This document shows, piece after piece, positions 1 through 64,000 of a stretch of DNA of 64,000 bases; position 1 is the first letter of the stretch, and each line of letters starts with the position of its first letter. The stretch covers positions 124,001 to 188,000 of the forward strand of contig NZ_CP084058.1 of the NCBI RefSeq assembly GCF_020215645.1, written 5' to 3'. A model generated the notes under the pieces. That model was not told the DNA's origin and did not search any database. It saw only the letters and a program-made list of their open reading frames with translations. Source of the DNA: Nonomuraea gerenzanensis (lineage in GTDB: Bacteria; Actinomycetota; Actinomycetes; Streptosporangiales; Streptosporangiaceae). The translations under genes and the position numbers were made by a program.

Positions 1-1145
1 ATCAGCGCCTGGTCGGCCTCGGACAGCTTGGACAGCTGCTTGCCCGTGGGCTTGGAGACGTGGAAGAGCGGAAACGGCCCCAACTCCCTCTGGATCCCCT
101 GGAACACGACCACTTCGTCGCCCCTAGCACCGACGAAGAACTGGTCCTGAGTCCACTGATATCCAAAGTAACCGCCGACGCCGACGGCGACGACACCGAT
201 GCCGAACACGGTGACCAGCACGGGCCACACGCGACGACGCCTGCCCGACCGGCGGGACGCCTGGGGGACGTCCTGCTCGTCGAACTCGTCATCGGTGATC
301 ACCGGCTGGGGTGCGGTCACCGCGTTGACTCGCCCCGGCGAGGTGTCCTGTGGACTACCGTGCAGCCGGCTCATGCCCGCGGCGCCGACGACGGCGGCCT
401 CGACGGGCACCTGCTGCCCGTCGGTGATCTCGAGCACGTCGGCCAGCACGCAGGTGATGTTGTCGGGCCCGCCTCCTCTGTTCGCCAGGTCGATGAGCTG
501 GCGGACGACCTCTTCCGGGTCGTCGATGTTGGTGAGCGTGGCGTGCAGCGTCTCGGCGCTCACCACGCCCGACAGGCCGTCGGAGCACAGGAGGTAGCGA
601 TCGCCCACCTGCGCCTCGCGCAGCGTGAGGTCGGGATCGACCTCACCGCTGCCGTCGAGTGCGCGCAGCAGGATCGAGCGCTGCGGATGCGTGGCCGCCT
701 CTTCCGGCGTGATGCGCCCGTCGTCGACGAGCTGCTGCACCAGCGTGTGGTCATGCGTGATCTGGTAGAGCTCCCCGCGCCTGAGCAGGTAGGCGCGCGA
801 GTCGCCCACGTGCACCAGGGCGACCTGGGTGCCGTTCCAGAGCATGGCCGTCAGAGTCGTGCCCATGCCCTTGAGGCTGGGATCCCGCCCCACCATTTCG
901 TGCAGCTTGCGGTTGGCGTCGCGTACCGCTGCCTCGATGGCGTTGAGCAGGTCACCCCCCTGTTGGGCCTCTTCCAGAGAGGCCATGGCGGCGATGGCGA
1001 CTGAGCTCGCCACCTCGCCGTGTGCGTGCCCGCCCATGCCGTCGGCGACAGCGAGCAGGCGGCCGCTAGCGTACGCCGAGTCCTCGTTCCCTTCGCGGAG
1101 GAGGCCGACGTCCGAGCGGGCGGCGTAGCGGAGTGCGATGGTCAT
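1..1145 (-). CDS. pstP: PP2C-family Ser/Thr phosphatase, C-terminus cut by window edge
   Basis: Metal-dependent PP2C phosphatase that reverses Ser/Thr kinase signalling in actinobacterial cell-wall and division control. About 381 residues are visible. Seen: NED at residues 20-22, DGMGGH at 35-40, VGDSRAYL near 108, a CSDGLSG motif and GGGPDNIT, which together supply the PP2C metal-binding aspartates. After a hydrophilic linker comes one transmembrane helix near residues 300-322 and the start of an extracytoplasmic domain, the Mycobacterium PstP topology. The ATG overlaps the fhaB TGA (ATGA), so it is translationally coupled downstream of fhaB. The C-terminus lies beyond base 1; rodA, pbpA and pknA/B genes usually follow in this cluster. 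Confidence 0.93.
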   Translation of the reverse strand, partial: MTIALRYAARSDVGLLREGNEDSAYASGRLLAVADGMGGHAHGEVASSVAIAAMASLEEAQQGGDLLNAIEAAVRDANRKLHEMVGRDPSLKGMGTTLTAMLWNGTQVALVHVGDSRAYLLRRGELYQITHDHTLVQQLVDDGRITPEEAATHPQRSILLRALDGSGEVDPDLTLREAQVGDRYLLCSDGLSGVVSAETLHATLTNIDDPEEVVRQLIDLANRGGGPDNITCVLADVLEITDGQQVPVEAAVVGAAGMSRLHGSPQDTSPGRVNAVTAPQPVITDDEFDEQDVPQASRRSGRRRRVWPVLVTVFGIGVVAVGVGGYFGYQWTQDQFFVGARGDEVVVFQGIQRELGPFPLFHVSKPTGKQLSKLSEADQAL

Positions 1146-1612
1146 TTGCGCAATTCAATGACTGTCTTGCCGACGCGGATCGGAACACCGAGCGGCACCG
1201 GGGTCGGGCGGGTGACTTTCGAGCGGTCGAGATACGTGCCGTTGGTGGACCCAAGATCTTCCACGATCCATTGACCGTCCTGAGGGAAGAGCCGGGCGTG
1301 CCGGCTGGAAGCGTAGTCGTCGGTGACTACCAGCGTGGCGTCATTGGCCCGGCCAATGGTGATGGGCGTCTCCGTGAGGTCGATGGTGGTGCCTTGGAGT
1401 GGGCCACCGGTGACGATGAGCTGGCGTGGCTCGCCCTTCTTGCTCTTGGGCTTGGCCACGGGTTTGGCCACTTTCGCGGTCTTACGTGCGCCCGCGGGAG
1501 CCGTGCGTGAGCCGAACAAGTCAGTCCGGATCACGCCGACTGCGGCAATGACGAAGAACCACAGCACCGCCAGGAAAGCGAGCCGGATCAGCAGCAGCGT
1601 GAGCTCGGACAT
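1142..1612 (-). CDS. fhaB: FHA-domain membrane protein FhaB
   Basis: 156 aa. One N-terminal transmembrane helix (about residues 5-27), a basic linker rich in Lys/Ala/Pro, then a C-terminal FHA domain from about residue 64 with the canonical GR, SSRHARL and LGSTNGTYLD phosphothreonine-binding motifs. In mycobacteria the equivalent protein binds phosphorylated partners of the division and peptidoglycan machinery (family knowledge). It sits between fhaA (17 bp gap) and pstP (4 bp ATGA overlap), the conserved order of this operon. Length and topology match the family, so the call is firm. Confidence 0.93.
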   Translation of the reverse strand: MSELTLLLIRLAFLAVLWFFVIAAVGVIRTDLFGSRTAPAGARKTAKVAKPVAKPKSKKGEPRQLIVTGGPLQGTTIDLTETPITIGRANDATLVVTDDYASSRHARLFPQDGQWIVEDLGSTNGTYLDRSKVTRPTPVPLGVPIRVGKTVIELRK

Positions 1613-1629
1613 GGACCGTCTGTCTACCC

Positions 1630-2370
1630 CTAATCGCGCCGGAACACCAGAGTCGTGCGCCCCAACGTCACTCGCGTGCCGTTCTGGAGCTCGATCCTGC
1701 GTACCGGCTGGCCATTGACGAAAGTGCCGTTCGTCGATCCGAGATCCACCAGAACCACGGTCTGGCCCTCGACGCGCAGCTCCGCATGGTGCCGCGAGAC
1801 GCCTGGATCGACGAGACGAAGATCGCAGTCGGTGCCCCTGCCGAGCAAGGTCACCGGAGTGGTGAGCTCGTAGGAGCGGTCGCCCTGCGGATCATCCTGG
1901 GTGGAGACGAGCAGCCGCGGCCGCCCGTTGAACGCGTGCGGCCTCGACGGAGGCAGGTCGCTCGCCGGCTGACGGATCTCGTCCTGCTCGACCGTCGCGC
2001 CACGGATGACGCCCGATCGGATGCGGAACAGACCCACAGCCAGGTCGCCTGCGGTCTCGAAGCGGACCCGGACCGGTCCCACAAAGGAGTAGCCCTGTTC
2101 CTTGGCGTACTCCCTGGCGAGGTTGGCCAGCTCGTGGCTGATGCTGTCGGCGTAGACCTCAAGCCTCTCGCTGTCGGTCGTGGACAGCTCCACCACGAAG
2201 TCGTTGGGCACGAGCGTGCGACCTTGAGCGACGATCGCCGCACGCTCATCCATCTCCCGCTGAACCGCGCTGGCGACCTCGACCGGCTGAAGGTCAGATT
2301 TGAACGCCCGCGCAAAGGCTCCCTCCACCAGGCCTTCGAGCCTTCGCTCGAAGCGCTGAAGGACTCCCAC
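1630..2370 (-). CDS. fhaA: FhaA: DUF3662 plus FHA domain protein
   Basis: 246 aa. N-terminal DUF3662 domain (residues 1-115, opening MGVLQRFERRLEGLVEGAF) and a C-terminal FHA domain (about 150-246) with GRGTDCDLRL, VSRHHAEL and LGSTNGTFVNG. It lacks the long Gly/Gln/Tyr-rich linker of mycobacterial FhaA, so it is a short version. The GTG start is supported by GGGAGG seven bases upstream. It is the first gene of the fhaA-fhaB-pstP minus-strand operon; its promoter should lie in the 200 bp between 2371 and the tRNA. FhaA binds the MurJ-type flippase regulator and kinases in mycobacteria; here that role is inferred. Confidence 0.93.
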   Translation of the reverse strand: MGVLQRFERRLEGLVEGAFARAFKSDLQPVEVASAVQREMDERAAIVAQGRTLVPNDFVVELSTTDSERLEVYADSISHELANLAREYAKEQGYSFVGPVRVRFETAGDLAVGLFRIRSGVIRGATVEQDEIRQPASDLPPSRPHAFNGRPRLLVSTQDDPQGDRSYELTTPVTLLGRGTDCDLRLVDPGVSRHHAELRVEGQTVVLVDLGSTNGTFVNGQPVRRIELQNGTRVTLGRTTLVFRRD

Positions 2371-2569
2371 CGGGTACCTCCCTTCCTCCGTGCATATGAT
2401 CGCGGCCCCGAGACGCTATCGGCGCCCGGTCTCCGCTCGTTCCACGTCACGGCCGCCCAGGCGCTCGTCGGCCCTCGCGCCCAGCTCCTCCGCTCCCGTG
2501 TCTTATGCGATCGTATCCGGGTTCAGTACCAGTGGCTGTTCCGTGCTAATGTTCTTTCCGCACCCACAA

Positions 2570-2652
2570 GGGCGGGTGGCGGAACGGCAGACGCGCACGG
2601 TTCAGGTCCGTGTGTCCGAAAGGACGTGAGGGTTCAAATCCCTCCTCGCCCA
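2570..2652 (+). tRNA. tRNA-Leu (anticodon CAG)
   Basis: 83 nt class II tRNA. Acceptor stem GGGCGGG pairs with CTCGCCC (one G-U), discriminator A at 2652. The anticodon stem CACGG/CCGTG encloses the loop TTCAGGT, giving anticodon CAG; a long variable arm follows, and the T arm is GAGGG-TTCAAAT-CCCTC. CCA is not encoded. A TAATGT hexamer at 2547-2552 is a plausible -10 box. A strong hairpin downstream (2697-2722) terminates the transcript. Confidence 0.96.
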
Positions 2653-2696
2653 CTCGGGGTCACCGATGAAATCGGCAGACCCACATTGACGAAACA

Positions 2697-2733
2697 AGCC
2701 CCGGTTCGCAAGAGCCGGGGCTACTTCTTTGTC
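2697..2733 (+). terminator. Rho-independent terminator of the tRNA-Leu gene
   Basis: Perfect 8 bp stem AGCCCCGG/CCGGGGCT (2697-2704 and 2715-2722) with a 10 nt loop, followed by a T-rich stretch (acttctttgtct). It lies 45 bp after the tRNA. Confidence 0.8.
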
Positions 2734-2843
2734 TCGACCTTGTCAGTAGGGCTGCACTCCGCATGGAGACCCTAGATGCCCTGACTTGCAGATCACTTTC
2801 GAATGGCTTGAGTGATTTAGCTCACACTCTCGCTCCGGGCCGG

Positions 2844-2874
2844 GCGGGGGGCGTGCCTTCCGCACGCCCCCCGC
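2844..2874 (-). terminator. Terminator hairpin after the CNNM/CorC pair
   Basis: Perfect 13 bp stem (2844-2856 pairs with 2862-2874; GCGGGGGGCGTGC and its complement) with a 5 nt loop, 9 bp past the stop at 2884. It has no T-tract, which is usual for actinomycete terminators. Confidence 0.75.
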
Positions 2875-2883
2875 ACACCTGTT

Positions 2884-3894
2884 CTACGCCGCTCTGGTGT
2901 CGAGCAGCTCGCCCACCAGGTCGGTGAGGCTGACCATGCCGATGACGTCCTGCGCCGCGTTCGTCACCAGGGCGAGGTGGGACCGCGCCTCCTGAAGGGC
3001 CGTGACGGCCTCGGGGACCTGCGTGGTGCACGCCAGCTTGGGCAGCGGCCTGACGAGGTCGGCGGCCTTGCTCTCCGGCTTCAGCAGGGCCTCGCGGACG
3101 TGCAGGGCGCCCTCGACGCCGTTCGGCCCCTCGACCAGGAGCCTGAGGTGGGCGCTGCCCGCCGCCGTGGTCCTGATCTCGGTGGCCGTCGCCGTCGCCC
3201 GTACCTTGACCACCCGGTCGATGGGCACCATGAGGCGCTCGATGCCCTCGTCGTCCAGCCGCAGCGCCCGGGTGAGCAGGTCGTGCTCCTCCCGGTCCAG
3301 CAGGCCCATCCGGCCGGACTCGCCGACCAGCATGGCGAGCTGGCGAGGGGTCCTGGTCGTGGCCAGCTCGTCGCGCGCCTGGACGCCGAACAGGTGCAGG
3401 ATCAGGTTCGTCAGCGCGTTCAGCGTCGACAGCAGCGGGCGCATGACCGTGGTGAAGGCCCTGAACGGGAAGGTCAGCACGAGCGCCGCCCGCTCGGGGT
3501 GGGTCAGCGCCCAGGACTTCGGGGCCATCTCGCCGATGACCATGTGCAGGAACGTCACCAGCGCCAGCGCGATCACCAGCGCGATGGGCAGCCGCATGGC
3601 CTCCGGCACCCCGATGGCCGCGAAGACCGGCTCCAGATAGTGCTCCAGCGCCGGCTCGGTCACCTGACCGAGGCCCAGGGTGCACAGCGTGATGCCGAGC
3701 TGGGCGCCCGCCAGCATGAGCGAGAGCTGCCTGCTGCCACCCGCCGCTGACCTGGCGGCGAGCCTGACGAGCCGGTTGCCGCCTACGGCCATCTCCTCCA
3801 GGCGGTGGCGCCGGGAGGAGACGAAGGCGAACTCCGCGGCCACGAAGAGCGCGTTGAAGGCCAGCAGCGCCAGGCTCAGAATGATCATGGTCAT
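2884..3894 (-). CDS. CNNM/CBS-domain transporter-like membrane protein
   Basis: 336 aa from the ATG at 3894, chosen because it overlaps the TGA of the upstream paralogue (ATGA). N-terminal DUF21/CNNM transmembrane domain with the GAQLGIT and GEMAPKSWAL signatures, then a CBS pair of which the second unit (VTALQEARSHLALVTN) is clearest. It lacks the C-terminal CorC/HlyC domain of its neighbour. The family is implicated in Mg2+ or Co2+ homeostasis, but substrate and direction are unproven. It forms a two-gene operon with the upstream CorC protein; such paired paralogues are common in actinobacteria and may heterodimerise. Confidence 0.9.
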   Translation of the reverse strand: MTMIILSLALLAFNALFVAAEFAFVSSRRHRLEEMAVGGNRLVRLAARSAAGGSRQLSLMLAGAQLGITLCTLGLGQVTEPALEHYLEPVFAAIGVPEAMRLPIALVIALALVTFLHMVIGEMAPKSWALTHPERAALVLTFPFRAFTTVMRPLLSTLNALTNLILHLFGVQARDELATTRTPRQLAMLVGESGRMGLLDREEHDLLTRALRLDDEGIERLMVPIDRVVKVRATATATEIRTTAAGSAHLRLLVEGPNGVEGALHVREALLKPESKAADLVRPLPKLACTTQVPEAVTALQEARSHLALVTNAAQDVIGMVSLTDLVGELLDTRAA

Positions 3895-5240
3895 CGGGAC
3901 GTCGCCTCCGCGTGCCGCAGGGGCGTCAGGCGCACCCATTCGGGCACTCGCCTGTTGAGCGAGATCACCGTCAGCTCCGCCTGGTGGTCCTCCGCGTCTT
4001 CCGCGAAGGGGTCGGTGTTGGCGTCGATCGGTACGGTCACTGTGTCGCCGGGGTTCGGCATCCTGCCCAGCCTGGCCAGCACCAGACCGGCGAGGGTGTC
4101 GTAATCGTCGCTCTCCGGCAGCGACACCCCCGTGGCGCGCTCGACCTCGTCGAGGCGCAGGCTGCCCGGGACCTCCCAGACGCCGCCCGGGTGCTCGACG
4201 GCGCCCACGGGCTCGGGGTCGTTCTCGTCCACCAGCTCGCCGACCAGCTCCTCGGCCAGGTCCTCGATGGTGATGACGCCCGCCAGGCCGCCGTACTCGT
4301 CGATGACGCAGACGATGTCGTCCTTGGCCGCCCGCATCCTGTCGAGGACGGCGGGCAGCGGCACCGAGTCGGGCACCAGCAGGGCGGGGCGGGTGATCGC
4401 GGCGATGCTGCCCTCCTCAAGGCCGGAGGCGAGCAGCTCGCGCACGCCGGTGACCCCCGCCACGTCGCCGTCCTGGCCCACGACCGGGTAGCGGGAGTGG
4501 CCGCACTCGCGCATGACCGCGAGCAGGTCGCTGATCGGCTGCGAGGTACGCAGGACCATCACCCGGGGGCGGGGGACCATGATCTCCTCCGCTGTGCGGT
4601 CGCCGAACTCCAGCGCCCGCTCCAGGAGGTCGGACAGGCGCGGCGGCAGCTCGCCCGCCTGGGTCGACTCCGCGATGATGCGGGACAGCTCCTCGGGCGT
4701 GGCGCCGTGCTCCACCTCCTCCACGGGCTCGATGCCGACGCGTCTGAGCAGGCCCGTGGCGGCCGAGTCGAACAGCTTGACCACCGGGCCGACGACCGCC
4801 AGGTAGACCAGCGTCGAGCGGGCCAGGAACTTGGCCACCTGCTCCGGCCTGGCGATACCGAGATTCTTGGGCGCCAGCTCGCCGAACACCATCTGGACCA
4901 CGGTCGCCACGAAGACGCCGATGGCCACGGACAGGCCGGTGATCATGCCGTCGGACAGGCCCGCGTCGGCCAGCCACGGCCGTACGATCGTGGCGATCGC
5001 CGGCTCGGCCAGGAAACCGACCAGCAGCGCCGTCACGGTGATGCCGAGCTGGGCGCCGGAGAGCATGAAGGACAAGCGGGAAGTGACTTGGAGTGCCTTG
5101 TCGGCGCGGGTGTCGCCGGCGGCGGCCTGCTCGCGCAGCACCCCCCGGTCGGCGGCGACGAAGGCGAACTCCTGGGCGACGAAATAGCCGGTCGCCGCGG
5201 TGAGAAGCAACAGGGCCAGCAGCCCGAGATAGGCGCTCAC
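3891..5240 (-). CDS. HlyC/CorC family protein (DUF21-CBS-CBS-CorC_HlyC)
   Basis: 449 aa. DUF21 membrane domain (about residues 1-190; GAQLGITVTALLVG and FGELAPKNLGIARP), two CBS units (about 210-330, including the DEYGGLAGVITIEDLAEELV motif typical of CorC) and a C-terminal CorC_HlyC domain. Predicted ion-homeostasis protein of the cytoplasmic membrane with nucleotide-sensing CBS domains. It is first in an operon with the shorter paralogue that begins at 3894. Substrate cannot be told from sequence. Confidence 0.92.
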   Translation of the reverse strand: MSAYLGLLALLLLTAATGYFVAQEFAFVAADRGVLREQAAAGDTRADKALQVTSRLSFMLSGAQLGITVTALLVGFLAEPAIATIVRPWLADAGLSDGMITGLSVAIGVFVATVVQMVFGELAPKNLGIARPEQVAKFLARSTLVYLAVVGPVVKLFDSAATGLLRRVGIEPVEEVEHGATPEELSRIIAESTQAGELPPRLSDLLERALEFGDRTAEEIMVPRPRVMVLRTSQPISDLLAVMRECGHSRYPVVGQDGDVAGVTGVRELLASGLEEGSIAAITRPALLVPDSVPLPAVLDRMRAAKDDIVCVIDEYGGLAGVITIEDLAEELVGELVDENDPEPVGAVEHPGGVWEVPGSLRLDEVERATGVSLPESDDYDTLAGLVLARLGRMPNPGDTVTVPIDANTDPFAEDAEDHQAELTVISLNRRVPEWVRLTPLRHAEATSR

Positions 5241-5484
5241 CGCAGTGAGCCCTCAGAGGAACCCGTGCCCGAGCACGGGCGAAGACTCCACGGGTCCGGA
5301 TCGGACACGATCATCCCTTCGATAGAGGTCGTCCATAACCGTAACGACGCAGGTGGCATCTATGTTTCCGCAGTGACTCTCAGCTTGTTCCGCGTACTTT
5401 TCCGTGGAGAAACCTTGGCGGAACGACTTCACTGGCGGGGGGTTGGACGTAGCGTCTATGACAAAGCGAAGGGAAGAAGGCGAA

Positions 5485-6774
5485 GTGACCGAGGACGACC
5501 GGACCCGGGCCATGCGCTCACCAGGCGACGGCCGCCCCCTGCCACCACGGCCCAGTGACGGCCTGCGCTCGGGGGGCGCGCCCGCTCACCGGCTCCCCTC
5601 GGCGGAGCCGGGAGCGCCCACGCACAAACTTCCCACCGCCGCCCAGGTGCCCGAGTCGCCCCGGGTGGACGAGCCGCCCCGGTCGAGCTCGCGGGTCTAC
5701 GGGCGGGCACGCTCGGGCAAGAGCCCGATCAGGCCGTTCAAGTCGCGGGGCGAGGAGCCGCCGAAGGGGCCGGGCGGGCCCGTGTCACGCGGCGGCCCCA
5801 GGGGGCCGCGCAGGCGGCTGTCCCTGAAGGCGATCGTGACCATCGTCGCCGGGTTCCTGGTGGTGTTACTGGTCGCGGCTCTCGCGCTGTTCTTCGTGGT
5901 CGACTCCCGGCTGGTGGGCATCGACGGGGTGCTCGACGACTACGAGGGCCGGCCCGCCGACACCCCGGGCACCAACTGGCTGCTCGTCGGCTCCGACAGC
6001 CGCAAGGGCCTGACCGCCGCCCAGCGCAAGAAGCTGGCCACGGGGCAGGCGGCCGGGCAGCGTACGGACTCGATGATGTTGCTGCACATCCCCGAGGGCA
6101 GCGACAAGCCCACGCTGGTCAGCCTGCCGCGCGACTCGGCCGTCACCATCCCGGGCAAGAGCCGTGACAAGCTCAACTCCGCGTACGCCATCGGCGGGCC
6201 CAAGCTGCTCGTCCGCACCGTGGAGGCGGCCACCGGGGTGCACGTCGACCATTACATGGAGATCGGCTTCGCCGGGTTCGTGGACATCGTGGACGCCATC
6301 GGCGGGGTCGAGATCAACGTCCGGGCGGCCGTGAACGATCCGAAGGCGGGCCTGAAGCTGAAGAAGGGCGTCCAGACGCTCAGCGGCTCGCAGGCGCTCG
6401 GTTACGTGCGCACCCGCAAGGGCGGCGCGCTGCCCGACTTCGAGCGGACCAAGCGGCAGCGGCAGTTCCTCGGCGCGGTGGTGAAGAAGGCCGCCAGCCC
6501 CGGCGTGCTGCTCAACCCGTTCACCTCGATCCCGCTGGCCTTCAGCGCCACGGACGCGGTCGAGGTCGACTCGGGCACGGGCGCGTTCAACATGCTCTCG
6601 CTGGGGCTGGCCATGGGCGACAGCCCGGTGACCACGGTGGTGCCGTTCGGCGGCAACGAGGTGATCCCCGGCGGCGGCACGGCGGTCAAGTGGGACCGGA
6701 CCAAGGCGCTGGCGCTGTTCGACGCGCTGAAGGAGGACAAGCCGGTGCCGAAGGACGTGGTGGACGCCGGCTGA
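5485..6774 (+). CDS. LytR-CpsA-Psr (LCP) family protein
   Basis: 429 aa from the GTG at 5485, preceded by AGAAGG four bases upstream; an in-frame ATG at 5458 is an alternative. A Pro/Arg-rich cytoplasmic N-terminus of about 110 residues, one transmembrane helix (IVTIVAGFLVVLLVAALALF), then an LCP domain with NWLLVGSDSRKG, RTDSMMLLHI and LVSLPRDSAVTIPG, carrying the conserved Asp and Arg residues that bind polyprenyl pyrophosphate. LCP enzymes transfer glycopolymers from lipid carriers to peptidoglycan (or arabinogalactan in mycobacteria). Monocistronic; divergent from the CorC operon across a 244 bp gap in which no other gene was found. Confidence 0.93.
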   Translation: MTEDDRTRAMRSPGDGRPLPPRPSDGLRSGGAPAHRLPSAEPGAPTHKLPTAAQVPESPRVDEPPRSSSRVYGRARSGKSPIRPFKSRGEEPPKGPGGPVSRGGPRGPRRRLSLKAIVTIVAGFLVVLLVAALALFFVVDSRLVGIDGVLDDYEGRPADTPGTNWLLVGSDSRKGLTAAQRKKLATGQAAGQRTDSMMLLHIPEGSDKPTLVSLPRDSAVTIPGKSRDKLNSAYAIGGPKLLVRTVEAATGVHVDHYMEIGFAGFVDIVDAIGGVEINVRAAVNDPKAGLKLKKGVQTLSGSQALGYVRTRKGGALPDFERTKRQRQFLGAVVKKAASPGVLLNPFTSIPLAFSATDAVEVDSGTGAFNMLSLGLAMGDSPVTTVVPFGGNEVIPGGGTAVKWDRTKALALFDALKEDKPVPKDVVDAG

Positions 6775-6791
6775 GGCGGGCGGGCGGCGGG

Positions 6792-7511
6792 TCAGTCGCC
6801 GCCGCCACCACCGCCGTCGCCCCCGTCACCGCCGCCGCCTCCGTCTCCGCCTCCGCTTCCGCTTCCGCTTCCGCTGGAGGACGAGGTGCTGGTCGTCATG
6901 ACGGCGGTCCCGATGGCGGAGATGGTCTGGGCGACCGCGTCGGCCGCCCACGTGCCCTTGGCGAGCTCCTTGACGCGCCTTCTGCTCGCGCCGGGGAACA
7001 CCTTGCGGCTCAGCCCGGCCGCGTGCGTGATCGCGATCAGGGCGGCCGTGCGGTCGTCGGGGTGGGCGCCCGCCAGAACGGCGGACACGCGCTCCCTGAC
7101 GTTCGCCTCCGCCCCGGGGTGCGCCTCCGGCCAGCGGGTGACGGGGAAGAGCCCCAGGACCCTGCCGCGCCGCTCGCTCAGGATGCCCGCCGCCGCCAGC
7201 CGGGAGAGCAGGCGGCCGCGCAGCTTCTGCGACTGCAGCTCGTGCACCCACCAGGCCGGGCTCCTGGTGCCCCGCTTGGCGGCGATGGCGGCCAGGGCGG
7301 CGTCCAGCTCCTGGTCGCCGAGCGGGGCCGGATCGGTGACCGTCAGCTTCTTGAGCAGCCTGCCCGTCACCTCGATGCGCCGGGCGACGGCCAGCTCCGC
7401 CAGGACGGCCCCCGCGACCGCCGGGTCGAGCCGCGTGACGTTGATGAGCGGCGTGCCCTTGTCGTCGCTGTAGGCGAGCAGGAGGAGCTCCTCGGCGATC
7501 GTCACCGTCAT
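6792..7511 (-). CDS. GPP34 (Golgi phosphoprotein 3-like) family protein
   Basis: 239 aa starting MTVTIAEELLLLAY, the typical GPP34 N-terminus. The GPP34 fold (about residues 1-195) keeps ELLLLAYSDDKGTP and the central helical repeats. The last ~35 residues are a Ser/Gly/Asp tail encoded by short GC-rich repeats (6792-6890), absent from most relatives and likely unstructured. Eukaryotic GOLPH3 binds phosphoinositides; bacterial roles are unknown. The stop lies 17 bp from the convergent LCP gene. Much longer reading frames upstream on this strand are rejected because they run antisense through tenA. Confidence 0.85.
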   Translation of the reverse strand: MTVTIAEELLLLAYSDDKGTPLINVTRLDPAVAGAVLAELAVARRIEVTGRLLKKLTVTDPAPLGDQELDAALAAIAAKRGTRSPAWWVHELQSQKLRGRLLSRLAAAGILSERRGRVLGLFPVTRWPEAHPGAEANVRERVSAVLAGAHPDDRTAALIAITHAAGLSRKVFPGASRRRVKELAKGTWAADAVAQTISAIGTAVMTTSTSSSSGSGSGSGGGDGGGGGDGGDGGGGGGD

Positions 7512-7535
7512 GCCGTGAACACTAACCTCCCAGCC

Positions 7536-8141
7536 ATGAACGTTTCGGAGAGGTTGCACGCCATCGGCCGCCCGCTGCTCCTGGCGCAGCTCGACCACCC
7601 CACGGTGGCCGGGATCGGGCGCGGTGATCTGCCGGAGCCGGTGTTCCGGTCGTGGCTGGAGCAGGACTACCTGTTCCTGCTGGACTACGTGCGGGTCTTC
7701 GCCCGGCTGGCCTGGCAGGCGCCCGACGCGCACCTGGGCGACCTGGTGGACCTGGCGCACACCACCTTCCACGACGAGCTGAGCCTGCACCGGACGATGT
7801 CGGCGGAGTTCGGGGCCGACCTGGAGAAGGCGGTGAAGGGGCCGGCGTGCGCGGCGTACACGGGGTTCCTGCTGGAGTCGGCGGGCTCGTACGCGGAGGG
7901 GCTGGCGGCGCTGTACCCGTGCATGTGGGGCTATTCCCACCTGGGGCGCATCCTGGCGGAGCACCCGCCCGCGGAGCCGCGCTACCGGGCCTGGGTGGAC
8001 ACGTACGCGGACCCGGGGTTCGCGGCCCTCACCACGCGCATCGGGCGGATGATCGACGAGGCCCGGCCGGACCCGGACCGCGCGGAGCGGCTGTTCACCG
8101 AGGGGATGCGGCACGAGCTGGCCTTCTGGGACGTGCCCTAG
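7536..8141 (+). CDS. tenA: TenA-family protein (thiaminase II-like)
   Basis: 201 aa all-helical TenA protein. LYPCMWGYSHLG carries the catalytic Cys of TenA enzymes (Bacillus LLPCYW motif), and HELAFW near the C-terminus supplies the expected glutamate. TenA hydrolyses aminopyrimidine breakdown products to HMP for thiamine salvage. This fits the TPP riboswitch-controlled HMP transporter 3.9 kb away, though the two are not in one operon. TAACCT lies seven bases before the ATG with no Shine-Dalgarno sequence, suggesting a leaderless message. Divergent from the GPP34 gene, 24 bp apart. Confidence 0.88.
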   Translation: MNVSERLHAIGRPLLLAQLDHPTVAGIGRGDLPEPVFRSWLEQDYLFLLDYVRVFARLAWQAPDAHLGDLVDLAHTTFHDELSLHRTMSAEFGADLEKAVKGPACAAYTGFLLESAGSYAEGLAALYPCMWGYSHLGRILAEHPPAEPRYRAWVDTYADPGFAALTTRIGRMIDEARPDPDRAERLFTEGMRHELAFWDVP

Positions 8142-8158
8142 CCGGTGAGTGCGGCACG

Positions 8159-8164
8159 TACCCT
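8159..8164 (+). promoter_or_regulatory. Probable -10 box TACCCT of a leaderless fpg transcript
   Basis: TACCCT ends exactly 6 nt before the ATG at 8171, with no ribosome binding site between; fits the TANNNT rule of actinobacterial leaderless promoters. Confidence 0.45.
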
Positions 8165-8170
8165 GGTGGC

Positions 8171-9049
8171 ATGCCCGAACTTCCCGAAGTGGAGTCTCTC
8201 GCCGGTTTCCTGCGCGAGCGGGCGGTGGGTCGCACGATCCTGGGCGTCGACGTGGTCGCCGTCCAGGCGCTCAAGACGTTCGACCCGCCGGTCACCGCGC
8301 TCGGCGGGCTGACCGTCACGGGTGTGGCCAGGCACGGCAAGTTCCTCGACCTCGACTGTGACGGCCTGCACCTGGTCATCCACCTGGCCCGCGCGGGGTG
8401 GCTGCGCTGGCGCGAGGACCTGTCCGGAGCCAAGCCGGTCCGGCCAGGCAAGGGGCCGCTGGCCGTACGGGTGCGGTTCGCGCCCGACGACGAGGGCCTG
8501 GCGCCGGGCTTCGAGCTGACCGAGGCGGGGACCCAGAAGCGCCTGGCCGTCTATGTCACGAAAAATCCGGACGAGATCCCGAATGTTGCCACGCTCGGCC
8601 CCGACCCGCTCGCCGAGTCCTTCACCGTCGAGGCGCTCAAGCGGATCATCGGCGGCAACCGCACGCAGATCAAGGGCCTGCTGCGCGACCAGAAGGTGAT
8701 CGCGGGCATCGGCAACGCCTACTCCGACGAGGTGCTGCACGCCGCGAAGATGTCCCCGTTCAAGATCGCGGCCACGCTCACCGACGCGCAGATCGCCGAC
8801 CTGCACGAGGCCATCGTCACCACCCTGCGCGACGCCGTCGAGCGCGCGCACGGGCTGGCGGCCAAGGACCTCAAGGCGGAGAAGAAGTCGGGCCTGCGCG
8901 TGCACAACCGGGCGGGGCAGCCCTGCGACGTGTGCGGCGACACGATCAGGGAGGTCTCGTTCGCCGACTCGTCGTTGCAGTATTGCCCCACCTGCCAGAC
9001 AGGCGGCAAGCCGCTGGCCGACCGCCGCCTGTCCAAGCTGCTCAAGTAG
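8171..9049 (+). CDS. Fpg/Nei-family DNA glycosylase with zinc finger
   Basis: 292 aa. It begins MPELPEVES, where Pro2 is the catalytic Schiff-base nucleophile and Glu3 the acid of the Fpg/Nei family. It has the helix-two-turn-helix region (QKVIAGIGNAYSDEVL) and a C-terminal zinc finger with CDVCGD and CPTCQTGGKPLADR. It excises oxidised purines or pyrimidines and nicks the abasic site. The variant zinc-finger tail (GGKPLADRRLSKLLK rather than GR-x-TxxCxxCQ) places it in the actinobacterial second Fpg-like clade, so substrate preference is uncertain. It overlaps the convergent MFS gene by 8 bp. Confidence 0.9.
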   Translation: MPELPEVESLAGFLRERAVGRTILGVDVVAVQALKTFDPPVTALGGLTVTGVARHGKFLDLDCDGLHLVIHLARAGWLRWREDLSGAKPVRPGKGPLAVRVRFAPDDEGLAPGFELTEAGTQKRLAVYVTKNPDEIPNVATLGPDPLAESFTVEALKRIIGGNRTQIKGLLRDQKVIAGIGNAYSDEVLHAAKMSPFKIAATLTDAQIADLHEAIVTTLRDAVERAHGLAAKDLKAEKKSGLRVHNRAGQPCDVCGDTIREVSFADSSLQYCPTCQTGGKPLADRRLSKLLK

Positions 9050-10439
9050 CGCTGAGCACCTCTTCACGCACCCGGGTGCGCAGGCCGGCGACGGCGACGA
9101 CGGCCGCCAGCAGCGTGGCCGTGACGGGCACCACCAGGGCCGTGCGCATCGCCGCCAGCCCGGCCTCGGCGTCCGTCGCCGCGCCCAGGGCGGCCACGTT
9201 CACGGCGGTGACCATCGACAGGCCCAGGGCGGCGCCGAACTGGAACGAGGAGTTGATCAGCCCGCCGGCCAGGCCCTGCTCGTGCTCGGCGATGCCGTCC
9301 GTGGCCACGATCGTCAGCGGGCCGTAGACGAAGGCGAACATCAGGCCGATCAGCAGCATCGACGGCAGCATGGCCGCGTACGTCCAGTCCAGGCCCACCC
9401 CGAGGAACAGCGAGTAGGCCAGCAGGCCCGACAGCAGGCCGCCCAGCACCACCTTGGCGTTGCCGAACCGGTTGACCAGCCACGGCGTCAGCGTGGGGGC
9501 CAGCACCACGTCCGCGGCGGCCGCCAGCAGGGCCAGCCCCGTCTGGATGGTGGACCAGCCGCGCAGCTCCTGGAGGTAGAGCGTGACCAGGAACTGGAAG
9601 CCGAAGAACGAGGCCGTCAGCAGCGCGGCCATCACGTTCGCGCGGACCAGCGGGCCCGAGCGCAGGATCCCGAGCCGGACCAGCGGGCTGGCCGCGCGGC
9701 GTTCCACGGCGACGAAGATCGCCAGCAGGGCCAGGCCGCCGGCGAAGGACGCCACGGTCAGCAGGGGGCCGTCGGCGGGGTGCTCCAGGCGTACGACGCC
9801 GTAGACCAGCAGGATCATCGCGCCGGTGATGCTGATCGCGCCCGCGATGTCGAAGCCGCCCGCCGCCGGCCGCGTCGGCTGGTCCTTGATCAGGGGGATG
9901 GCGGCGAGCAGGATGACCAGCGCCAGCAGGACCGGGGCGAAGAACACCCACCGCCAGCCGATCGCGGTCAGCAGCCCGCCGACCACCAGCCCCAGCGCGA
10001 AGCCGCCCGCGGCCGTGCCCGCGTAGATCAGCAGGGCCCGGTTGCGCTGCGGGCCCTCGGGGAAGTTCGTGGTGATCAGCGACAGCCCGGCGGGCGTCAT
10101 GAACGCGGCGGCCACCCCGGTGACGAACCTGGCCACCAGCAGCACCCACCCCTCGTCCGCGAAACCGCCGAGCCCCGAGAAGAGCAGGAACACCACCAGC
10201 CAGAACAGGAACATCCGCCGCCGCCCCAGCAGGTCGGCCGCCCGGCCGCCGAGCAGCATGAAGCCGCCGTAGCCGAGCACGTACGCGCTGACGACCCCGC
10301 TCAGCATGCCCGTGGACAGCCCCAGGTCGGCCCGGATGGACGGCAGGGCGACGTTCAACATGGCCACGTCGATGCCCTCCAGGAAGATGGCACCACACAA
10401 AACGATCAGTACGCCCCAGGTACGGGCGGTGACAGGCAC
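9042..10439 (-). CDS. MFS transporter, EmrB/QacA (DHA2) drug exporter family
   Basis: 465 aa. Opens with TARTWGVLIVLCGAIFLEGIDVAMLNVALPS in outline: the motif D1 region of DHA2 proteins in helix 1. It has a GGRAADLLGRRR motif A between helices 2 and 3, and about 14 predicted transmembrane segments. Proton-driven multidrug efflux is the family role. GTG start with a G-rich SD region (GGGGG) about 6 nt upstream. It is divergent from the HxlR regulator at 10561, which probably controls it. A TTACAA-17 nt-TATTCG promoter can be read in the intergenic region on this strand. Confidence 0.9.
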   Translation of the reverse strand: MPVTARTWGVLIVLCGAIFLEGIDVAMLNVALPSIRADLGLSTGMLSGVVSAYVLGYGGFMLLGGRAADLLGRRRMFLFWLVVFLLFSGLGGFADEGWVLLVARFVTGVAAAFMTPAGLSLITTNFPEGPQRNRALLIYAGTAAGGFALGLVVGGLLTAIGWRWVFFAPVLLALVILLAAIPLIKDQPTRPAAGGFDIAGAISITGAMILLVYGVVRLEHPADGPLLTVASFAGGLALLAIFVAVERRAASPLVRLGILRSGPLVRANVMAALLTASFFGFQFLVTLYLQELRGWSTIQTGLALLAAAADVVLAPTLTPWLVNRFGNAKVVLGGLLSGLLAYSLFLGVGLDWTYAAMLPSMLLIGLMFAFVYGPLTIVATDGIAEHEQGLAGGLINSSFQFGAALGLSMVTAVNVAALGAATDAEAGLAAMRTALVVPVTATLLAAVVAVAGLRTRVREEVLSAT

Positions 10440-10449
10440 AACGAACCCC

Positions 10450-10487
10450 CGGTTACGAATAGGCAGGTCGGTTCTCTCTTGTAACCG
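10450..10487. promoter_or_regulatory. Inverted repeat in the MFS/HxlR divergent promoter region
   Basis: CGGTTAC (10450-10456) and GTAACCG (10481-10487) form a perfect 7 bp inverted repeat 24 bp apart. The arms flank a minus-strand promoter-like pair (TTACAA, 17 nt, TATTCG). Candidate operator for the HxlR protein; half-sites are spaced by about three helical turns. Confidence 0.45.
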
Positions 10488-10560
10488 CCAAAATCATGCG
10501 ACAGCATGAGATCTCGTGGAAGACGGCACTTTCGAATCACTCGGTTACTGCGAAGGCACC

Positions 10561-10947
10561 GTGGACGACTACGACGTACGCCAGTGGGACGTGCGCGAGG
10601 ACTGCGAGGTCCGGCAGATACTCGACCGCATCGCCGACAAGTGGTCGCTGCTGGTCATCGCCCTGCTCGACTGCCAGAGCCTGCGCTTCACCCAGTTGCG
10701 CCGCGAGATCGACGGCATCAGCCAGCGCATGCTCAGCGTCACCCTGCGCCAGCTCGAACGCGACGGCCTGGTCAGCCGCACCGTCCATCCGGTGGTGCCG
10801 CCCCGCGTGGACTACGCGCTGACGCCGCTCGGCCGTACGCTGCACCAGACCATCAAGTCCCTGGTGACGTGGACCGAGCGGCACCAGGAGGAGATCGCCG
10901 CCGCGCGTGCCGCCTACGACCAGCGGCGCGAGATGATGGAGTCATGA
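10561..10947 (+). CDS. HxlR-family transcriptional regulator
   Basis: 128 aa from the GTG at 10561, which has GAAGG four bases upstream; an in-frame GTG at 10516 would add 15 residues but has no SD. HxlR winged helix with CEVRQILDRIADKWSLLVI, FTQLRREIDGISQRMLS and LTPLGRTL. The conserved N-terminal Cys in DCEV is redox- or aldehyde-sensing in several relatives. Divergent from an MFS exporter, the usual target arrangement, and coupled to a rhodanese gene by an ATGA overlap, which hints at a sulfur or electrophile stress signal (inference). Confidence 0.88.
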   Translation: MDDYDVRQWDVREDCEVRQILDRIADKWSLLVIALLDCQSLRFTQLRREIDGISQRMLSVTLRQLERDGLVSRTVHPVVPPRVDYALTPLGRTLHQTIKSLVTWTERHQEEIAAARAAYDQRREMMES

Positions 10948-11267
10948 CCGTTCCTGAGATCGAGGCCACCGCCGTCCCCTCCGACGCCTACCTGCTCGAC
11001 GTCCGCGAGCAGGACGAATGGCTGGCCGGGCACGCCCCCGAGGCCGTGCACATCCCCATGACCCAGATTCAGGGCCGGGTCGACGAGGTGCCCGCCGACC
11101 GCACCGTCTACGTCGTCTGCCGGGTGGGCGGGCGCTCCATGAACGTGGCGGCCTGGCTCAACCAGCTCGGGCGCGACGCGGTCAACGTGGGGGGCGGCAT
11201 GCAGGCGTGGGAGTCCGCCAGCAAGCCGATGGTCAGCGAGACGGGGCAGCCGCCGTACGTCGCCTGA
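10944..11267 (+). CDS. Single-domain rhodanese-like sulfurtransferase
   Basis: 107 aa. Complete rhodanese domain: LLDVREQDEWLAGHAPEAVHIPM at the start and the active-site loop VCRVGGRS, with the catalytic Cys followed by RVGGRS, as in single-domain thiosulfate:acceptor sulfurtransferases. The ATG overlaps the HxlR TGA. Cytosolic persulfide carrier; acceptor unknown. Confidence 0.9.
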   Translation: MTVPEIEATAVPSDAYLLDVREQDEWLAGHAPEAVHIPMTQIQGRVDEVPADRTVYVVCRVGGRSMNVAAWLNQLGRDAVNVGGGMQAWESASKPMVSETGQPPYVA

Positions 11268-11335
11268 ACCCGCCCACTATGGCGGTTTCGCTGTCATTGA
11301 GGCATGATGAGGGCGCAAACTACAGATCGTCGCGG

Positions 11336-11421
11336 GAGCTCGGGGTGCCGGGCTGAGAGGGCAGCTACCTAGCCGCTGCCGACCGCCTGAACCTGTCCGG
11401 GTAATGCCGGCGTAGGGAGTG
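11336..11421 (+). promoter_or_regulatory. TPP riboswitch (THI element) upstream of cytX
   Basis: Conserved aptamer blocks in order: CGGGGTGCC, GGCTGAGA, a P3 stem GGCAGC/GCTGCC (about 11359-11379), ACCGCCTGAACCTG, GGGTAATGCCGGCG and TAGGGAG. It ends five bases before the ATG of cytX, so ligand binding probably hides the start region and represses translation, the usual actinobacterial mechanism (inference). Confidence 0.95.
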
Positions 11422-11425
11422 TGCG

Positions 11426-12745
11426 ATGACGCATGTCGCCGACGAAGTTCCGCTGACACTCGAAGGCCGGCCGCCGAAGACCCTGGGCGTGCTCGACCAG
11501 GGCGCGCTCTGGGCGAACCTCGGCGTCAGCCTGCTCGGCTTCTCCGGGGCGATGTTCCTGGTCAACCCGCTCGGCAACGCCCCGCTGAGCCTGGCTGCGG
11601 CGCTCGTGGCGACCGTGGTCGGCAGCCTGATCGGCACCGCCATGGTGGGGCTGTCCGCCATCCCCGGCACGCAGACGGGGCAGCCGTCGATGGTGCTGCT
11701 GCGCGGGCTGTTCGGGGCGCGGATCTCCTACGCGCCCACAGTGCTGAACATCGTGCAGATGCTCGGCTGGGGCGCCTTCGAGCTCTGGGTGATCGCCACC
11801 GGCGCCGGGGCGATCTTCCCCGCGGTGCCGTACGCGGTGTGGGTGATCGTGGCGGGAGTGCTCACCACCGCGCTGTCGATCTGGCCGCTCGGCTCGATCC
11901 GGGTGCTGCGCAGGTACGTCACCATCGGCGTGATCATCGCGATGATCTGGTTCGCCTGGTTCTTCCTGCGTGCGGCGCCCGCGCAGGAGGGCGGCTCCTG
12001 GACCGCCTTCCCCGCCGCCGTCGACTACGTGATCGCGCTGTCGGTGTCGTGGGTGCCGATGGCCGCCGACTTCGCCCGGCACTCGCGCTCCACCGGCGCC
12101 GCCTTCACCGGCGTGGTCGGCGGTTACACGCTGGCCCAGGTGGCCTGCCTCGGGCTGGGCGTGTACGCGGTGGCCATCGCGGGCGACGCGGACGCCGTGT
12201 TCGGCACGTTCGTCGCGGTGCCGCTGGGCGCGCTGTTCTTCGCCGTCCTGGTGCTGCGCGAGACCGACCAGTCCTTCGCCAACGTCTACTCCACCACGGT
12301 CTCGCTGCAGAACCTGATGCCGCGGGTCGACCGGCGCGTCTTCTCCGTCGCGATCGGGGTGCTGACCGTCGTGATCGCCCTGATCGTGGACGTGACCTCG
12401 TACGGCGCGTTCCTGGGCGTGATCGGGGCGGTGTTCGTGCCGATGTTCGCGGTGCTGGCCGTCGACTACTTCCTGCTCGGCGGCGCCCGGCGCTGGAACA
12501 CCGACGAGCACGCGCCCTCGCGCTGGCCGATGCTGGTGCCGTGGGCGTTGGGCTTCGTGGCCTACTGGCTGACGACCTCGACGCCGACCATCGCCGCCTG
12601 GGACGGGATCTGGACGAGCGTGCGCGAGAGCATCGGCTTCACCCGGCAGGTGTGGATGAACGGGGCGCTGGGCGGGGCCTTGGTGGCCGCGCTGGTCACG
12701 CTGCTCATCGGCCTGCTGACTCCGAGGCCCGCCGTTCGACGTTGA
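11426..12745 (+). CDS. cytX: Hydroxymethylpyrimidine permease CytX (NCS1 family)
   Basis: 439 aa with about 12 transmembrane helices. NCS1 nucleobase-cation symporter family features: N-terminal NLGVSLLGFSGAMFLV, the GTQTGQPSMVLLRGLFG loop, and SWVPMAADFARHSR. A TPP riboswitch immediately upstream identifies the thiamine-linked member, which imports HMP for salvage. It converges with the ogt-like gene, sharing 41 bp of 3' coding sequence. Confidence 0.93.
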   Translation: MTHVADEVPLTLEGRPPKTLGVLDQGALWANLGVSLLGFSGAMFLVNPLGNAPLSLAAALVATVVGSLIGTAMVGLSAIPGTQTGQPSMVLLRGLFGARISYAPTVLNIVQMLGWGAFELWVIATGAGAIFPAVPYAVWVIVAGVLTTALSIWPLGSIRVLRRYVTIGVIIAMIWFAWFFLRAAPAQEGGSWTAFPAAVDYVIALSVSWVPMAADFARHSRSTGAAFTGVVGGYTLAQVACLGLGVYAVAIAGDADAVFGTFVAVPLGALFFAVLVLRETDQSFANVYSTTVSLQNLMPRVDRRVFSVAIGVLTVVIALIVDVTSYGAFLGVIGAVFVPMFAVLAVDYFLLGGARRWNTDEHAPSRWPMLVPWALGFVAYWLTTSTPTIAAWDGIWTSVRESIGFTRQVWMNGALGGALVAALVTLLIGLLTPRPAVRR

Positions 12746-13283
12746 GCAGGTGCTGCTTGGCGGACTGGCCGCCCGCGTAGTCGCCGAGCGCGCCGTCCTC
12801 GCGCACCACCCGGTGGCAGGGCACGATCACGCAGACGGGGTTGGAGGCCAGCGCGTTGCCGATCGCCCGCAGCGCGCGGGGCCGGCCGATGCTCTCGCCG
12901 ATCTGCTCCAGCGTGGTGGTGGTGCCGTAGGGCACGGCCACCGTCTTCTGCAGCACCGTGCGTGCGAACGGCGTGGCCAGCCGCAGGTCCACCGGCGTGG
13001 TGAAGGTACGCAGCCGCCCGGAGAAGTACGCGTCGAGCTCTCTGCGCACCGGGTCGAGCCGCCTGGCCTCGGGCCCGATGAAGCTGCCCACGTGCCGGGT
13101 GAGCAGCTCGAAGACGTCGTTCTCCGCCTCGAAGCTGCACGCCGCGATGCCCTTGCCCGTCACGGCCAGCACCAGCCGGCCCACCGCGCCGTCGTAGGTG
13201 CCGAAGGCGATGTCGGGCGGGGTCTCACCCCGATAGGTGCTGGAGGTCACCCGCAACAGGGCATCGAGATCGTTGCTCGACAT
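12705..13283 (-). CDS. ogt: Methylated-DNA--protein-cysteine methyltransferase
   Basis: 192 aa from the ATG at 13283, which has GGGAGGG about eight bases upstream; a GTG/ATG extension to 13313 is possible. Active-site IVPCHRVV with the acceptor Cys, RAIGNALASNPV DNA-binding/Arg-finger segment and YGTTTTLEQIGESIGRP helix-turn-helix. Suicide repair of O6-alkylguanine. The 3' end overlaps cytX by 41 bp on the opposite strand. Confidence 0.93.
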   Translation of the reverse strand: MSSNDLDALLRVTSSTYRGETPPDIAFGTYDGAVGRLVLAVTGKGIAACSFEAENDVFELLTRHVGSFIGPEARRLDPVRRELDAYFSGRLRTFTTPVDLRLATPFARTVLQKTVAVPYGTTTTLEQIGESIGRPRALRAIGNALASNPVCVIVPCHRVVREDGALGDYAGGQSAKQHLLNVERRASESAGR

Positions 13284-13365
13284 GCCTCGCACCCTCCCAC
13301 CGCCGGGAATCACCGTGACCGCAGCGTATCGGACGGATCTCCCGACGCACCCACCGCACCGCGTG

Positions 13366-13371
13366 CACTAT
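13366..13371 (+). promoter_or_regulatory. Probable -10 box CACTAT before the sensor kinase GTG
   Basis: CACTAT ends 6 nt before the GTG at 13378; the intervening GGAGTA is too close to serve as an SD, so a leaderless start is likely. Confidence 0.35.
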
Positions 13372-13377
13372 GGAGTA

Positions 13378-15246
13378 GTGGGGGACGAATGGGCCGGTAG
13401 TGACGATGAGATCGCTCGCGCGGCGCTCGCCAGCTCGCCCAACGCCGTCGTGGCGCTCGACAGGGACCAGAGTGTGCTGGTCTGGAACGCCGCGGCGGAG
13501 CGGGTGTTCGGGTGGCGCGCCGAGGAGGTGCTCGGGCGCCGGGCGCCCATCGTGCCCGACGAGCTGACCACCGAGCACACGGCCGCGCTGGAGCGGGTGC
13601 GCACCGGCGAGCCCGTCTCGCTGCGCACCAGGCGCCTGCACAGCAACGGCACCCTGCTCGACCTGCGGGTGGACATCAGCGCCCTGCGCCTGGGCAGCGC
13701 CGTGGGCGGCTACGTGTGCGTCTACCACCCGGCGCTGGCCGACCACGTGGCCAGGGAGCGGGTGGCACGCCGGGCCAGGCTGGTGCGCCGGCTCACCGAC
13801 GTGGTCGGCGACATCAACTCCGAGCTGGAGCTGTCGGCCGTGCTGGACCGGATCTCGGCCAGCCTCACCGAGCTGACCGGCGCGGACGCGGGCGGTTTCG
13901 TACTGATCGAGGGGGATCGGCTGCGCTTGGTCAGCACGTACCAGTTGCCCGCCTCGATCAGGGGGACCACCACCGACCTGCGGACGAGTCTCGTGGACAA
14001 ACTTTTACGCACCGGCAAGACCGTGCTGCTGGAGTCGAACGGGCTCGACGACCTGGTGTGGGCCCGGCTGGGCGGATTGCACACGATCGCGCTGGGGCTG
14101 GCCGCCGTGGGCGGGCGGCCGTACGGCGCGCTGTACGCGTTGTTCGCCAACAGCACGCCCGGCCATCTGGAGCTGGAGCTGCTGGAGCTGCTGGCCGGGC
14201 ACGCGGGCATCGCGGTCGGCAACGCGGTGGCCTACCAGGAGGCGGTGCGGCAGCGGGCGCACGAGCGCGCGGTGTTCGACGCCAGCGCCGACGGCATCGC
14301 CGTGCTCGACCACAGCGGCCGCGTCGTGCGCTGGAACCCGGCCGCGGCCGAGCTGACCGCGCTGCCCGACGAGACCGTCATCGGCGGGCCGCCGCCGTTC
14401 CCCGTGCCGGGGGCCGGGGAGAAGGGCACCTTCCAGCTCGACAACGGGCGGTGGCTGGACGTGGTCAGCGCGCAGATCGAGGAGACCGGCGAGGTCGTCG
14501 TCGACTTCCGCGACGTGACCGCGGCCAAGGAGCTGGAGGAGGCCAAGGACCTGTTCCTGGCCACGACCAGCCACGAGCTGCGCACGCCGATCACGATCGT
14601 GCGGGGCTTCGCCAGCACGCTGGACTCGCGCTGGGACAAGATGAGCGATCCCGAGCGGCGCTCGGCCGTGCACACGATCGCCGAGCGGGCCAGGTCGCTG
14701 GGCGAGCTGATGGACCACCTGCTGCTGGGCGCCAGGGCGGGGGCCGACGAGCTGAAGGTCCGGATCGAGGAGTTCGACCTGGGTGAGCGGATCCACGGGG
14801 CCACTCTGGGGCTGCCCGCGCTGTCGGACAAGCACCGGGTGGAGGTGGACCTGCCGGACGGGCTGCCGTACGTGCTGGGCGACCCGCTGGCCACCGACAT
14901 CATCCTCGGCCAGCTGCTGGAGAACGCGTTCAAGTACTCGCCGCGGGGCGGGCTGATCAGCGTGGAGGCCTGGCCGGAGGAGGACAACGTGGTCGTCGTC
15001 GTCGATGATGAGGGGGTCGGTATCGCCCCGCCTGACCGGGAGCGGATCTTTGAGCGGTTCGTCCAGGTGGACAGCGGCGACCGGAGACGGTTTGGTGGAG
15101 TGGGGCTCGGTCTCTACATCGTCCGCAGCCTCGCCAGGGCACAGGGGGGAGATGTCAGCGCGCATCCGAGACCGGAAGGGGGCACCAGAATGCGGCTTGT
15201 CCTCAGGTGTGCTTCCCCTATCCGATCCGACACACCGATGCGGTAA
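13378..15246 (+). CDS. PAS-GAF-PAS sensor histidine kinase
   Basis: 622 aa, no transmembrane segment, so a cytoplasmic sensor. Domains: PAS (about residues 20-115), GAF (about 145-285), second PAS (about 295-385), HisKA with ATTSHELRTPITIVRGF carrying the phosphoacceptor His, and HATPase with ILGQLLENAFKYSP and GVGLGLYIVRSLA. The GTG start at 13378 is favoured because upstream in-frame codons overlap the divergent ogt promoter. No response regulator is adjacent; the next gene encodes an RsbW-like ATPase, so phosphotransfer or partner-switch cross-talk is possible but unproven. Confidence 0.9.
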   Translation: MGDEWAGSDDEIARAALASSPNAVVALDRDQSVLVWNAAAERVFGWRAEEVLGRRAPIVPDELTTEHTAALERVRTGEPVSLRTRRLHSNGTLLDLRVDISALRLGSAVGGYVCVYHPALADHVARERVARRARLVRRLTDVVGDINSELELSAVLDRISASLTELTGADAGGFVLIEGDRLRLVSTYQLPASIRGTTTDLRTSLVDKLLRTGKTVLLESNGLDDLVWARLGGLHTIALGLAAVGGRPYGALYALFANSTPGHLELELLELLAGHAGIAVGNAVAYQEAVRQRAHERAVFDASADGIAVLDHSGRVVRWNPAAAELTALPDETVIGGPPPFPVPGAGEKGTFQLDNGRWLDVVSAQIEETGEVVVDFRDVTAAKELEEAKDLFLATTSHELRTPITIVRGFASTLDSRWDKMSDPERRSAVHTIAERARSLGELMDHLLLGARAGADELKVRIEEFDLGERIHGATLGLPALSDKHRVEVDLPDGLPYVLGDPLATDIILGQLLENAFKYSPRGGLISVEAWPEEDNVVVVVDDEGVGIAPPDRERIFERFVQVDSGDRRRFGGVGLGLYIVRSLARAQGGDVSAHPRPEGGTRMRLVLRCASPIRSDTPMR

Positions 15247-15388
15247 CGAGGTGGTCACGGTTGAGCTGATCTATCGTCCAATGTGTACAAGCTGTGATCG
15301 AGATGCGGTTTCTGGGATCGAGTAACGGGGCATTTCGGTCGTACCGGGGAGTGTTCCCGCGGGGGGCACAGGTAACGGGGAGGTGGGT

Positions 15389-15820
15389 GTGTCAAGCGTG
15401 GTGCTGCTGCCGTACGCGCCGTCCAGCGTTGCCGTCGCCCGCCAGCGTCTGAGCACAGACCTGCAGGACAGCGGGGTCTTTGCCGCCGCGATCGACGATG
15501 CCGTGCTGGTGGTGAGCGAGTTGCTGAGCAACGCGCTGCGGCACGCGCATCCGCTGCCGTCGGGCATGGTCAGGGTGGCCTGGCTGCGCAGCGACGACCA
15601 CATCGAAGTGGCGGTGAGCGACGGGGGAGCGGCCACGGAGCCGCGGGCGGGCCGCCCGACCCTGTCCTCACTCGGGGGCCGGGGGCTGGGCATCGTGGAG
15701 TACGTGGCCGAGAGCTGGGGGGTCAGGCACGACGGCGACACGACGACCGTCTGGGCCATCCTGCCCGCTCCCAGTCAGTCGGTGAACGGGCAGGTGGCGG
15801 CCCTGCGTGAGGTCAGCTAG
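15389..15820 (+). CDS. RsbW-like ATP-binding protein (HATPase_c_2)
   Basis: 143 aa. GHKL ATPase fold with VVSELLSNALRHAH (N box), VSDGGAATEP (G1) and GGRGLGIVEYVAESW (G2). Actinomycetes carry many such anti-sigma-like proteins acting with STAS proteins; two STAS genes lie elsewhere in the window. GTG at 15389 chosen because GGGGAGG sits five bases upstream. Preceded by 142 bp without an obvious gene after the sensor kinase. Confidence 0.88.
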   Translation: MSSVVLLPYAPSSVAVARQRLSTDLQDSGVFAAAIDDAVLVVSELLSNALRHAHPLPSGMVRVAWLRSDDHIEVAVSDGGAATEPRAGRPTLSSLGGRGLGIVEYVAESWGVRHDGDTTTVWAILPAPSQSVNGQVAALREVS

Positions 15821-16468
15821 CTAGGCGGGCTGGAGCCGCCTGTCGAGTGCCGCCCGCTCGGTGACGGCCCATGCCGTCGAGACGAGCAGGTAGAGCCCGG
15901 CGGCCAGCGGCAGCACGAGCGCGGCCAGCACCGAACCGTACGGCAGCAGCCGCATGATCTTCTTCATCAGCTCCGGCTGCTCCTCGGCGATCTTCATCTG
16001 CCTGGCGGAGAGCCAGGCCATCGCTGCGACCAGCGCGATGACCAATACAAAGACCAAAACCGGTCCGCTGACCAGACCGTAATTGGAGATCACCCCGGCG
16101 ACCTGCTGGCCCAGTGGTGCGCCGAAAAGCTGGTGGCCGACGAGCGCCGTCTGGTGCGTGGCGACGTTGTACATCAGCCACATGAACGGCAGTTGCGCCA
16201 GCATCGGCAGGAACCCGGCGAACGGCGAGGTGCCTTCCCTGGCGTAGAGCGCGTTCAGCTCCTTCGACAGCCGCTCGGGGTTGCGCTGGTGGCGTTTCTG
16301 CAGCTCACGCAGCTTCGGTGCGAGCCTTTCGCGGATCTTCATGGTGCGGGCCTGGCGGATGTTGAGCGGCAGCAGCAGCAGCCGTACGGCCAGCGTGAAC
16401 AGCACGATCCCGAGCGCGGCGCTGCCGCCGGACATGCTGATGACGAACGTGACAAGAGAATCGATCAT
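15821..16468 (-). CDS. Short YidC/Oxa1-type membrane insertase
   Basis: 215 aa, a compact YidC paralogue without signal peptide or large extracytoplasmic domain. It keeps the conserved positively charged residue in the first core helix (LAVRLLLLPLNIRQARTMKI), the cytoplasmic coiled-coil hairpin (APKLRELQKRHQRNPERLSKEL) and four further helices. It ends two operon partners, DUF6412 and a 57-aa membrane protein. The housekeeping YidC near rnpA/dnaA would be a different copy. AGGAG precedes the ATG. Its role is probably insertion of a specific subset of proteins. Confidence 0.9.
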   Translation of the reverse strand: MIDSLVTFVISMSGGSAALGIVLFTLAVRLLLLPLNIRQARTMKIRERLAPKLRELQKRHQRNPERLSKELNALYAREGTSPFAGFLPMLAQLPFMWLMYNVATHQTALVGHQLFGAPLGQQVAGVISNYGLVSGPVLVFVLVIALVAAMAWLSARQMKIAEEQPELMKKIMRLLPYGSVLAALVLPLAAGLYLLVSTAWAVTERAALDRRLQPA

Positions 16469-16519
16469 GAGCCCTGTCTCCTGGAAGGGGGATGTCCGGG
16501 CTCGCTCATGGTCGAGAGA

Positions 16520-16548
16520 GCCCCGCTTGCGTGTGAGGGAAGCGGGGC
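16520..16548 (-). other. Intra-operon hairpin between DUF6412 gene and yidC paralogue
   Basis: Perfect 9 bp stem GCCCCGCTT/AAGCGGGGC with an 11 nt loop, 4 bp past the DUF6412 stop and 51 bp before the insertase start. Possible partial terminator or processing site that lowers insertase expression; no T-tract. Confidence 0.55.
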
Positions 16549-16552
16549 ACGC

Positions 16553-16750
16553 CTAAGGCGCTCGTGGACGCGACCGGCCGGCCGCGTCGGGGTCGCGCTG
16601 CCGCTGGAAGGCCGTGCGGCGCGCGTAGGACAGCGGGAAGCTCGGCGGCTCTCCGCTGAGGGCGGGCAACAAGGTGGCCGCCCACGTGGCCAGCAGCAGG
16701 ATCGCCAGCATGGTGATCCCCACCAGCCACGGGTCGAACAGAAGCTGCAT
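16553..16750 (-). CDS. DUF6412 small membrane protein
   Basis: 65 aa. Two hydrophobic stretches, WLVGITMLAILLLATWAATLL and neighbours, then a basic tail SYARRTAFQRQRDPDAAGRSR. This family is typically found beside a short YidC paralogue, as here. Starts 5 bp after the stop of the 57-aa gene, so co-transcribed. Function unknown; an insertase accessory role is inference. Confidence 0.75.
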   Translation of the reverse strand: MQLLFDPWLVGITMLAILLLATWAATLLPALSGEPPSFPLSYARRTAFQRQRDPDAAGRSRPRAP

Positions 16751-16755
16751 CGAGA

Positions 16756-16929
16756 TCAGTGCGAGCGGGAGGACTTGCCCACCACGGCGACCGCCACGAA
16801 GACGAGGACCGCGATGACGCCGATGATCAGAGCGAGCTTGATCAGGCCTGCCAGCATCGGCAGCAGGAAGTTGAACAGCACGAAGAGACCCAGCAAGGTC
16901 CCTATGACGAGCATCACGACTCTACCCAT
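16756..16929 (-). CDS. 57-aa two-helix membrane protein, unknown function
   Basis: ATG at 16929 to TGA at 16756, 57 aa. Sequence begins MGRVVMLVIGTLLGLFVLF and ends VVGKSSRSH, with two hydrophobic helices (about residues 4-30 and 33-50) and a basic C-terminus. It is first of a tight three-gene unit with DUF6412 (5 bp gap) and the short YidC paralogue. Small size hides it from routine gene callers. Codon use is high-GC at third positions, in keeping with real coding. Confidence 0.7.
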   Translation of the reverse strand: MGRVVMLVIGTLLGLFVLFNFLLPMLAGLIKLALIIGVIAVLVFVAVAVVGKSSRSH

Positions 16930-17012
16930 GCAGCCACCGTACGTCCTCGGCCCATGATCGCGCGAGCCTTACGAAGCGATGACGTGCACATCACTTCCCG
17001 GCGCCGGGGCCG

Positions 17013-17018
17013 TACCGT
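17013..17018 (+). promoter_or_regulatory. Probable -10 box TACCGT of the response-regulator operon
   Basis: TACCGT ends 6 nt before the GTG at 17025; consistent with leaderless initiation, although GAAGG between could act as a weak SD. Confidence 0.4.
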
Positions 17019-17024
17019 GAAGGC

Positions 17025-17720
17025 GTGAACACACGCATCCTGGTGGTGGACGACGACCCGACCGTGTCCGAGGTCGTGGCGCGCTATCTGGAGCGTGACG
17101 GGCACGAGGTCGAGTGCGTCGGCGACGGCGCCGAGGCGCTGCGCAGGGCGCTGGCCCGGCCGCCCGACCTCATGGTGCTCGACCTGATGCTGCCCAAGCT
17201 CGACGGCCTGCAGGTGTGCAGGAAGCTCAGGGAGCGCTGGCCGGTCCCGGTGATCATGCTGACCGCGCTCGGCGAGGAGATCGACCGCGTGGTCGGGCTG
17301 GAGACCGGCGCCGACGACTACGTGACCAAGCCGTTCAGCCCCCGCGAGCTGGCGCTGCGCGTGCAGTCGGTGCTGCGGCGGGCGCGCGGCGCCTCCGTTA
17401 CCGGCGGCACCGGCGTGCTGCGCGACGGTGACCTGGTGGTGGACGTGGGAGCCCACGAGGTACGGCTGCGGGGCGAGGAGGTGCTGCTGACGGCCCGCGA
17501 GTTCGACCTGCTGGCCCACCTCATGCGCAACCCGCGCCAGGCGTTCAGCCGGTCGGCGCTGCTCAACCAGGTGTGGGGGTGGTCGTTCGGCGACTCCTCC
17601 ACCGTGACCGTGCACGTGCGGCGGCTGCGGGAGAAGATCGAGCCTGATCCGACGGATCCGCGGAGAATCGTCACCGTCTGGGGGGTCGGCTACCGGTACG
17701 AGCCCATGGACGGCTCCTGA
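17025..17720 (+). CDS. OmpR/PhoB-family response regulator
   Basis: 231 aa. Receiver domain (residues 1-115) with acidic cluster VVDDD, phosphoacceptor Asp in LMVLDLMLPKLDG, Thr in IMLTALG and Lys in YVTKPFSP. C-terminal winged helix (about 130-228) with LLTAREFDLLAHLMRNP and VWGVGYRYEP. Its stop overlaps the ATG of the partner kinase by one base (TGATG), so a cognate pair. Stimulus unknown. Confidence 0.93.
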   Translation: MNTRILVVDDDPTVSEVVARYLERDGHEVECVGDGAEALRRALARPPDLMVLDLMLPKLDGLQVCRKLRERWPVPVIMLTALGEEIDRVVGLETGADDYVTKPFSPRELALRVQSVLRRARGASVTGGTGVLRDGDLVVDVGAHEVRLRGEEVLLTAREFDLLAHLMRNPRQAFSRSALLNQVWGWSFGDSSTVTVHVRRLREKIEPDPTDPRRIVTVWGVGYRYEPMDGS

Positions 17721-18823
17721 TGCCCCGTCCGGGCGACCTGCCCATGATCGTGGCCGTCACGGCCGGGCTGGGGCTGCTCATCGCGCTGTCGGGCATCTGG
17801 CTGATGTGGCGGCTGCGTACCAGGTCCATCGGAGTGATGCTGGCCGTGGTCGTGGTGGTCGCCGTGACCGCCACGCTGGCCGGCGTGGTGGCGATCATCA
17901 ACAAGATGATCATCGAGGGGGCGACCAAGGACTTCGTGCTGAGCGTGGTGGCGGTCGGCGGGCTGGTGGGCCTGGGCGTGGCGTTCGTGCTGGCCAGACG
18001 GGTGGTCGGGGAGAGCAGGCGGCTGGTGGAGGCGGTGCGGCACGCGCCGTTCGTGGCGCCGCGCGGGCTGCCTGCCGAGTTGCAGACGATCGCGAACACG
18101 CTGGAGGAGGCGTACGCGCGGGAGCGGGCCCTGGAGGGGGCGCGGCGCGAGCTGGTGGCCTGGGTCAGCCACGACCTGCGGACCCCGCTGGCCGGGATGC
18201 GCGCCATGGCCGAGGCGCTGGAGGACGGGGTGGTGTCCGACCCCGAGACGGTCGCGCGCTACCACGGGCAGATCAAGCTGGAGGTCGAGCGGCTGTCAGG
18301 GATGGTGGACGACCTGTTCGAGCTGTCACGGATCCACGCGGGGGCGCTGCGGCTGTCGCGGGCCAGGGTCGGGCTCGCGGACCTGGTCGCCGACACGCTG
18401 GCCGGCGCGGAGCCGCTGGCCAGGGCCAAGGGCGTGGTGCTCACGGCCGAGGCGGCCGCCGCGGTGCCCGTGGAGGCCGACGCGGGAGCTCTCGGCCGGG
18501 CCCTGGGAAACCTGGTGGTCAACGCCATCAGGCACACGCCGTCCGACCAGAGCGTGGTGCTCAGGGCCGGGGTCGACTCCTCGGGCATGGCCTGCCTGTC
18601 GGTCACCGACTGCTGCGGGGGGATACCGGAGGAGGATCTGCCCCGGGTCTTCGAGGTGGCCTTCCGGGGGGAGACGGCTCGTACCCCTACCGCTGACGGA
18701 GGGGCCGGGCTCGGGCTGGCCATCGCGCAGGGGATCGTGGAGGCCCACGACGGGGTGATCGAGGTGGTCAACGACGGGCCGGGGTGCCGGTTCGAGATCC
18801 GGCTGCCCCTGGTCGGCGGCTGA
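17720..18823 (+). CDS. Two-component sensor histidine kinase
   Basis: 367 aa. Two N-terminal transmembrane helices (about residues 8-30 and 37-62) plus a third near 72-92, a short HAMP-like linker, HisKA with VAWVSHDLRTPLAGMRAMAEAL, and HATPase with LGNLVVNAIRHTP and GGAGLGLAIAQGIVEAHDG. Almost no extracytoplasmic loop, so it probably senses within the membrane, like intramembrane-sensing kinases that respond to cell-wall stress (inference). Translationally coupled to the preceding regulator. Confidence 0.92.
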   Translation: MPRPGDLPMIVAVTAGLGLLIALSGIWLMWRLRTRSIGVMLAVVVVVAVTATLAGVVAIINKMIIEGATKDFVLSVVAVGGLVGLGVAFVLARRVVGESRRLVEAVRHAPFVAPRGLPAELQTIANTLEEAYARERALEGARRELVAWVSHDLRTPLAGMRAMAEALEDGVVSDPETVARYHGQIKLEVERLSGMVDDLFELSRIHAGALRLSRARVGLADLVADTLAGAEPLARAKGVVLTAEAAAAVPVEADAGALGRALGNLVVNAIRHTPSDQSVVLRAGVDSSGMACLSVTDCCGGIPEEDLPRVFEVAFRGETARTPTADGGAGLGLAIAQGIVEAHDGVIEVVNDGPGCRFEIRLPLVGG

Positions 18824-18840
18824 CCCTTCGCCATCCCCGT

Positions 18841-19236
18841 TCAGGCGCTCTCCGGGAGGTCCCTGGGCTCGCCGAACGACTCCGCCATCGCCCGGAACGT
18901 CGGGCACGGCCAGCGCCACATGCAACTGCGGCACCGCAGGATCGGATGGGCGGTGTCACTCGTGATGCCCCCCGCGTCGCGCGGCTGGTGCAGATCGAGC
19001 AACCGGAGCCCCAGCTCCGAGAACCTGAGCAGCTCGGTGCGTGCCCCGGCGAGGAACTCGAGGTCCTCGATCGCGAGTTTGGTGCGGATGGGGACGTAGC
19101 CTTCGTGGTTCACCAGGCCGCGCAGGCGCCCTGCTTGGTCATGCCATGACGTCGCCTTGTCTGTGCTGATGAGGATGGTCTCCAGGCGTTCTCGGAGGCC
19201 CTGGCGCTGAGCGTCTTCTGGTTTGTCTGCTTTCAT
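18841..19236 (-). CDS. Conserved hypothetical protein with C-terminal Cys cluster
   Basis: 131 aa from the ATG at 19236; an upstream in-frame GTG at 19305 would add 23 residues and neither has a clear SD. Helical N-terminal half, then a C-terminal HPILRCRSCMWRWPCP motif with three cysteines, possibly metal-binding or redox. A TTGACA-like element on this strand (19308-19313) may be its -35. I do not recognise a characterised family. Convergent with the sensor kinase gene, 17 bp away. Confidence 0.7.
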   Translation of the reverse strand: MKADKPEDAQRQGLRERLETILISTDKATSWHDQAGRLRGLVNHEGYVPIRTKLAIEDLEFLAGARTELLRFSELGLRLLDLHQPRDAGGITSDTAHPILRCRSCMWRWPCPTFRAMAESFGEPRDLPESA

Positions 19237-19411
19237 CGATGCGGGGCCCGTCGGTCGTGCCCCAGCCCCTCCTTCTCCACGAAGCGGTGGCGGTTCCCGT
19301 GTCACGCTGTCAAGCTTCGCGTACTCTCCGTTTTCATGGAGCCCAAACGGAGGACAAAAACCTGTGGTTCCCCCATCGGCGTGACAACGTGACCGGAAGC
19401 GCTCGCGCCGC

Positions 19412-19417
19412 TAGCCT
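19412..19417 (+). promoter_or_regulatory. Probable -10 box TAGCCT of a leaderless STAS transcript
   Basis: TAGCCT ends 6 nt before the GTG at 19424, with no SD. Confidence 0.45.
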
Positions 19418-19423
19418 GCCCAT

Positions 19424-19771
19424 GTGGAGCTCAAGGTCTCGACTCGATCACACGCCGGGTGCGCACTCGTTGCCATCACCGGAGAAATCGACCTCTATAC
19501 GGCGCCCCACCTGCAGTCCGAGTTCACTCGGCTGCTGCAGGACGGGCCTAGCCGGGTGGTCATCGACATGTCCGCCGTGGATTTCTGCGACTCCACGGGG
19601 ATGAACGTGCTGCTCTCGGCGCTGAAGCGGATGAAAGAGCAGGGCGGGACGCTGGAAGTGGCGGCCCCGCGTCCGGCCGTACGCAAGATCCTGCAGGTCA
19701 CCGGGCTCGACTCGGTGTTCACCGTCCATGATGAGGTGCCGCAGGAGTTCCTCATCGCAGAGGGCTCATGA
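19424..19771 (+). CDS. STAS-domain anti-sigma factor antagonist
   Basis: 115 aa, SpoIIAA/RsbV type. ITGEIDLYTAPHL and the phosphorylation loop VDFCDSTGMNVLL, where the Ser of DST is the target of an RsbW-like kinase. Acts by partner switching to free a sigma factor. The RsbW-like ATPase gene at 15389 is a possible but unproven partner. GTG start; the TAGCCT box suggests a leaderless message. Confidence 0.92.
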   Translation: MELKVSTRSHAGCALVAITGEIDLYTAPHLQSEFTRLLQDGPSRVVIDMSAVDFCDSTGMNVLLSALKRMKEQGGTLEVAAPRPAVRKILQVTGLDSVFTVHDEVPQEFLIAEGS

Positions 19772-19805
19772 CGAGGTTCTCCCGTCGCCGCGGAGGCGAT
19801 GACCG

Positions 19806-20534
19806 GTGAGTGGCGACACGGCTGTCATCATTCCCGCCGCCAACGAGGCCGACCGCATCGCGGCCACCGTCAAGGCCGCCGCGGCCCTGCCCGGCGTCGA
19901 CCTCGTGGTGGTCGTGGACGACGGCTCGGCCGACCAGACCGGCAGGGTGGCCAGGGCGGCCGGAGCCAGGGTGGTGCGTCACAGCCGCAACCGCGGCAAG
20001 GCCGCCGCCATGGAGACGGGCGCCGAGGCCGTGCGCCTGCTCGACGAGGACGCCGCGCCGCGCCACCTCCTCTTCCTCGACGCCGACCTCGGCGACACGG
20101 CCGCCGCCGCCGCGCCCCTCATCGAGCCCGTACGCGCGGGCGAGGCGGACATGACGATCGCCGTGTTCAGCACCCGGGTGCGGCTCGGCGGGCACGGCTT
20201 AGTCGTACGGCTGTCCAAGGAGGGCATCCGCCGGGCCACCGGCTTCGACCCCGCCCAGCCGCTCAACGGGCAACGCTGCCTGACCAGGGCCGCGTTCGAG
20301 GCCGCGCGGCCACTCGCGCACGGGTTCGGGGTGGAGACCGCGCTGACCATCGACCTGCTGCGCAAGCGCTACCGCGTGGTCGAGGTCGAGGTCGACATGG
20401 CCCACAGGGCCACGGGCACCGACTGGCGGGCGCAGCTGCACCGGGCACGGCAGCTGCGTGACGTGGCCAGGGCGTTGGCGGTGCGGGAGCCGGTGGTCGT
20501 TCAGAACCTCGACAAGCTGCGGCATCGGCGGTGA
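19806..20534 (+). CDS. Family 2 glycosyltransferase
   Basis: 242 aa, GT-A fold without membrane segments. VIIPAANEADRIAATV opens the fold, VVVVDDGSADQT and LLFLDADLGD carry the nucleotide-sugar and metal (DxD) aspartates. Related to the polyprenyl-phosphate or glucosyl-3-phosphoglycerate synthase groups, but too short to assign to either. GTG start 34 bp after the STAS gene; likely co-transcribed. It sits near two polyprenol-phosphate-dependent mannosyltransferase-like genes, so a lipid-linked sugar donor role is plausible. Confidence 0.85.
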   Translation: MSGDTAVIIPAANEADRIAATVKAAAALPGVDLVVVVDDGSADQTGRVARAAGARVVRHSRNRGKAAAMETGAEAVRLLDEDAAPRHLLFLDADLGDTAAAAAPLIEPVRAGEADMTIAVFSTRVRLGGHGLVVRLSKEGIRRATGFDPAQPLNGQRCLTRAAFEAARPLAHGFGVETALTIDLLRKRYRVVEVEVDMAHRATGTDWRAQLHRARQLRDVARALAVREPVVVQNLDKLRHRR

Positions 20535-20541
20535 TCGGTCC

Positions 20542-20547
20542 TAGACT
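20542..20547 (+). promoter_or_regulatory. Probable -10 box TAGACT of a leaderless DinB-family transcript
   Basis: TAGACT ends 6 nt before the ATG at 20554; no SD in between. Confidence 0.45.
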
Positions 20548-20553
20548 TCCGGC

Positions 20554-21093
20554 ATGCCGGACATAGACGAGCAGGGCCGCCCCGAACCTCCCCTCGACGG
20601 TGACGAACTCGCCACCCTCGTGGGTTACCTGGAGTTCCACCGCGCCACCTTCGCGTGGAAGTGCGCCGGGCTGGACGCGGCCGGGCTCAAGGCCACCGTG
20701 GGGGTCTCGTCGATGACGCTGGGCGGGATGCTCAAGCACCTGGCCTACGTCGAGGACCACTGGTTCTCCCGCCACCTGCACGACCGCGAGGGCCAGCCCC
20801 TGTGGGCCACGGTGGATTGGAAGAGCGACCCCGACTGGGACTGGCACTCGGCCGCCGCCGACACTCCCGAGGAACTGCGCGACCTCTGGCAGGACGCCGT
20901 GTCCCGCTCCCGCCTCCTGCTCGACGAGGCGGTCGCGGACGGCGGCCTCGGCCGTCTGTCCCGGCGCGCCTGGCCCGACGGGCGTCGGGTGAGTGTGCGG
21001 TGGATCCTGGTGCACATGATCGAGGAGTACGCGCGGCACAACGGGCACGCCGACCTGATCCGCGAGTCGGTGGACGGGCTGACGGGCGAGTGA
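20554..21093 (+). CDS. DinB/DUF664 family protein
   Basis: 179 aa four-helix bundle. The three metal-binding histidines of the DinB superfamily can be placed in LKHLAYVEDHWFSR and the VHMIEEYARHNGHADLIRE segment near the C-terminus. Such proteins include thiol S-transferases (mycothiol or bacillithiol dependent); the exact substrate is unknown. Followed by the DnaA-box array; its own stop region is duplicated 32 bp downstream. Confidence 0.88.
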   Translation: MPDIDEQGRPEPPLDGDELATLVGYLEFHRATFAWKCAGLDAAGLKATVGVSSMTLGGMLKHLAYVEDHWFSRHLHDREGQPLWATVDWKSDPDWDWHSAAADTPEELRDLWQDAVSRSRLLLDEAVADGGLGRLSRRAWPDGRRVSVRWILVHMIEEYARHNGHADLIRESVDGLTGE

Positions 21094-21416
21094 TGCTGCC
21101 TGTGGGCACGGGCGCGGGCGGGTGATGCTGCCCGTGAGCGTGGCCGTCCACAGGCCCGGCCGTGCTCGACGCGGCCTGCGGGGGCGGTTGTCCACAGGTG
21201 GCCGTGCTCGACGCGGCCTGCGGAGGCGATCGTCCACAGGCGGCCGTGCTCGACGCGGCCTGCAGTGTGCGGCTGTCCACAGGCGGCCGTGTTTCTCGAT
21301 GCCCGTAGGCGCAGTCGTCCACAGGCGGCCGTGCTTGACGCCGTCCGCGCTCACGGTCGTCCACAAGTAGCCGTGCTTCGGCCGGACGCGCCCCGCGAGT
21401 GTGCTGGAATTTCCCG
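21094..21416 (+). repeat. Tandem array of six DnaA-box-like sites, 42-44 bp period
   Basis: This 323 bp gap holds no gene. Six direct copies of NNGTCCACA lie at 21144, 21188, 21230, 21273, 21315 and 21357; the second is the perfect actinomycete DnaA box TTGTCCACA, four others differ at one position (TCGTCCACA three times, CTGTCCACA once), and the first differs at two (CCGTCCACA). Start-to-start spacing is 44, 42, 43, 42 and 42 bp, close to four helical turns, so all boxes face the same side. The unit continues as GGCGGCCGTGCTCGACG and decays in later copies. Probably a DnaA-binding cluster; see findings. Confidence 0.75.
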
Positions 21417-22901
21417 GTGACTTCGCAGACGCAGCGCCCACGGGCCCGGAGCCGATCGGCAGGGGCCGCCACGGTGGCGATCGGCGTCTCGATCCTGCTC
21501 ACCATCGCCCTCGGCGTGCTCGGCCCGTCGGCGATGGTCCCCGCGCTGGGCGGCCCGCCCTGGCAGCCCCCGTTCTCCCTGGGCGTCGAGCCCGATCCGC
21601 ACCTGGTGATCGCACTGGCGGCGGCGGCCATCCTGCTCGGCGGCCTCGGCCTGCTGGCCGCCCTGCTCGCCCTCAGGAGTCCCGGCACGCACCGGCTGCC
21701 CGACCCACGGCGGCTCGTCGCGGCCGGCTGCCTAGCCGCCGGCATCCTGGCGTTCCTGCCGCCGTCGGGCTCCGGCGACCACCTCAACTACGCCGCGTAC
21801 GGCCGCATGGTGACCCTCGGCCTCAGCCCGTACACGCACGGCGCCGTTGACCTGCCCGGCGACCCCATCGCCGACGCCGTGGAGAAGCCCTGGCGCGAGG
21901 AGCCGAGCGTCTACGGCCCCGTGGCCACGGCGGTGCAGGCGCTGGCGAGCTGGATCGGCGGCGACTCGCTCCGGCTGACGATCTTCGTCCTGGCCCTCGT
22001 CAACGCCGCCGCGTTCATCGCCACAGCCCTGCTCCTCGACCGCTTCACCAGGCACGACCCGGCCAGACGCCTGCGCGCCGCGCTGCTCTGGACGGCCAAC
22101 CCCCTCCTGCTCTACCAGCTTGTCGCGGGCATGCACGTCGACACCCTCGCCATCGCCTGCATGGTCGCCGCGCTCCTGGCCAGGGGCCGCCCCGTCGGCG
22201 CGGGCGCGCTGCTGGGCCTCGGGGTGGCGATCAAGGTCAACGCCGGGCTGGTGGCCCTGGGGCCGGCCTGGGAGCTGCGGCGGCGCCCCGCCCGCCTGGC
22301 TCTCATGGCGGGCTGCGCGGTCGCGGTGGTGATCGTGGGGTACGCGATCGTCGGGCCCGAGGCGATCGGCCCCATGACCAGGACGAGCAAATCGATCTCG
22401 CACGCGTCACCGTGGAAGCTCGTCCAGGGCGGGCTGCAGACGGTGGTGGGCACCGGCAGCGCGTACCGGGGCGAGATCCAGATCGGCTCGCTCCTGCTGC
22501 TGGCGCTCGTCGCCTGGGCGCTGCTCCGGTGGGCCGCACGCAGACAGCCCCTGGCCGGCGAGCTGGACGCCCCGATGGTGGCGGTGGGGCTGATGGTGGC
22601 CTACCTCTTCGCCACGCCGTACATCCTGCCGTGGTACGACGGGCTGGCGTTCGGGCTGCTGGCGCTGGTGGCGGCTGCCACCCTGGACCTGTTCGTGGTG
22701 GTGCACCTGACGGTCCTGTCGCTGGCGTACCTGCCTGCCAGGGTGGAGGGGGTGCCGGCCGAGCTCGGCTGGCTCAGCGGGGAGCTCAGGCCCCGGCTCG
22801 CCTGGGTGCTGCTGGCTCTGACCGTGGCGCTGGTGGTGTGGGCGTGGCGAGCTGCAGGGCCCGCACGCAGGCCGCGAGCGTCAGCGGCACCGCCACCGTG
22901 A
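21417..22901 (+). CDS. MptB-like polyprenol-phosphate-mannose mannosyltransferase
   Basis: 494 aa, GT-C fold with about 13 transmembrane helices. SGSGDHLNYAAYGRMVTLGLSPY in the first loop carries the acidic catalytic residue typical of MptA/MptB enzymes, and KPWREEPSVYGPVAT and TANPLLLYQLVAGMHVD are family hallmarks. These enzymes build alpha-1,6-mannan on lipid carriers outside the membrane. GTG at 21417 chosen; an in-frame GTG at 21399 is an alternative. The last 116 bp overlap the 3' end of the opposite-strand 946-aa gene. Confidence 0.85.
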   Translation: MTSQTQRPRARSRSAGAATVAIGVSILLTIALGVLGPSAMVPALGGPPWQPPFSLGVEPDPHLVIALAAAAILLGGLGLLAALLALRSPGTHRLPDPRRLVAAGCLAAGILAFLPPSGSGDHLNYAAYGRMVTLGLSPYTHGAVDLPGDPIADAVEKPWREEPSVYGPVATAVQALASWIGGDSLRLTIFVLALVNAAAFIATALLLDRFTRHDPARRLRAALLWTANPLLLYQLVAGMHVDTLAIACMVAALLARGRPVGAGALLGLGVAIKVNAGLVALGPAWELRRRPARLALMAGCAVAVVIVGYAIVGPEAIGPMTRTSKSISHASPWKLVQGGLQTVVGTGSAYRGEIQIGSLLLLALVAWALLRWAARRQPLAGELDAPMVAVGLMVAYLFATPYILPWYDGLAFGLLALVAAATLDLFVVVHLTVLSLAYLPARVEGVPAELGWLSGELRPRLAWVLLALTVALVVWAWRAAGPARRPRASAAPPP

Positions 22902-25626
22902 GGGCCATGGCGGGAATGGCGATGCCGGAGTCGTTCATGAGGAAGCCGACGAACGCACACGTCAGTGCACCGAACAACCCCGCCCTGAACACCGGCGCCT
23001 GCCGATAGGCCAGGCCCAGCCCGGCGGCCCCCCAGCGCGACGGCCGCGCCAGCACCAGGAACAGGAAGGCCAGCGCGACCAGCGAGAGGAGAGTTAGCGA
23101 CCAGTTCCCCACCGTCACACCCACCATGGCACTGAATTTCCGGCCGACGACCGTCCACGCCTGGCCGTCGATGATCTGCTGCACGAAGTTCCCCAGGTGC
23201 GTCCGCTGCGTTTCGGGCCGCAACCAGTCCACGACCGACAGCACCCCCACGATCGCGGCCCCCGCCAACCCCACGACCACCAGCCTGAGCACCGACACCC
23301 GCTTACCCGACAGCAGCAACAGGAACACGGCCAGCCCGACCACGAACGCCGGCACCCCGCCGAAGTCCGCCCCCCAGGCGGGCCACCCGTCCGCGAAGAT
23401 CGCGAACCCTCCGTACACCGCGCACACCCCGACGACCACCGCCCTCGGCACCTTCTTGCCGAGCAGCCACTGAGCCACCCCGGCCAGGCCGAGGATGGTG
23501 CCGGTGGCGTAGATGGCGAAGGCGATGTTGCTGAACCCGTAGAACCGGCCGCCGGTCACGGGCTCGTAGCCGGTTACGGCGTTGACCTGGAGTTTCGAGC
23601 CCGTCATGACGTCGATCAGGAGGGCCAGGGAGGTGATGGCGGCGACGGTGGTGAGGGGGCCCAGTACGTGGGAGCGCCAGGGGCCGGCGAAGGCGATGGC
23701 GGTGATGAGGGCGGCTATGGCGAGGATCGTGATGATCACGGAGAGCATGGGAGTGGGGAGGGTCCACCAGGGGATCAGCTGGGCCAGGAAGGTGGAGATG
23801 GCGATGGCGCCGCTGATCACGGCTACTACTTGCACGGATTTGAGCAGCTTGGAGGTGCTCGCGTCCCCGACACCCACCCCCTCCGCTCGGGCACCGGCGC
23901 CTACGCGTTCGCTCGTGCCCGCGCCCGCGCCCGCGCCCGCGCCCGTGCTCGTGCTCGCGCCTGCACCCGCGCTTGCACTCAGGCCCGCGCCTGCACTCGC
24001 GCCTGTGCTTGCACCACCGTCCGCGCCTGCGCCTGCGCTTGCATCGGTGCTCGTGCCCTGGCGAGCGCCGAGGCCAGCCTCCGCACCGCCGCGCACGCCA
24101 GCACCCGCGTCCGCGGATCCCACGCTTCCTGCACCTTCGGCGTTCCGTGGTGTGGCGGCGTTCGGGGAGCGGCGGCGGCGCAGGCGGAGGGCGAGGGCGG
24201 CGAAGGCGTAGAAGAGCAGCTGGACCGTGACCAGGACGGCGAAGAACGGGCCGCGCACCTCGCGCAGCACCTGGCTGGCGAGGTCCGCGTCCGCCAGCTC
24301 CGTCACCGTGCCGGACGGGGTGGCGGGGGCGGCGCCGCCGGGCTGCCAGGGGCGGCCGACGACCTCGCGGGCGGCGGGGAGGCCCAGGAGCTGGATGGTG
24401 GTGGCGGTGAGGTCGGTGATCGCGACCAGGGCGTCCTGGCGGGTGGAGGTCGCGGTGAGGTGACCGTGCGGGTAGGGCTTGCCGCCCGGGGAGGGGCCGG
24501 TGGCGAGGGCGAGGTGGAGGTGGGCGTTCGGGGTGACGTCCGAGATGCCCGCGACCAGGATCGTGGTGTCGGCGGGGAGCCGGCTGATCAGGGTGCCGAT
24601 GTGCTGGTCCAGCTCCGTGACCGCCGCCTGGCGGGCTGCGGTGGGGAGGGGGGTGGGGACGCCGTACTCGTCGAGGGGCTGTTTGGCCCAGGCGGTGGCG
24701 AGGGCGTCGGCGTCGAAGACGATCAGGTGGTAGGGGCTGGGGTCGCCCAGGGAGTCGAGATTGGTGGCGTATTTGGCGATATTTCCTGACTTGTCGGCCG
24801 CCGCCAGCGCGGCGCCCGCGCCGATCGCGGCCACCTTGCCGCCGCCGTCCACGACGAGCTGGCCTAGGGTGCCGAGCTTGGCGTCGTAGCCGGTCTCCGC
24901 CTGGTATGCGCTCAAGGCGCGCCAGTTCGGGATCGTGGCACCGTCGCCGTTCTGCTGGGGTGTGGGCGGGGGTGGGCAGCCCTTGCCTTCGGTGCCGGCC
25001 CGCTGGCCCGCCGAGACGGTCAGCCAGCCGGCTATGGGGCAGGTGATGCCGCGGTCCGGGGGTGGGACGGCTCGGGTGGAGAGCGAGGCCGACGCTCCCT
25101 GGGCCGCCAGGCGCCACAGGTTCGGGGTTCTGGTCTCGTCCAGGTCGCTCCACTCCAGGCCGGGGACGCCGATGAGGGCCACCCGGCGCTGGGGCGTGGT
25201 CTGGGGCGTGGCCTGGAGCGCGGTCTGGGGCGCGGCCTGGACGGGTGTCTTGGTGGGCGTCTGGGCTGTGGCGTCGCTCGTTGCTGTGGTGGTGCCTCCA
25301 CGCACGCTTGTGGTGGCGCGGCTGCCCGAGCCCGAGCCCGAGCCCGCGACGGTGCGGTTGTGCGCGTCAAGGTCTGTGGTGTTGCTGGTGTGCGGGTGCA
25401 CGCCTGTAGTTGTGCTGTTGCGCGCGTCCAGATCGGCGGTGGCCGAGGCGGTGCTCGGGCTCCAGCCCGTATGAGTCGGGGCGGTGGCGCTCAGGGCTGG
25501 GGTGGTGAGGAAGGGGGTGAGGGTCAGAGCGAGGAGGGTGGCGGCGAGGGGGCGGGTGGCTAGACGGCCGAGGCGGTGGCGCGCCCCGTACCGGCCCCGG
25601 GGCGGGCACGGCGTGGCGTTCGGCAT
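22786..25626 (-). CDS. Large membrane protein with alkaline-phosphatase-like ectodomain
   Basis: 946 aa from the ATG at 25626 (GGGGG seven bases upstream). Order: signal peptide (about residues 20-50), Thr/Ser-rich stretch, an alkaline-phosphatase-superfamily-like domain beginning VALIGVPGLEWSDLDE (about 145-455; the metal ligands look incomplete, so catalysis is doubtful), one transmembrane helix, an Ala/Gly/Ser linker of about 110 residues made of GCN/GGN codon repeats, then about nine transmembrane helices. The architecture is known among actinobacterial hypothetical proteins but not the function. Divergent from a GT87 gene (60 bp), suggesting a shared envelope-glycan role. Ends inside the mptB-like gene. 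Confidence 0.8.
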   Translation of the reverse strand: MPNATPCPPRGRYGARHRLGRLATRPLAATLLALTLTPFLTTPALSATAPTHTGWSPSTASATADLDARNSTTTGVHPHTSNTTDLDAHNRTVAGSGSGSGSRATTSVRGGTTTATSDATAQTPTKTPVQAAPQTALQATPQTTPQRRVALIGVPGLEWSDLDETRTPNLWRLAAQGASASLSTRAVPPPDRGITCPIAGWLTVSAGQRAGTEGKGCPPPPTPQQNGDGATIPNWRALSAYQAETGYDAKLGTLGQLVVDGGGKVAAIGAGAALAAADKSGNIAKYATNLDSLGDPSPYHLIVFDADALATAWAKQPLDEYGVPTPLPTAARQAAVTELDQHIGTLISRLPADTTILVAGISDVTPNAHLHLALATGPSPGGKPYPHGHLTATSTRQDALVAITDLTATTIQLLGLPAAREVVGRPWQPGGAAPATPSGTVTELADADLASQVLREVRGPFFAVLVTVQLLFYAFAALALRLRRRRSPNAATPRNAEGAGSVGSADAGAGVRGGAEAGLGARQGTSTDASAGAGADGGASTGASAGAGLSASAGAGASTSTGAGAGAGAGTSERVGAGARAEGVGVGDASTSKLLKSVQVVAVISGAIAISTFLAQLIPWWTLPTPMLSVIITILAIAALITAIAFAGPWRSHVLGPLTTVAAITSLALLIDVMTGSKLQVNAVTGYEPVTGGRFYGFSNIAFAIYATGTILGLAGVAQWLLGKKVPRAVVVGVCAVYGGFAIFADGWPAWGADFGGVPAFVVGLAVFLLLLSGKRVSVLRLVVVGLAGAAIVGVLSVVDWLRPETQRTHLGNFVQQIIDGQAWTVVGRKFSAMVGVTVGNWSLTLLSLVALAFLFLVLARPSRWGAAGLGLAYRQAPVFRAGLFGALTCAFVGFLMNDSGIAIPAMALTVAVPLTLAACVRALQLATPTPPAPRSEPAAPRRAGA

Positions 25627-25685
25627 GTACGGACCCCCAGTAGTCTGCCCCTCGATCAACAACAGCCACGGTAACGTGCCACACC

Positions 25686-26894
25686 GTGACAAGTGGCGAG
25701 GTGCGGGTGATCCGGCGGCAGTGGTGGGCGTGGGCGATCGTGGTGCTCATGGTCGCGGCGGCCGTGGCGCCGCTGGTGCAGCAGTGGCTGACGAACCCCG
25801 ACGACCAGCGGCTCGTTGACCTGGACGTTTACCGTACCGGCGGCCAGATGTTGCTGGACGGACGGCCGGTGTACGACTACGTCACGCCCGCCCCGCAGCT
25901 GCTGCCGTTCACGTACCCGCCCATCGCCGCGATGCTGGCCGTTCTGCTGGCCGCGATGTCGTGGGAGACGGCGCAGTGGGTGTGGACGGCCGGGGTCTTC
26001 GTGGCGCTGGCGGTGACCGTGTGGCTCTCCTTCCGGCAGGCGCTGGAGCGGGAGTCGCTGCGGAGGTACGCGCCGTGGGCGTTCGCGCTGCTCATGGTGA
26101 TGTGCACGTACCTGATGCCGATCAGGGACCAGGTCAGGTTCGGGCAGGTGGACATCCTGCTGGTCGCCCTCTGCCTGGCCGACTGCGTGGTCAGGCGGCC
26201 GTGGTGGCCGAGGGGGTTCCTGATCGGGCTGGCGACCGCGGTCAAGCTGACGCCCGGGGTCTTCCTGATCTATCTGCTGGTCACGCGGCAGTGGCGGACG
26301 CTCTTCATGGCGTCGTTCGTGGCGGCGGTGCTGACGCTGCTGCCGTTCGCGGTGATGCCGCAGGACGCGGCGGACTTCTGGTTCAGGGCGCTGCTCGATC
26401 CCGAACGGCTCGGCGCGAACGCGGCGACCACCAACCAGTCGATCAGGGGCATGCTGATCCGGCTGTACCTGCCGCAGGAGTGGCTGACCTCGCTGATCTG
26501 GCTGGTGGCCGTGGGCGTGGTGGGGTGGTTCGGTTTCCGGGGGGCGCGGGACGCGTACCGGGCGGGTGACACGTTCGCGGCGGTCGCGCTGGTGGGGTTG
26601 ATGGCGGTGTTGCTGTCGCCGGTGGCCTGGATCCACCACCTGGCGTGGGTGGTCGTGGTGCTCGGGGCCATCGTGGGCGACGGGCGGGATCCCGTCCGGG
26701 TGCGGGTGGCCGTCGGGGTGTGGTTGTACTACGTGGTGCCGGTGCCGTGGTGGGGGGTGTCGCTGATCAGACTCGACATTCCCGGGGTCAGCCTGGTGTT
26801 GGGCAAGATCGTGCAGAACGGGTTCGGGCTGGGCGCGGTGGCACTGGTGTGGTTGTTGGTGTCCTGGCTGCCGAAACGCCGACAGATCGCTTGA
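25686..26894 (+). CDS. GT87 family (DUF2029) mannosyltransferase-like membrane protein
   Basis: 402 aa with about 10 transmembrane helices. DLDVYRTGGQMLLDGRPVY in the first extracytoplasmic loop carries the conserved Asp of GT87 enzymes (PimE type), followed by FTYPPIAAML and GLATAVKLTPGVFLIYLL. Uses polyprenyl-phosphate-mannose outside the membrane in characterised members; exact acceptor unknown. GTG start; shares a 60 bp divergent promoter region with the 946-aa protein. DUF4446 gene follows 22 bp downstream. Confidence 0.88.
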   Translation: MTSGEVRVIRRQWWAWAIVVLMVAAAVAPLVQQWLTNPDDQRLVDLDVYRTGGQMLLDGRPVYDYVTPAPQLLPFTYPPIAAMLAVLLAAMSWETAQWVWTAGVFVALAVTVWLSFRQALERESLRRYAPWAFALLMVMCTYLMPIRDQVRFGQVDILLVALCLADCVVRRPWWPRGFLIGLATAVKLTPGVFLIYLLVTRQWRTLFMASFVAAVLTLLPFAVMPQDAADFWFRALLDPERLGANAATTNQSIRGMLIRLYLPQEWLTSLIWLVAVGVVGWFGFRGARDAYRAGDTFAAVALVGLMAVLLSPVAWIHHLAWVVVVLGAIVGDGRDPVRVRVAVGVWLYYVVPVPWWGVSLIRLDIPGVSLVLGKIVQNGFGLGAVALVWLLVSWLPKRRQIA

Positions 26895-26916
26895 CTCAGC
26901 CATTACTGTCTGTGCC

Positions 26917-27336
26917 GTGCTCGTTACCACATGGGTGATCGTGGGTGTCGTCGCCGGCATCAGTGGCGTGATGATCGGCCACCTGGCGCTGCGGCAGGCC
27001 AGGGCGACGGTGGAGGACTGCCAGCGGCTGCTGTCCTTGCAGATCAGCCAGGGGCGGGGCGATCTCAAGGCGGTGCGCGACGTCGCCGTGTGCCAGTACG
27101 ACGCGCTCGCGGAGATGACCGGGAGGATGTCGTTCTCGGTGGCGATGATCAACGGGCTGGGTGACGGGATCGTGCTGACGTCCATCAACGGGCGCAGCGA
27201 GACCCGCACCTACGTGCGGACCGTGGTGGGCGGCAAGGGGCAGCAGCCGCTGTCGCCGGAGGAGGAAGAGGCGGTGCGGGCGGCGCGGCTCGGGCTCGGG
27301 CCCGTGGTGGCCTGCCGGGCCTCGCAGCTGCTCTGA
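26917..27336 (+). CDS. DUF4446 family protein
   Basis: 139 aa. One N-terminal transmembrane helix (VIVGVVAGISGVMIGHLAL), a short coiled region, then the DUF4446 core: DVAVCQYDALAEMTGRMSFSVA and DGIVLTSINGRSETRTYVR. Function unknown. In several actinobacteria the gene lies just before pheA, as here. TACTGT lies seven bases before the GTG. Its 3' end is the seed of a degenerate tandem repeat (27327-27420). Confidence 0.85.
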   Translation: MLVTTWVIVGVVAGISGVMIGHLALRQARATVEDCQRLLSLQISQGRGDLKAVRDVAVCQYDALAEMTGRMSFSVAMINGLGDGIVLTSINGRSETRTYVRTVVGGKGQQPLSPEEEEAVRAARLGLGPVVACRASQLL

Positions 27337-27420
27337 GCGGCGTGAAGCTTCTGAGGGGCGTGAAGCTGCTCCGAGCGGCTTCGAGCGTGCCTTGAGCGGC
27401 GTGAAGCTGCTCTGCGCGGC
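27327..27420 (+). repeat. Degenerate tandem copies of the DUF4446 gene 3' end
   Basis: GCTGCTCTGAGCGGCGTGAA (27327, contains the stop codon TGA) recurs in altered form at 27347, 27365 and 27406. Non-coding filler between DUF4446 and pheA. Confidence 0.6.
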
Positions 27421-27471
27421 TCTTGCCGGAGTCGGTGGGTGAAATGGCCGCGGGTGCTGTCCACCTGCGGA

Positions 27472-27477
27472 TAGCCT
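27472..27477 (+). promoter_or_regulatory. Probable -10 box TAGCCT of a leaderless pheA transcript
   Basis: TAGCCT ends 6 nt before the ATG at 27484, no SD present. Confidence 0.5.
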
Positions 27478-27483
27478 GTAAGT

Positions 27484-28404
27484 ATGCCCAGACTCGCCTA
27501 TCTCGGACCCGAAGGCACCTTCACCGAAGAGGCCCTGCGGCTCCTCGACCCCACCGCCGAGCGGCTGCCGTGCGCGACCGTGAGCGCCGCGCTCAACGCC
27601 GCCCGCTCCGGTGACGCCGACGGCGCCGTGGTCCCGCTGGAGAACTCGATCGAGGGTGCGATCACCACCACGCTCGACGAGTTCGCCTGGGGCGAGCCGT
27701 TGCTGATCAACGCCGAGCTGCTGCTGCCGGTGCAGTTCTCGCTGCTGGCCCGGCCCGACACCGAGATTCCGCACATCAAGCGGGTCTACACGCACCCCGC
27801 CGCCATCACGCAGTGCCGCGCCTTCATCGCGCGTGAGCTGCCCGACGCCGTCGTGGTGGCCGCCCCCTCGACCGCGGCCGCCGCGCAGGAGGTGTCGCTG
27901 CCCGGCTCGCCGTACGACGCCGCGATCGCCGCGCGCATCGCCGGGGAGCACTACGGGCTGGTGGAGCTGGCCACCGACATCGGCGACAGGTCCGACACCG
28001 TGACCAGGTTCGTCAAGGTGAGCCGGCCGGGGCCGCTGCCGGAGGCGACCGGCTCCGACCGCACCACGCTGGTGGTCTTCCTGGCCGACGACCACCCGGG
28101 CGCGCTGCTGGAGATGCTGACCGAGTTCTCCGTGCGCGGGGTCAACCTGACGCGCATCGAGTCGCGGCCGACCGGTGACGGGATCGGGCGGTACTTCTTC
28201 CACTTCGACTTCGAGGGGCACGTGGCCGACGCCCGGGTGGGCGAGGCGATCGCCGGGCTGCACCGGATCTGTGGTGAGGTGCGGTTCCTGGGGAGCTACC
28301 CGCGGGCCGACGGCATGACGCCGCAGATCAAGCGCGGGACGTCCGACCCGGAGTTCGCGGAGGCCGGTGACTGGCTGGCCAGGATCAGGGCCGGTCAGGT
28401 CTGA
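27484..28404 (+). CDS. pheA: Prephenate dehydratase
   Basis: 306 aa monofunctional enzyme converting prephenate to phenylpyruvate in phenylalanine synthesis. It starts MPRLAYLGPEGTFTEEA. The catalytic PDT domain (about residues 1-185) has VPLENSIEGAITTTLD and the TRF motif DTVTRFVKV. The C-terminal ACT domain (about 195-275) carries the phenylalanine-feedback motifs GALLEM and ESRPTG. Linked to serS downstream as in other actinomycetes near oriC. Its last 18 bp including the stop are repeated twice downstream. Confidence 0.96.
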   Translation: MPRLAYLGPEGTFTEEALRLLDPTAERLPCATVSAALNAARSGDADGAVVPLENSIEGAITTTLDEFAWGEPLLINAELLLPVQFSLLARPDTEIPHIKRVYTHPAAITQCRAFIARELPDAVVVAAPSTAAAAQEVSLPGSPYDAAIAARIAGEHYGLVELATDIGDRSDTVTRFVKVSRPGPLPEATGSDRTTLVVFLADDHPGALLEMLTEFSVRGVNLTRIESRPTGDGIGRYFFHFDFEGHVADARVGEAIAGLHRICGEVRFLGSYPRADGMTPQIKRGTSDPEFAEAGDWLARIRAGQV

Positions 28405-28471
28405 GCCGGAAGCCGAGGGTTCGGGCCGATCAGGTCTGAGGAGGCCGGGGTCCGGGCCGGTCAGGTCTGAG
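28388..28471 (+). repeat. Three tandem copies of the pheA 3' end
   Basis: GGGCCGGTCAGGTCTGAG at 28388-28405 (contains the pheA stop), GGGCCGATCAGGTCTGAG at 28423-28440 and GGGCCGGTCAGGTCTGAG at 28454-28471. Periods 35 and 31 bp; copies 1 and 3 are identical. Confidence 0.8.
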
Positions 28472-28522
28472 ACGCGAGCCGGGGTGCGGGGAAAGCAGGG
28501 GCGCGGTGCCTCCGTCCGCCGG

Positions 28523-28528
28523 TAGCCT
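28523..28528 (+). promoter_or_regulatory. Probable -10 box TAGCCT of a leaderless serS transcript
   Basis: TAGCCT ends 6 nt before the GTG at 28535; the same hexamer and spacing precede pheA. Confidence 0.5.
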
Positions 28529-28534
28529 TTCCTT

Positions 28535-29797
28535 GTGATTGACCTGCGTACCCTTCGTGAGGACCCCGACCGGCTACGGGCGTCGCAGCGTGCCCGCGGC
28601 GAGGACGACTCGGTCGTCGACACGCTGCTCGACCTCGACGAGCGCCGCCGATCCGCGCTGACCTCGTTCGAGTCCATGCGCGCCGAGCAGAAGAGCATGG
28701 GCAAGTCGGTCTCCAAGGCGCAGGGCGAGGAGAAGGCCGCGCTGCTCCAGCGCGCCAAGGACCTCGCGGGCCAGGTCAAGACCGCCGAGTCGGAGGCCGA
28801 GAAGCTGGGCGCCGAGCTCGACGAGCTGCTCCAGTCGGTGCCCAACATCGTGGAGGAGGGCGCGCCGCCCGGCGGCGAGGACGACTACGTGGTGCTGGAG
28901 ACGCACGGCGAGCCCCGCGCGTTCGACTTCGAGCCGAAGGACCACCTGGAGCTGGGTGAGGCCCTCGGCGCCATCGACATGGAGCGCGGCGCCAAGGTCT
29001 CGGGCTCGCGCTTCTTCTTCCTCAAGGGCGTCGGCGCGCGGCTGCAACTCGGCCTGCTCAACATGGCCATGCAGCAGGCGATCGAGGCCGGGTTCACGCC
29101 GATGATCACGCCCGTGCTCGTCAAGCCGGAGACCATGCAGGGCACCGGCTTCCACGTGGCCCACGACAAGGAGATCTACCGGCTCCCCGAGGACGACCTC
29201 TACCTCGTCGGCACCTCCGAGGTGGCGCTGGCCGGCTACCACGCCCAGGAGATCATCAGCGCCGACGAGCTGCCGCTGCGTTACGCGGGCTGGTCGTCGT
29301 GCTTCCGCCGCGAGGCGGGCTCGTACGGCAAGGACACCAGGGGCATCATCCGGGTCCACCAGTTCGACAAGGTGGAGATGTTCTCGTACGTGCGGCCTGA
29401 GGACGCCCACGAGGAGCACCAGCGGCTGCTCGCCTGGGAGAAGGAGATGCTGGCCAAGATCGAGGTGCCGTACCGGATCATCGACACGGCGGCGGGCGAT
29501 CTCGGCATGTCGGCGGCCCGCAAGTTCGACTGCGAGGCGTGGATCCCCACGCAGGGCCGCTACCGCGAGCTGACCTCGACGTCCAACTGCACGGAGTTCC
29601 AGGCCCGCAGGCTCGCCGTCCGCTACCGCGACAAGGACGGCAAGCCGCAGCACCTGGCCACGCTCAACGGCACGCTCGCCACGACCCGCTGGATCGTGGC
29701 GATCCTGGAGAACCACCAGCAGGCCGACGGGTCCGTGGTGGTCCCGCAGGCGTTGCGTCCCTACGTGGGGCTCGACGTGCTGACGCCGGTGAAGTAG
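28535..29797 (+). CDS. serS: Seryl-tRNA synthetase
   Basis: 420 aa class II synthetase. N-terminal antiparallel coiled-coil arm (about residues 25-105) that grips the long variable arm of tRNA-Ser, then catalytic core with motif 2 ([20 protein letters not shown]) and motif 3 ([19 protein letters not shown]). GTG start. tRNA-Ser(TGA), a substrate, is encoded in this window at 37.2 kb. Confidence 0.97.
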
Positions 29798-29801
29798 AGC
29801 C

Positions 29802-31169
29802 TCACGCCCCGGTGAGGTGGTCGGAGCTCGCCCTGCGGGCGTCGATCCTGATGGTGACACTCGCCACCACCACGACGACGACGCCCATCAGCACGGCGAG
29901 CCTGACCGCCCCGTCGTAGGTGTCCACCACCCCGCGTGCCCACCACGTGAACGGCAGGTGGACGGCCCCGTACATGAGCATCGAGGCCATCGCCCCGAGG
30001 ACGGCAGGGACCGGCCGCGCCCGGCCCGCGAAGGCCAGCACGACGCAGCCCACGGCTCCCGACAGGCCCACGAGCAGGCCGAGGAGAGGGATGGGCACTC
30101 CCAGGGCGTAGTACGAGTCCGGGAGGGAGTCGAGGCTGACCAGGAGCAGCAGGCCCAGGCAGGAGGCGAGCGCGGAGCCCGTGTAGGCGAGGGCGAACTG
30201 GCGCAGCCCGGCCCCGACGCCGGCGAACAACATGCAGGCGGCCAGGAAGATCGCCACGTTCCGCTCGGGGTCCAGGTTCAGCTCGTGCGGCTCGGCGCCG
30301 GGCCAGCCGACCCGCCGCCACGTGCCCGACGTGTCGCGGACCGCGATGCCGTCCAGGCCGTTCGCCACGACGACGACGTGCCCGCCCTGGTACGCCTGCA
30401 CGGCCAGCGACCGCGAACGCAGCCCGGACGGGTCGTCGTACTGCCTGGTCAGGCGCTCCAGCTCGGCGGCGGAGGGCGCCCACGAGGTACGCCACGTGTC
30501 GCCGCCGTCGTCCGACTGCTCCACGCCCAGCCGGTCCTTGAGCACCTGGTAGCACCGGGTGGCCTGCCCGGGCACGCACTGGGCGCTCTGCGCGTGCTCG
30601 ATCACGGGGCGGTGGCCCGGACTCCAGGTACGGCCGCCGTCCTCGGACGTCAGCGTGCCCGCGAGGGTCGTGTGCACGTGGATCCGGTCCCCGTCCTGCT
30701 CGACGGCGTGGGCCGACGGCGGCGGATGCACGGCCCCGGTGGCGGTGACGGCGAGCACGGCCAGGGGCATCGTGACGACGATCCGCCAGCGGGCCGAGGC
30801 GGGGCGGCGCAGGGTGCGCCGGCGCACCCACCACGCCAGAGCGAGGGCAGGCAGGGCCAGAAGGTCCGTGGGATCCGCCAGGACGCGCGACGGGCCCGCG
30901 ACGAGGGTCCAAGCATGGGAGGCGACCTCCGCGCCCGTCTCCGTCGATTTCACGAGCGTGTAGAGCGCCCCGGTGAGCACGGTCGCCACCAGGTCGGCCC
31001 GCCGCCAGAACAGCAGCGCCAGCAGCGCGGGCGCCACGACCAGGCCGGCGACGTCGCTGAGCTTGCCCGTGAGGAGACCGGGCCAGGCCTGCTTGAGCAG
31101 GTGGTCGTTGACCAGCAGCACGAGCACCCCGGCAACGGTCACGGGGTGACACAACCACGCGTACCTCAT
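29802..31169 (-). CDS. Polytopic membrane protein with Asp-box (BNR) ectodomain
   Basis: 455 aa from the ATG at 31169 (a TTG two codons upstream is possible). Four N-terminal helices, an extracytoplasmic domain of about 170 residues holding two Asp-box-like turns, SEDGGRTWSPG and SDDGGDTWRTSW, of the sialidase/BNR propeller type, then five C-terminal helices. Two blades are too few for a propeller, so it may oligomerise or be degenerate. No characterised homologue recognised. Converges with serS with a 4 bp gap. Confidence 0.75.
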   Translation of the reverse strand: MRYAWLCHPVTVAGVLVLLVNDHLLKQAWPGLLTGKLSDVAGLVVAPALLALLFWRRADLVATVLTGALYTLVKSTETGAEVASHAWTLVAGPSRVLADPTDLLALPALALAWWVRRRTLRRPASARWRIVVTMPLAVLAVTATGAVHPPPSAHAVEQDGDRIHVHTTLAGTLTSEDGGRTWSPGHRPVIEHAQSAQCVPGQATRCYQVLKDRLGVEQSDDGGDTWRTSWAPSAAELERLTRQYDDPSGLRSRSLAVQAYQGGHVVVVANGLDGIAVRDTSGTWRRVGWPGAEPHELNLDPERNVAIFLAACMLFAGVGAGLRQFALAYTGSALASCLGLLLLVSLDSLPDSYYALGVPIPLLGLLVGLSGAVGCVVLAFAGRARPVPAVLGAMASMLMYGAVHLPFTWWARGVVDTYDGAVRLAVLMGVVVVVVASVTIRIDARRASSDHLTGA

Positions 31170-31311
31170 ACCCAAGTTGATGGATCAGCGTGGCCGGCGG
31201 TTCAAGGGGTGTGTGAGTCGAGTCACAGCCGTGACCGATCCGACATCAGGTCCGTGATCTTTGTCACGTTTCGGCTGTCCCGGACCGCCGTTAGGGACGG
31301 CCCGGGACAGC

Positions 31312-31347
31312 AAAAGACCGGAGCCCGCTGGAAGCGAACCCCGGTCT
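31312..31347 (-). terminator. Terminator of the cold-shock gene
   Basis: On the minus strand AGACCGG (31347-31341) pairs with CCGGTCT (31320s) and is followed by TTTT (complement of 31312-31315), 21 bp past the csp stop. A second 10 bp stem, GCTGTCCCGG/CCGGGACAGC at 31274-31311, follows immediately. Confidence 0.8.
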
Positions 31348-31367
31348 ATCTCGCTGCTACAGGTTCG

Positions 31368-31571
31368 TTAGAGGGCACGGACCTGAGAGGCCTGCGGCCC
31401 CTTCTGTCCCTGCGTGATCTCGAACTCGACCCGCTGGCCGTCTTCAAGGCTGCGGTAGCCGTTGCCGACGATCTCGGAGAAGTGAACGAACACGTCCGGC
31501 GCACCGCCGTCCGGGGCGATGAAGCCGAAGCCCTTCTCGGCGTTGAACCACTTGACGGTTCCCTGAGCCAT
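31368..31571 (-). CDS. Cold-shock protein (CspA family)
   Basis: 67 aa single cold-shock domain with RNP1 (KGFGFIAPD) and RNP2 (VFVHFSEI) RNA-binding motifs; binds single-stranded nucleic acids and melts RNA structure. GAGGGAG precedes the ATG by about eight bases. A stable hairpin in the 5' leader (31601-31623) may make translation temperature-dependent. Confidence 0.96.
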
Positions 31572-31600
31572 AAAAGCTCTCCCTCAGGATGTGAATCTAT

Positions 31601-31623
31601 GGGACCCACACCTCGTGGGTCCC
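31601..31623 (-). promoter_or_regulatory. Hairpin in the cold-shock mRNA 5' leader
   Basis: Perfect 9 bp stem GGGACCCAC/GTGGGTCCC with a 5 nt loop, 30 nt upstream of the csp start codon and on the same transcript. Confidence 0.55.
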
Positions 31624-31794
31624 GGTGTGTCGTACAGCAAGCACCCGGGGTGGCTCAGACAAAGTCATGCTGGTTTTCACTACGGGATCAGCTAATACAA
31701 CGCCATCACATCTAACACCATTCTGGAGCGTTGGTGTTCCCGTCCTCAGGAAGATTTCTGTCGGGCGGCATCACCGGGCAAACTGGAACCTGTT

Positions 31795-32592
31795 ATGCAG
31801 AGTCTTCCCGCGCCGCGTCTAGTGGCCACCGACCTCGACGGAACCGCCTTGCGGACCGACGGAACCGTGTCTCCCCGAACGGTCGCCGCCTTCGGCAAGG
31901 TCGAGGAATCAGGGGCCGTGCTGGCCTTCGTGACGGGGCGTCCGCCCCGGTGGATGGGCGGGGTGGCCGCCGCCGTGCGCCACCGTGGCCTGGCCATCTG
32001 TGCGAACGGGGCGCTGATCTACGATCTCCATACCGAACGGATAGTGGAATCTCACCTCATCGCCGTGGAGGTACTCGAGGAAGTCGTCGCTCAGCTAAGA
32101 GCGAACGTGTCCGAACTCGTATTTTCGGTCGAGTATGAAGCCGGTTTTGCGCATGAGTCCGATTTCCTGCTGGGCGGCTTGGACCGCCACCAGGGCAGGG
32201 TGCTGCTCGACTCGGTGACCGCCCAGCCGTGCGCCAAGCTGCTGGCCCTGCACCCGGCCATGGGCGCGGACGAGCTGCAGGCCGTCGTGGAGGAGCTGGT
32301 GGGGCACCTGGTGACCGCCACGCACTCCAGCCGGAGGGGCCTGATCGAGATGAGCGCCCAGGGCGTGACGAAGGCGAGCGCCCTCGCGGCGTTCGCGGCG
32401 GAGCACGGGATCAAGGACACCCAGACGGTCGCCTTCGGCGACATGCCGAACGACCTGCCCATGCTGAGCTGGGCAGGTACGTCGTACGCGGTCGCCAACG
32501 CGCACCCCGACGTGCTGGCAGCGGTCGATCACGTGACCGCGACCAACGACGAGGACGGGGTGGCCCGGGTGATCGAGGAGCTCTACCGGTAG
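31795..32592 (+). CDS. HAD-superfamily hydrolase, Cof type
   Basis: 265 aa. Motif I DLDGTALRTDG (nucleophile and acid Asp), motif II VTGRP, Lys motif around KASALAAFAAEHG, and motif IV FGDMPNDLPML. A C2B-type cap inserted between motifs II and III marks the Cof/IIB group that dephosphorylates small phospho-metabolites such as sugar phosphates. Substrate not assignable. 203 bp separate it from the divergent csp start. Confidence 0.92.
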   Translation: MQSLPAPRLVATDLDGTALRTDGTVSPRTVAAFGKVEESGAVLAFVTGRPPRWMGGVAAAVRHRGLAICANGALIYDLHTERIVESHLIAVEVLEEVVAQLRANVSELVFSVEYEAGFAHESDFLLGGLDRHQGRVLLDSVTAQPCAKLLALHPAMGADELQAVVEELVGHLVTATHSSRRGLIEMSAQGVTKASALAAFAAEHGIKDTQTVAFGDMPNDLPMLSWAGTSYAVANAHPDVLAAVDHVTATNDEDGVARVIEELYR

Positions 32593-32611
32593 CCGGCGGC
32601 TCCGCCGTGGC

Positions 32612-32699
32612 GCGGGCGCCGGCCCTCGGCTACAGGTACGGCCCTGAACTTCCGTGCGGGCGCCGGCCCTCGGTTACAGGTACGGCCCTGAACCTCCGT
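32612..32699. repeat. 44 bp tandem duplication of the bpa 3' end
   Basis: Copies at 32612-32655 and 32656-32699 match at 42 of 44 bases, with a third decayed partial copy to about 32715. The inner copy encodes the last codons and TAA stop of bpa; the outer copy would encode GSSGPYL and a TAG stop. Confidence 0.8.
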
Positions 32700-33195
32700 G
32701 CGGCCGCTGGCCCTCGTCGCCGGGCACGCCGGGCACGCCGGGCAGCGCCCTGCGCATCTGCTCCAGCTGGGCGCGAGCGGCCATCTGCTGGGCGAACAGC
32801 GTGGTCTGGATGCCGTGGAACAACCCTTCGAGCCAACCCACGAGCTGGGCGTGCGCGATGCGCAGCTCCGCCTCGCTCGGCGGCGTGCCGTTGTCGTCGG
32901 TGAACGGCAGCGACAGCCGCTCCAGCTCGTCGACCAGCTCCGGTGCCAACCCGTCCTCGAGCTCCTTGATGGAGGACTCGTGGATCTCCTTCAGCCGCTT
33001 GCGGCTGGCCTCGTCGAGAGGAGCCGCGCGAACCTCCTCGAGCAGCTGGCGGATCATGCTGCCGATGCGCATCACCTTGGCGGGCTGCTCGACCAGGTTG
33101 GTGACCGAGCGATCCTCTTCGCCGCTATCGCCCTGACCTTGGAAGTCGGGGCCCACCACCACGATGTGGGGGGTGTTGTTGTCCTCAGCATTCAT
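32674..33195 (-). CDS. bpa: Bacterial proteasome activator Bpa
   Basis: 173 aa, DUF2587. Four-helix bundle core (MRIGSMIRQLLEEVRAAPLDE, WLEGLFHGIQTTLFAQQMAAR in outline) and C-terminal tail ending GSGPYL, matching the G-x-Y-L docking motif that opens the 20S proteasome gate. Forms a dodecameric ring for ATP-independent degradation of unfolded proteins in mycobacteria. TACGGT lies seven bases before the ATG; that promoter lies inside the end of the upstream qor-like gene. Proteasome core genes are not in the window. Confidence 0.93.
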   Translation of the reverse strand: MNAEDNNTPHIVVVGPDFQGQGDSGEEDRSVTNLVEQPAKVMRIGSMIRQLLEEVRAAPLDEASRKRLKEIHESSIKELEDGLAPELVDELERLSLPFTDDNGTPPSEAELRIAHAQLVGWLEGLFHGIQTTLFAQQMAARAQLEQMRRALPGVPGVPGDEGQRPHGGSGPYL

Positions 33196-33200
33196 AACAC

Positions 33201-34157
33201 TCACCGTACTAGCAGGATCTTGCCGACGTGCTCTCCCGAATCCAACATTCGGTGAGCTTCCGCCGCCTCGGACATGGGGACCTCCGCGTACACGACGGGA
33301 CGCACGGCACCCGCTCCGACCAGGGGCCAGACGTTGTCGACGACGCTGCGGACGATGACGCCCTTCTCGTCGACAGGACGGGCACGCAGCGTCGTGGCGT
33401 GCACCGACAGGCGCTTGGCGAGCATGGCGCCGAGGTCGATCTCGCCCTTGCGGCCGCCCTGCAGCCCGATGATCACCAGCCGGCCGCCGGCGCGCAGCGC
33501 CCGGACGTTCCCGGCCAGGTACTTCGCGCCCATGATGTCGAGGATGACGTCGGCGCGCACCTTGTCGGCGAAGTCCTCCTCGCGGTAGTTGATGACCTCG
33601 TCGGCGCCCAGCTCCCTGACCCGCTCGCCCTTGGCCGCCGAACCGACGGTGGTGACGACGTGCGAGCCGAGCGCCTTGGCCAGCTGCACCGCGAACGTGC
33701 CGATGCCGCTGGCCCCGCCGTGCACCAGCAGCGTCTCGCCCCTGCGCAGCCGGCCGACCATGAACACGTTCGACCAGACGGTGCACGCCACCTCGGGCAG
33801 CCCGGCGGCCTCACGCAGCGACACCCCCTCGGGCACGGGCATGACCTGCTGCCAGGGCACCGCTACGCGCTCGGCGTAACCCCCGCCCCCGAGCAGCGCG
33901 CACACCTCGTCCCCCGGCTTGAACTGCTCCACGTCCGCGCCGACCTCCGCCACCACACCGGAGACCTCCAGCCCCGGGTACGGCGGGGAGCCCGGAGGCG
34001 GGTCGTAGAATCCCTGCCGTTGCAGGACGTCGGCGCGGTTCACCGCCGAGGCGGTCACGTCGATGAGCACGTCACCGCGCTCCACCGGCGGCTCCGGCAC
34101 CTCGCGCCACTCCAGCACCTCTGGTCCGCCCGGCCTGGCGATCTCAATGGCTCGCAT
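33201..34157 (-). CDS. NAD(P)H quinone oxidoreductase (zinc-free MDR family)
   Basis: 318 aa, PIG3/TP53I3-like group. Begins MRAIEIARPGGPEVLEWREV; GroES-like domain with NRADVLQRQGFYDPPPG, then Rossmann domain with VHGGASGIGTFAVQLAKALG for NADPH. No catalytic zinc ligands. One-electron quinone reduction or enoyl reduction is the family activity. A much longer reading frame extending upstream on this strand is antisense to the ParA-like gene and rejected. TACCGT sits seven bases before the ATG. bpa starts 5 bp downstream. Confidence 0.93.
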   Translation of the reverse strand: MRAIEIARPGGPEVLEWREVPEPPVERGDVLIDVTASAVNRADVLQRQGFYDPPPGSPPYPGLEVSGVVAEVGADVEQFKPGDEVCALLGGGGYAERVAVPWQQVMPVPEGVSLREAAGLPEVACTVWSNVFMVGRLRRGETLLVHGGASGIGTFAVQLAKALGSHVVTTVGSAAKGERVRELGADEVINYREEDFADKVRADVILDIMGAKYLAGNVRALRAGGRLVIIGLQGGRKGEIDLGAMLAKRLSVHATTLRARPVDEKGVIVRSVVDNVWPLVGAGAVRPVVYAEVPMSEAAEAHRMLDSGEHVGKILLVR

Positions 34158-34271
34158 GTGAACCACGGTAGCCGGGCAAAGAAGTTGTGGGTTGCCGGGC
34201 TGCGCGGTTACCCAGGGCGTTAATCTGCAAGGTATTTGCTGCCCCTTTAGACCCACCCGAGGGGGAACACG

Positions 34272-36578
34272 GTGGCAAGACACGATCGAGAGGAATCTCT
34301 CGAGGAACAGCTGGCCTGGCTGGATGCGATCAAGGAGACGGAGGAGGCCCCCGTCTCTGTCAGCGCCTCGGCCGCTGCCGCCGACGAGCCGATCGCCTCG
34401 CCGTACCCCAAGGACCCGTGGGCGCTGGTGCCCCAGCACCACGACACCCCGACGCCGCCGCTGTTCCGCGCGGCCGTCGACTCCGTGTACGGCGCCGAGG
34501 CGGCCGAGGAGGTGCCCGAGCGGGAGAGCGAGGCCGGAGAGTGGCTCGGCAGGGCCGCCGTCAAGGAGGAGCCGCCCGCGCCCGCCGACGACCCCTTCCA
34601 CGCGCCGCTGAAGCCCCTGCCGCGGCCGGACGACACCGATGCCTATCCGTCGCTGTCGTTCACGCCGCCCGAGCAGGTCACCTCCCGGCCTGAGGAGACC
34701 GCGTGGCCGCCCGCCGGCGAGGAGACGGCCTGGGTGACGCCGCCCGACTGGCCCCGGCCTGCCGCCGACGAGTCCGGCTCCGGCTCCGGTCCCGTGGAGG
34801 AGACTGCCGCTCCCGCCGACAGGGCTGCCCGTACGGAGGAGGAGCCCGCGCGGGGCGACGGGCCGGTGGAGGAGAAGGTCGCCTGGGCCGACACCCAGCC
34901 GGGCAACGAGCGCCCCTTCTGGGAGACGCAGACGGGCCAGGCCGAGGAGGAAGCCGCGCCGCCGCAGACGCTGCCGCGCGTGGACCTCCCGTCCGCCGAT
35001 CTGCCACGTGGCGATGCGTCGCGCACCGACGGACCCCACGGCGAGGCGACCTACGGCGATACGCGCCGCGTCGATGCGCGCCGTCCAGAGGCGAGCTTCA
35101 CGGATGCGGGCCACACGGATGCGGGCCACACGGATGCGGGCCACACGGATGCGGGCCACACGGATGCGGGCCACACGGACGAGGGCCACACGGAGGGCCG
35201 TGCGGACGAGGGCCGTGCGGATGCCGCCCATGGCGATGCGCACCGCGCCGAGCCACCCCACACGGATGCGGGCCGCGCCGACGCACAACGCGCCGACGCA
35301 CAACGCGCCGACTCACCCCCCTGGGCAGAGTCGTCGGAGACCCTGCCCAGAAGCGACCGCCCCCAGTGGAACGACCCGGACGCCCGAGCCGGCCAGGATC
35401 ACCGCCTCACCTGGTCCGAGCAGCAGGACCGGTCCCACTGGACCGAGCGCTCCCCGGACCGCACCGGCTGGGCCGACCAGCCGGAGGACCGCCCCCAGTG
35501 GGCCGACCACGGCGACGACCGCCCGCAGTGGACCGAGCAGCCCGAATGGCGCCCCGCCGAGCGCGACATCCCGCCCGCACCGCGCCGCCGCCCGGCCCCG
35601 ACCCCGGTCTTCACCGCCCCCGCCAGGCCCCCGGTCACCGGCCGCCCGACCGCAGAGAGTCTCGACCCGGAGTCCCTGCTGCGCGGCAGGCGGAACGCCC
35701 CCTCCAAGGGCTGGCGCCGCCTGATCTACAAGGCGTCCGGCGGCTGGATCAAGCCCGGCGAGTCACCGGAGGTGCGCCGCCGCCGCGAGCTGGTCACCAG
35801 GGCTCGCACCCCGGTCACGGCCGGCCACCACCGTGTGGCCGTGCTGAGCCTGAAGGGCGGGGTGGGCAAGACCACGACGACGGTCGGCCTCGGCGCCACC
35901 CTGGCCCAGATGCGCGGCGACCGCGTCATCGCCGTGGACGCCAACCCCGACAGGGGCACGCTGTCCGACAAGCTCGTCCTGGAGACCTCGGCCACTGTGC
36001 GCGACCTGCTCAACGAGCGTGACCAGGTCAAGCGGTACGTCGACATCAGGGCGTTCACCTCGCAGGCGCCGTCGCGGCTGGAGGTGCTGGCCTCCGACCG
36101 GGACCCGTCGGTCTCGGAGGCGTTCAGCGGCGCCGACTACCAGGCCGTCTCGCAGGTGCTGGAGAACTTCTACTCCATCTGCATCACCGACTGCGGCACG
36201 GGCCTGCTGCACTCCGCCATGGGCGGCGTGCTCGGGCTGGCCGACCAGATCGTGCTGGTCAGCTCCCCGTCCGTGGACGGCGCCAGGGCCGCCTCCGCGA
36301 CACTCGACTGGCTGGAGGCGCACCACTACGCCGACCTGGTCAAGAACGCGACCGTGGTGCTGTGCAGCGTCAGGCCCCGCTCGAAGTCCGCAGTGGACAT
36401 CAAGAAGCTGGAGGCCCACTTCGCCGCCAGGTGCCGCGCGGTGATCCGGGTGCCGTACGACCCGCACCTTGAGGAGGGCGCGGAGATCGACCTCGACCGG
36501 CTCCAGGAGCCCACGAGGGACGCGTACCTGCAGCTCGCCGCCTGCGTGGGCGACGGCTTCGCGGGCGTCATGGAATGA
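34272..36578 (+). CDS. MinD/ParA-like ATPase with long acidic N-terminal region
   Basis: 768 aa. The GTG start has GAGGGGG about six bases upstream. Residues 1-455 are low-complexity, rich in Pro, Glu, Asp and Trp-Ala-Asp repeats, with an internal HTDAG repeat. The C-terminal 300 residues are a MinD/ParA ATPase with deviant Walker A LKGGVGKTTT, AVDANPDRGTLSD and VSSPSVDGARAASATLDWLE. Architecture matches ESX-associated EspI (Rv3876) and Streptomyces relatives, but no ESX core gene is seen here. A 3' hairpin (36585-36621) separates it from the convergent BP74-like gene. Confidence 0.87.
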   Translation: MARHDREESLEEQLAWLDAIKETEEAPVSVSASAAAADEPIASPYPKDPWALVPQHHDTPTPPLFRAAVDSVYGAEAAEEVPERESEAGEWLGRAAVKEEPPAPADDPFHAPLKPLPRPDDTDAYPSLSFTPPEQVTSRPEETAWPPAGEETAWVTPPDWPRPAADESGSGSGPVEETAAPADRAARTEEEPARGDGPVEEKVAWADTQPGNERPFWETQTGQAEEEAAPPQTLPRVDLPSADLPRGDASRTDGPHGEATYGDTRRVDARRPEASFTDAGHTDAGHTDAGHTDAGHTDAGHTDEGHTEGRADEGRADAAHGDAHRAEPPHTDAGRADAQRADAQRADSPPWAESSETLPRSDRPQWNDPDARAGQDHRLTWSEQQDRSHWTERSPDRTGWADQPEDRPQWADHGDDRPQWTEQPEWRPAERDIPPAPRRRPAPTPVFTAPARPPVTGRPTAESLDPESLLRGRRNAPSKGWRRLIYKASGGWIKPGESPEVRRRRELVTRARTPVTAGHHRVAVLSLKGGVGKTTTTVGLGATLAQMRGDRVIAVDANPDRGTLSDKLVLETSATVRDLLNERDQVKRYVDIRAFTSQAPSRLEVLASDRDPSVSEAFSGADYQAVSQVLENFYSICITDCGTGLLHSAMGGVLGLADQIVLVSSPSVDGARAASATLDWLEAHHYADLVKNATVVLCSVRPRSKSAVDIKKLEAHFAARCRAVIRVPYDPHLEEGAEIDLDRLQEPTRDAYLQLAACVGDGFAGVME
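35099..35188 (+). repeat. 15 bp coding tandem repeat (HTDAG) in the ParA-like gene
   Basis: Five perfect copies of CACGGATGCGGGCCA followed by one copy with two changes; encodes (HTDAG)n in frame. Decayed copies extend on both sides. Confidence 0.9.
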
Positions 36579-36584
36579 CGGCCG

Positions 36585-36621
36585 CCGCGCGCTGCCGGTG
36601 CCGGTCACCGGCGGCGCGCGG
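36585..36621. terminator. Bidirectional terminator hairpin
   Basis: A 16 bp stem (36585-36600 with 36606-36621; one T-G wobble) and a 5 nt loop between the convergent ParA-like and BP74-like genes. Confidence 0.7.
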
Positions 36622-36633
36622 CACGGCCGGGGG

Positions 36634-37071
36634 TCACGGCGCGGGCAGCTCCCTGACCAGCCGGGAGGTCCACGGGCAGAAGACGAGCCCGGGCAGGAAC
36701 GCGCCGCCCGCCTCGTCCAGATGGTCCTCGACGTACGGGATCGTGGCGTCGCACACCTCGATGGCCGCGTCGAAGAAGTCCACGGTGTCGGAGTTGTAGT
36801 GGTAGCTCCAGCGGGGGTTGTACGGCGCCGGCCGCTTCAGGATCCTGCCGACGACGTGCGGCCGGTCCAGCGTCTCGCCGTTGACCAGGTCACGGGCGTG
36901 CCGGATCTTGGCGGGGTCGGTGAGCTGGACGACGAACTCCTCGCGGGTGATGTCCGTCATCACGAAGTAGGCCGCCGGCGCGGCCTGCACGGCCGTGGCG
37001 GGGGCGGCCGCGCTCAGGACGGCGAGCGCGGCGGCCAGCGGAACGGCGAGCTTACGGGTGATGCGTCGCAT
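36634..37071 (-). CDS. Secreted BP74-like (calmodulin-binding protein-like) protein
   Basis: 145 aa from the ATG at 37071, with GGAGG seven bases upstream. Cleavable signal peptide (KLAVPLAAALAVLSAAAPATAVQA region), then a single domain starting AYFVMTDITREEFVVQLTD and containing RPHVVGRILKRPAPYNPRWS and EVCDATIPYVEDHLDEAGG. This is the domain found in Dictyostelium calmodulin-binding BP74 and many Streptomyces secreted proteins. Function in bacteria unknown. Two cysteines may form a disulfide. Confidence 0.8.
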   Translation of the reverse strand: MRRITRKLAVPLAAALAVLSAAAPATAVQAAPAAYFVMTDITREEFVVQLTDPAKIRHARDLVNGETLDRPHVVGRILKRPAPYNPRWSYHYNSDTVDFFDAAIEVCDATIPYVEDHLDEAGGAFLPGLVFCPWTSRLVRELPAP

Positions 37072-37136
37072 GCGGTACCTCCGGTACGGGGGGTTGAGAT
37101 CCACAACCCTTCGACACGGAAGGTAGCGACATGACT

Positions 37137-37170
37137 ACTGTGCGTGACACTAGCGATGTCGCCACACAGT
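37137..37170. other. Imperfect inverted repeat between tRNA-Ser and BP74-like gene
   Basis: ACTGTGCGTGACA and TGTCGCCACACAGT face each other across 7 bp. It could end the tRNA-Ser transcript or act as an operator for the BP74-like gene; no T-tract. Confidence 0.35.
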
Positions 37171-37219
37171 TCTGGCTTGACTCGGGCGGCTCAGGGCATG
37201 TCGGGAGCCCCAGGAAATC

Positions 37220-37309
37220 TGGCGGAGGGTGTGGGATTCGAACCCACGAGGCCATCGCTGACCTGGCCGCTTTCAAGGCGGCTGCACTCGTCCACTATGC
37301 GAACCCTCC
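37220..37309 (-). tRNA. tRNA-Ser (anticodon TGA)
   Basis: Minus strand, 90 nt with encoded CCA. Acceptor GGAGGGT/ACCCTCC (37309-37303 with 37230-37224), discriminator G at 37223, then CCA. The anticodon stem GCCGC/GCGGC encloses CTTGAAA, giving TGA; a long variable arm and T arm GTGGG-TTCGAAT-CCCAC complete it. Confidence 0.97.
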
Positions 37310-37336
37310 TGTGCGGAAACCACGATAGCGGCTGTG

Positions 37337-37687
37337 ATGACAGGGGTGTACGTTCAGGAGGTGGCGGATCTCAACGTCGAGGTGCAGCGCGGCGGCTGCG
37401 ACGCGCGTGTGCGCCTCACCGGCGACCTCGACAAGCTCACGGCGCCACTGCTGAAGGACGCTCTGGTGCAGCTGTTCACCGAGGGCCGCGTGGAGATCGT
37501 GATCGACGCAGGAAAGCTGGACTTCTGTGACTCCAGCGGCTTATGGGTGCTGGTGGAGCACCAGCGCAGGGTCTCTGCGCACGCCGGCTCCCTGGGCCTC
37601 GTCGGCGTCCACGGCGTGCTGCAGCGGGTGCTCGACGTGACGGGGCTCAAGGCCGCCTTCGACCGCGTGGTCCCCGCCGAGCTGTGA
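37337..37687 (+). CDS. STAS-domain anti-sigma factor antagonist
   Basis: 116 aa from the ATG at 37337 (a GTG directly before it is an alternative). STAS domain with RLTGDLDKLTAPLL and phosphorylation loop LDFCDSSGLWVLVEH, the target Ser being in DSS. Partner-switch regulator; no anti-sigma factor gene adjacent. Convergent with the NUDIX-NYN gene, 6 bp apart. Confidence 0.9.
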   Translation: MTGVYVQEVADLNVEVQRGGCDARVRLTGDLDKLTAPLLKDALVQLFTEGRVEIVIDAGKLDFCDSSGLWVLVEHQRRVSAHAGSLGLVGVHGVLQRVLDVTGLKAAFDRVVPAEL

Positions 37688-37693
37688 GCACCG

Positions 37694-38539
37694 CTACCCG
37701 CCGAGCTGGGCCAGCAGCCACTTGGGGCCCACGGTCTCGGCGCCCAGCCTGGCCACCCGCTCCTTCAGCGCCCGGTCGGCGGTGACGACGAGCATCCGCT
37801 CCCAGGGCTTGGCCCGGCGCACGACGTCCACGATCGCGTCGTCGCCGCTGCCGGTGGCCGCGACCACCTGCACCCCCTCCACGGCCGGCGCGCTTCTGGC
37901 GGCGCCCTCCACGACCGCCACCATCCGCGGATACCACTGCGCCAGCACGGGATGCGCCAGCCGCAGCCCGGAGACCTCCCGCAGCAGCCGGGTGGCGGCC
38001 CCGAGCCGGTCGTTCCACCAGCCGCGCTCGGCCCGCGCGCCGACGATGTTGGCCACGTCCAGCACGACCGTCTCCGGCCTGATCGCGCTCTGGATTTCGC
38101 TCCAGGTCGCCGCGAAGCCGGGGTGCAGCTTGCGCGTGGTGACCTCGGGCAGCGCCAGCCAGCGCAGCTCGGTGCTCTCGCGGTTGGCGGGCGCCGCGGC
38201 CAGCAGCTCGGCCGACTCGGCGATCACCGTCTCGAACGCCCACCCGCCGTGGTCGTCGAGGTAGACGCCCTGCACCCGCAGGCCGTCGCCGGCCAGCGCC
38301 GCCTCCTCGTGGGCCTCGCGCAGCGCGCTGGCGACCGCGTCCTCGTGGCTGTCACGGGCGCCGCCGGGCAGCCCCCAGGTGCCGCCGTGGTGGCTCCACC
38401 AGGACCGCTTCTGCATCAGCACGTACGGCACCCCGGCGTCGTCGTGATGGACCACCAGGAGCCCTGAGGCGCCGTGGACCCCCCAGTGCCGGTGACCCTG
38501 GGCGCACGCGGTCCACCCATCGCCGTCCTTAGCCGCCAT
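37694..38539 (-). CDS. NUDIX hydrolase fused to a NYN/PIN-like nuclease domain
   Basis: 281 aa. N-terminal NUDIX domain (about residues 1-148) with a complete Nudix box, GGARDSHEDAVASALREAHE followed by EAAL. C-terminal domain (about 155-281) begins TVVLDVANIVGARAERGWW and includes GSGDDAIVDVV and MLVVTADRALKERV, the acidic pattern of NYN/PIN-like RNases. The combination suggests a nucleotide- or RNA-cap-processing enzyme, but neither substrate nor activity is known. The two domains are in one uninterrupted frame, so the fusion is genuine. Confidence 0.85.
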   Translation of the reverse strand: MAAKDGDGWTACAQGHRHWGVHGASGLLVVHHDDAGVPYVLMQKRSWWSHHGGTWGLPGGARDSHEDAVASALREAHEEAALAGDGLRVQGVYLDDHGGWAFETVIAESAELLAAAPANRESTELRWLALPEVTTRKLHPGFAATWSEIQSAIRPETVVLDVANIVGARAERGWWNDRLGAATRLLREVSGLRLAHPVLAQWYPRMVAVVEGAARSAPAVEGVQVVAATGSGDDAIVDVVRRAKPWERMLVVTADRALKERVARLGAETVGPKWLLAQLGG

Positions 38540-38551
38540 GGGGCAATTCTC

Positions 38552-39286
38552 TCAGCCTCCACCCTTGGAGAAATGCTGGTAGTCCTTGGTCCCCGACCAG
38601 TAGCCGCCCCACTCCCAGCCCACGGCGGCGAAGGCCTTGACGACCTTGTCACCAGGATTAATCACACCTTTACCCTTCATTGGGCGTTCGGTGAACTTCT
38701 TGGCATTTTGGTGTGCGGTGCTGCCACTTGCGGTGACATATGGGTTCTGCTGGGGATTGATGTCTATTGCTTCCCCGTACGCGTGATTCGACCAGTTGCC
38801 CGACCCGGTGGCCTGGCGGCAGTTGAAGGCCGAGGTGTTGTTGGCGTCGATGGAGTCGAAGTCATCGGCCTTGAAGGCGTCGACCAGCTTCATCTGCTTG
38901 ATCGGCCAGCGCCAGTCGTACAGCTTCTCGAAGACCGTCTCGATGTCGTCGGTGACCGTCTTGCGCACGACCAGCTCGCCGGTGTGCGGCTTGTCGTCGA
39001 AGCCCCAGAACGTCAGCGTCACCAGCCGCAGGTCCCGGTAGTGGACCGGGCAGCCAGGGCGCCAGGAGTAGGGGAGCTGCTCGCGGGAGACCCGCGAGAC
39101 CTTCGAGCTGAACGCGGGCGGCCCGGTGGAAGTGGGGGCCGGTGTGGGCGACTCCGGCGTTGCCTGACCGGGATCGGACGTTGCGGGAGCGGGAGTGGTC
39201 GCGGGCGGGGGCGCGGTGGCCTGTTGTCCCGCGCCGCACGCGACGGTCCCGAGCACCACGAGCGCCAAGGCTGCAGCACGTCTCAT
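38552..39286 (-). CDS. M15-family peptidase lipoprotein (VanY-like)
   Basis: 244 aa. Lipoprotein signal with lipobox LGTVAC (Cys17), a Pro/Thr-rich spacer (about 22-55), then an M15C-type domain with zinc motif NHAYGEAIDIN (H-x3-A-x-D pattern) and the second His in DYQHFSK. D-Ala-D-Ala carboxypeptidase or peptidoglycan L,D-endopeptidase activity is expected; acts outside the membrane. ATG at 39286 chosen because the lipobox follows directly; longer frames upstream are antisense to nothing real but lack a signal. Confidence 0.88.
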   Translation of the reverse strand: MRRAAALALVVLGTVACGAGQQATAPPPATTPAPATSDPGQATPESPTPAPTSTGPPAFSSKVSRVSREQLPYSWRPGCPVHYRDLRLVTLTFWGFDDKPHTGELVVRKTVTDDIETVFEKLYDWRWPIKQMKLVDAFKADDFDSIDANNTSAFNCRQATGSGNWSNHAYGEAIDINPQQNPYVTASGSTAHQNAKKFTERPMKGKGVINPGDKVVKAFAAVGWEWGGYWSGTKDYQHFSKGGG

Positions 39287-39369
39287 CTGGCCACCATATG
39301 CGACGTCTGGCCAGGTCAGCGGGCTATCGGCGCCGTCCTGCGCGTGCCGCGCCACGGGGCCGCGCCGGG

Positions 39370-39846
39370 TCAGGGCACGACCAGCACCGTACGGTGGGCC
39401 CGTTTCGCCAGGTGGGCCGCGACCGACCCGCGCCACGGGGAGCGGGAGCGGCCCACCACGATGCCGTCGGCCATGTAGGTGCCCGCGAGCGCCTCCAGCG
39501 CCCTGGCGGGGTCGCCGCGCAGGCTGACGAACTGCCACGGCACCCCGGCGCCGCGCAGCTCGTCGCGCAGGTCCTCGGCCAGGTCCGCGCCCGAGTCGGG
39601 GATGATCGGCGACCCGGCGAAGAACCAGAGCGAGGCGGTGGTCAGCGACTCCACGAACGCGACGAGCAGCGCCGCGCCGTCCCGCCGGGCGAGCCCGGCC
39701 GCGTACGCGAGCGCGTTGCGGCTCGGGCCCGATCCGTCGAAGCCCACGACGAGCAGGCCGGCGCCGTCCTTGCCGATCTCGAACCGCCCTGCGGGGAGCC
39801 GGCCTGCCACGGGCTCCCACTGGGGGTCAGCGCCACTGCCGAACAT
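39370..39846 (-). CDS. Universal stress protein (UspA-like)
   Basis: 158 aa. Usp fold with LLVVGFDGSGPSRNALAYAAGLA at the start and ADGIVVGRSRSPWRGSVAAHLAKRA at the end. The ATP loop is G-R-S-R rather than G-x2-G, so nucleotide binding may be altered. Located upstream of the small membrane-protein operon on the same strand, possibly separate. Confidence 0.85.
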   Translation of the reverse strand: MFGSGADPQWEPVAGRLPAGRFEIGKDGAGLLVVGFDGSGPSRNALAYAAGLARRDGAALLVAFVESLTTASLWFFAGSPIIPDSGADLAEDLRDELRGAGVPWQFVSLRGDPARALEALAGTYMADGIVVGRSRSPWRGSVAAHLAKRAHRTVLVVP

Positions 39847-39859
39847 GGCATGACTCGCG

Positions 39860-40096
39860 TCAGGAGTCCGCGTGCTTGCCGCGGCTGGCCAGGTCGCGCA
39901 GGGCGTCGGCCGCGTAGACCACGAGGGCCACGAACGAGAGGGCGGCGAGCCCGCCGCCGACCCACAGGTCGTTGACCGTCGCGTCCGCGTACTGCGCGCC
40001 GCGCGGCTGGTAGCCGATCGCGAACGGGGCCGCGACCAGCCAGAGGCCGGCCAGGAACAGCACGATCAGGGCGGCTACGCCCAGTCTCGCCTTCAT
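39860..40096 (-). CDS. 78-aa two-helix membrane protein (paralogue of the upstream gene)
   Basis: Starts MKARLGVAALIVLFLAGLWL with GGAGGAGAA before the ATG. Two helices separated by a short APFAIGYQPRGAQYAD loop. The AGLWLxxAPFAxGxQP signature is shared with the 141-aa product encoded just upstream, whose TGA overlaps this ATG, so these are tandem paralogues. Function unknown. Shares an operon with an MFS exporter. Confidence 0.8.
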   Translation of the reverse strand: MKARLGVAALIVLFLAGLWLVAAPFAIGYQPRGAQYADATVNDLWVGGGLAALSFVALVVYAADALRDLASRGKHADS

Positions 40097-40518
40097 CGGT
40101 TCTCCTCCACTCCGACCAGGGAAGTCTTGCCGTTCTGACGGTGCTCGCCGGTGCGCGAGGTGGGGTGCAGGTCCTCGCGCAGCGCCTCGACCAGCGGCGC
40201 GAGCAGGGTGGCCAGCTCGGCGGACGAGGCCTGCTGCGCGGCGGCCACCGGCACGGGCTCCGGCTCGGGCTCGGGGCGCTGCTTCGGCACGACCAGGCCG
40301 CGCACGATCAGCTCCTCGCGGATGGCCAGCACGAAGGCGATCGCGCCGGCGAGCCCCACGACGGCCACCCCGAGGCCGGCGAAGAACTCGGACTGGGTGG
40401 CGTTCGTCCAGTCGGCGTCCTCGGGCTGGGTGCCGAGGGCGAAGGGCGCGATCATCAGCCACAGCCCGGCCAGCACGGCCAGGGCTGCCGCGACAGCGCC
40501 CACGAACTTGCGAATCAT
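40093..40518 (-). CDS. 141-aa membrane protein with SPW-like repeat and Pro/Glu tail
   Basis: MIRKFVGAVAAALAVLAGLWLMIAPFAL begins the first of two helices; the LWLxxAPFALGxQP motif resembles SPW repeats. A cytoplasmic C-terminal tail carries (PE)n and a helical segment ELATLLAPLVEALREDL. ATGA overlaps join it to the MFS gene upstream and the 78-aa paralogue downstream, so all three are translationally coupled. Function unknown; an exporter accessory role is inference. Confidence 0.82.
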   Translation of the reverse strand: MIRKFVGAVAAALAVLAGLWLMIAPFALGTQPEDADWTNATQSEFFAGLGVAVVGLAGAIAFVLAIREELIVRGLVVPKQRPEPEPEPVPVAAAQQASSAELATLLAPLVEALREDLHPTSRTGEHRQNGKTSLVGVEENR

Positions 40519-42326
40519 TGGGAGATTCCTCCTGTTACGAGGTCTTTCTGTGGGGGCGTGGCCTGCGCGATCAGAGCGCGCGAGGTGGGCCGCAGCACGT
40601 TCTGCACGACCGATCTCGCCCGCTCACGCTCTGAGCGGTCGTCAGGCGGCGCCATCTTGGCGACGGCGGTCAGGAGCGCGGAGCGTTCGCCGTTCACGCG
40701 CTCGATGCGCTGGGCGATGAGCTCCAGCAGCAGGCCGGCCAGCACCAGGTCGTCCTTGCTGAGCGGCTTGGGCTCGGGGGCCGCGGGGACGCTGGACCCG
40801 CGCAGCGGCAGCTCCTTGAGGAAGAGCGTGGCCAGGAAGCCGAGCAGCGCGATGGGCACGCCCACGAGGAACACCGTCTCCAGGCCCCGGGTGAACGCCT
40901 CCAGCACGATGTTCTTGATCGGCGTGGGCAGCATCTGGATGGCGTCGGGGCTGCCGAGCTTGATGTCGCCGCCGCCGGACATCTTGATGCCCGCGGCCTT
41001 CACCATCTCGGCGATCTCGTCCTTGAGCCGGCTCGTCAGGATGGCGCCGAACGCGGCCACGCCGACCGCGCCGCCCAGCGACCTGAAGAACGACACGCCC
41101 GACGTGGTCGCGGCCATGTCGCGCAGTTCGGAGCCGTTCTGCGCGGCCAGGATCAGCATCTGCATGGACAGGCCGAGCCCGACGCCCAGCACCGCCACGT
41201 CGAAGCCGATGAGCCACTCGCTGGAGTCCACGTGCAGCCGGGACAGCAGGAACAGGCCGACGGCCACGATGAGCAGGCCCGCCACCGGGAAGATCTTCCA
41301 CTTGCCCGTCTGGGTGACGATCTTCCCGGAGATCACGCCGGCCAGGAACAGCGCCACCACCATGGGCAGCGTCATCAGGCCCGAGTTGGTCGGGCTGAGC
41401 CCCTTGACGATCTGGAGGTACTGCGGCAGGTAGATCATCGCGCCGAACATCGCCATGCCGACGAACAGCGAGGCGAGGCTGGTCAGCACGAACGTGGGGT
41501 TGCGGAACAGGCGCGGCGGCAGGATCGGGTTGCGCGCGGTCCGCTCCGACAGCACCGCCAGGGCCAGCGAGAGCAGGGCGATCGCGCCCAGGAAGTAGGT
41601 CCAGCCCGAGTTCCACTCGAACTCGTTGCCGCCCAGCGTCAGCAGCAGCATCAGCGCGCTCGCGCTGGCCGTGATCGTCGTGGCGCCCCAGATGTCGATC
41701 GAGGTGCTGCGCTTGACCTTCGGCAGCTTGAGCACCTTCTGGATGACGATGAAGGACACCAGCGCGAACGGCACCACCACGTAGAAGCACCAGCGCCAGC
41801 CGAGCCAGTCGGCGTCCACGATGAAGCCGCCCAGCAGCGGGCCCGCGACCGTGGAGATGCCGAAGACGGCTCCCATGTATCCGGAGTAGCGGCCACGCTC
41901 GCGGGGCGAGACGATGTCCCCCAGGATCACCTGGGACAGCGCTGACAGACCACCCACGCCCAGGCCCTGTACGGCACGCGCCGCGATGAGCTGCCCCATG
42001 TCCTGCGACAGGCCCGCCACGAGCGACGCCGCGACGAACAGCCCCAGAGCCGTCTGGAAGAGCAGCTTGCGCCCGAACAGGTCGGACAGCTTGCCCCACA
42101 ACGGTGTGGACACCGTCATCGTCAGCATGGTCGCGCTCGCGACCCACGAGTACTGGTCCTGACCGCCTAGCTCCCCCACGATCGTCGGCAGCGCGGTGCC
42201 CACCACGGAAGTCGAGATCATCGACGTGAGCATCGCGAGCATCAGCCCGGACATGACCTCGAGGATCTCGCGGTGGGTGTAGGTCCGCTGCTTCGTGGGG
42301 GACGCGGCCTGCGCCTGGGCTACCAA
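40515..42326 (-). CDS. DHA2-family MFS multidrug exporter
   Basis: 603 aa if the TTG at 42326 is used, which has AGAAGGGG about 10 bases upstream; no nearer ATG/GTG gives a full first helix. Fourteen helices; first helix SGLMLAMLTSMISTSVVGTALPTIV, motif A GKLSDLFGRKLLF, and motif C AVFGISTVAGPLLGGFI. The C-terminal ~90 residues form a cytoplasmic tail. Divergent from a TetR regulator with a palindromic operator between, so probably repressed by it and induced by a toxic substrate. Confidence 0.92.
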   Translation of the reverse strand: MVAQAQAASPTKQRTYTHREILEVMSGLMLAMLTSMISTSVVGTALPTIVGELGGQDQYSWVASATMLTMTVSTPLWGKLSDLFGRKLLFQTALGLFVAASLVAGLSQDMGQLIAARAVQGLGVGGLSALSQVILGDIVSPRERGRYSGYMGAVFGISTVAGPLLGGFIVDADWLGWRWCFYVVVPFALVSFIVIQKVLKLPKVKRSTSIDIWGATTITASASALMLLLTLGGNEFEWNSGWTYFLGAIALLSLALAVLSERTARNPILPPRLFRNPTFVLTSLASLFVGMAMFGAMIYLPQYLQIVKGLSPTNSGLMTLPMVVALFLAGVISGKIVTQTGKWKIFPVAGLLIVAVGLFLLSRLHVDSSEWLIGFDVAVLGVGLGLSMQMLILAAQNGSELRDMAATTSGVSFFRSLGGAVGVAAFGAILTSRLKDEIAEMVKAAGIKMSGGGDIKLGSPDAIQMLPTPIKNIVLEAFTRGLETVFLVGVPIALLGFLATLFLKELPLRGSSVPAAPEPKPLSKDDLVLAGLLLELIAQRIERVNGERSALLTAVAKMAPPDDRSERERARSVVQNVLRPTSRALIAQATPPQKDLVTGGISQ

Positions 42327-42363
42327 GACACAACATCCCCTTCTTACAGTTTTATCCGACTTG

Positions 42364-42381
42364 AGTATACGCATGTTTACT
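42364..42381. promoter_or_regulatory. Palindromic operator between MFS exporter and TetR gene
   Basis: AGTATAC-GCAT-GTTTACT: two 7 bp half-sites differing at one base, 18 bp overall, centred 46 bp from the exporter start and 50 bp from the regulator start. Size and place fit a TetR-family operator controlling both genes. Confidence 0.65.
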
Positions 42382-42410
42382 AGCCGCGCGGCAAGCGGGT
42401 GTGCGTTCAG

Positions 42411-42416
42411 TAGAGT
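42411..42416 (+). promoter_or_regulatory. Probable -10 box TAGAGT of a leaderless tetR transcript
   Basis: TAGAGT ends 6 nt before the ATG at 42423; no SD. Confidence 0.45.
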
Positions 42417-42422
42417 GCGGGC

Positions 42423-44446
<2,024 letters not shown>

Positions 44447-44450
44447 AATA

Positions 44451-44507
44451 ACGCGCCTTTCGCGGCTGTTGTCCACTGCCAGGTCAACCGCTCTGCGAAA
44501 GGCGCGT
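44451..44507. terminator. Long inverted repeat after the cellulase; overlaps the next SD
   Basis: ACGCGCCTTTCGC (44451-44463) pairs perfectly over 13 bp with GCGAAAGGCGCGT (44495-44507), 31 nt loop. It likely ends the cellulase transcript. GAAAGG, the only SD candidate for the LLM gene at 44512, lies inside the right arm. Confidence 0.7.
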
Positions 44508-44511
44508 ACTC

Positions 44512-45495
44512 ATGGCTCTGCCGCTGTCCATCCTGGATCTGGCACACATAGGCGAGGGCGAGACCGCGGCGGACAGCTTCGCCGCGAGCGTGGCCCTGGC
44601 CCAGCGGGCCGAGGAGCTGGGATACCGGCGCGTCTGGTACGCCGAGCACCACAACATGGACAGCATCGCCTCCTCGGCCACGAGCGTGCTCATCGCCCAC
44701 GTCGCCGCCCACACCCGGACGATCCGCCTGGGAGCGGGCGGCGTCATGCTGCCCAACCACTCCCCGCTGACGATCGCCGAGCAGTTCGGCACGCTGGAGA
44801 CGCTGCACCCGGGCCGCATCGACCTCGGGCTCGGCCGGGCGCCAGGCAGCGACCAGAACACCATGCGGGCGCTGCGCCGCACCCCCGCCGCCGCCGACAC
44901 CTTCCCGCAGGACGTGCTGGAGCTGCAGGGCTACCTGACGGGTGAGACCCGCATCCCCGGCGTGCACGCCACGCCGGGCAAGGGCACGGACGTGCCGCTC
45001 TACATCCTCGGCTCCTCCCTGTTCGGGGCGCAGCTCGCCGCCATGCTCGGCCTGCCGTACGCGTTCGCCTCGCACTTCGCGCCCGCCGCGCTGGAGGAGG
45101 CCGTGGCGGTCTACCGGCAGGAGTTCAAGCCGTCGGCGCAGCTCGCCGAGCCGTACGTGATCGCCGCGCTGAACGTGATCGCGGCGGAGACCACGGAGGA
45201 GGCCGAGGAGCAGTTCCTGGCCTCCAAGCGGCTGCGGGTCAGCAAGTTCCTGGGCCGGGGGCGCACGTTCACCACCGAGGAGGCCGACCTGATCCTCGAC
45301 TCCCCGGCCGGGCAGCAGCTCGTGCAGATGGCCAAGTACTCGGCCGTCGGCGACCCGCAAGAGGTGAAGGCGTACGTGGAGCGGTTCGCCGAGCACTCCC
45401 GGGCCGACGAGCTGATCGTGGCGTTCTCGGCGCCCGACAGGAAGGCCTGGATGCGCTCGGCGGAGCTGCTCGCGGACGTGCTAATCGGCGACTAG
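44512..45495 (+). CDS. LLM-class flavin-dependent oxidoreductase
   Basis: 327 aa luciferase-like TIM barrel, alkanal-monooxygenase-like subgroup: [55 protein letters not shown] and [14 protein letters not shown]. Uses reduced FMN (or F420 in some actinobacterial members). Substrate unknown. Its SD is buried in the preceding 13 bp inverted repeat. Overlaps the convergent 144-aa gene by 15 bp. Confidence 0.92.
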
Positions 45496-45915
45496 CCGGG
45501 AGCCGCCGCCCTCGTGCTCGCGCTGCCGCCGCACCACGTACCTGCCGGGGGCGCAGCCCGAGCCGCCGTGCTCGGGATGCAGCAGGTAGACGGGCGCGCT
45601 CGCGTCGAAGACGCCGATCGCCAGCCCCTGCCAGTCGCGTACGTGCCTGGACCAGCGGCAGGTGCCCGGCTCGGCGACGAGCGTGTGCGGGTTGCCGCCG
45701 GCCACGCCGCGCAGCAGCTCCACGCCCTCGGGAGGCACGGGCTGCCACCCGGCGTCCCAGTCGCGCACGTCCGGGAGGGGCAGCGGGATGACGATCAGGT
45801 CGCCCTGGGCCTGGATGCCGTCGAGCACGGGGATCGTGACGGACTGTTCGAGGTGGTCGAGCACCGTGAGCCCGGTTCGGCTGGTGAGCTCGGCGAGGGT
45901 CATGGTCATGGTCAT
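45481..45915 (-). CDS. Hypothetical 144-aa protein partnered with DUF6745
   Basis: Start chosen at the first of three successive ATG-ACC pairs (45915, 45909, 45903); the second has better SD spacing to AAGGTG. The central part, [16 protein letters not shown] and [16 protein letters not shown], has the look of a small beta-rich protein. No family recognised. It follows the DUF6745 gene by 5 bp and is surely co-transcribed. Confidence 0.7.
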
Positions 45916-45920
45916 CACCT

Positions 45921-46997
45921 TCAGGTTCTGCGCAGGAGTCGGGAGTACTGCTCGGCGGACAGTCCGTACGTCCAGCCGGCGGCGGCGAGCGGATCGGTGA
46001 AGTGGCCGGGCACGGTCAGCCCGTACCGGCGGCGCCGGCCGTCGCGCTCGACGGAGCCGTTCACCGCGATGAGCACCCGCGTCTCCCGCCGCATGTCGTA
46101 GAGCCGCAGCTCGGAGCCCGGGTTGCCGGGGTCGGGCGCCGTGCCGACCAGTCGCAGCCCGGCTTGCTCGACGTACTCGGGCCAGCCGAGGCTCTCGATG
46201 GCGCACCGCCTGACCTCGACGTTGGTCTCGGCCATGATGCGGTCGACGGTCGGCCCGGTGATCACCCAGGCCGGCACACTGGTGCCGTGCCAGGAGTGCA
46301 GGGCCCAGCCGTCGGCGTAGCGCACGGCCGGGCCGTCCGCGTGGTGCAGCCGCACCCGGCCGTCGTCGCCGGACACCTCCGTGTGCAGGGCGACGGGCCG
46401 CTCGGACACCACGCACACGTGCTCGTCCGGCCACCACCACTGGCACGTGGTGGCCACGGTCGCCCACAGCCGCCACTGCCGGAGCTGCTCGGCGGTGAAC
46501 ACCACTCCGGCCACCCGGCGCAGGGCGTCGTAGTGGGCGATCCAGGCGACGAGCTGGCTGTCGTACCAGCGGTTGGACCAGGGGAAGTCCCCGGTGTGGG
46601 CACGCCGGAGCGGTTGCAGGAGGCAGGCCTCGCCGCCCTGCGTCAGCGGCGCCTGCACCTTGCGCCGGATGAGCTGGTCGAGTGGTTGTTGCAGGCCCCG
46701 CACCTTGGCGTCGACGCCCCGGCGCAGCTCGTTCCTGAGCGCGGTGAGCCGGGGTGGCAGCGGCCATTCGGCCACCCGCTCCAGGTTGCGCGCCGGGCCC
46801 AGGCCCGGTGGCACGGTCGCCAGCGCGGTGAGGGGCGAGGCGGCCCAGTGGAAGCGGGGTGGCGGCAGCCCGATCAGGTGGTACAGGGCGGAGATGGCCG
46901 CCTCGGCGGCCGGACGGTCGGCGGGCAGCGTCGAAAGCGCTCGGCCCAGCCATCGCTCGCGGATCTCGGCAGCTTCCCGCTGCGCGTGAGCGCTCAC
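45921..46997 (-). CDS. DUF6745 family protein
   Basis: 358 aa. Contains the family hallmarks LHHADGPAVRYADGWALHSWHG, VPAWVITGP and AETNVEVRRCAIESLGWPEY. Function unknown; often found in multicellular or differentiating bacteria. GTG start; a 7 bp stem hairpin lies just upstream (47003-47020) and covers the only SD-like sequence. Followed at 5 bp by the 144-aa gene. Confidence 0.82.
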   Translation of the reverse strand: MSAHAQREAAEIRERWLGRALSTLPADRPAAEAAISALYHLIGLPPPRFHWAASPLTALATVPPGLGPARNLERVAEWPLPPRLTALRNELRRGVDAKVRGLQQPLDQLIRRKVQAPLTQGGEACLLQPLRRAHTGDFPWSNRWYDSQLVAWIAHYDALRRVAGVVFTAEQLRQWRLWATVATTCQWWWPDEHVCVVSERPVALHTEVSGDDGRVRLHHADGPAVRYADGWALHSWHGTSVPAWVITGPTVDRIMAETNVEVRRCAIESLGWPEYVEQAGLRLVGTAPDPGNPGSELRLYDMRRETRVLIAVNGSVERDGRRRRYGLTVPGHFTDPLAAAGWTYGLSAEQYSRLLRRT

Positions 46998-47002
46998 CGA
47001 TC

Positions 47003-47020
47003 GAGGGCGGTGGCGCCCTC
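47003..47020 (-). promoter_or_regulatory. Hairpin over the SD region of the DUF6745 gene
   Basis: GAGGGCG/CGCCCTC perfect 7 bp stem with a 4 nt loop, ending 6 nt from the GTG start. May limit translation. Confidence 0.4.
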
Positions 47021-47080
47021 CCTTCGCATGATCATGTCATCGATGGTGACAGACGGGCCGGGCCGTTGTCCACCATGGGT

Positions 47081-47530
47081 TCACTCCTGCTGCGGGTGCC
47101 GGAGCTGGTAGGGCCCGGTGGTCTCCGAGGCCGGCGCCGGTGACAGGCCGGCTGCCAGGAGCTGGGTGCGCAGCGTGACCACCGTGCGGTCGAGCGCGCG
47201 GATCTGCGCCTCCAGGCGGCGGATGCGCTCGCGCATGGCCGAGGAGGAGGTCTGCTCCTCGGTCAGGTCGGCGCTCACCTGGGCGGCCTGGCTCTGCATG
47301 CGGGTGAGCTGTTTCTCGAGCTGGTCGAGGGCGTCCTCGTAGATGGTCTTGGCACGCAGGAACGCCTCGGCGTCCACCTTGGAGCGCTCCAGCTCCGCCT
47401 GCCGCTCGACCTGGAGCAGCGCGGTCTGGTGCGTCTTCTTGTTGGCGTCGGTGGCCGAGCGGAACGCGAGGTAGGCCACCCCGAGCGGGACGGCGCCGAT
47501 CGCCACCTGGATCAGGATGTCAGTCAGCAT
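47081..47530 (-). CDS. 149-aa membrane-anchored coiled-coil protein
   Basis: An N-terminal helix (ILIQVAIGAVPLGVAYLAF) then about 90 residues of predicted coiled coil (QAELERSKVDAEAFLRAK; EQTSSSAMRERIRRLEAQIR). Overlaps the upstream PAS gene by 11 bp. Function unknown; the arrangement suggests a partner of the PAS membrane protein. Confidence 0.78.
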   Translation of the reverse strand: MLTDILIQVAIGAVPLGVAYLAFRSATDANKKTHQTALLQVERQAELERSKVDAEAFLRAKTIYEDALDQLEKQLTRMQSQAAQVSADLTEEQTSSSAMRERIRRLEAQIRALDRTVVTLRTQLLAAGLSPAPASETTGPYQLRHPQQE

Positions 47531-48272
47531 CGCCGCCTCGCATGGGCCTGATGACGCCGGTGTAGGCGATGCCGTCGTCGCTGTGCCAGGCGTTGACGGT
47601 CAGCGCGATGGGGAACTCGCTGCCGTCGCGCCGCAGCCCGACCAGCGGGATGATGCGGCCCGCCAGCGCGGACACGCCGGTGGCGCGGACCTTGGCCAGG
47701 CCCTCGGTGTGCTGGTCGCGCAGGCGCGGCGGCATGAGGATCGTCAGGGGCCGGCCCACCGCCTCGTCGATGCTCCAGCCGAACAGCTTCGCCGCCTGCG
47801 GGTTCCACGACTGGATGAGTCCGTTCGCGTCGGCGACGATGACCGCCGCGCCGCCCGTCACCCGGTCGGCCGTGGCGGCCTCGGGCCAGGTCGCGATCAG
47901 CGCGATCCAGCCGCCGAACGCCAGCCAGACGGCCGCGCCCACCCAGCCGCGCGGGTTGTCGCCGGTGAACGTCGAGATCAGGTACACCAAGCCGTACAGC
48001 AGGAGCAGCGCCGTGGCGACCGCGAAGGCGATGCGGTCGGACCGCAGGAACATCTGCACCAGGCACAACAGGCCCGTGCCGCACCAGGCCAGCGCCCACA
48101 GGTGCAGGGGGGCGACGGCGGCGAGCGCGACGTAGTTGGGAGCGGCCCGCTGCTCGGCGGGAGGGAAGGCCAGCGAGGCGGCGATCGCTAAGCACAGCAG
48201 GCCCACGAAGGCCAGCGAGGCGCCGCGGCGGCCGATGCGATGCAGGACGCGCGCGAGGTTCCCGTTACTCAC
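47520..48272 (-). CDS. Membrane protein with C-terminal PAS domain
   Basis: 250 aa from the GTG at 48272. Four or five N-terminal transmembrane helices, then a single PAS domain (about residues 130-245) with VIVADANGLIQSWNPQAAKLFGW and GYRRDG-like SEFPIALTV. No kinase or cyclase output domain. TAATCT sits seven bases before the GTG (leaderless pattern). The small coiled-coil protein downstream overlaps by 11 bp and may carry the output. Confidence 0.8.
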   Translation of the reverse strand: MSNGNLARVLHRIGRRGASLAFVGLLCLAIAASLAFPPAEQRAAPNYVALAAVAPLHLWALAWCGTGLLCLVQMFLRSDRIAFAVATALLLLYGLVYLISTFTGDNPRGWVGAAVWLAFGGWIALIATWPEAATADRVTGGAAVIVADANGLIQSWNPQAAKLFGWSIDEAVGRPLTILMPPRLRDQHTEGLAKVRATGVSALAGRIIPLVGLRRDGSEFPIALTVNAWHSDDGIAYTGVIRPMRGGDAD

Positions 48273-48404
48273 AGTCGCTAGATTAATGCAATTAGTTAGT
48301 TTTGGCTGGTGGTTATGGAGAGAGGACGCTGCGTAGTCGGCGCCGTCCCGGGACGGCCGGATATCGCCGGAAAACGGGGGGTGGACCGGCCTGGGGCGGC
48401 TCGT

Positions 48405-48410
48405 TAGAGT
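48405..48410 (+). promoter_or_regulatory. Probable -10 box TAGAGT before the 72-aa gene
   Basis: TAGAGT ends 6 nt before the ATG at 48417; identical hexamer and spacing to the tetR promoter at 42411. Confidence 0.45.
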
Positions 48411-48416
48411 GACCGC

Positions 48417-48635
48417 ATGACTACAGTGGGTTACGACGTAGAAGCGCTCCGCACCGCGTTCCCCGACTGGTCGTTCTTCTTCAGCGACGAGGGTGTTCTC
48501 TACGCGACGAGGCGCGGGGTCCGGCTCGACGACGCCGACATCCTCAAGGGGTTGCATCAGACGGTCAGCGCGAACGACGTGGAGACGGTCGTCGACCTCC
48601 TGCAGGACCAGGCGCGGGTGGCCGCGGCGTCATAG
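48417..48635 (+). CDS. 72-aa hypothetical protein
   Basis: Small soluble protein: ALRTAFPDWSFFFSDEGVLYATRRG resembles a short domain recurrent in actinobacterial hypothetical proteins (aromatic-rich, FPxW...YATR). No function known. Its last 6 bp overlap the convergent fxsT gene. Confidence 0.7.
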   Translation: MTTVGYDVEALRTAFPDWSFFFSDEGVLYATRRGVRLDDADILKGLHQTVSANDVETVVDLLQDQARVAAAS

Positions 48636-51164
48636 CACCGGAGGGTCGAAGTCGAAGTCGAGGCGCCGGCGCTGCTCCGCCACGTCCACGTCCGGATGCC
48701 CCGGCCCCAGCACGCGCAGGTAGCGCTGCAGCGTGTCGGCCTTGAGCGTCTCCGCCGCGCTCTTTTCGCCGAGTCTGGTCAGGTCCACGACGAGGTTCGC
48801 CGCCGCCGCCAGGGTCAGCGGGTGGTCGGGGCCGAGCAGCTCGCGCAGCCGGCCCAGCGTGTTCTCGCCCAGCAGCCTGGCCTGCTCGTGCTCGCCGGTC
48901 TCCGCCAGGTCGCTGGCGAGGTTGATCGCACAGGTGAGGGTGAAGTGGTGGTCGCGGGTCAGTCGCCGGTCGAGCCCGTCGAGGGCCTGGCCGTCGAGGG
49001 TCACCGCCTCGGCCGCGCGGCCGTTGACCCGCAGCAGCAGGGCGAGGTTGGTGTCACAGCCGTACCTGAACGGGTGGTCGGCGCCGTACATGGCCTGGAA
49101 CTGCGGGGTCAGCTCCTCCAGCAGGCTCAGGGCCTCGGCCGTCTCGCCGGACGCGCGCTGCGCGTTGGCCAGGCACAGGCCGGCCGCCAGGGTGTCGGGG
49201 TGGTGCATGCCGGCGCTGCGCTGCTGCAGCTCGAACGTGCGCCGCGCCAGATCGAGGGCCTCGTCGGCCTTGGCGTCGCGGCGCTTGGCGATGGACAGGT
49301 CCTTGGCGACGCGCAGCGTCCACGGGTGCTCGACGCCTAGCTGCTCGACGCCGTACTCGTAGGCGTCCTCGCCGAGGTCGCACGCCTCGCGGTACTTGCC
49401 GCTCAGCCGTACGACGCGGGCCAGGCCGTTCCAGGACGACAGCACGTTCATGCTGCTGGCCCCGGAGCCCGGCCGCCGCTGCAGGCGGAACGTGGTGGAC
49501 TGCAGGTCGAGGGCCCGCTCGTAGTTGCCGAGCAGCAGGTAGTCGAGGGCCAGGTTGTTCATCGCGCGCAGGGTGCGCCGGTGCTCGGCCCCGAAGACCT
49601 CCTCGTGCCTGCGCAGCGAGTCGAGGTCGTGCTGCAGCGCCTCCGCGAAGTCGCCGCGGAAACGCAGGTCGGCGCCGTGGCTGTTGAGCAGCAGCAGCGT
49701 CTCCTCGTGATCCTCGCCGAGCACCTCGCGCATCTGCACCAGCAGGCGCTGGTTCAGCTCGAACGACTCGGCGATGTTGCCCAGCTCGCGGGTCACGATG
49801 GCCAGGTGGCGCTGCGCCGACAGGACGTTCTGGTCGTCGTCGCCGCTGGTGGCCCGCCACTGGGAGATGCACCGGTCGACCAGCATCTGCGCCGACTTGA
49901 AGTCGCCGGAGGAGTAGAGGTAGCGGATCATCGTGAGCGTGAACCGCCGGATGCGCTCGTCCTCGGAGTGGTCCACCTGCGACGGCGTGACGTGGCCCAG
50001 CAGGCCGGCGTAGCGGGGCCAGGCGGCGGTGTCGTCGGGCTCGTACGGGTCCGTCGCGGCGGCCATGAGCAGGTGGGCCTCGTTGCGCATGATCACCCGC
50101 TCCTCGGGCGCCAGGTCGTCGCGCAGCAGGGCCTGGACCAGCCGGTGGATCTGCAGCGTGCGGCTCGCAGAGTCGATCTTGACCAGCGCGAACCGGCCCA
50201 GCTCGCGCAGGATGCGGCTGGTCACGATGGGGTCGGCCAGCGTCTCCGCCAGCTTCGAGCCCTCGGCGAACTCGGGGGGCAGCCGGTCGAACAGGTCGCG
50301 CGGGATCGGCTCGGGGCCGAAGAAGGCGCAGCAGCGCAGCAGCTCGACCGCGATGGGCATGCGGGTGGTGAGCTGCGAGACCGACAGCGCCCACGCGGCC
50401 GACATCGACAGCGGGTAGTCGGCGGGCTTGTTGGTGCCCAGCAGCCGGGTGGTCTGCTCGTCCAGCAGCCGCAGGTAGTCCTTCACCGAGATCGTGGTCT
50501 CGACCTGGAGGGCGCCCGCCTGCTCCAGGGCCAGCGGCAGGTCGCCGAGCGCCTCTGCCAGCTCGTCGGCCTCGGTCTCGCTGATGCCGTGCGGCACGCG
50601 CTTGGTGAGGAACTCGATGCTCTCGGCGCGGGGGAAGACGTCGACCGCCAGGGTGTCGACGACCCCCTGCCAGCTGTGGTTGCGTGAGGTGATCAGCACG
50701 TGCCCCGGGCCTCTGGGCGCGATCGTGTTGATCTCGTCGACCTCGTCGGCGTTGTCGAAGATGAGCAGCCACTTGGCGTACGGCACGCCGCGGCGCAACG
50801 CGTCCAGCGCGGCCTCGGCCGCCTCCTCGACCCCGGTGGAGGGGCCGATGGGCAGGCGTAACTCGCGGGCGAGCCCGGCCAGCGACGACTTCACCAGCAT
50901 CGGCTGGTCGGCCGGGATCCACCAGACCAGCTCGTACTCCTTGCGGAAGCGGTGGGCGTACTCGATCGCGAGCTGCGTCTTGCCGACACCGCCCAGCCCG
51001 TGCAGCGCGTGCGGGACGACGGCGGTGACGTCGGACAGCAATCCGTCGTGCAGCGCGCGCAACAGATCGGAACGCCCCGTGAAGTTCATGTTGCGTTGCG
51101 GGACCCGGCCCCAGATGGCGGGAAGTTGTCCGGAGGATTCCGGCGAATAGTGCGAAACCGACAC
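48630..51164 (-). CDS. fxsT: FxSxx-COOH system NB-ARC/TPR protein FxsT
   Basis: 844 aa. GTG start with GGAGG about eight bases upstream. N-terminal P-loop NTPase of STAND/NB-ARC type (about residues 20-330): GLGGVGKTQLA Walker A, LLIFDNADEVD Walker B and the LPLALEQAGAL (GLPL-like) motif. Then a winged-helix region and about ten TPRs (about 430-830), the last ones reading LGPDHPLTLAAAANL, in the kinesin-light-chain style. Known companion of FxsA/FxsB loci. Divergent from fxsA with a 148 bp promoter region. Probably a nucleotide-controlled sensor or assembly platform; target unknown. Confidence 0.9.
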   Translation of the reverse strand: MSVSHYSPESSGQLPAIWGRVPQRNMNFTGRSDLLRALHDGLLSDVTAVVPHALHGLGGVGKTQLAIEYAHRFRKEYELVWWIPADQPMLVKSSLAGLARELRLPIGPSTGVEEAAEAALDALRRGVPYAKWLLIFDNADEVDEINTIAPRGPGHVLITSRNHSWQGVVDTLAVDVFPRAESIEFLTKRVPHGISETEADELAEALGDLPLALEQAGALQVETTISVKDYLRLLDEQTTRLLGTNKPADYPLSMSAAWALSVSQLTTRMPIAVELLRCCAFFGPEPIPRDLFDRLPPEFAEGSKLAETLADPIVTSRILRELGRFALVKIDSASRTLQIHRLVQALLRDDLAPEERVIMRNEAHLLMAAATDPYEPDDTAAWPRYAGLLGHVTPSQVDHSEDERIRRFTLTMIRYLYSSGDFKSAQMLVDRCISQWRATSGDDDQNVLSAQRHLAIVTRELGNIAESFELNQRLLVQMREVLGEDHEETLLLLNSHGADLRFRGDFAEALQHDLDSLRRHEEVFGAEHRRTLRAMNNLALDYLLLGNYERALDLQSTTFRLQRRPGSGASSMNVLSSWNGLARVVRLSGKYREACDLGEDAYEYGVEQLGVEHPWTLRVAKDLSIAKRRDAKADEALDLARRTFELQQRSAGMHHPDTLAAGLCLANAQRASGETAEALSLLEELTPQFQAMYGADHPFRYGCDTNLALLLRVNGRAAEAVTLDGQALDGLDRRLTRDHHFTLTCAINLASDLAETGEHEQARLLGENTLGRLRELLGPDHPLTLAAAANLVVDLTRLGEKSAAETLKADTLQRYLRVLGPGHPDVDVAEQRRRLDFDFDPPVL

Positions 51165-51312
51165 GATTACCGCCTCCGCTAGCCCCGGGCTTTAATCGAG
51201 CTTAGACGTCGTGCAGATGCAGGTGAAGCCCATAGACTGCCAGTCTCGCCTTGAGTTCTCAACCGTGCGAGGATGAGACCCGCACAGTTGTCATCCGGGC
51301 CCGGAGAGTGTT

Positions 51313-51477
51313 ATGGACAGCGCAGAAGGAGAATACGGCGGAGGTCTCATCGATGTCAGCGGATGGAGCTTGAGCGACCTCGACGGGTTGCCCTCCACTC
51401 CCCTGACATCGGCCCTGCGCCGCCTGGTGGAAGAGACGGGCTCCGGCCCGGTGGCGGGTTTCCAGTCGGCGCTATGA
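51313..51477 (+). CDS. fxsA: FxSxx-COOH precursor peptide FxsA
   Basis: 54 aa, ATG at 51313 with GGAGAG five bases upstream, TGA at 51475. The C-terminus is F-Q-S-A-L, matching the FxSxx signature that names the family. Leader part IDVSGWSLSDLDGL and TSALRRLVEE resemble other FxsA leaders. Too short for ordinary gene finding. It is first in a plus-strand set with sir2, STAND, fxsB and the HExxH gene. Predicted substrate of the radical SAM enzyme FxsB; modified residues unknown. Confidence 0.9.
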   Translation: MDSAEGEYGGGLIDVSGWSLSDLDGLPSTPLTSALRRLVEETGSGPVAGFQSAL

Positions 51478-51568
51478 ATCGCCGGCGCGAGGTCTTAGCC
51501 TGAACCAACGCCATTGTGTTACGGCAATTTTAATTCTCAGGCACACGATGTGATGTCGGGATGGGCGC

Positions 51569-52447
51569 GTGAAGGATGCCGACTGGGACCGGCTGGTCCG
51601 ACAGTTGCGTCGCGGGGATTGCACGCCCCTTCTCGGTGCGGGCGCGTGTTCCGGACGGTTACCGACCGGCAGGCAGCTCAGCCAAAAATTCGCCGGCATC
51701 TATAAATATCCTTTCACCGATGTGCACAACCTGCCCCGGGTCATGCATTACGCGGTCACGGCCAACGGCGATCCGGTCGATCTCAAACACCAGGTGTGCA
51801 GCTATCTGCAGGAGTACGCGCCGCCCGCCGACGACCCCCCACCCGTGATCGACCCGCACGAGGTGCTGGCGCAGTTTCCGATCAGGACCTTCCTGACCAC
51901 CAACTACGACGACTTCATGGCCACCGCGCTGCTCCAGGAGAAGTCGTGCCGCAAGAACCCCACCAGCACGTTCCCCAAATGGTGGGACACCGAGGAGGAA
52001 GAGCCGCACCTCGACCTGCCGACGCACGAGGAGCCGCTGATCTACCATCTGCACGGCCGCTGGGACGAGCCCGGCTCGCTGGTGCTCACCGACGACGACT
52101 ATCTGACGTACCTGGTGAACATGGTCGAGGCCCGCGCCGCCAACGACCAGCCCCCCTTACCCAGCACCGTGATCCGCGCGATGACCTCCCACCCCCTGCT
52201 CTTCGTCGGCTACAGCCTCCAGGACTGGAATTTCCGCGTGCTGTTCCACGGGCTGCTCAAGGCGATGCCGCTGATCATGCGGCGGCGGCACATCAGCGTG
52301 CAACTGATGCCGGATCTCAACGAATCCGTGGCCGACGCGGCCGACCGCGCGCGCGAATATCTCGAGAAGTACCTCAACGACTGGAGCATCACGATCTTCA
52401 TCGGCACCACGCAGGAGTTCTTCGAGCAACTGCGTTGGAGGATGTGA
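51569..52447 (+). CDS. SIR2-like NAD+-hydrolase domain protein
   Basis: 292 aa, SIR2 domain over nearly the whole length. Motifs: PLLGAGACSGRLPTGRQL (GAG, NAD+ ribose loop), FLTTNYDDFM (NxD), IYHLHGRWDEP (catalytic His) and LLFVGYSLQDWNFR (GYS/D). These match the NAD+-cleaving SIR2 proteins of bacterial conflict systems (ThsA/DSR types) rather than zinc-binding deacetylases, as the Zn cysteines are absent. Located 91 bp after fxsA and 10 bp before the STAND gene; GTG start. Probably the effector of the locus. Confidence 0.88.
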   Translation: MKDADWDRLVRQLRRGDCTPLLGAGACSGRLPTGRQLSQKFAGIYKYPFTDVHNLPRVMHYAVTANGDPVDLKHQVCSYLQEYAPPADDPPPVIDPHEVLAQFPIRTFLTTNYDDFMATALLQEKSCRKNPTSTFPKWWDTEEEEPHLDLPTHEEPLIYHLHGRWDEPGSLVLTDDDYLTYLVNMVEARAANDQPPLPSTVIRAMTSHPLLFVGYSLQDWNFRVLFHGLLKAMPLIMRRRHISVQLMPDLNESVADAADRAREYLEKYLNDWSITIFIGTTQEFFEQLRWRM

Positions 52448-52457
52448 GGGCGGCCGC

Positions 52458-54095
52458 GTGCCAGAGCTGGATCCGCATGTGCACCCGTACGTGGGGCTCC
52501 GCCCTTACCGGCGGGAGGAGAGCGCGCTGTTCCACGGCCGCGAGCGGGAGGCGCAGGAGGTCGCCACCCTCTGGCAGGCCACCGGGCTGACCGTGCTCTA
52601 CGGCGCCTCGGGCGTGGGGAAGACCTCCCTGCTGCACGCCGGGGTGCTGCCGCTACTGGACCCCGAACGGGCCGACGTGCTGCCCGTCGCCCGGATCGGC
52701 TCCCATCTGGCCCCCTCCGAGTCCGGCGGCAACCCGTACGTGGTGGCGCTGCTGTCGTCGTGGGAGCCCGAGCTCGACGCGCGCCGGCCGGCGTCGCTGA
52801 CGATCTCCGAGTACCTGCGGCGCAGGCCCGAGCGCACCGACCTCTACGGCGACCCCGTGCCCATGCTGGCGGCCGTCGACCAGGCGGAGGAGATCTTCCA
52901 CGGCTCCCCGCGCCTGGAGAAGGAGCGCAAGGTCTTCCTGGAGCAGCTGGCCACCGCCGTGCGCACGCACCCCGGCCTGCACGTCCTGCTCTCGCTGCGC
53001 GAGGAGTACCTCTTCCTCGTGCTGCCCTACGAGCGCCCGATCGGGCAGGGCTCGCGGGCGCGCTTCCACCTGCACCCTCTCACCCCCGAGAAGGCCAAGG
53101 AGGCGGTGCGCAAGCCGCTGATCCACACGCACCGGACCATCACGCGGGCCGCCGCCGACCTGCTCATCGACGAGCTGCGCACGGTCGACTACGTCAACGA
53201 GATCGGCGAGACCTCCACCATCCAGCTCGACACCGTCGAGCCCATCCAGCTCCAGGTGGTGTGCTCGGCGCTGTGGGAGTCGCTCCCGGCGGAGGTCACG
53301 GAGATCACCGAGGACCACGCCCGCCTGTACGCCCAGGTGGAGGAGTTCCTCTTCGAGTTCTACAAGCGCACGATCGCCGACGTCGCCCGCGAGCACCGGG
53401 TGCCGGCCAACGAGATCCGCTTCTGGATGCGCAACGTCTTCATCACCGAGCACGGCACCCGCAACGCCGTGTACGAGGGGCTGCGCACCACCCAGGGCAT
53501 GCCCAACGAGGTCGTGCGCGCCCTGGAGGACCGCCACCTGCTCCGCGCCGAGCAGCGGCTCGGCATCCGCTGGTACGAGCTGACCCACGACCGGCTCATC
53601 GGCCCCGTCTCCCGCTCCGACGCGCCCGAGTCGTCCCTGCGGGAGGCCCGCCTGGCGCTGCAGGAGCAGAACTGGGAGGGCGCCAGGCGCCTGGCCGACG
53701 CGGCCGTGCGGGCCGCCGACGCGGGCGCCTCCTGGGTACGCGCCGAGGCCGCAGAGATCTTCGCCAGCGTGGCGGCGGCCAGGGGTGAGATCCACACCGC
53801 CCGCAAGTACTGCGAGGAGGCGGCGGGCATCTTCGCCGAGCGGCAGCGCTTCGACGGAGTGGCCAGGGCGCTGACCGCCGACGGCCTGCTGTGGCTGGCG
53901 CAGGGCGACCCGACCCGCGCCATCGAACGCATCAGCGCCGCGCTGAACTGGGCGCCGAACGACGTGGCCGCCCGGATCGCGCTGGCCGAGGCGCTGCTGC
54001 AGTCGGGCACCCCGAAGGCGGCCGACGCCATCATCAGCGGATTACCGTCAGATCTTGCCCAGCAGACGCTGAAAAAGCTTCGTGATCCGACGTGA
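52458..54095 (+). CDS. STAND-family P-loop ATPase with helical C-terminus
   Basis: 545 aa, GTG start. nSTAND1-type NTPase: VGLRPYRREESALFHGR opening, Walker A YGASGVGKTSLLHAG (about residues 46-60), Walker B in MLAAVDQAEEIF, sensor-like LLSLREEYLF. A winged-helix segment follows, then TPR-like alpha repeats (about 385-540, EARLALQEQNWEGARRLAD). Gaps of 10 bp before and 6 bp after place it firmly between SIR2 and fxsB. Predicted switch that oligomerises on sensing a trigger and activates an effector, presumably SIR2 (inference). Confidence 0.88.
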   Translation: MPELDPHVHPYVGLRPYRREESALFHGREREAQEVATLWQATGLTVLYGASGVGKTSLLHAGVLPLLDPERADVLPVARIGSHLAPSESGGNPYVVALLSSWEPELDARRPASLTISEYLRRRPERTDLYGDPVPMLAAVDQAEEIFHGSPRLEKERKVFLEQLATAVRTHPGLHVLLSLREEYLFLVLPYERPIGQGSRARFHLHPLTPEKAKEAVRKPLIHTHRTITRAAADLLIDELRTVDYVNEIGETSTIQLDTVEPIQLQVVCSALWESLPAEVTEITEDHARLYAQVEEFLFEFYKRTIADVAREHRVPANEIRFWMRNVFITEHGTRNAVYEGLRTTQGMPNEVVRALEDRHLLRAEQRLGIRWYELTHDRLIGPVSRSDAPESSLREARLALQEQNWEGARRLADAAVRAADAGASWVRAEAAEIFASVAAARGEIHTARKYCEEAAGIFAERQRFDGVARALTADGLLWLAQGDPTRAIERISAALNWAPNDVAARIALAEALLQSGTPKAADAIISGLPSDLAQQTLKKLRDPT

Positions 54096-54101
54096 CTGAT
54101 T

Positions 54102-55340
54102 ATGCTCGACGGCCATGACACCAGACGCGCGGGCCGGCCGGCCTTGCCTGAGTGGCCGCTGACACTCGACCTGGCCGCGCTCGTGGACCGCGGCTGGCGG
54201 CCGACCCCGTTCAGGCAGTTCATCCTGAAGATCCACAGCAGGTGCGACCTCGCCTGCACGTACTGCTACATGTACGAGATGGCCGACCAGAGCTGGCGCT
54301 CCAGGCCACCACGCATGGCGCCCGACGTGGTGGAGGCGGTGGCGGCGCGGATCGCCGAGCACGTCCGCGCGCACCGGCTGCCGTCCGTCGAGCTGATCCT
54401 GCACGGCGGCGAGCCGCTCCTGGTCAGCCCGGAGGGGATCGACGGGCTGGTCCGCACCGTGCGCGACGCGGTGGACGCGCCCGTCGCCGTGACCGTGCAG
54501 ACCAACGGGGTCCGGCTCGACAGGGCGTACCTGGGCGTGTTCGACCGGCTCGACGTGGGCGTGGGGGTCAGCCTCGACGGTGACCAGCGGGCACACGACC
54601 GCAGCCGCAGGACCGCCGGCGGCCACGGCAGCCATCACAAGGTGGCCGCGGGGCTGCGGCTGCTCGGCGAGCCGCCCTTCGACCGGCTGTTCCGCGGCCT
54701 GCTGTGCACGGTGGACCTGCGCAACGACCCGCTGGAGACCTATCAGGCGCTGCTGTCCTTCGGGCCGCCCACCATCGACTTCCTGCTGCCGCACGGCACC
54801 TGGGCGCAGCCGCCGCCGGGGCTGGGGGGCGAGGGCGGCGGCACGCCGTACGCGGACTGGCTGATCACGATCTTCGACGACTGGTACGCCGCGCCCGCCC
54901 GGCCCGCGGGCGTGCGCCTGTTCGAGGAGATCATCTTCCTGCTCCTCGGCGGCGGGTCGGCCAGCGAGCAGATCGGCCTGTCGCCCACCGCCATGGTGGT
55001 CGTCGAGACCGACGGCGAGATCGAGCAGTCGGACATCCTCAAGTCCGCCTTCGCGGGCGCGCCGGGCACGGGGTACCACGTGCTGCGCGACTCCTTCGAC
55101 GAGGTGCTCGCGCTGCCGTCCATCGCCGCACGTCAGATCGGCTGGGACGCGCTCTCGCCGACGTGCAGGGCCTGTCCGGTCGCCCGGGTGTGCGGCGGCG
55201 GCCACTATGCTCATCGCTATCGGCCTGGCAGCGGATTTCTCAACCCGTCGGTCTACTGCGCCGACCTGCTGCGACTCATCACCCACGTCGCCAGCACCAT
55301 CAAGCGTGACATCACGGCACTGCAGAAGGACTCCCGATGA
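54102..55340 (+). CDS. fxsB: FxsB family radical SAM/SPASM peptide-modifying enzyme
   Basis: 412 aa. Radical SAM motif CDLACTYCYMYEMADQSW (C-x3-C-x2-C binding the 4Fe-4S cluster), the GGEPLL and QTNGVRL motifs, and a C-terminal SPASM-like set CRACPVARVCGGG for auxiliary clusters. The family is defined by co-occurrence with FxsA. Catalyses S-adenosylmethionine-dependent modification of the FxsA peptide; product unknown. Stop overlaps the HExxH gene by 4 bp (ATGA). Confidence 0.92.
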   Translation: MLDGHDTRRAGRPALPEWPLTLDLAALVDRGWRPTPFRQFILKIHSRCDLACTYCYMYEMADQSWRSRPPRMAPDVVEAVAARIAEHVRAHRLPSVELILHGGEPLLVSPEGIDGLVRTVRDAVDAPVAVTVQTNGVRLDRAYLGVFDRLDVGVGVSLDGDQRAHDRSRRTAGGHGSHHKVAAGLRLLGEPPFDRLFRGLLCTVDLRNDPLETYQALLSFGPPTIDFLLPHGTWAQPPPGLGGEGGGTPYADWLITIFDDWYAAPARPAGVRLFEEIIFLLLGGGSASEQIGLSPTAMVVVETDGEIEQSDILKSAFAGAPGTGYHVLRDSFDEVLALPSIAARQIGWDALSPTCRACPVARVCGGGHYAHRYRPGSGFLNPSVYCADLLRLITHVASTIKRDITALQKDSR

Positions 55341-56623
55341 ACCTCGCAGAGCACCGCATCCCGGCCTCGGCCTTCGACGAGCTCGCCTCGGGCGCGGGCA
55401 GCAGGGACTCCGTGGAGCGGCTCAAGGCCGCCCAGCGCAGCAGGCACCTTCTCCTGCTGCGCGGCGTCCTGGAGACCACCCGCGACGCCGGCCACGGCCG
55501 CTGGCCGGAGGTGCGCCGGGCCTACGACCTGCTGGCCAGCGTGCAGGCGGCGCACCCGGAGGCGGTCAACGCCGTGCTGCACCACCCGTCGGTGGGCGCC
55601 TGGGCCCGCCACACGATCCAGACGCTCGAAACGCCCGAGCAGATGTCGGCCCTCGCCGCCGCCGCGGCCCTCCGCGCGCGCTTCGCCTGCGACCTCGACG
55701 TCTCCGTGGTGAACGGCGTGCTCAACCTGCCCTCGCTCGGACAGCTCACCGTCGGCCCCGGCGTCACCACGGTGACCGTGCACTGCTCGGCCGACGGCGC
55801 CGAGGTCTCCACGGGCGGCAGGTTCCTGCAGATCAGCGAGGACGAGCCGGGCTGGCGGCCACTGCGCCACCTGTCCGCGCGGGCCGCGGACGAGCACCTC
55901 GACGTGCTCATCGACGACCTCGACCCGCACCGCATGCCGGGCTCCGGCGCCCTGCGCGACCCCCTGACCCCGCAGGAGGCGGGCCACTGGCAGGGCCTCC
56001 TGGACGACGGCTGGGACCTGCTGGTCCGCAACCACCTGCCGATGGCCAGGCAGGTGTCGGCGGCCATCTCCGTCTTCACCCCCCTGTCGCCCCCGCCCAG
56101 CGGGATGTCCAGCGCCACCTCGCGCGAGACGTTCGGCTGCATCGCCATGTCCACGCCCCCCGACGCGCACGCGCTGGCGGTCACGCTGGCGCACGAGACC
56201 CAGCACGCCAAGCTCTCCGCGCTGCTCGACATCGTGCCGCTGACCAAGCCCGACGACGGCTCCCGCCACTACGCGCCGTGGCGCCCCGATCCCCGGCCCG
56301 CCGCCGGGCTGCTGCAGGGCACCTACGCCTACGTCGGGGTCACCGAGTTCTGGGAGCGGCAGCGGCACCACGAGAGCGGCGAGTCGGAGATCAGGGCCAA
56401 CGCGGAGTTCGCCCGCTGGCGCTCGGCGGCCCGCCTGGTGGCCCGCACGCTGCTCGACAGCGGCGCGCTGACCGAGCCGGGGGTGAGCTTCGTGAGCGGG
56501 ATGGCGATGCGGCTGGAGGAGTGGGCCCGCGAGCCCGTGCCGGCCGCGGCGGCCACCCTGGCGGAGGGGGCCGCCGACCGGCACCGGTCGTTGTGGCGGG
56601 AGCGCAACGCGCGCGACGCCTGA
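55337..56623 (+). CDS. HEXXH-motif putative peptide-modification protein
   Basis: 428 aa. Belongs to the HExxH family found beside FxsB enzymes; LAHETQHAKLSALLDIVPL near residue 278 has the zinc-ligand motif HETQH. The N-terminal half is helical. Coupled to fxsB by an ATGA overlap. Predicted metalloprotein acting on the modified FxsA, either as peptidase or as hydroxylase-like enzyme; unproven. No fxsC gene is present. Confidence 0.85.
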   Translation: MNLAEHRIPASAFDELASGAGSRDSVERLKAAQRSRHLLLLRGVLETTRDAGHGRWPEVRRAYDLLASVQAAHPEAVNAVLHHPSVGAWARHTIQTLETPEQMSALAAAAALRARFACDLDVSVVNGVLNLPSLGQLTVGPGVTTVTVHCSADGAEVSTGGRFLQISEDEPGWRPLRHLSARAADEHLDVLIDDLDPHRMPGSGALRDPLTPQEAGHWQGLLDDGWDLLVRNHLPMARQVSAAISVFTPLSPPPSGMSSATSRETFGCIAMSTPPDAHALAVTLAHETQHAKLSALLDIVPLTKPDDGSRHYAPWRPDPRPAAGLLQGTYAYVGVTEFWERQRHHESGESEIRANAEFARWRSAARLVARTLLDSGALTEPGVSFVSGMAMRLEEWAREPVPAAAATLAEGAADRHRSLWRERNARDA

Positions 56624-56656
56624 CGGCCCCCCTCCTGCCTGGGGCCCGGGGTGCGG

Positions 56657-57889
56657 TCAGACCCTGCCCATGGGCGGTCCATGTGTGTACGGCGGGGTCG
56701 GCGCGGGGCGGGCGCGCGGCCTGCGCATGATCAGCGCCGCGCCCACCAGGAACAGCAGGCCGACGCCCGCCGCCGCGCCGCCGATCCCCACGTAGGACAT
56801 GTCGATCTCCGGGTGGGTGGTCGGCGGCGCGACCGGCCCGTCACCGAAGAACTTCTCCCCCTTGTACGGAGCCGCCTCCGTCCTACCGTCCCCGGCGGCC
56901 CCCGCGGCCTTCACCGCCGCCCCCGCGTCGATCAGCCCGAAGCCCAGGTGCACGGTGTAGCCGCTCGGCGGCTGCTGCGCGGTCCGCACCAGGATGTCGC
57001 GCACCTGCCGCGGCGTCAGGCCGGGGTTGCGGGACAACATCAGCGCCACGGTCCCCGCCGCGAGCGCGCAGGCCGGGGAGGTGCCGTCACCCATCCGGTA
57101 GCCGCCGCCGTTGTCGGCGGCGTAGATGTCCACGCCGGGCGCGGCGATCGTATTGTAGGTGTGCACCTGCGAGAACTCCGCCCGCGCCCCGTCGGGCCCC
57201 ATCGCCGCCACCGCGATCACGCCCGGGTAGGCGGCCGGGTAGGAGACGGTGTTGTTGGCGTCCGTCTCCAGCGGGTCGGTGGAGCCGCCGTTGCCGGCGC
57301 TGGCCAGCAGGACGACCCCCTTGCCCAGGGCGTAGTCGACGGCCGAGGCGGTCAGCTCGTCGTAGTCGCTGCCGAGGCTCCACTCGTCGCTGCCGAGGGA
57401 CATGGAGATCACCCTGGCGCCCTTGTCGGCGGCGTACCGGATGCCCTTGGCCAGCGCGGTGGACGCCTTCATGCTCTGCTCGTCGGCGGGGCCGCCCGAC
57501 TCGGCGGCGGCCTCGGCCCGCTTGCGCGCCGGGTCCTCCTTGTCCCAGAGCACCCGCACGTCGAGCACCTTGGCCTGCGGAGCGACCCGCAGCACGCTGG
57601 AGGCCATGGCGGTGCCGTGATCGCCCCAGTACGACTGCCCCGGCCTGGCGCCGCCGCCGATGAAGTCGGTGCCGGTGGTGACCCGGCCGCGGAACTCCGG
57701 ATGGCCGCGCAGGACCCCGGAGTCGAGGACCGCGACCGTGATCCCCTTGCCCTGCCCGAGACGCTGGGCGGCGGGCACCTTCATGACCTGCTGCTCCCAG
57801 CCCCGCGGCGCCTCGGCGACGGCCGGCGCGGCGGTGGCCCCGGCCAGGGCGGCGACCAGCACGGCCGCGCAGGTCAGCCTGCGGATCAC
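56657..57889 (-). CDS. Mycosin-like S8 serine protease (type VII secretion-associated)
   Basis: 410 aa from the GTG at 57889. Signal peptide, subtilisin triad in VAVLDSGV (Asp), GDHGTAMASSV (His) and DGTSPACALAAG (Ser), and a C-terminal transmembrane helix (GIGGAAAGVGLLFLVGAALIM) as in MycP. Mycosins process or stabilise ESX systems, but no eccB/C/D/E or esx gene is nearby, so it is an orphan copy. GTGA overlaps join it to the upstream membrane protein. 33 bp separate it from the convergent HExxH gene. Confidence 0.9.
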   Translation of the reverse strand: MIRRLTCAAVLVAALAGATAAPAVAEAPRGWEQQVMKVPAAQRLGQGKGITVAVLDSGVLRGHPEFRGRVTTGTDFIGGGARPGQSYWGDHGTAMASSVLRVAPQAKVLDVRVLWDKEDPARKRAEAAAESGGPADEQSMKASTALAKGIRYAADKGARVISMSLGSDEWSLGSDYDELTASAVDYALGKGVVLLASAGNGGSTDPLETDANNTVSYPAAYPGVIAVAAMGPDGARAEFSQVHTYNTIAAPGVDIYAADNGGGYRMGDGTSPACALAAGTVALMLSRNPGLTPRQVRDILVRTAQQPPSGYTVHLGFGLIDAGAAVKAAGAAGDGRTEAAPYKGEKFFGDGPVAPPTTHPEIDMSYVGIGGAAAGVGLLFLVGAALIMRRPRARPAPTPPYTHGPPMGRV

Positions 57890-58725
57890 GGCCCCACCTT
57901 CCTGGACTCGGCCTGCACGCGGGTGGACAGGCTCTGCGCGAGCGCCTGGGCGGTGTGCGCCCACGGCTCGCGGTCCTCCTTCTGCGGGTAGGCCCGCCTG
58001 CCCCACGGCAGGGGCAGCCGTCCCGGCCTGCGGCCGTCCGCCGGTCCGGCGGTCACGGCCACGTACATGGGCGTGCCGCCGATGGTCCAGCCGCCGTTGC
58101 CGGCGCGCGCGGCGTCCTTCCACTGGGTGCCGGGGGCGGCGAGGGCGCGTACCACGTGATCGGGTTTCTCGTCGGCCTCGGCCACCACGTCCTGCAGCCC
58201 CTGGCGGGCGTAGTCGTCGTCACGGAAGGCGATCAGGGCCACGGTGGCGGCGGTTCCTCCCGTGTCGTCCAGGTACGTGGCGCGCAGGGCCGCGACGCAG
58301 CCGCTCTTGGCGGCGACCCGGGCCAGCTCGCCGGAGAGCGCCTGCTCGCAGGAGGTGCCGGTGGAGACGGCGGCCCTGGTCCAGCCGCGCTCGTCGTTCG
58401 GGTCGCGGTAGGTCTTGTCGGGGTGCTCCCGGCCCAGCCGCGCGGGGAACAGCGTCTCGGCGGGCACGTTGCGCCACAGCTGCCTGGCGTACTCGGGGTT
58501 GTGGATGACCTGCCGGCTGTTGGAGTACGCCTTCGCGATGAGCGCGCCGCCGCCCAGCAGGGGCAGCAGGCCGATGCCCGCGACGACCAGGCCCACGATG
58601 ATCCGCCACGGGCTGCGTGGCGGGCGCACCGGTGGTGGGGGCGGTGGCGGCGGCCAGGGCTGCGCGTGTGGGGGCGGCTGAGGGGGATATATCCCCGGCC
58701 CGGAGCCGGACGGGGGGTACATCAT
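57886..58725 (-). CDS. Proline-rich N-terminus membrane protein partnered with mycosin
   Basis: 279 aa from the ATG at 58725, with AGGAGAG just upstream. A 40-residue cytoplasmic Pro-rich stretch (PPPPPPP), one transmembrane helix (IIVGLVVAGIGLLPLLGGGAL), then an extracytoplasmic domain of about 200 residues. This gene pair (Pro-rich membrane protein plus mycosin) recurs in actinomycetes. Domain function unknown; perhaps mycosin substrate or anchor. Confidence 0.82.
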   Translation of the reverse strand: MMYPPSGSGPGIYPPQPPPHAQPWPPPPPPPPVRPPRSPWRIIVGLVVAGIGLLPLLGGGALIAKAYSNSRQVIHNPEYARQLWRNVPAETLFPARLGREHPDKTYRDPNDERGWTRAAVSTGTSCEQALSGELARVAAKSGCVAALRATYLDDTGGTAATVALIAFRDDDYARQGLQDVVAEADEKPDHVVRALAAPGTQWKDAARAGNGGWTIGGTPMYVAVTAGPADGRRPGRLPLPWGRRAYPQKEDREPWAHTAQALAQSLSTRVQAESRKVGP

Positions 58726-58861
58726 CGTCTCTCCTGTCGTGCTAGCCCGCGGCACATTTGGGGCTATTCAATCTTTTTTGCGCGTTCTGACCCTACCGGT
58801 CTGACAACTCGGTGAAACCGGGTGAGGGTGTCGTGAAACCGGCGTCCCCGACAGTGAAGGC

Positions 58862-59911
58862 ATGAACATCGCAGAACCCGGACGTACCGGGGGCGCCGAT
58901 CTGGCCGTACGCACGGCCGGGCTGGCGAAGTCGTTCGGCGAGCACCGGGCCGTGGACGGGATCGACCTGGAGGTGCGCCCCGGCGAGATCTTCGGCGTCC
59001 TCGGCCCGAACGGCGCCGGCAAGACCACCACGCTGCGGATGCTGGCCACGCTGCTGAAGATCGACGCCGGCCGGGCCGAGATCTTCGGCGTCGACGTGGC
59101 CGCCAACCCGCACGTGATCCGCCAGCTCGTCGGCGTCACCGGCCAGTACGCCTCCGTCGACGAGAACCTGACCGCCCGCGAGAACCTGTGGCTCTTCAGC
59201 CGCCTCCAGGGCATCGATGCGCCGCGCGCCCGGCGCATCGCCATCGACCTGCTGGGCCAGTTCGGTCTGGAGAAGGCCGCCGACAAGCCGATCGCGCAGT
59301 TCTCCGGCGGCATGCGGCGGCGCCTGGACCTGGCCGCCAGCCTGATCACCCGGCCGCCGCTGATCTTCCTGGACGAGCCCACCACCGGGCTCGACCCGCG
59401 CACCCGCGGCCAGATGTGGGACACCATCCGCGGCCTGGTCGCCGACGGCTGCACGGTGCTGCTGACCACGCAGTACCTGGACGAGGCCGACCAGCTCGCC
59501 GACCGCGTGGCCGTCATCGACCACGGGCGCAAGGTCGCCGAGGGCACCCCCGACGAGCTGAAGTCCGCGGTCGGCAACTCCACCCTCCAGGTGCTGCTCG
59601 CCGACCCGGTGGAGGTGCCCGCCGCCATGGACGTCGTGCGGCGCGTGCTCGGCTCCGAGCCGGTGCTCAGCCCGGAGCAGGGCCGGCTCAACGTCGCGCT
59701 GGAGCGGGCCGACCTGGCCGCGGACGTACTGATCGCGCTGCGTACCGCCGGGGTGTCCATCTCCTCGGTGAGCGTGGCCAAGCCCAGCCTGGACGAGGTG
59801 TTCCTGGTCCTGACCGGCCACGAGACGGACGGGCACGAGAGGGCCGGAAACGAGACGGACGGGCACGAGACGGACGGGGACGGCCCGCGCGCCACGGAGG
59901 AGAGCCGTTGA
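58862..59911 (+). CDS. ABC transporter ATP-binding protein, DrrA type
   Basis: 349 aa. Walker A GPNGAGKTTTL, signature FSGGMRRRLDLAAS, Walker B LIFLDEPTTGLDP, switch His in TTQYLDEADQ. C-terminal DUF4162-like domain, then a 30-residue His/Glu/Asp tail (HETDG repeat) seldom seen in DrrA. Couples ATP hydrolysis to export of antibiotics or lipids. TTG start of drrB overlaps its TGA. Confidence 0.93.
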   Translation: MNIAEPGRTGGADLAVRTAGLAKSFGEHRAVDGIDLEVRPGEIFGVLGPNGAGKTTTLRMLATLLKIDAGRAEIFGVDVAANPHVIRQLVGVTGQYASVDENLTARENLWLFSRLQGIDAPRARRIAIDLLGQFGLEKAADKPIAQFSGGMRRRLDLAASLITRPPLIFLDEPTTGLDPRTRGQMWDTIRGLVADGCTVLLTTQYLDEADQLADRVAVIDHGRKVAEGTPDELKSAVGNSTLQVLLADPVEVPAAMDVVRRVLGSEPVLSPEQGRLNVALERADLAADVLIALRTAGVSISSVSVAKPSLDEVFLVLTGHETDGHERAGNETDGHETDGDGPRATEESR

Positions 59912-60744
59912 CCACCACGATCGCACCCGCCCGCGAGGTGGTCCAGGCCGCCGACCGCGTGGCCGCCGCCCGCCGCCGCGTCACCCTCGGGGAGACGGTC
60001 GGCCAGACCCTGACGATGGCCTGGCGGGCGCTGAAGAAGATGCGCAGGAACCCCGAGCAGTTCTTCGACGTGGCCCTGCAGCCCATCCTGTTCACCGCCA
60101 TGTTCGCCTTCATCTTCGGCGGCGCCATCGCGGGCGACGTGCAGAGCTACCTGCCTCTGATGATCCCCGGCATCCTCGCCCAGACCGTGCTGACCACCTG
60201 CATGGCCACCGGCACGCAACTGCGCGAGGACATGGAGAAGGGCGTCTTCGACCGGTTCAAGTCGCTGCCGATCGCCCGGATCGCGCCGCTGGCCGGCCCC
60301 ATGGTGGCCGACCTGCTGCGCTACACCATCGCCGCCACGCTCACCTTCGGCATGGGCATGGTGATGGGGTACCGCCCGGGCGGCGGGGCGGGCGGCCTGC
60401 TCGCCGCGATCCTGCTGGCGATCTTCACGGGGTGGTCGCTGGCGTGGGTCTTCACCTGGGTCGGCACGATCGCCCGCAGCGCGCAGGCCGTGCAGGGCAT
60501 CTCGATGATGATCCTGTTCCCGCTGACGTTCCTGTCGAACGCGTTCGTGCCCGTCGAGACGTTGCCCGACTGGCTGGCCGCGTTCGTCCGGGTCAACCCC
60601 GTCTCACACCTCGTCACGGCCGCCCGCGACCTCGCCAACGACGGGGTGGTCAGCGGCGCGGTGGCCTGGACGCTGCTGGCGTCGCTGATCGTGATCGCCG
60701 TCTTCGCCCCACTGTCGGTACGCAGCTACAAGCGGCACCTGTGA
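59908..60744 (+). CDS. ABC-2 type permease, DrrB family
   Basis: 278 aa; TTG start at 59908 with GGAGGAGAG five bases upstream and overlapping the ATPase stop. ABC2 membrane domain with six helices; conserved FFDVALQPILFTAMFAFIFGG and the LPIARIAPLAGPMVADLLRY. Forms an exporter with the preceding ATPase, probably for hydrophobic drug-like molecules. Its last 141 bp overlap the 3' end of the opposite SARP gene. Confidence 0.92.
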   Translation: MTTTIAPAREVVQAADRVAAARRRVTLGETVGQTLTMAWRALKKMRRNPEQFFDVALQPILFTAMFAFIFGGAIAGDVQSYLPLMIPGILAQTVLTTCMATGTQLREDMEKGVFDRFKSLPIARIAPLAGPMVADLLRYTIAATLTFGMGMVMGYRPGGGAGGLLAAILLAIFTGWSLAWVFTWVGTIARSAQAVQGISMMILFPLTFLSNAFVPVETLPDWLAAFVRVNPVSHLVTAARDLANDGVVSGAVAWTLLASLIVIAVFAPLSVRSYKRHL

Positions 60745-63700
60745 CCGCTGCCCGGCACGCACCTGCTCGACGAGCCCGCGCGCCTCGTCGAGCAGGTCGA
60801 AGCCGAGGCGGTCGCCGTAGTGCGCCCGCAGGGCCGCCACCGTGCCCGGCGCGGCCCGCTCCGCGTACGGCTCGATCCGCTCGAACGCCATGCTCGGCAT
60901 GGTGCCGTTGTAGGCGAACCGCTCGGCCAGCACCAGCAGCCTGATCGCGTCCTCTGGCGGCGCGGCGCCCCGCAGCAGCCCCCAGGCGCCCAGCGCGAAC
61001 AGCATCGAGCCGCACAGCGGGTAGTCGAGCGAGGGGTTGTGCACGGTCAGCACGTCGTGGCCGAGGACGGTGGCGAACAGCTCCGCGCCGTACGGCACGT
61101 CCTCCGGCGGGGCGTGGTAGGCGTACGCCGTCAAGGTGACCGCCTCCGCCACCATCGCCCACGGCGGGCACTCCGCCGGCGGCAGCCCCGGCAGGCGCAG
61201 GTCGCGCGAGCGCTGGACGGCCGTACGGTACGCCTCCAGCGCGGCCGCCGTCTCGCCCCGGGCGTAGGCCAGCTCGGCCGCGCACAACGAGACCATCGCC
61301 ACCCCGCCGAGCACGACCTCCTTGTCGTTGATCCGGTTGATCGCGGCCAGCTCGGCCTGCGCCGTCGCCAGGTCGCCGTCGGCCAGCGCGGAGGTCAGCA
61401 GCACCGCGCGAAGCTGGGTCTCGTCGTCGGCGGCGCCCAGCCGGCTGAGCACCGGGATCGACACCCGCGCGTGCCCGACGGCGCGCCGGCGGTCGCCGAG
61501 CTGGAGGTGCAGGTGGGCCAGCACGGCGTTCAGTATCGCGACGAACCACGGGCCCTCCCGGTCGCCGACCGCCGCCAGCGTCCACTCGGCGGCCTCGATC
61601 GCCCCGTGGATGTCGCTCGCGTTCTCCAACACGTGCACGCTCGCGTGCGCAGCGGCCAGCGCCACGTTCGGGTCGGGGCTGCGGCGCAGCTCCGCCAGCC
61701 GGCGCTGCAGCTCGGCGCCGTCGTCCGTGTGGCAGGCCAGCACCACCGTGACCAGCGCCGACACGCGGGGATGGGTCGACTCGCCCTCGGGCAGCGCGCG
61801 CAGCAGGTCACGCATCGGGTCGTCGCGGCGGTCGGTGGTGATCATGATGTTCATCAGCGTGACCAGCATGGCGACCCTGGTCACCTCGACGAGCTCCGGC
61901 GGCGGCCACCAGCCGGTGACCACCTGGGTGATCGCGTCGCGGTGGGCGATGATCCGCAGGTGGTCACCGCGGATCGACCACAGCGTGCCCACCCCGGCCA
62001 GCAACTGCACCGTCGTGACCGGGTCGGACTCGCCCAGCGCCTGGCGGAGCAGGTCGGCGAGGTTGCCCTCCTCGGCGCGCAGCGCGTCGGCCGCCGCGAA
62101 CTGCTCGGGGCCGAACAGCTCGGCGGCGTGCCGGAGGGCGTACTCCGTGGCCCAGGCCCGCTGCGCCGCCCTGGCCGGCTCCTGCTCGCCGGCCTGCCTC
62201 AGCCGCATCCGGCCGAACTCCCTGACGGTCTCCAGCATCCGGTAGCGCAGGCCGTACGCCGTCTCGCGGACGCTCAGCATCGACTGCTCGGTCAGCGCGT
62301 CCAGGGCGTACAGCGCGTCGGGGCCCAGCACCTGCTCGGCCGCCTCCAGCGTGAAACCGTCGCCGAACAGCGACAACCACCGCAACGCGCGCCGCTCCCG
62401 CTCCTCCAGCAGGTTCCACGACCAGTCGATGACGGCGAGCAGCGTCTGATGCCGGTCGGGGGCCGTCCTGTTGCCGCCGCGCAGCAGCGCGAACCGGTCC
62501 GCCAGGCGGCGCGCGATCTCCTCCACCGACATCACCCGCACCTTGGCCGCGGCCAGCTCGATCGCGAGCGGCAGCCCGTCGAGCCGGGCGACGACCTCCT
62601 CGACCACCCTGTCGTCGATCCGCACCCCGGGCCTGGCGGCCGTGGCCCGCTGGCGGAACAGCTCCACGGCGTCGCCGGTCGGCAGCTCGCCCAGCGGGTA
62701 GACCCGTTCGGCGGGGATCGACAGGGCGGCCCGCGAGGTGGTGAGCACCCGCAGGTCGCGGGTCGTCACGGTGAGGAACCCGACCAGATCGGCCACCGCC
62801 TCGATCACGTGCTCGCAGTTGTCCAGGATCAGCAGCGCCGGCGCCTGGTCGAGCTGCTGCGCGATCCGCGCGCGGACGTCGGCGCGCTGCTGGGCTGTCA
62901 GCACGTGCCGCCCGCCCACCGAGTCGCGCACCCCCAGCGCCGAGCCCACCTCGCCCACCACGCCCGCCGGCGAGGAGACGCCGACCAGCTCGATGAAGTG
63001 GGCGACCGGCTGCGCGGCGTTCCTGCCGGCCACGTGGGCCAGCCGGGTCTTGCCCAGCCCGCCGGGGCCGACGATGGAGACCACCCGGTTGGTCTGCAGC
63101 AGGGCGTGCACCGCCCGGATGTCGTCGTCGCGGCCCAGCAGCGAGGAGCCGTCGAACAGGATGCCCTCGCGCACCGGCCGGTCCGTGACGAGCAGCTCGG
63201 CGTACACGCGGGCCAGCTCGGGCCCCGGCTCCGCGCCCAGCCGCGCCACCAGGCCCGCCCGGTACCGCTCGTAGCGCTCCAGCGCCGCAGCGGCACCCCG
63301 TACGGCGGCCTCGCTGCGCAGCAGGCAGGCGAGCAGCTCCTCGTCGTGCGGCTGCTCGCCGCACGCCTCCTCCAGCAGCGGCAACGCGCTCTCGTGCGCG
63401 CCGCTCCTGCCCCGCGCGATCGCCGCCACCCGCCGCGCCTCGCCCACCCACCGCCCCGCCACGCTCCGCAACTCGGCCAGCGGCCCTGCCTCGCCGTTCA
63501 ACCCGCCCGCCACCAGCCCCAAGGCCGCTTCCGCCCGCCCCCGCGCCGCCGCCACGTCATCCTCGGCCAGCGCCGCCCGAGCCTGCCCGACCAGCACGCC
63601 GAGCAGCGACGCGTCCACCTGCTCGGGGGGCAGCCCGAGCCGGTACCCCCGGGGGATCCGCTCCACCACCTCAGGCCCGGTCGCCGCCCTCGTCCGCGAG

Positions 63701-63891
63701 ACCACCACCTGCAACGCCTTCGTCGGGTTCGCCGGCGCCTCCTCCGGCCACAGCTCCTCGACCAGCCGGTCGTCGCCGACTCCCGCGCGTCCGTGCAGGG
63801 CGAGCACGGCCAGCAGGGTGTGGGCGCGATCGCCGACGACGCGCACGCCGTGCCAGCGGACGCCGTCGAGCAGGACCAGTGCGGGGGACAC
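60604..63891 (-). CDS. SARP/AfsR-type regulator (wHTH-BTAD-NB-ARC-TPR), overprinted tail
   Basis: 1,095 aa, GTG start. N-terminal winged helix (about 1-90) with HTLLAVLALHGRAGVGDDRLVEELWP, BTAD domain (about 95-240), NTPase with Walker A SIVGPGGLGKTRLA and LLILDNCEHV, then alpha-solenoid repeats. Large ATP-dependent transcription regulator of secondary metabolism or transport. The final ~47 residues are encoded antisense to the drrB 3' end and look like translated antisense, implying loss of an earlier stop near 60760. Target genes are probably the adjacent drrAB (inference). Confidence 0.85.
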   Translation of the reverse strand: MSPALVLLDGVRWHGVRVVGDRAHTLLAVLALHGRAGVGDDRLVEELWPEEAPANPTKALQVVVSRTRAATGPEVVERIPRGYRLGLPPEQVDASLLGVLVGQARAALAEDDVAAARGRAEAALGLVAGGLNGEAGPLAELRSVAGRWVGEARRVAAIARGRSGAHESALPLLEEACGEQPHDEELLACLLRSEAAVRGAAAALERYERYRAGLVARLGAEPGPELARVYAELLVTDRPVREGILFDGSSLLGRDDDIRAVHALLQTNRVVSIVGPGGLGKTRLAHVAGRNAAQPVAHFIELVGVSSPAGVVGEVGSALGVRDSVGGRHVLTAQQRADVRARIAQQLDQAPALLILDNCEHVIEAVADLVGFLTVTTRDLRVLTTSRAALSIPAERVYPLGELPTGDAVELFRQRATAARPGVRIDDRVVEEVVARLDGLPLAIELAAAKVRVMSVEEIARRLADRFALLRGGNRTAPDRHQTLLAVIDWSWNLLEERERRALRWLSLFGDGFTLEAAEQVLGPDALYALDALTEQSMLSVRETAYGLRYRMLETVREFGRMRLRQAGEQEPARAAQRAWATEYALRHAAELFGPEQFAAADALRAEEGNLADLLRQALGESDPVTTVQLLAGVGTLWSIRGDHLRIIAHRDAITQVVTGWWPPPELVEVTRVAMLVTLMNIMITTDRRDDPMRDLLRALPEGESTHPRVSALVTVVLACHTDDGAELQRRLAELRRSPDPNVALAAAHASVHVLENASDIHGAIEAAEWTLAAVGDREGPWFVAILNAVLAHLHLQLGDRRRAVGHARVSIPVLSRLGAADDETQLRAVLLTSALADGDLATAQAELAAINRINDKEVVLGGVAMVSLCAAELAYARGETAAALEAYRTAVQRSRDLRLPGLPPAECPPWAMVAEAVTLTAYAYHAPPEDVPYGAELFATVLGHDVLTVHNPSLDYPLCGSMLFALGAWGLLRGAAPPEDAIRLLVLAERFAYNGTMPSMAFERIEPYAERAAPGTVAALRAHYGDRLGFDLLDEARGLVEQVRAGQRSQVPLVAAYRQWGEDGDHDQRRQQRPGHRAADHPVVGEVAGGRDEV
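60761..60797. terminator. Terminator hairpin after drrAB, inside the SARP reading frame
   Basis: ACCTGCTCGACGAG (60761-60774) pairs perfectly with CTCGTCGAGCAGGT (60784-60797), 14 bp stem, 9 nt loop; 17 bp past the permease stop. Confidence 0.7.
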
Positions 63892-63966
63892 ACCCTCAGC
63901 TTACGGACGGGCGCAGGTGTGCCGCGTGCGCGCCTTTTGCGGGTTCCGTTCCGCATCGTGCCGGAC

Positions 63967-64000
63967 GTGACGCAGATCGACTGGCCGGACGTCCGAGCAC
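63967..64000 (+). CDS. Possible 5' end of a divergent gene, cut by window edge
   Basis: GTG at 63967 opens a frame reading MTQIDWPDVRA to the window end. Divergent from the SARP gene, which starts 76 bp away. No SD; only 11 codons visible, so function and reality cannot be judged. Confidence 0.25.
   Translation, partial: MTQIDWPDVRA

Follow-up and report, generated by a model that had tools for sequence, protein, structure and literature searches.

An FxSxx-COOH peptide locus of Nonomuraea gerenzanensis containing adjacent SIR2 and nSTAND1 genes

Organization of the locus

The window, i.e. the whole stretch of 64,000 nt from the soil bacterium N. gerenzanensis that was analysed, contains a group of six genes with the following features:

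48630..51164, minus strand: fxsT, 844 aa; NCBIfam NF040586 (1008 bits, cut-off 300); domains NB-ARC, DUF7779 and TPR, with no N-terminal TIR, ParA or EAD2 according to our own profiles
51165..51312, no strand: intergenic region between the divergent fxsT and fxsA, where both promoters would be expected
51313..51477, plus strand: fxsA, 54-aa precursor; TIGR04268 (44.9 bits, cut-off 28)
51569..52447, plus strand: SIR2 domain protein, 292 aa; Pfam PF13289 (1.6e-28); N112 in a TTNYD motif and H162 in an HG motif
52458..54095, plus strand: nSTAND1 NTPase with C-terminal TPRs, 545 aa; PF20703 (1.8e-34) and TPR_19 (4e-9)
54102..55340, plus strand: fxsB, predicted radical SAM/SPASM cyclophane-forming peptide maturase, 412 aa; TIGR04269 (467 bits, cut-off 370)
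55337..56623, plus strand: HExxH protein, predicted alpha-ketoglutarate-type peptide beta-hydroxylase, 428 aa; TIGR04267 (176 bits, cut-off 40)

Profile matches confirmed the six genes and families named in a preliminary description of this DNA, at the same coordinates, and the gaps of 91, 10 (between the SIR2 and STAND genes) and 6 nt and the 4-nt overlap given there agree with those coordinates. The precursor, FxsB, the NF040586 protein and the TIGR04267 hydroxylase, which make up the FxSxx-COOH RiPP system of NCBIfam, are all over their cut-offs. FxsA ends in GFQSAL, of the FxSxx-COOH type (FQSAL), FxsB carries a CxxxCxxC motif at residue 48, and the HExxH protein, whose current family model is an alpha-ketoglutarate peptide beta-hydroxylase and not a peptidase, has HETQH at residue 286. 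In the STAND protein, P-loop residues G49, G54 and K55 are invariant among 40 aligned sequences. In an alignment with ThsA chains, residues N112 and H162 of the SIR2 protein fall on the TTNYD and HG motifs, placing the catalytic Asn and His as in SIR2-type NAD+ hydrolases; judged by these residues, the protein is of the NAD-hydrolase type. Its best PADLOC match is also ThsA (9e-16). The best match among solved structures is 9v0g, deposited as 'NAD-dependent protein deacetylase'; ThsA, an NAD+ hydrolase, and KomC, an NADase, were matched as well. Public records label relatives of this protein 'NAD-dependent protein deacylase'.

The spacing of the genes suggests that fxsA, the SIR2 and STAND genes, fxsB and the HExxH gene form one transcription unit, as previously described. 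No terminator-like sites were found at 51100–56800, a stretch for which shuffled sequence averages 1.1. The order in the window is, however, that of a minority: FxsB directly follows STAND in only 11 of 104 surveyed loci (window type), and in 65 of the 104 FxsB, with or without HExxH, lies beyond fxsT on the opposite strand. The fxsT–fxsA intergenic region is partly conserved in three other loci (L002, L003 and L155).

The 12.07-Mb genome of the window contains three SIR2_2 domains, one FxsB and four HExxH domains, a scarcity that rules out a chance assembly of the locus; over the cut-offs, there are also six FxsT-type places and about 30 nSTAND1 places.

Linkage of SIR2 and nSTAND1 to the peptide system

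The survey covered 341 genomes from the family plus a sample of 394 from the class, and SIR2 was located by sequence alone (subfamily defined by a search at E<=1e-25). A more distant SIR2 protein in the genome of the window, at 6.91 Mb, has no FxsT in its 20-kb stretch. Gene calls followed a simple GC-frame rule and ORF starts were taken as the longest possible, so that lengths and small gaps are approximate. The 110 SIR2-anchored loci contained nSTAND1 in 107 cases, FxsT in 106, FxsA in 98 (at a loose threshold of 0.1) and HExxH in 95, with FxsT plus a modifier in 96. Excluding six overlapping stretches (n = 104), STAND was present in 101, FxsT in 100 and FxsA in 92, and STAND, FxsT and a modifier together in 90. 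Clustering SIR2 at 60 % identity gave 34 clusters, 30 of them with both STAND and FxsT and 27 with a modifier too; SIR2 identity in linked loci reaches as low as 37 % for unfused copies and 36 % for one fused copy. A STAND gene lies directly downstream of 102 of the 106 unfused SIR2 genes (104 loci), with its domain beginning between 9 nt before and 30 nt after the stop of SIR2, and fxsA is situated <=400 nt upstream on the same strand in 72 of the 106. FxsA is also present in some SIR2 loci without modifiers nearby. Modifier motifs are generally retained (HExxH in 94/95, CxxxCxxC in 79/82).

The catalytic residues of SIR2 are also conserved: among 111 distinct unfused sequences, 109 have N112 and 107 have H162, and all 101 from outside a second family of the class have both. 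In this second family, five of the ten copies do not keep both the Asn and the His, and because of this NAD+ hydrolysis may not be general.

Seen from the other side the linkage is much weaker. The preliminary description had held that SIR2 and STAND belong with the peptide system, and had named their absence from most homologous fxs loci as what would speak against this. Anchoring on FxsB, SIR2 was present in only 10 of 79 loci, formally that very outcome, so the claim applies within one branch and does not extend to fxs systems generally. The near-absolute linkage from the SIR2 side, together with its rarity from the FxsB side, indicates that SIR2-nSTAND1 is a module dedicated to one branch of the FxSxx systems. 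FxsA, FxsT and STAND are kept without SIR2 in L012, L022 and L221, the last from the genome of the window; L014, also lacking SIR2, resembles L012 and L022, but its STAND is placed apart. The divergence of the five proteins is correlated (r 0.59–0.88, 79 units), but common descent would produce this as readily as a joint function, and it does not count as evidence here.

That SIR2-STAND is unrelated cargo, or a chance neighbour, is close to refuted. In its favour are the low FxsB-side count and locus L222 of the window's genome, where a search of 20 kb around another SIR2-nSTAND1 pair detected no FxsT. Nevertheless, simple arithmetic on one genome gives chance expectations per 20-kb stretch of <1 % for HExxH, ~1 % for FxsT and ~5 % for nSTAND1, against the 95, 106 and 107 of 110 observed. 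Moreover, the co-occurrence with STAND, FxsT and FxsA extends down to 37 % SIR2 identity, the linkage survives changes of gene order, and NB-ARC-SIR2 fusions exist.

As to other origins of the SIR2 gene, a viral source was considered, and one scan of viral contigs, able to find close relatives only, gave no close relative. Two plasmid records matched SIR2: an Ensifer plasmid at 34.6 % identity and an 11.85-Mb N. gerenzanensis record at 99.7 % identity, the size of which indicates a chromosome.

FxsT was considered bare when it had no match to three profiles (TIR, ParA and EAD2) built from Pfam-placed examples, and beside SIR2 when within 1.5 kb, the FxsTs of SIR2 loci L189, L191, L193, L209 and L217 thus being scored as not beside. 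None of the 109 FxsTs beside SIR2 carried TIR, ParA or EAD2, compared to 50 of 92 elsewhere, these counts including near-identical loci more than once. After clustering at 70 %, 33/33 FxsTs beside SIR2 were bare vs 30/60 of the others. Fisher p values were 5e-22 for all rows and 7e-8, 1.6e-4 and 2.5e-4 with clustering at 70, 60 and 55 %, respectively. On the FxsT tree, SIR2 changes five times and the bare/extended state three times, and an independent-pairs test had no power. With so few independent changes, the exclusivity of TIR and SIR2 on FxsT is a pattern in these sequences and not statistical proof of an effector swap. Additionally, in five places an FxsT-like NB-ARC protein is fused to a SIR2 fold that lacks N112/H162.

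Possible role of the peptide

The conserved arrangement suggests that the peptide probably helps to control a predicted NAD-destroying enzyme. By analogy with family members, FxsB would cross-link FxsA near its C-terminus and the HExxH enzyme would hydroxylate it. The TPR platform of FxsT, the nSTAND1 protein or both might then read the mature peptide, and nucleotide-driven assembly would convert the tightly coupled SIR2 into an NAD+ hydrolase, with the loss of NAD+ stopping the cell, most likely in response to phage or a similar intruder. We give even odds to this model as a whole, a six-gene intracellular switch running from mature FxsA through FxsT/nSTAND1 to NAD+ hydrolysis by SIR2, likely anti-phage. 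Gene content, families, intact motifs, conserved linkage, the tight SIR2-STAND spacing and the bare FxsT beside SIR2 are established; the points against it are the SIR2-less and FxsB-less loci, the second-family SIR2 copies short of a catalytic residue, the few changes on the tree, the MFS-type gene described below, the deacetylase label of 9v0g and, for phage as the trigger, the lack of close relatives in the viral contigs scanned. Nine FxsB-less loci have a Trp-containing peptide end in place of the usual one, so that the SIR2 module does not depend on the cyclophane.

The peptide could instead be exported, acting as an inter-hyphal signal or a narrow antibiotic, with SIR2-STAND-FxsT as the sensing or self-limiting side, which we consider unlikely. 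A gene of an MFS-type cluster (five members scanned, all matching MFS_1, four of them among the following 37) adjoins STAND in 37 of 104 SIR2 loci, which fits a secreted peptide, and L019, an FxsB locus without FxsT, has an MFS_3-type gene adjoining FxsB. The earlier argument from the lack of an exporter in the set thus fails for the family at large but holds for the window type, whose 11 loci are all outside the 42 of 104 that have the MFS-type gene. Besides, in 62 of the 104 no member of this cluster was closer to the set than 6 kb, and the six genes include no protease. Somewhat less probable again is an antitoxin-like role, in which mature FxsA would restrain FxsT/STAND/SIR2 until infection, by stopping peptide synthesis or withdrawing cofactors (SAM, alpha-ketoglutarate, iron, oxygen), frees the NADase. 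The position of fxsA just upstream of SIR2 and its presence in 98 of 110 loci, some without modifiers nearby, agree with this, but the genetics would be identical for an activating ligand and the data do not fix the sign. Regarding the effect of the peptide itself, we slightly favour an activating or licensing signal over antitoxin-like restraint.

There is a slim chance that SIR2 modifies the peptide or a partner protein, by deacylation or ADP-ribosylation, with no NAD+ depletion. The SIR2 gene does follow fxsA, the labels of its relatives and of 9v0g point to deacylation, and half of the second-family copies lack a ThsA-type residue; yet the structure matches also include the NAD+-hydrolysing ThsA and KomC, SIR2 is tied to STAND (107/110), and peptide systems with the same modifiers occur without SIR2.

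Returning to the intracellular switch, a broader version can be put forward only tentatively, and we deem it rather less probable than the model above. Stapled FxsA might be an intracellular immune ligand that sets the threshold for a relay through two STAND proteins, FxsT and nSTAND1, with an interchangeable NAD+-destroying output, SIR2 in trans here and TIR fused to FxsT elsewhere; the dead SIR2 on FxsT-like NB-ARC proteins would be a docking piece, and FxSxx peptides would be cell-death switches of filamentous bacteria, neither antibiotics nor hormones. If the modified peptide does gate the SIR2 NADase, the FxSxx class would have a function, with FxsT as its candidate receptor and NAD+ as a simple readout, and RiPP biosynthesis would be joined to STAND-type immunity. 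FxsB is widespread among the relatives of this genome, being over the cut-off in 241 of the 341 genomes of the family.

Comparison with known systems

In Thoeris, ThsA combines SIR2 with a SLOG domain and acts with the TIR protein ThsB. The active-site motifs of ThsA align with the SIR2 protein of the locus, including N112 and the HG histidine, whereas its 292 aa show SIR2_2 only and no TIR partner was found among the 19 window proteins scanned. Among cyclophane and beta-hydroxylation enzymes, the solved structure nearest to FxsB is ChlB (9gm3, 6e-71), and the HExxH protein matches 22nu first and then ChlH (8s5f); 8s5f was, however, deposited as from Chlorogloeopsis, and FxsB and HExxH are separate genes in the locus. 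Avs5, as described in PMC12931631, resembles the locus in having SIR2 with a TTNxD motif, a STAND NTPase (nSTAND3) and, in some cases, TPR-type repeats, but joins SIR2, STAND and repeats in one protein, while the locus has two adjacent genes, nSTAND1, a predicted modified peptide and FxsT.

The closest counterparts are the conflict-linked FxSxx-COOH peptide-processing systems predicted by Kaur et al. (2020, PMC7159879). As presented there, they contain an FxSxx precursor, a radical SAM/SPASM enzyme, an HExxH-type protein termed zincin-like metallopeptidase and an AP-ATPase(NB-ARC)-TPR protein, all shared with the locus; TIR is present on the AP-ATPase in some, and the product was predicted to be a peptide toxin or signal. 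In contrast, FxsT of the locus lacks TIR and MinD/ParA, and SIR2 and nSTAND1 are additions encoded by genes of their own; the main text of that paper mentions neither 'Sir2' nor 'sirtuin'. With fxsT divergent from fxsA, the locus corresponds to the standalone peptide-processing systems with an AP-ATPase, although it does not have the MinD/ParA extension described for these. It does not correspond to the VMAP-ternary systems of the same authors, no VMAP, MoxR or vWA being found among the flanking proteins scanned (part of the ORFs from about 40.5 to 64 kb). Among the matches listed from openly licensed PMC papers, none joined FxSxx peptides with SIR2 or nSTAND1 by title or abstract and none reported a function for FxSxx peptides; in PMC12734244, 'FxSxx-COOH' is merely a label in a table of fungal mutations. 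The locus is thus best described as a variant of the peptide-processing systems predicted in 2020, to which SIR2-nSTAND1 is an addition that is new as far as searched.

The six genes of the window locus and their surroundings

The six-gene set that the preliminary description placed at 48630–56623 was correctly recognized. All six products scored over curated NCBIfam or Pfam cut-offs, and fxsT, on the minus strand, is divergent from fxsA, the SIR2 gene, the nSTAND1-TPR (STAND) gene, fxsB and the HExxH gene. FxsA has 54 aa and ends in GFQSAL; the CxxxCxxC motif of FxsB is at residue 48 and the HETQH of the HExxH protein at residue 286. The two modifiers are presently named cyclophane-forming maturase (FxsB) and alpha-ketoglutarate peptide beta-hydroxylase (HExxH) in NCBIfam, and their solved-structure matches include ChlB and ChlH, respectively. 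SIR2 had no NCBIfam match and hit ThsA-type models in PADLOC (9e-16); STAND gave only weak TPR-type NCBIfam matches, under cut-off, and no match in PADLOC. No NCBIfam model places SIR2 or STAND in an FxSxx system. The window STAND (52458–54095) is 545 aa long, vs ca. 640–690 aa in many relatives, and a shorter STAND also occurs in other loci with fxsB after STAND.

Three further features are found around the set:

48417–48635: 72-aa ORF without family match, adjoining fxsT
56657–58123: subtilisin-like protease resembling a mycosin, convergent with the HExxH gene; 219.8 bits, under the cut-off of 278.75
60604–63891: BTAD/NB-ARC regulator-like protein of 1095 aa, a few kb from the set

The protease is a possible, unsupported candidate for leader protease. 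An ORF like the 72-aa one in size and place was called in stretch L003 (4304–4522).

Association of SIR2 and STAND with fxs genes

An FxsB search of genome contigs, from which the best 80 of 218 matches were taken, gave 79 loci, with SIR2 in 10 and STAND in 15. Most examined FxsB loci thus lack SIR2, which, seen from FxsB, is the outcome that the preliminary description named as refuting its proposal. Among 341 genomes of the window's family, FxsB was over cut-off in 241 and a match to the window SIR2 (E ≤ 1e-25) was present in 65.

The reverse survey used the SIR2 sequence alone as query against these 341 genomes and 394 genomes of the class (some of the same family). The 116 places found were merged into 110 regions (L111–L220, L111 being the window locus), six of which overlap a neighbour, and neighbouring genes were detected with HMMs based on the window's own proteins and relatives of these. 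STAND was found in 107 regions, FxsT in 106, FxsA in 98 (threshold 0.1), HExxH in 95 and FxsB in 84, with FxsT plus at least one modifier in 96; from the SIR2 side, therefore, the tie to the fxs genes holds. With the overlaps removed, the counts over 104 loci are 101, 100, 92, 89 and 78, respectively, and 90 loci have STAND, FxsT and a modifier. The misses among the 110 are SIR2 alone (L114, L194), SIR2 with only STAND (L118) and 11 others without FxsT, STAND or both modifiers, some at contig ends. Clustering SIR2 at 60 % identity left 34 clusters, of which 30 have both STAND and FxsT and 27 also a modifier; at 50 % these figures were 18, 14 and 12. The lowest identity among unfused copies was 37 %. 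The ten regions outside the window's family, all from one other family of the class (L211–L220), contain STAND and FxsT in every case and both modifiers in nine; their HExxH frames were found to be longer (ca. 610–860 aa), with additional residues beside the hydroxylase domain.

The 104 loci contain 106 unfused SIR2 genes, and STAND lies directly downstream of 102 of them, its domain starting at −9 to +30 nt relative to the SIR2 stop. A divergent FxsT occurs within 1.5 kb upstream of 92 of the 106 genes, and 72 have a co-oriented FxsA at most 400 nt upstream. FxsB directly follows STAND, as in the window, in 11/104 loci; it is located past fxsT and converging on it, with or without HExxH, in 65, is absent from the stretch in 26 and shows other orders in two. 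These counts indicate that fxsT facing (fxsA-)SIR2-STAND is the constant unit and that the modifiers are movable. Some genomes have two complete systems arranged as mirror images (L175–L178, including the pair L177/L178, as well as L197/L198 and L206/L207); in these pairs, one system has FxsB and HExxH in one frame.

Peptides, possible exporters and other systems of the genome

The peptide had been considered unlikely to be secreted because the set lacks an exporter, an exclusion that is unsafe since an MFS-type gene, forming one BLAST-linked cluster, neighbours the set in 42/104 SIR2 loci. It touches or almost touches STAND, on the same strand or convergent, in 37/104, for example:

L117, 12476–13873: MFS-type gene beside STAND
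L120, 5844–7454: MFS-type gene beside STAND

Five cluster members scanned all matched MFS_1 and four matched MFS_3, one of them under cut-off. The 11 loci with the window's gene order all lie outside these 42. Another recurrent neighbour, ca. 260 aa long, occurs in 24 loci (L130, L131, L135 and others), without Pfam match in two members scanned.

Among 80 FxsA matches from SIR2 loci with FxsB, 54 have an exact FxSxx end, three more have F-x-S/T within the last 15 residues, 20 show no more than an aromatic residue among the last 12, and three have none. In nine loci with HExxH and without FxsB, the peptide end contains Trp instead, and the FxsA profile is matched only weakly by some of these peptides. 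FQSAI is kept at L149 and L150, where FxsB is missing locally but encoded elsewhere in both genomes. The window's genome contains two other systems:

L112 (5.82 Mb), 5265–12354: FxsA-like peptide with one of these Trp-containing ends, HExxH, FxsT, SIR2 and STAND; no FxsB
L221 (1.64 Mb), 6179–12082: STAND, FxsA-like 65-aa peptide, FxsT and HExxH; no SIR2 or FxsB

Its third SIR2_2 domain (L222, 6.91 Mb) directly adjoins an nSTAND1 match, and FxsT was not detected within 20 kb; this SIR2-nSTAND1 pair is predicted to be a module of its own.

SIR2 and FxsT: motifs, domains and predicted output

In an alignment with the Thoeris protein ThsA, residues N112 and H162 of the window SIR2 fall in its TTNYD and HG motifs; of 111 distinct unfused sequences, 109 have N112 and 107 have H162. 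Both occur in 101/101 copies outside the second family and in only 5/10 within it, where all five copies of the survey without one or both residues are found (L212, L213, L217, L218 and L219), in loci that are otherwise similar. In Avs5, the Asn of TTNxD was shown to be required, and NG can replace HG (PMC12931631).

An FxsT-like NB-ARC protein with a C-terminal SIR2 fold from which the catalytic Asn and His are missing occurs at five places, four in the window's genus and one in another:

L158, 10617–13271: NB-ARC-SIR2 fusion
L161, 6556–9186: NB-ARC-SIR2 fusion
L162, 9172–11664: NB-ARC-SIR2 fusion
L172, 6618–9209: NB-ARC-SIR2 fusion
L183, 7751–10444: NB-ARC-SIR2 fusion

In the three scanned with Pfam, SIR2_2 and DUF7779 were found in all and NB-ARC in two; SIR2_2 was always over cut-off, whereas DUF7779 in L161 and NB-ARC in L158 were under it. 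Since a dead SIR2 fused to an FxsT relative adjoins another SIR2, gene fusion suggests that FxsT and SIR2 act in one complex.

Elsewhere, FxsT can carry an N-terminal TIR, ParA-like or EAD2 domain; seven of ten scanned proteins have one or more of them. All 109 full-length FxsTs beside SIR2 are bare, vs 42 bare and 50 extended among 92 others (near-copies included); after clustering at 70 %, bare proteins are 33/33 beside SIR2 vs 30/60 for the rest. In a tree of 82 representatives the SIR2-linked FxsTs fall into two groups with some losses (five changes), and few events therefore underlie the pattern. Known immune systems use both TIR and SIR2 as NAD+-consuming folds; in our reading, NAD+ would therefore be the natural common output of systems bearing either.

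FxSxx-type peptide-processing genes that occur together with AP-ATPase-TPR and TIR proteins, either standalone or linked to VMAP systems, have been described, and the peptide was proposed as a toxin or signal (Kaur et al., 2020; PMC7159879); the main text of that paper mentions neither Sir2 nor sirtuin. The name nSTAND1 comes from Kaur et al. (2021; PMC8195603), in whose consulted part no FxS was found. Compared with the systems in the consulted part of Kaur et al. (2020), the present locus adds SIR2-nSTAND1, a conserved and dedicated predicted output module, to an already predicted kind of system.
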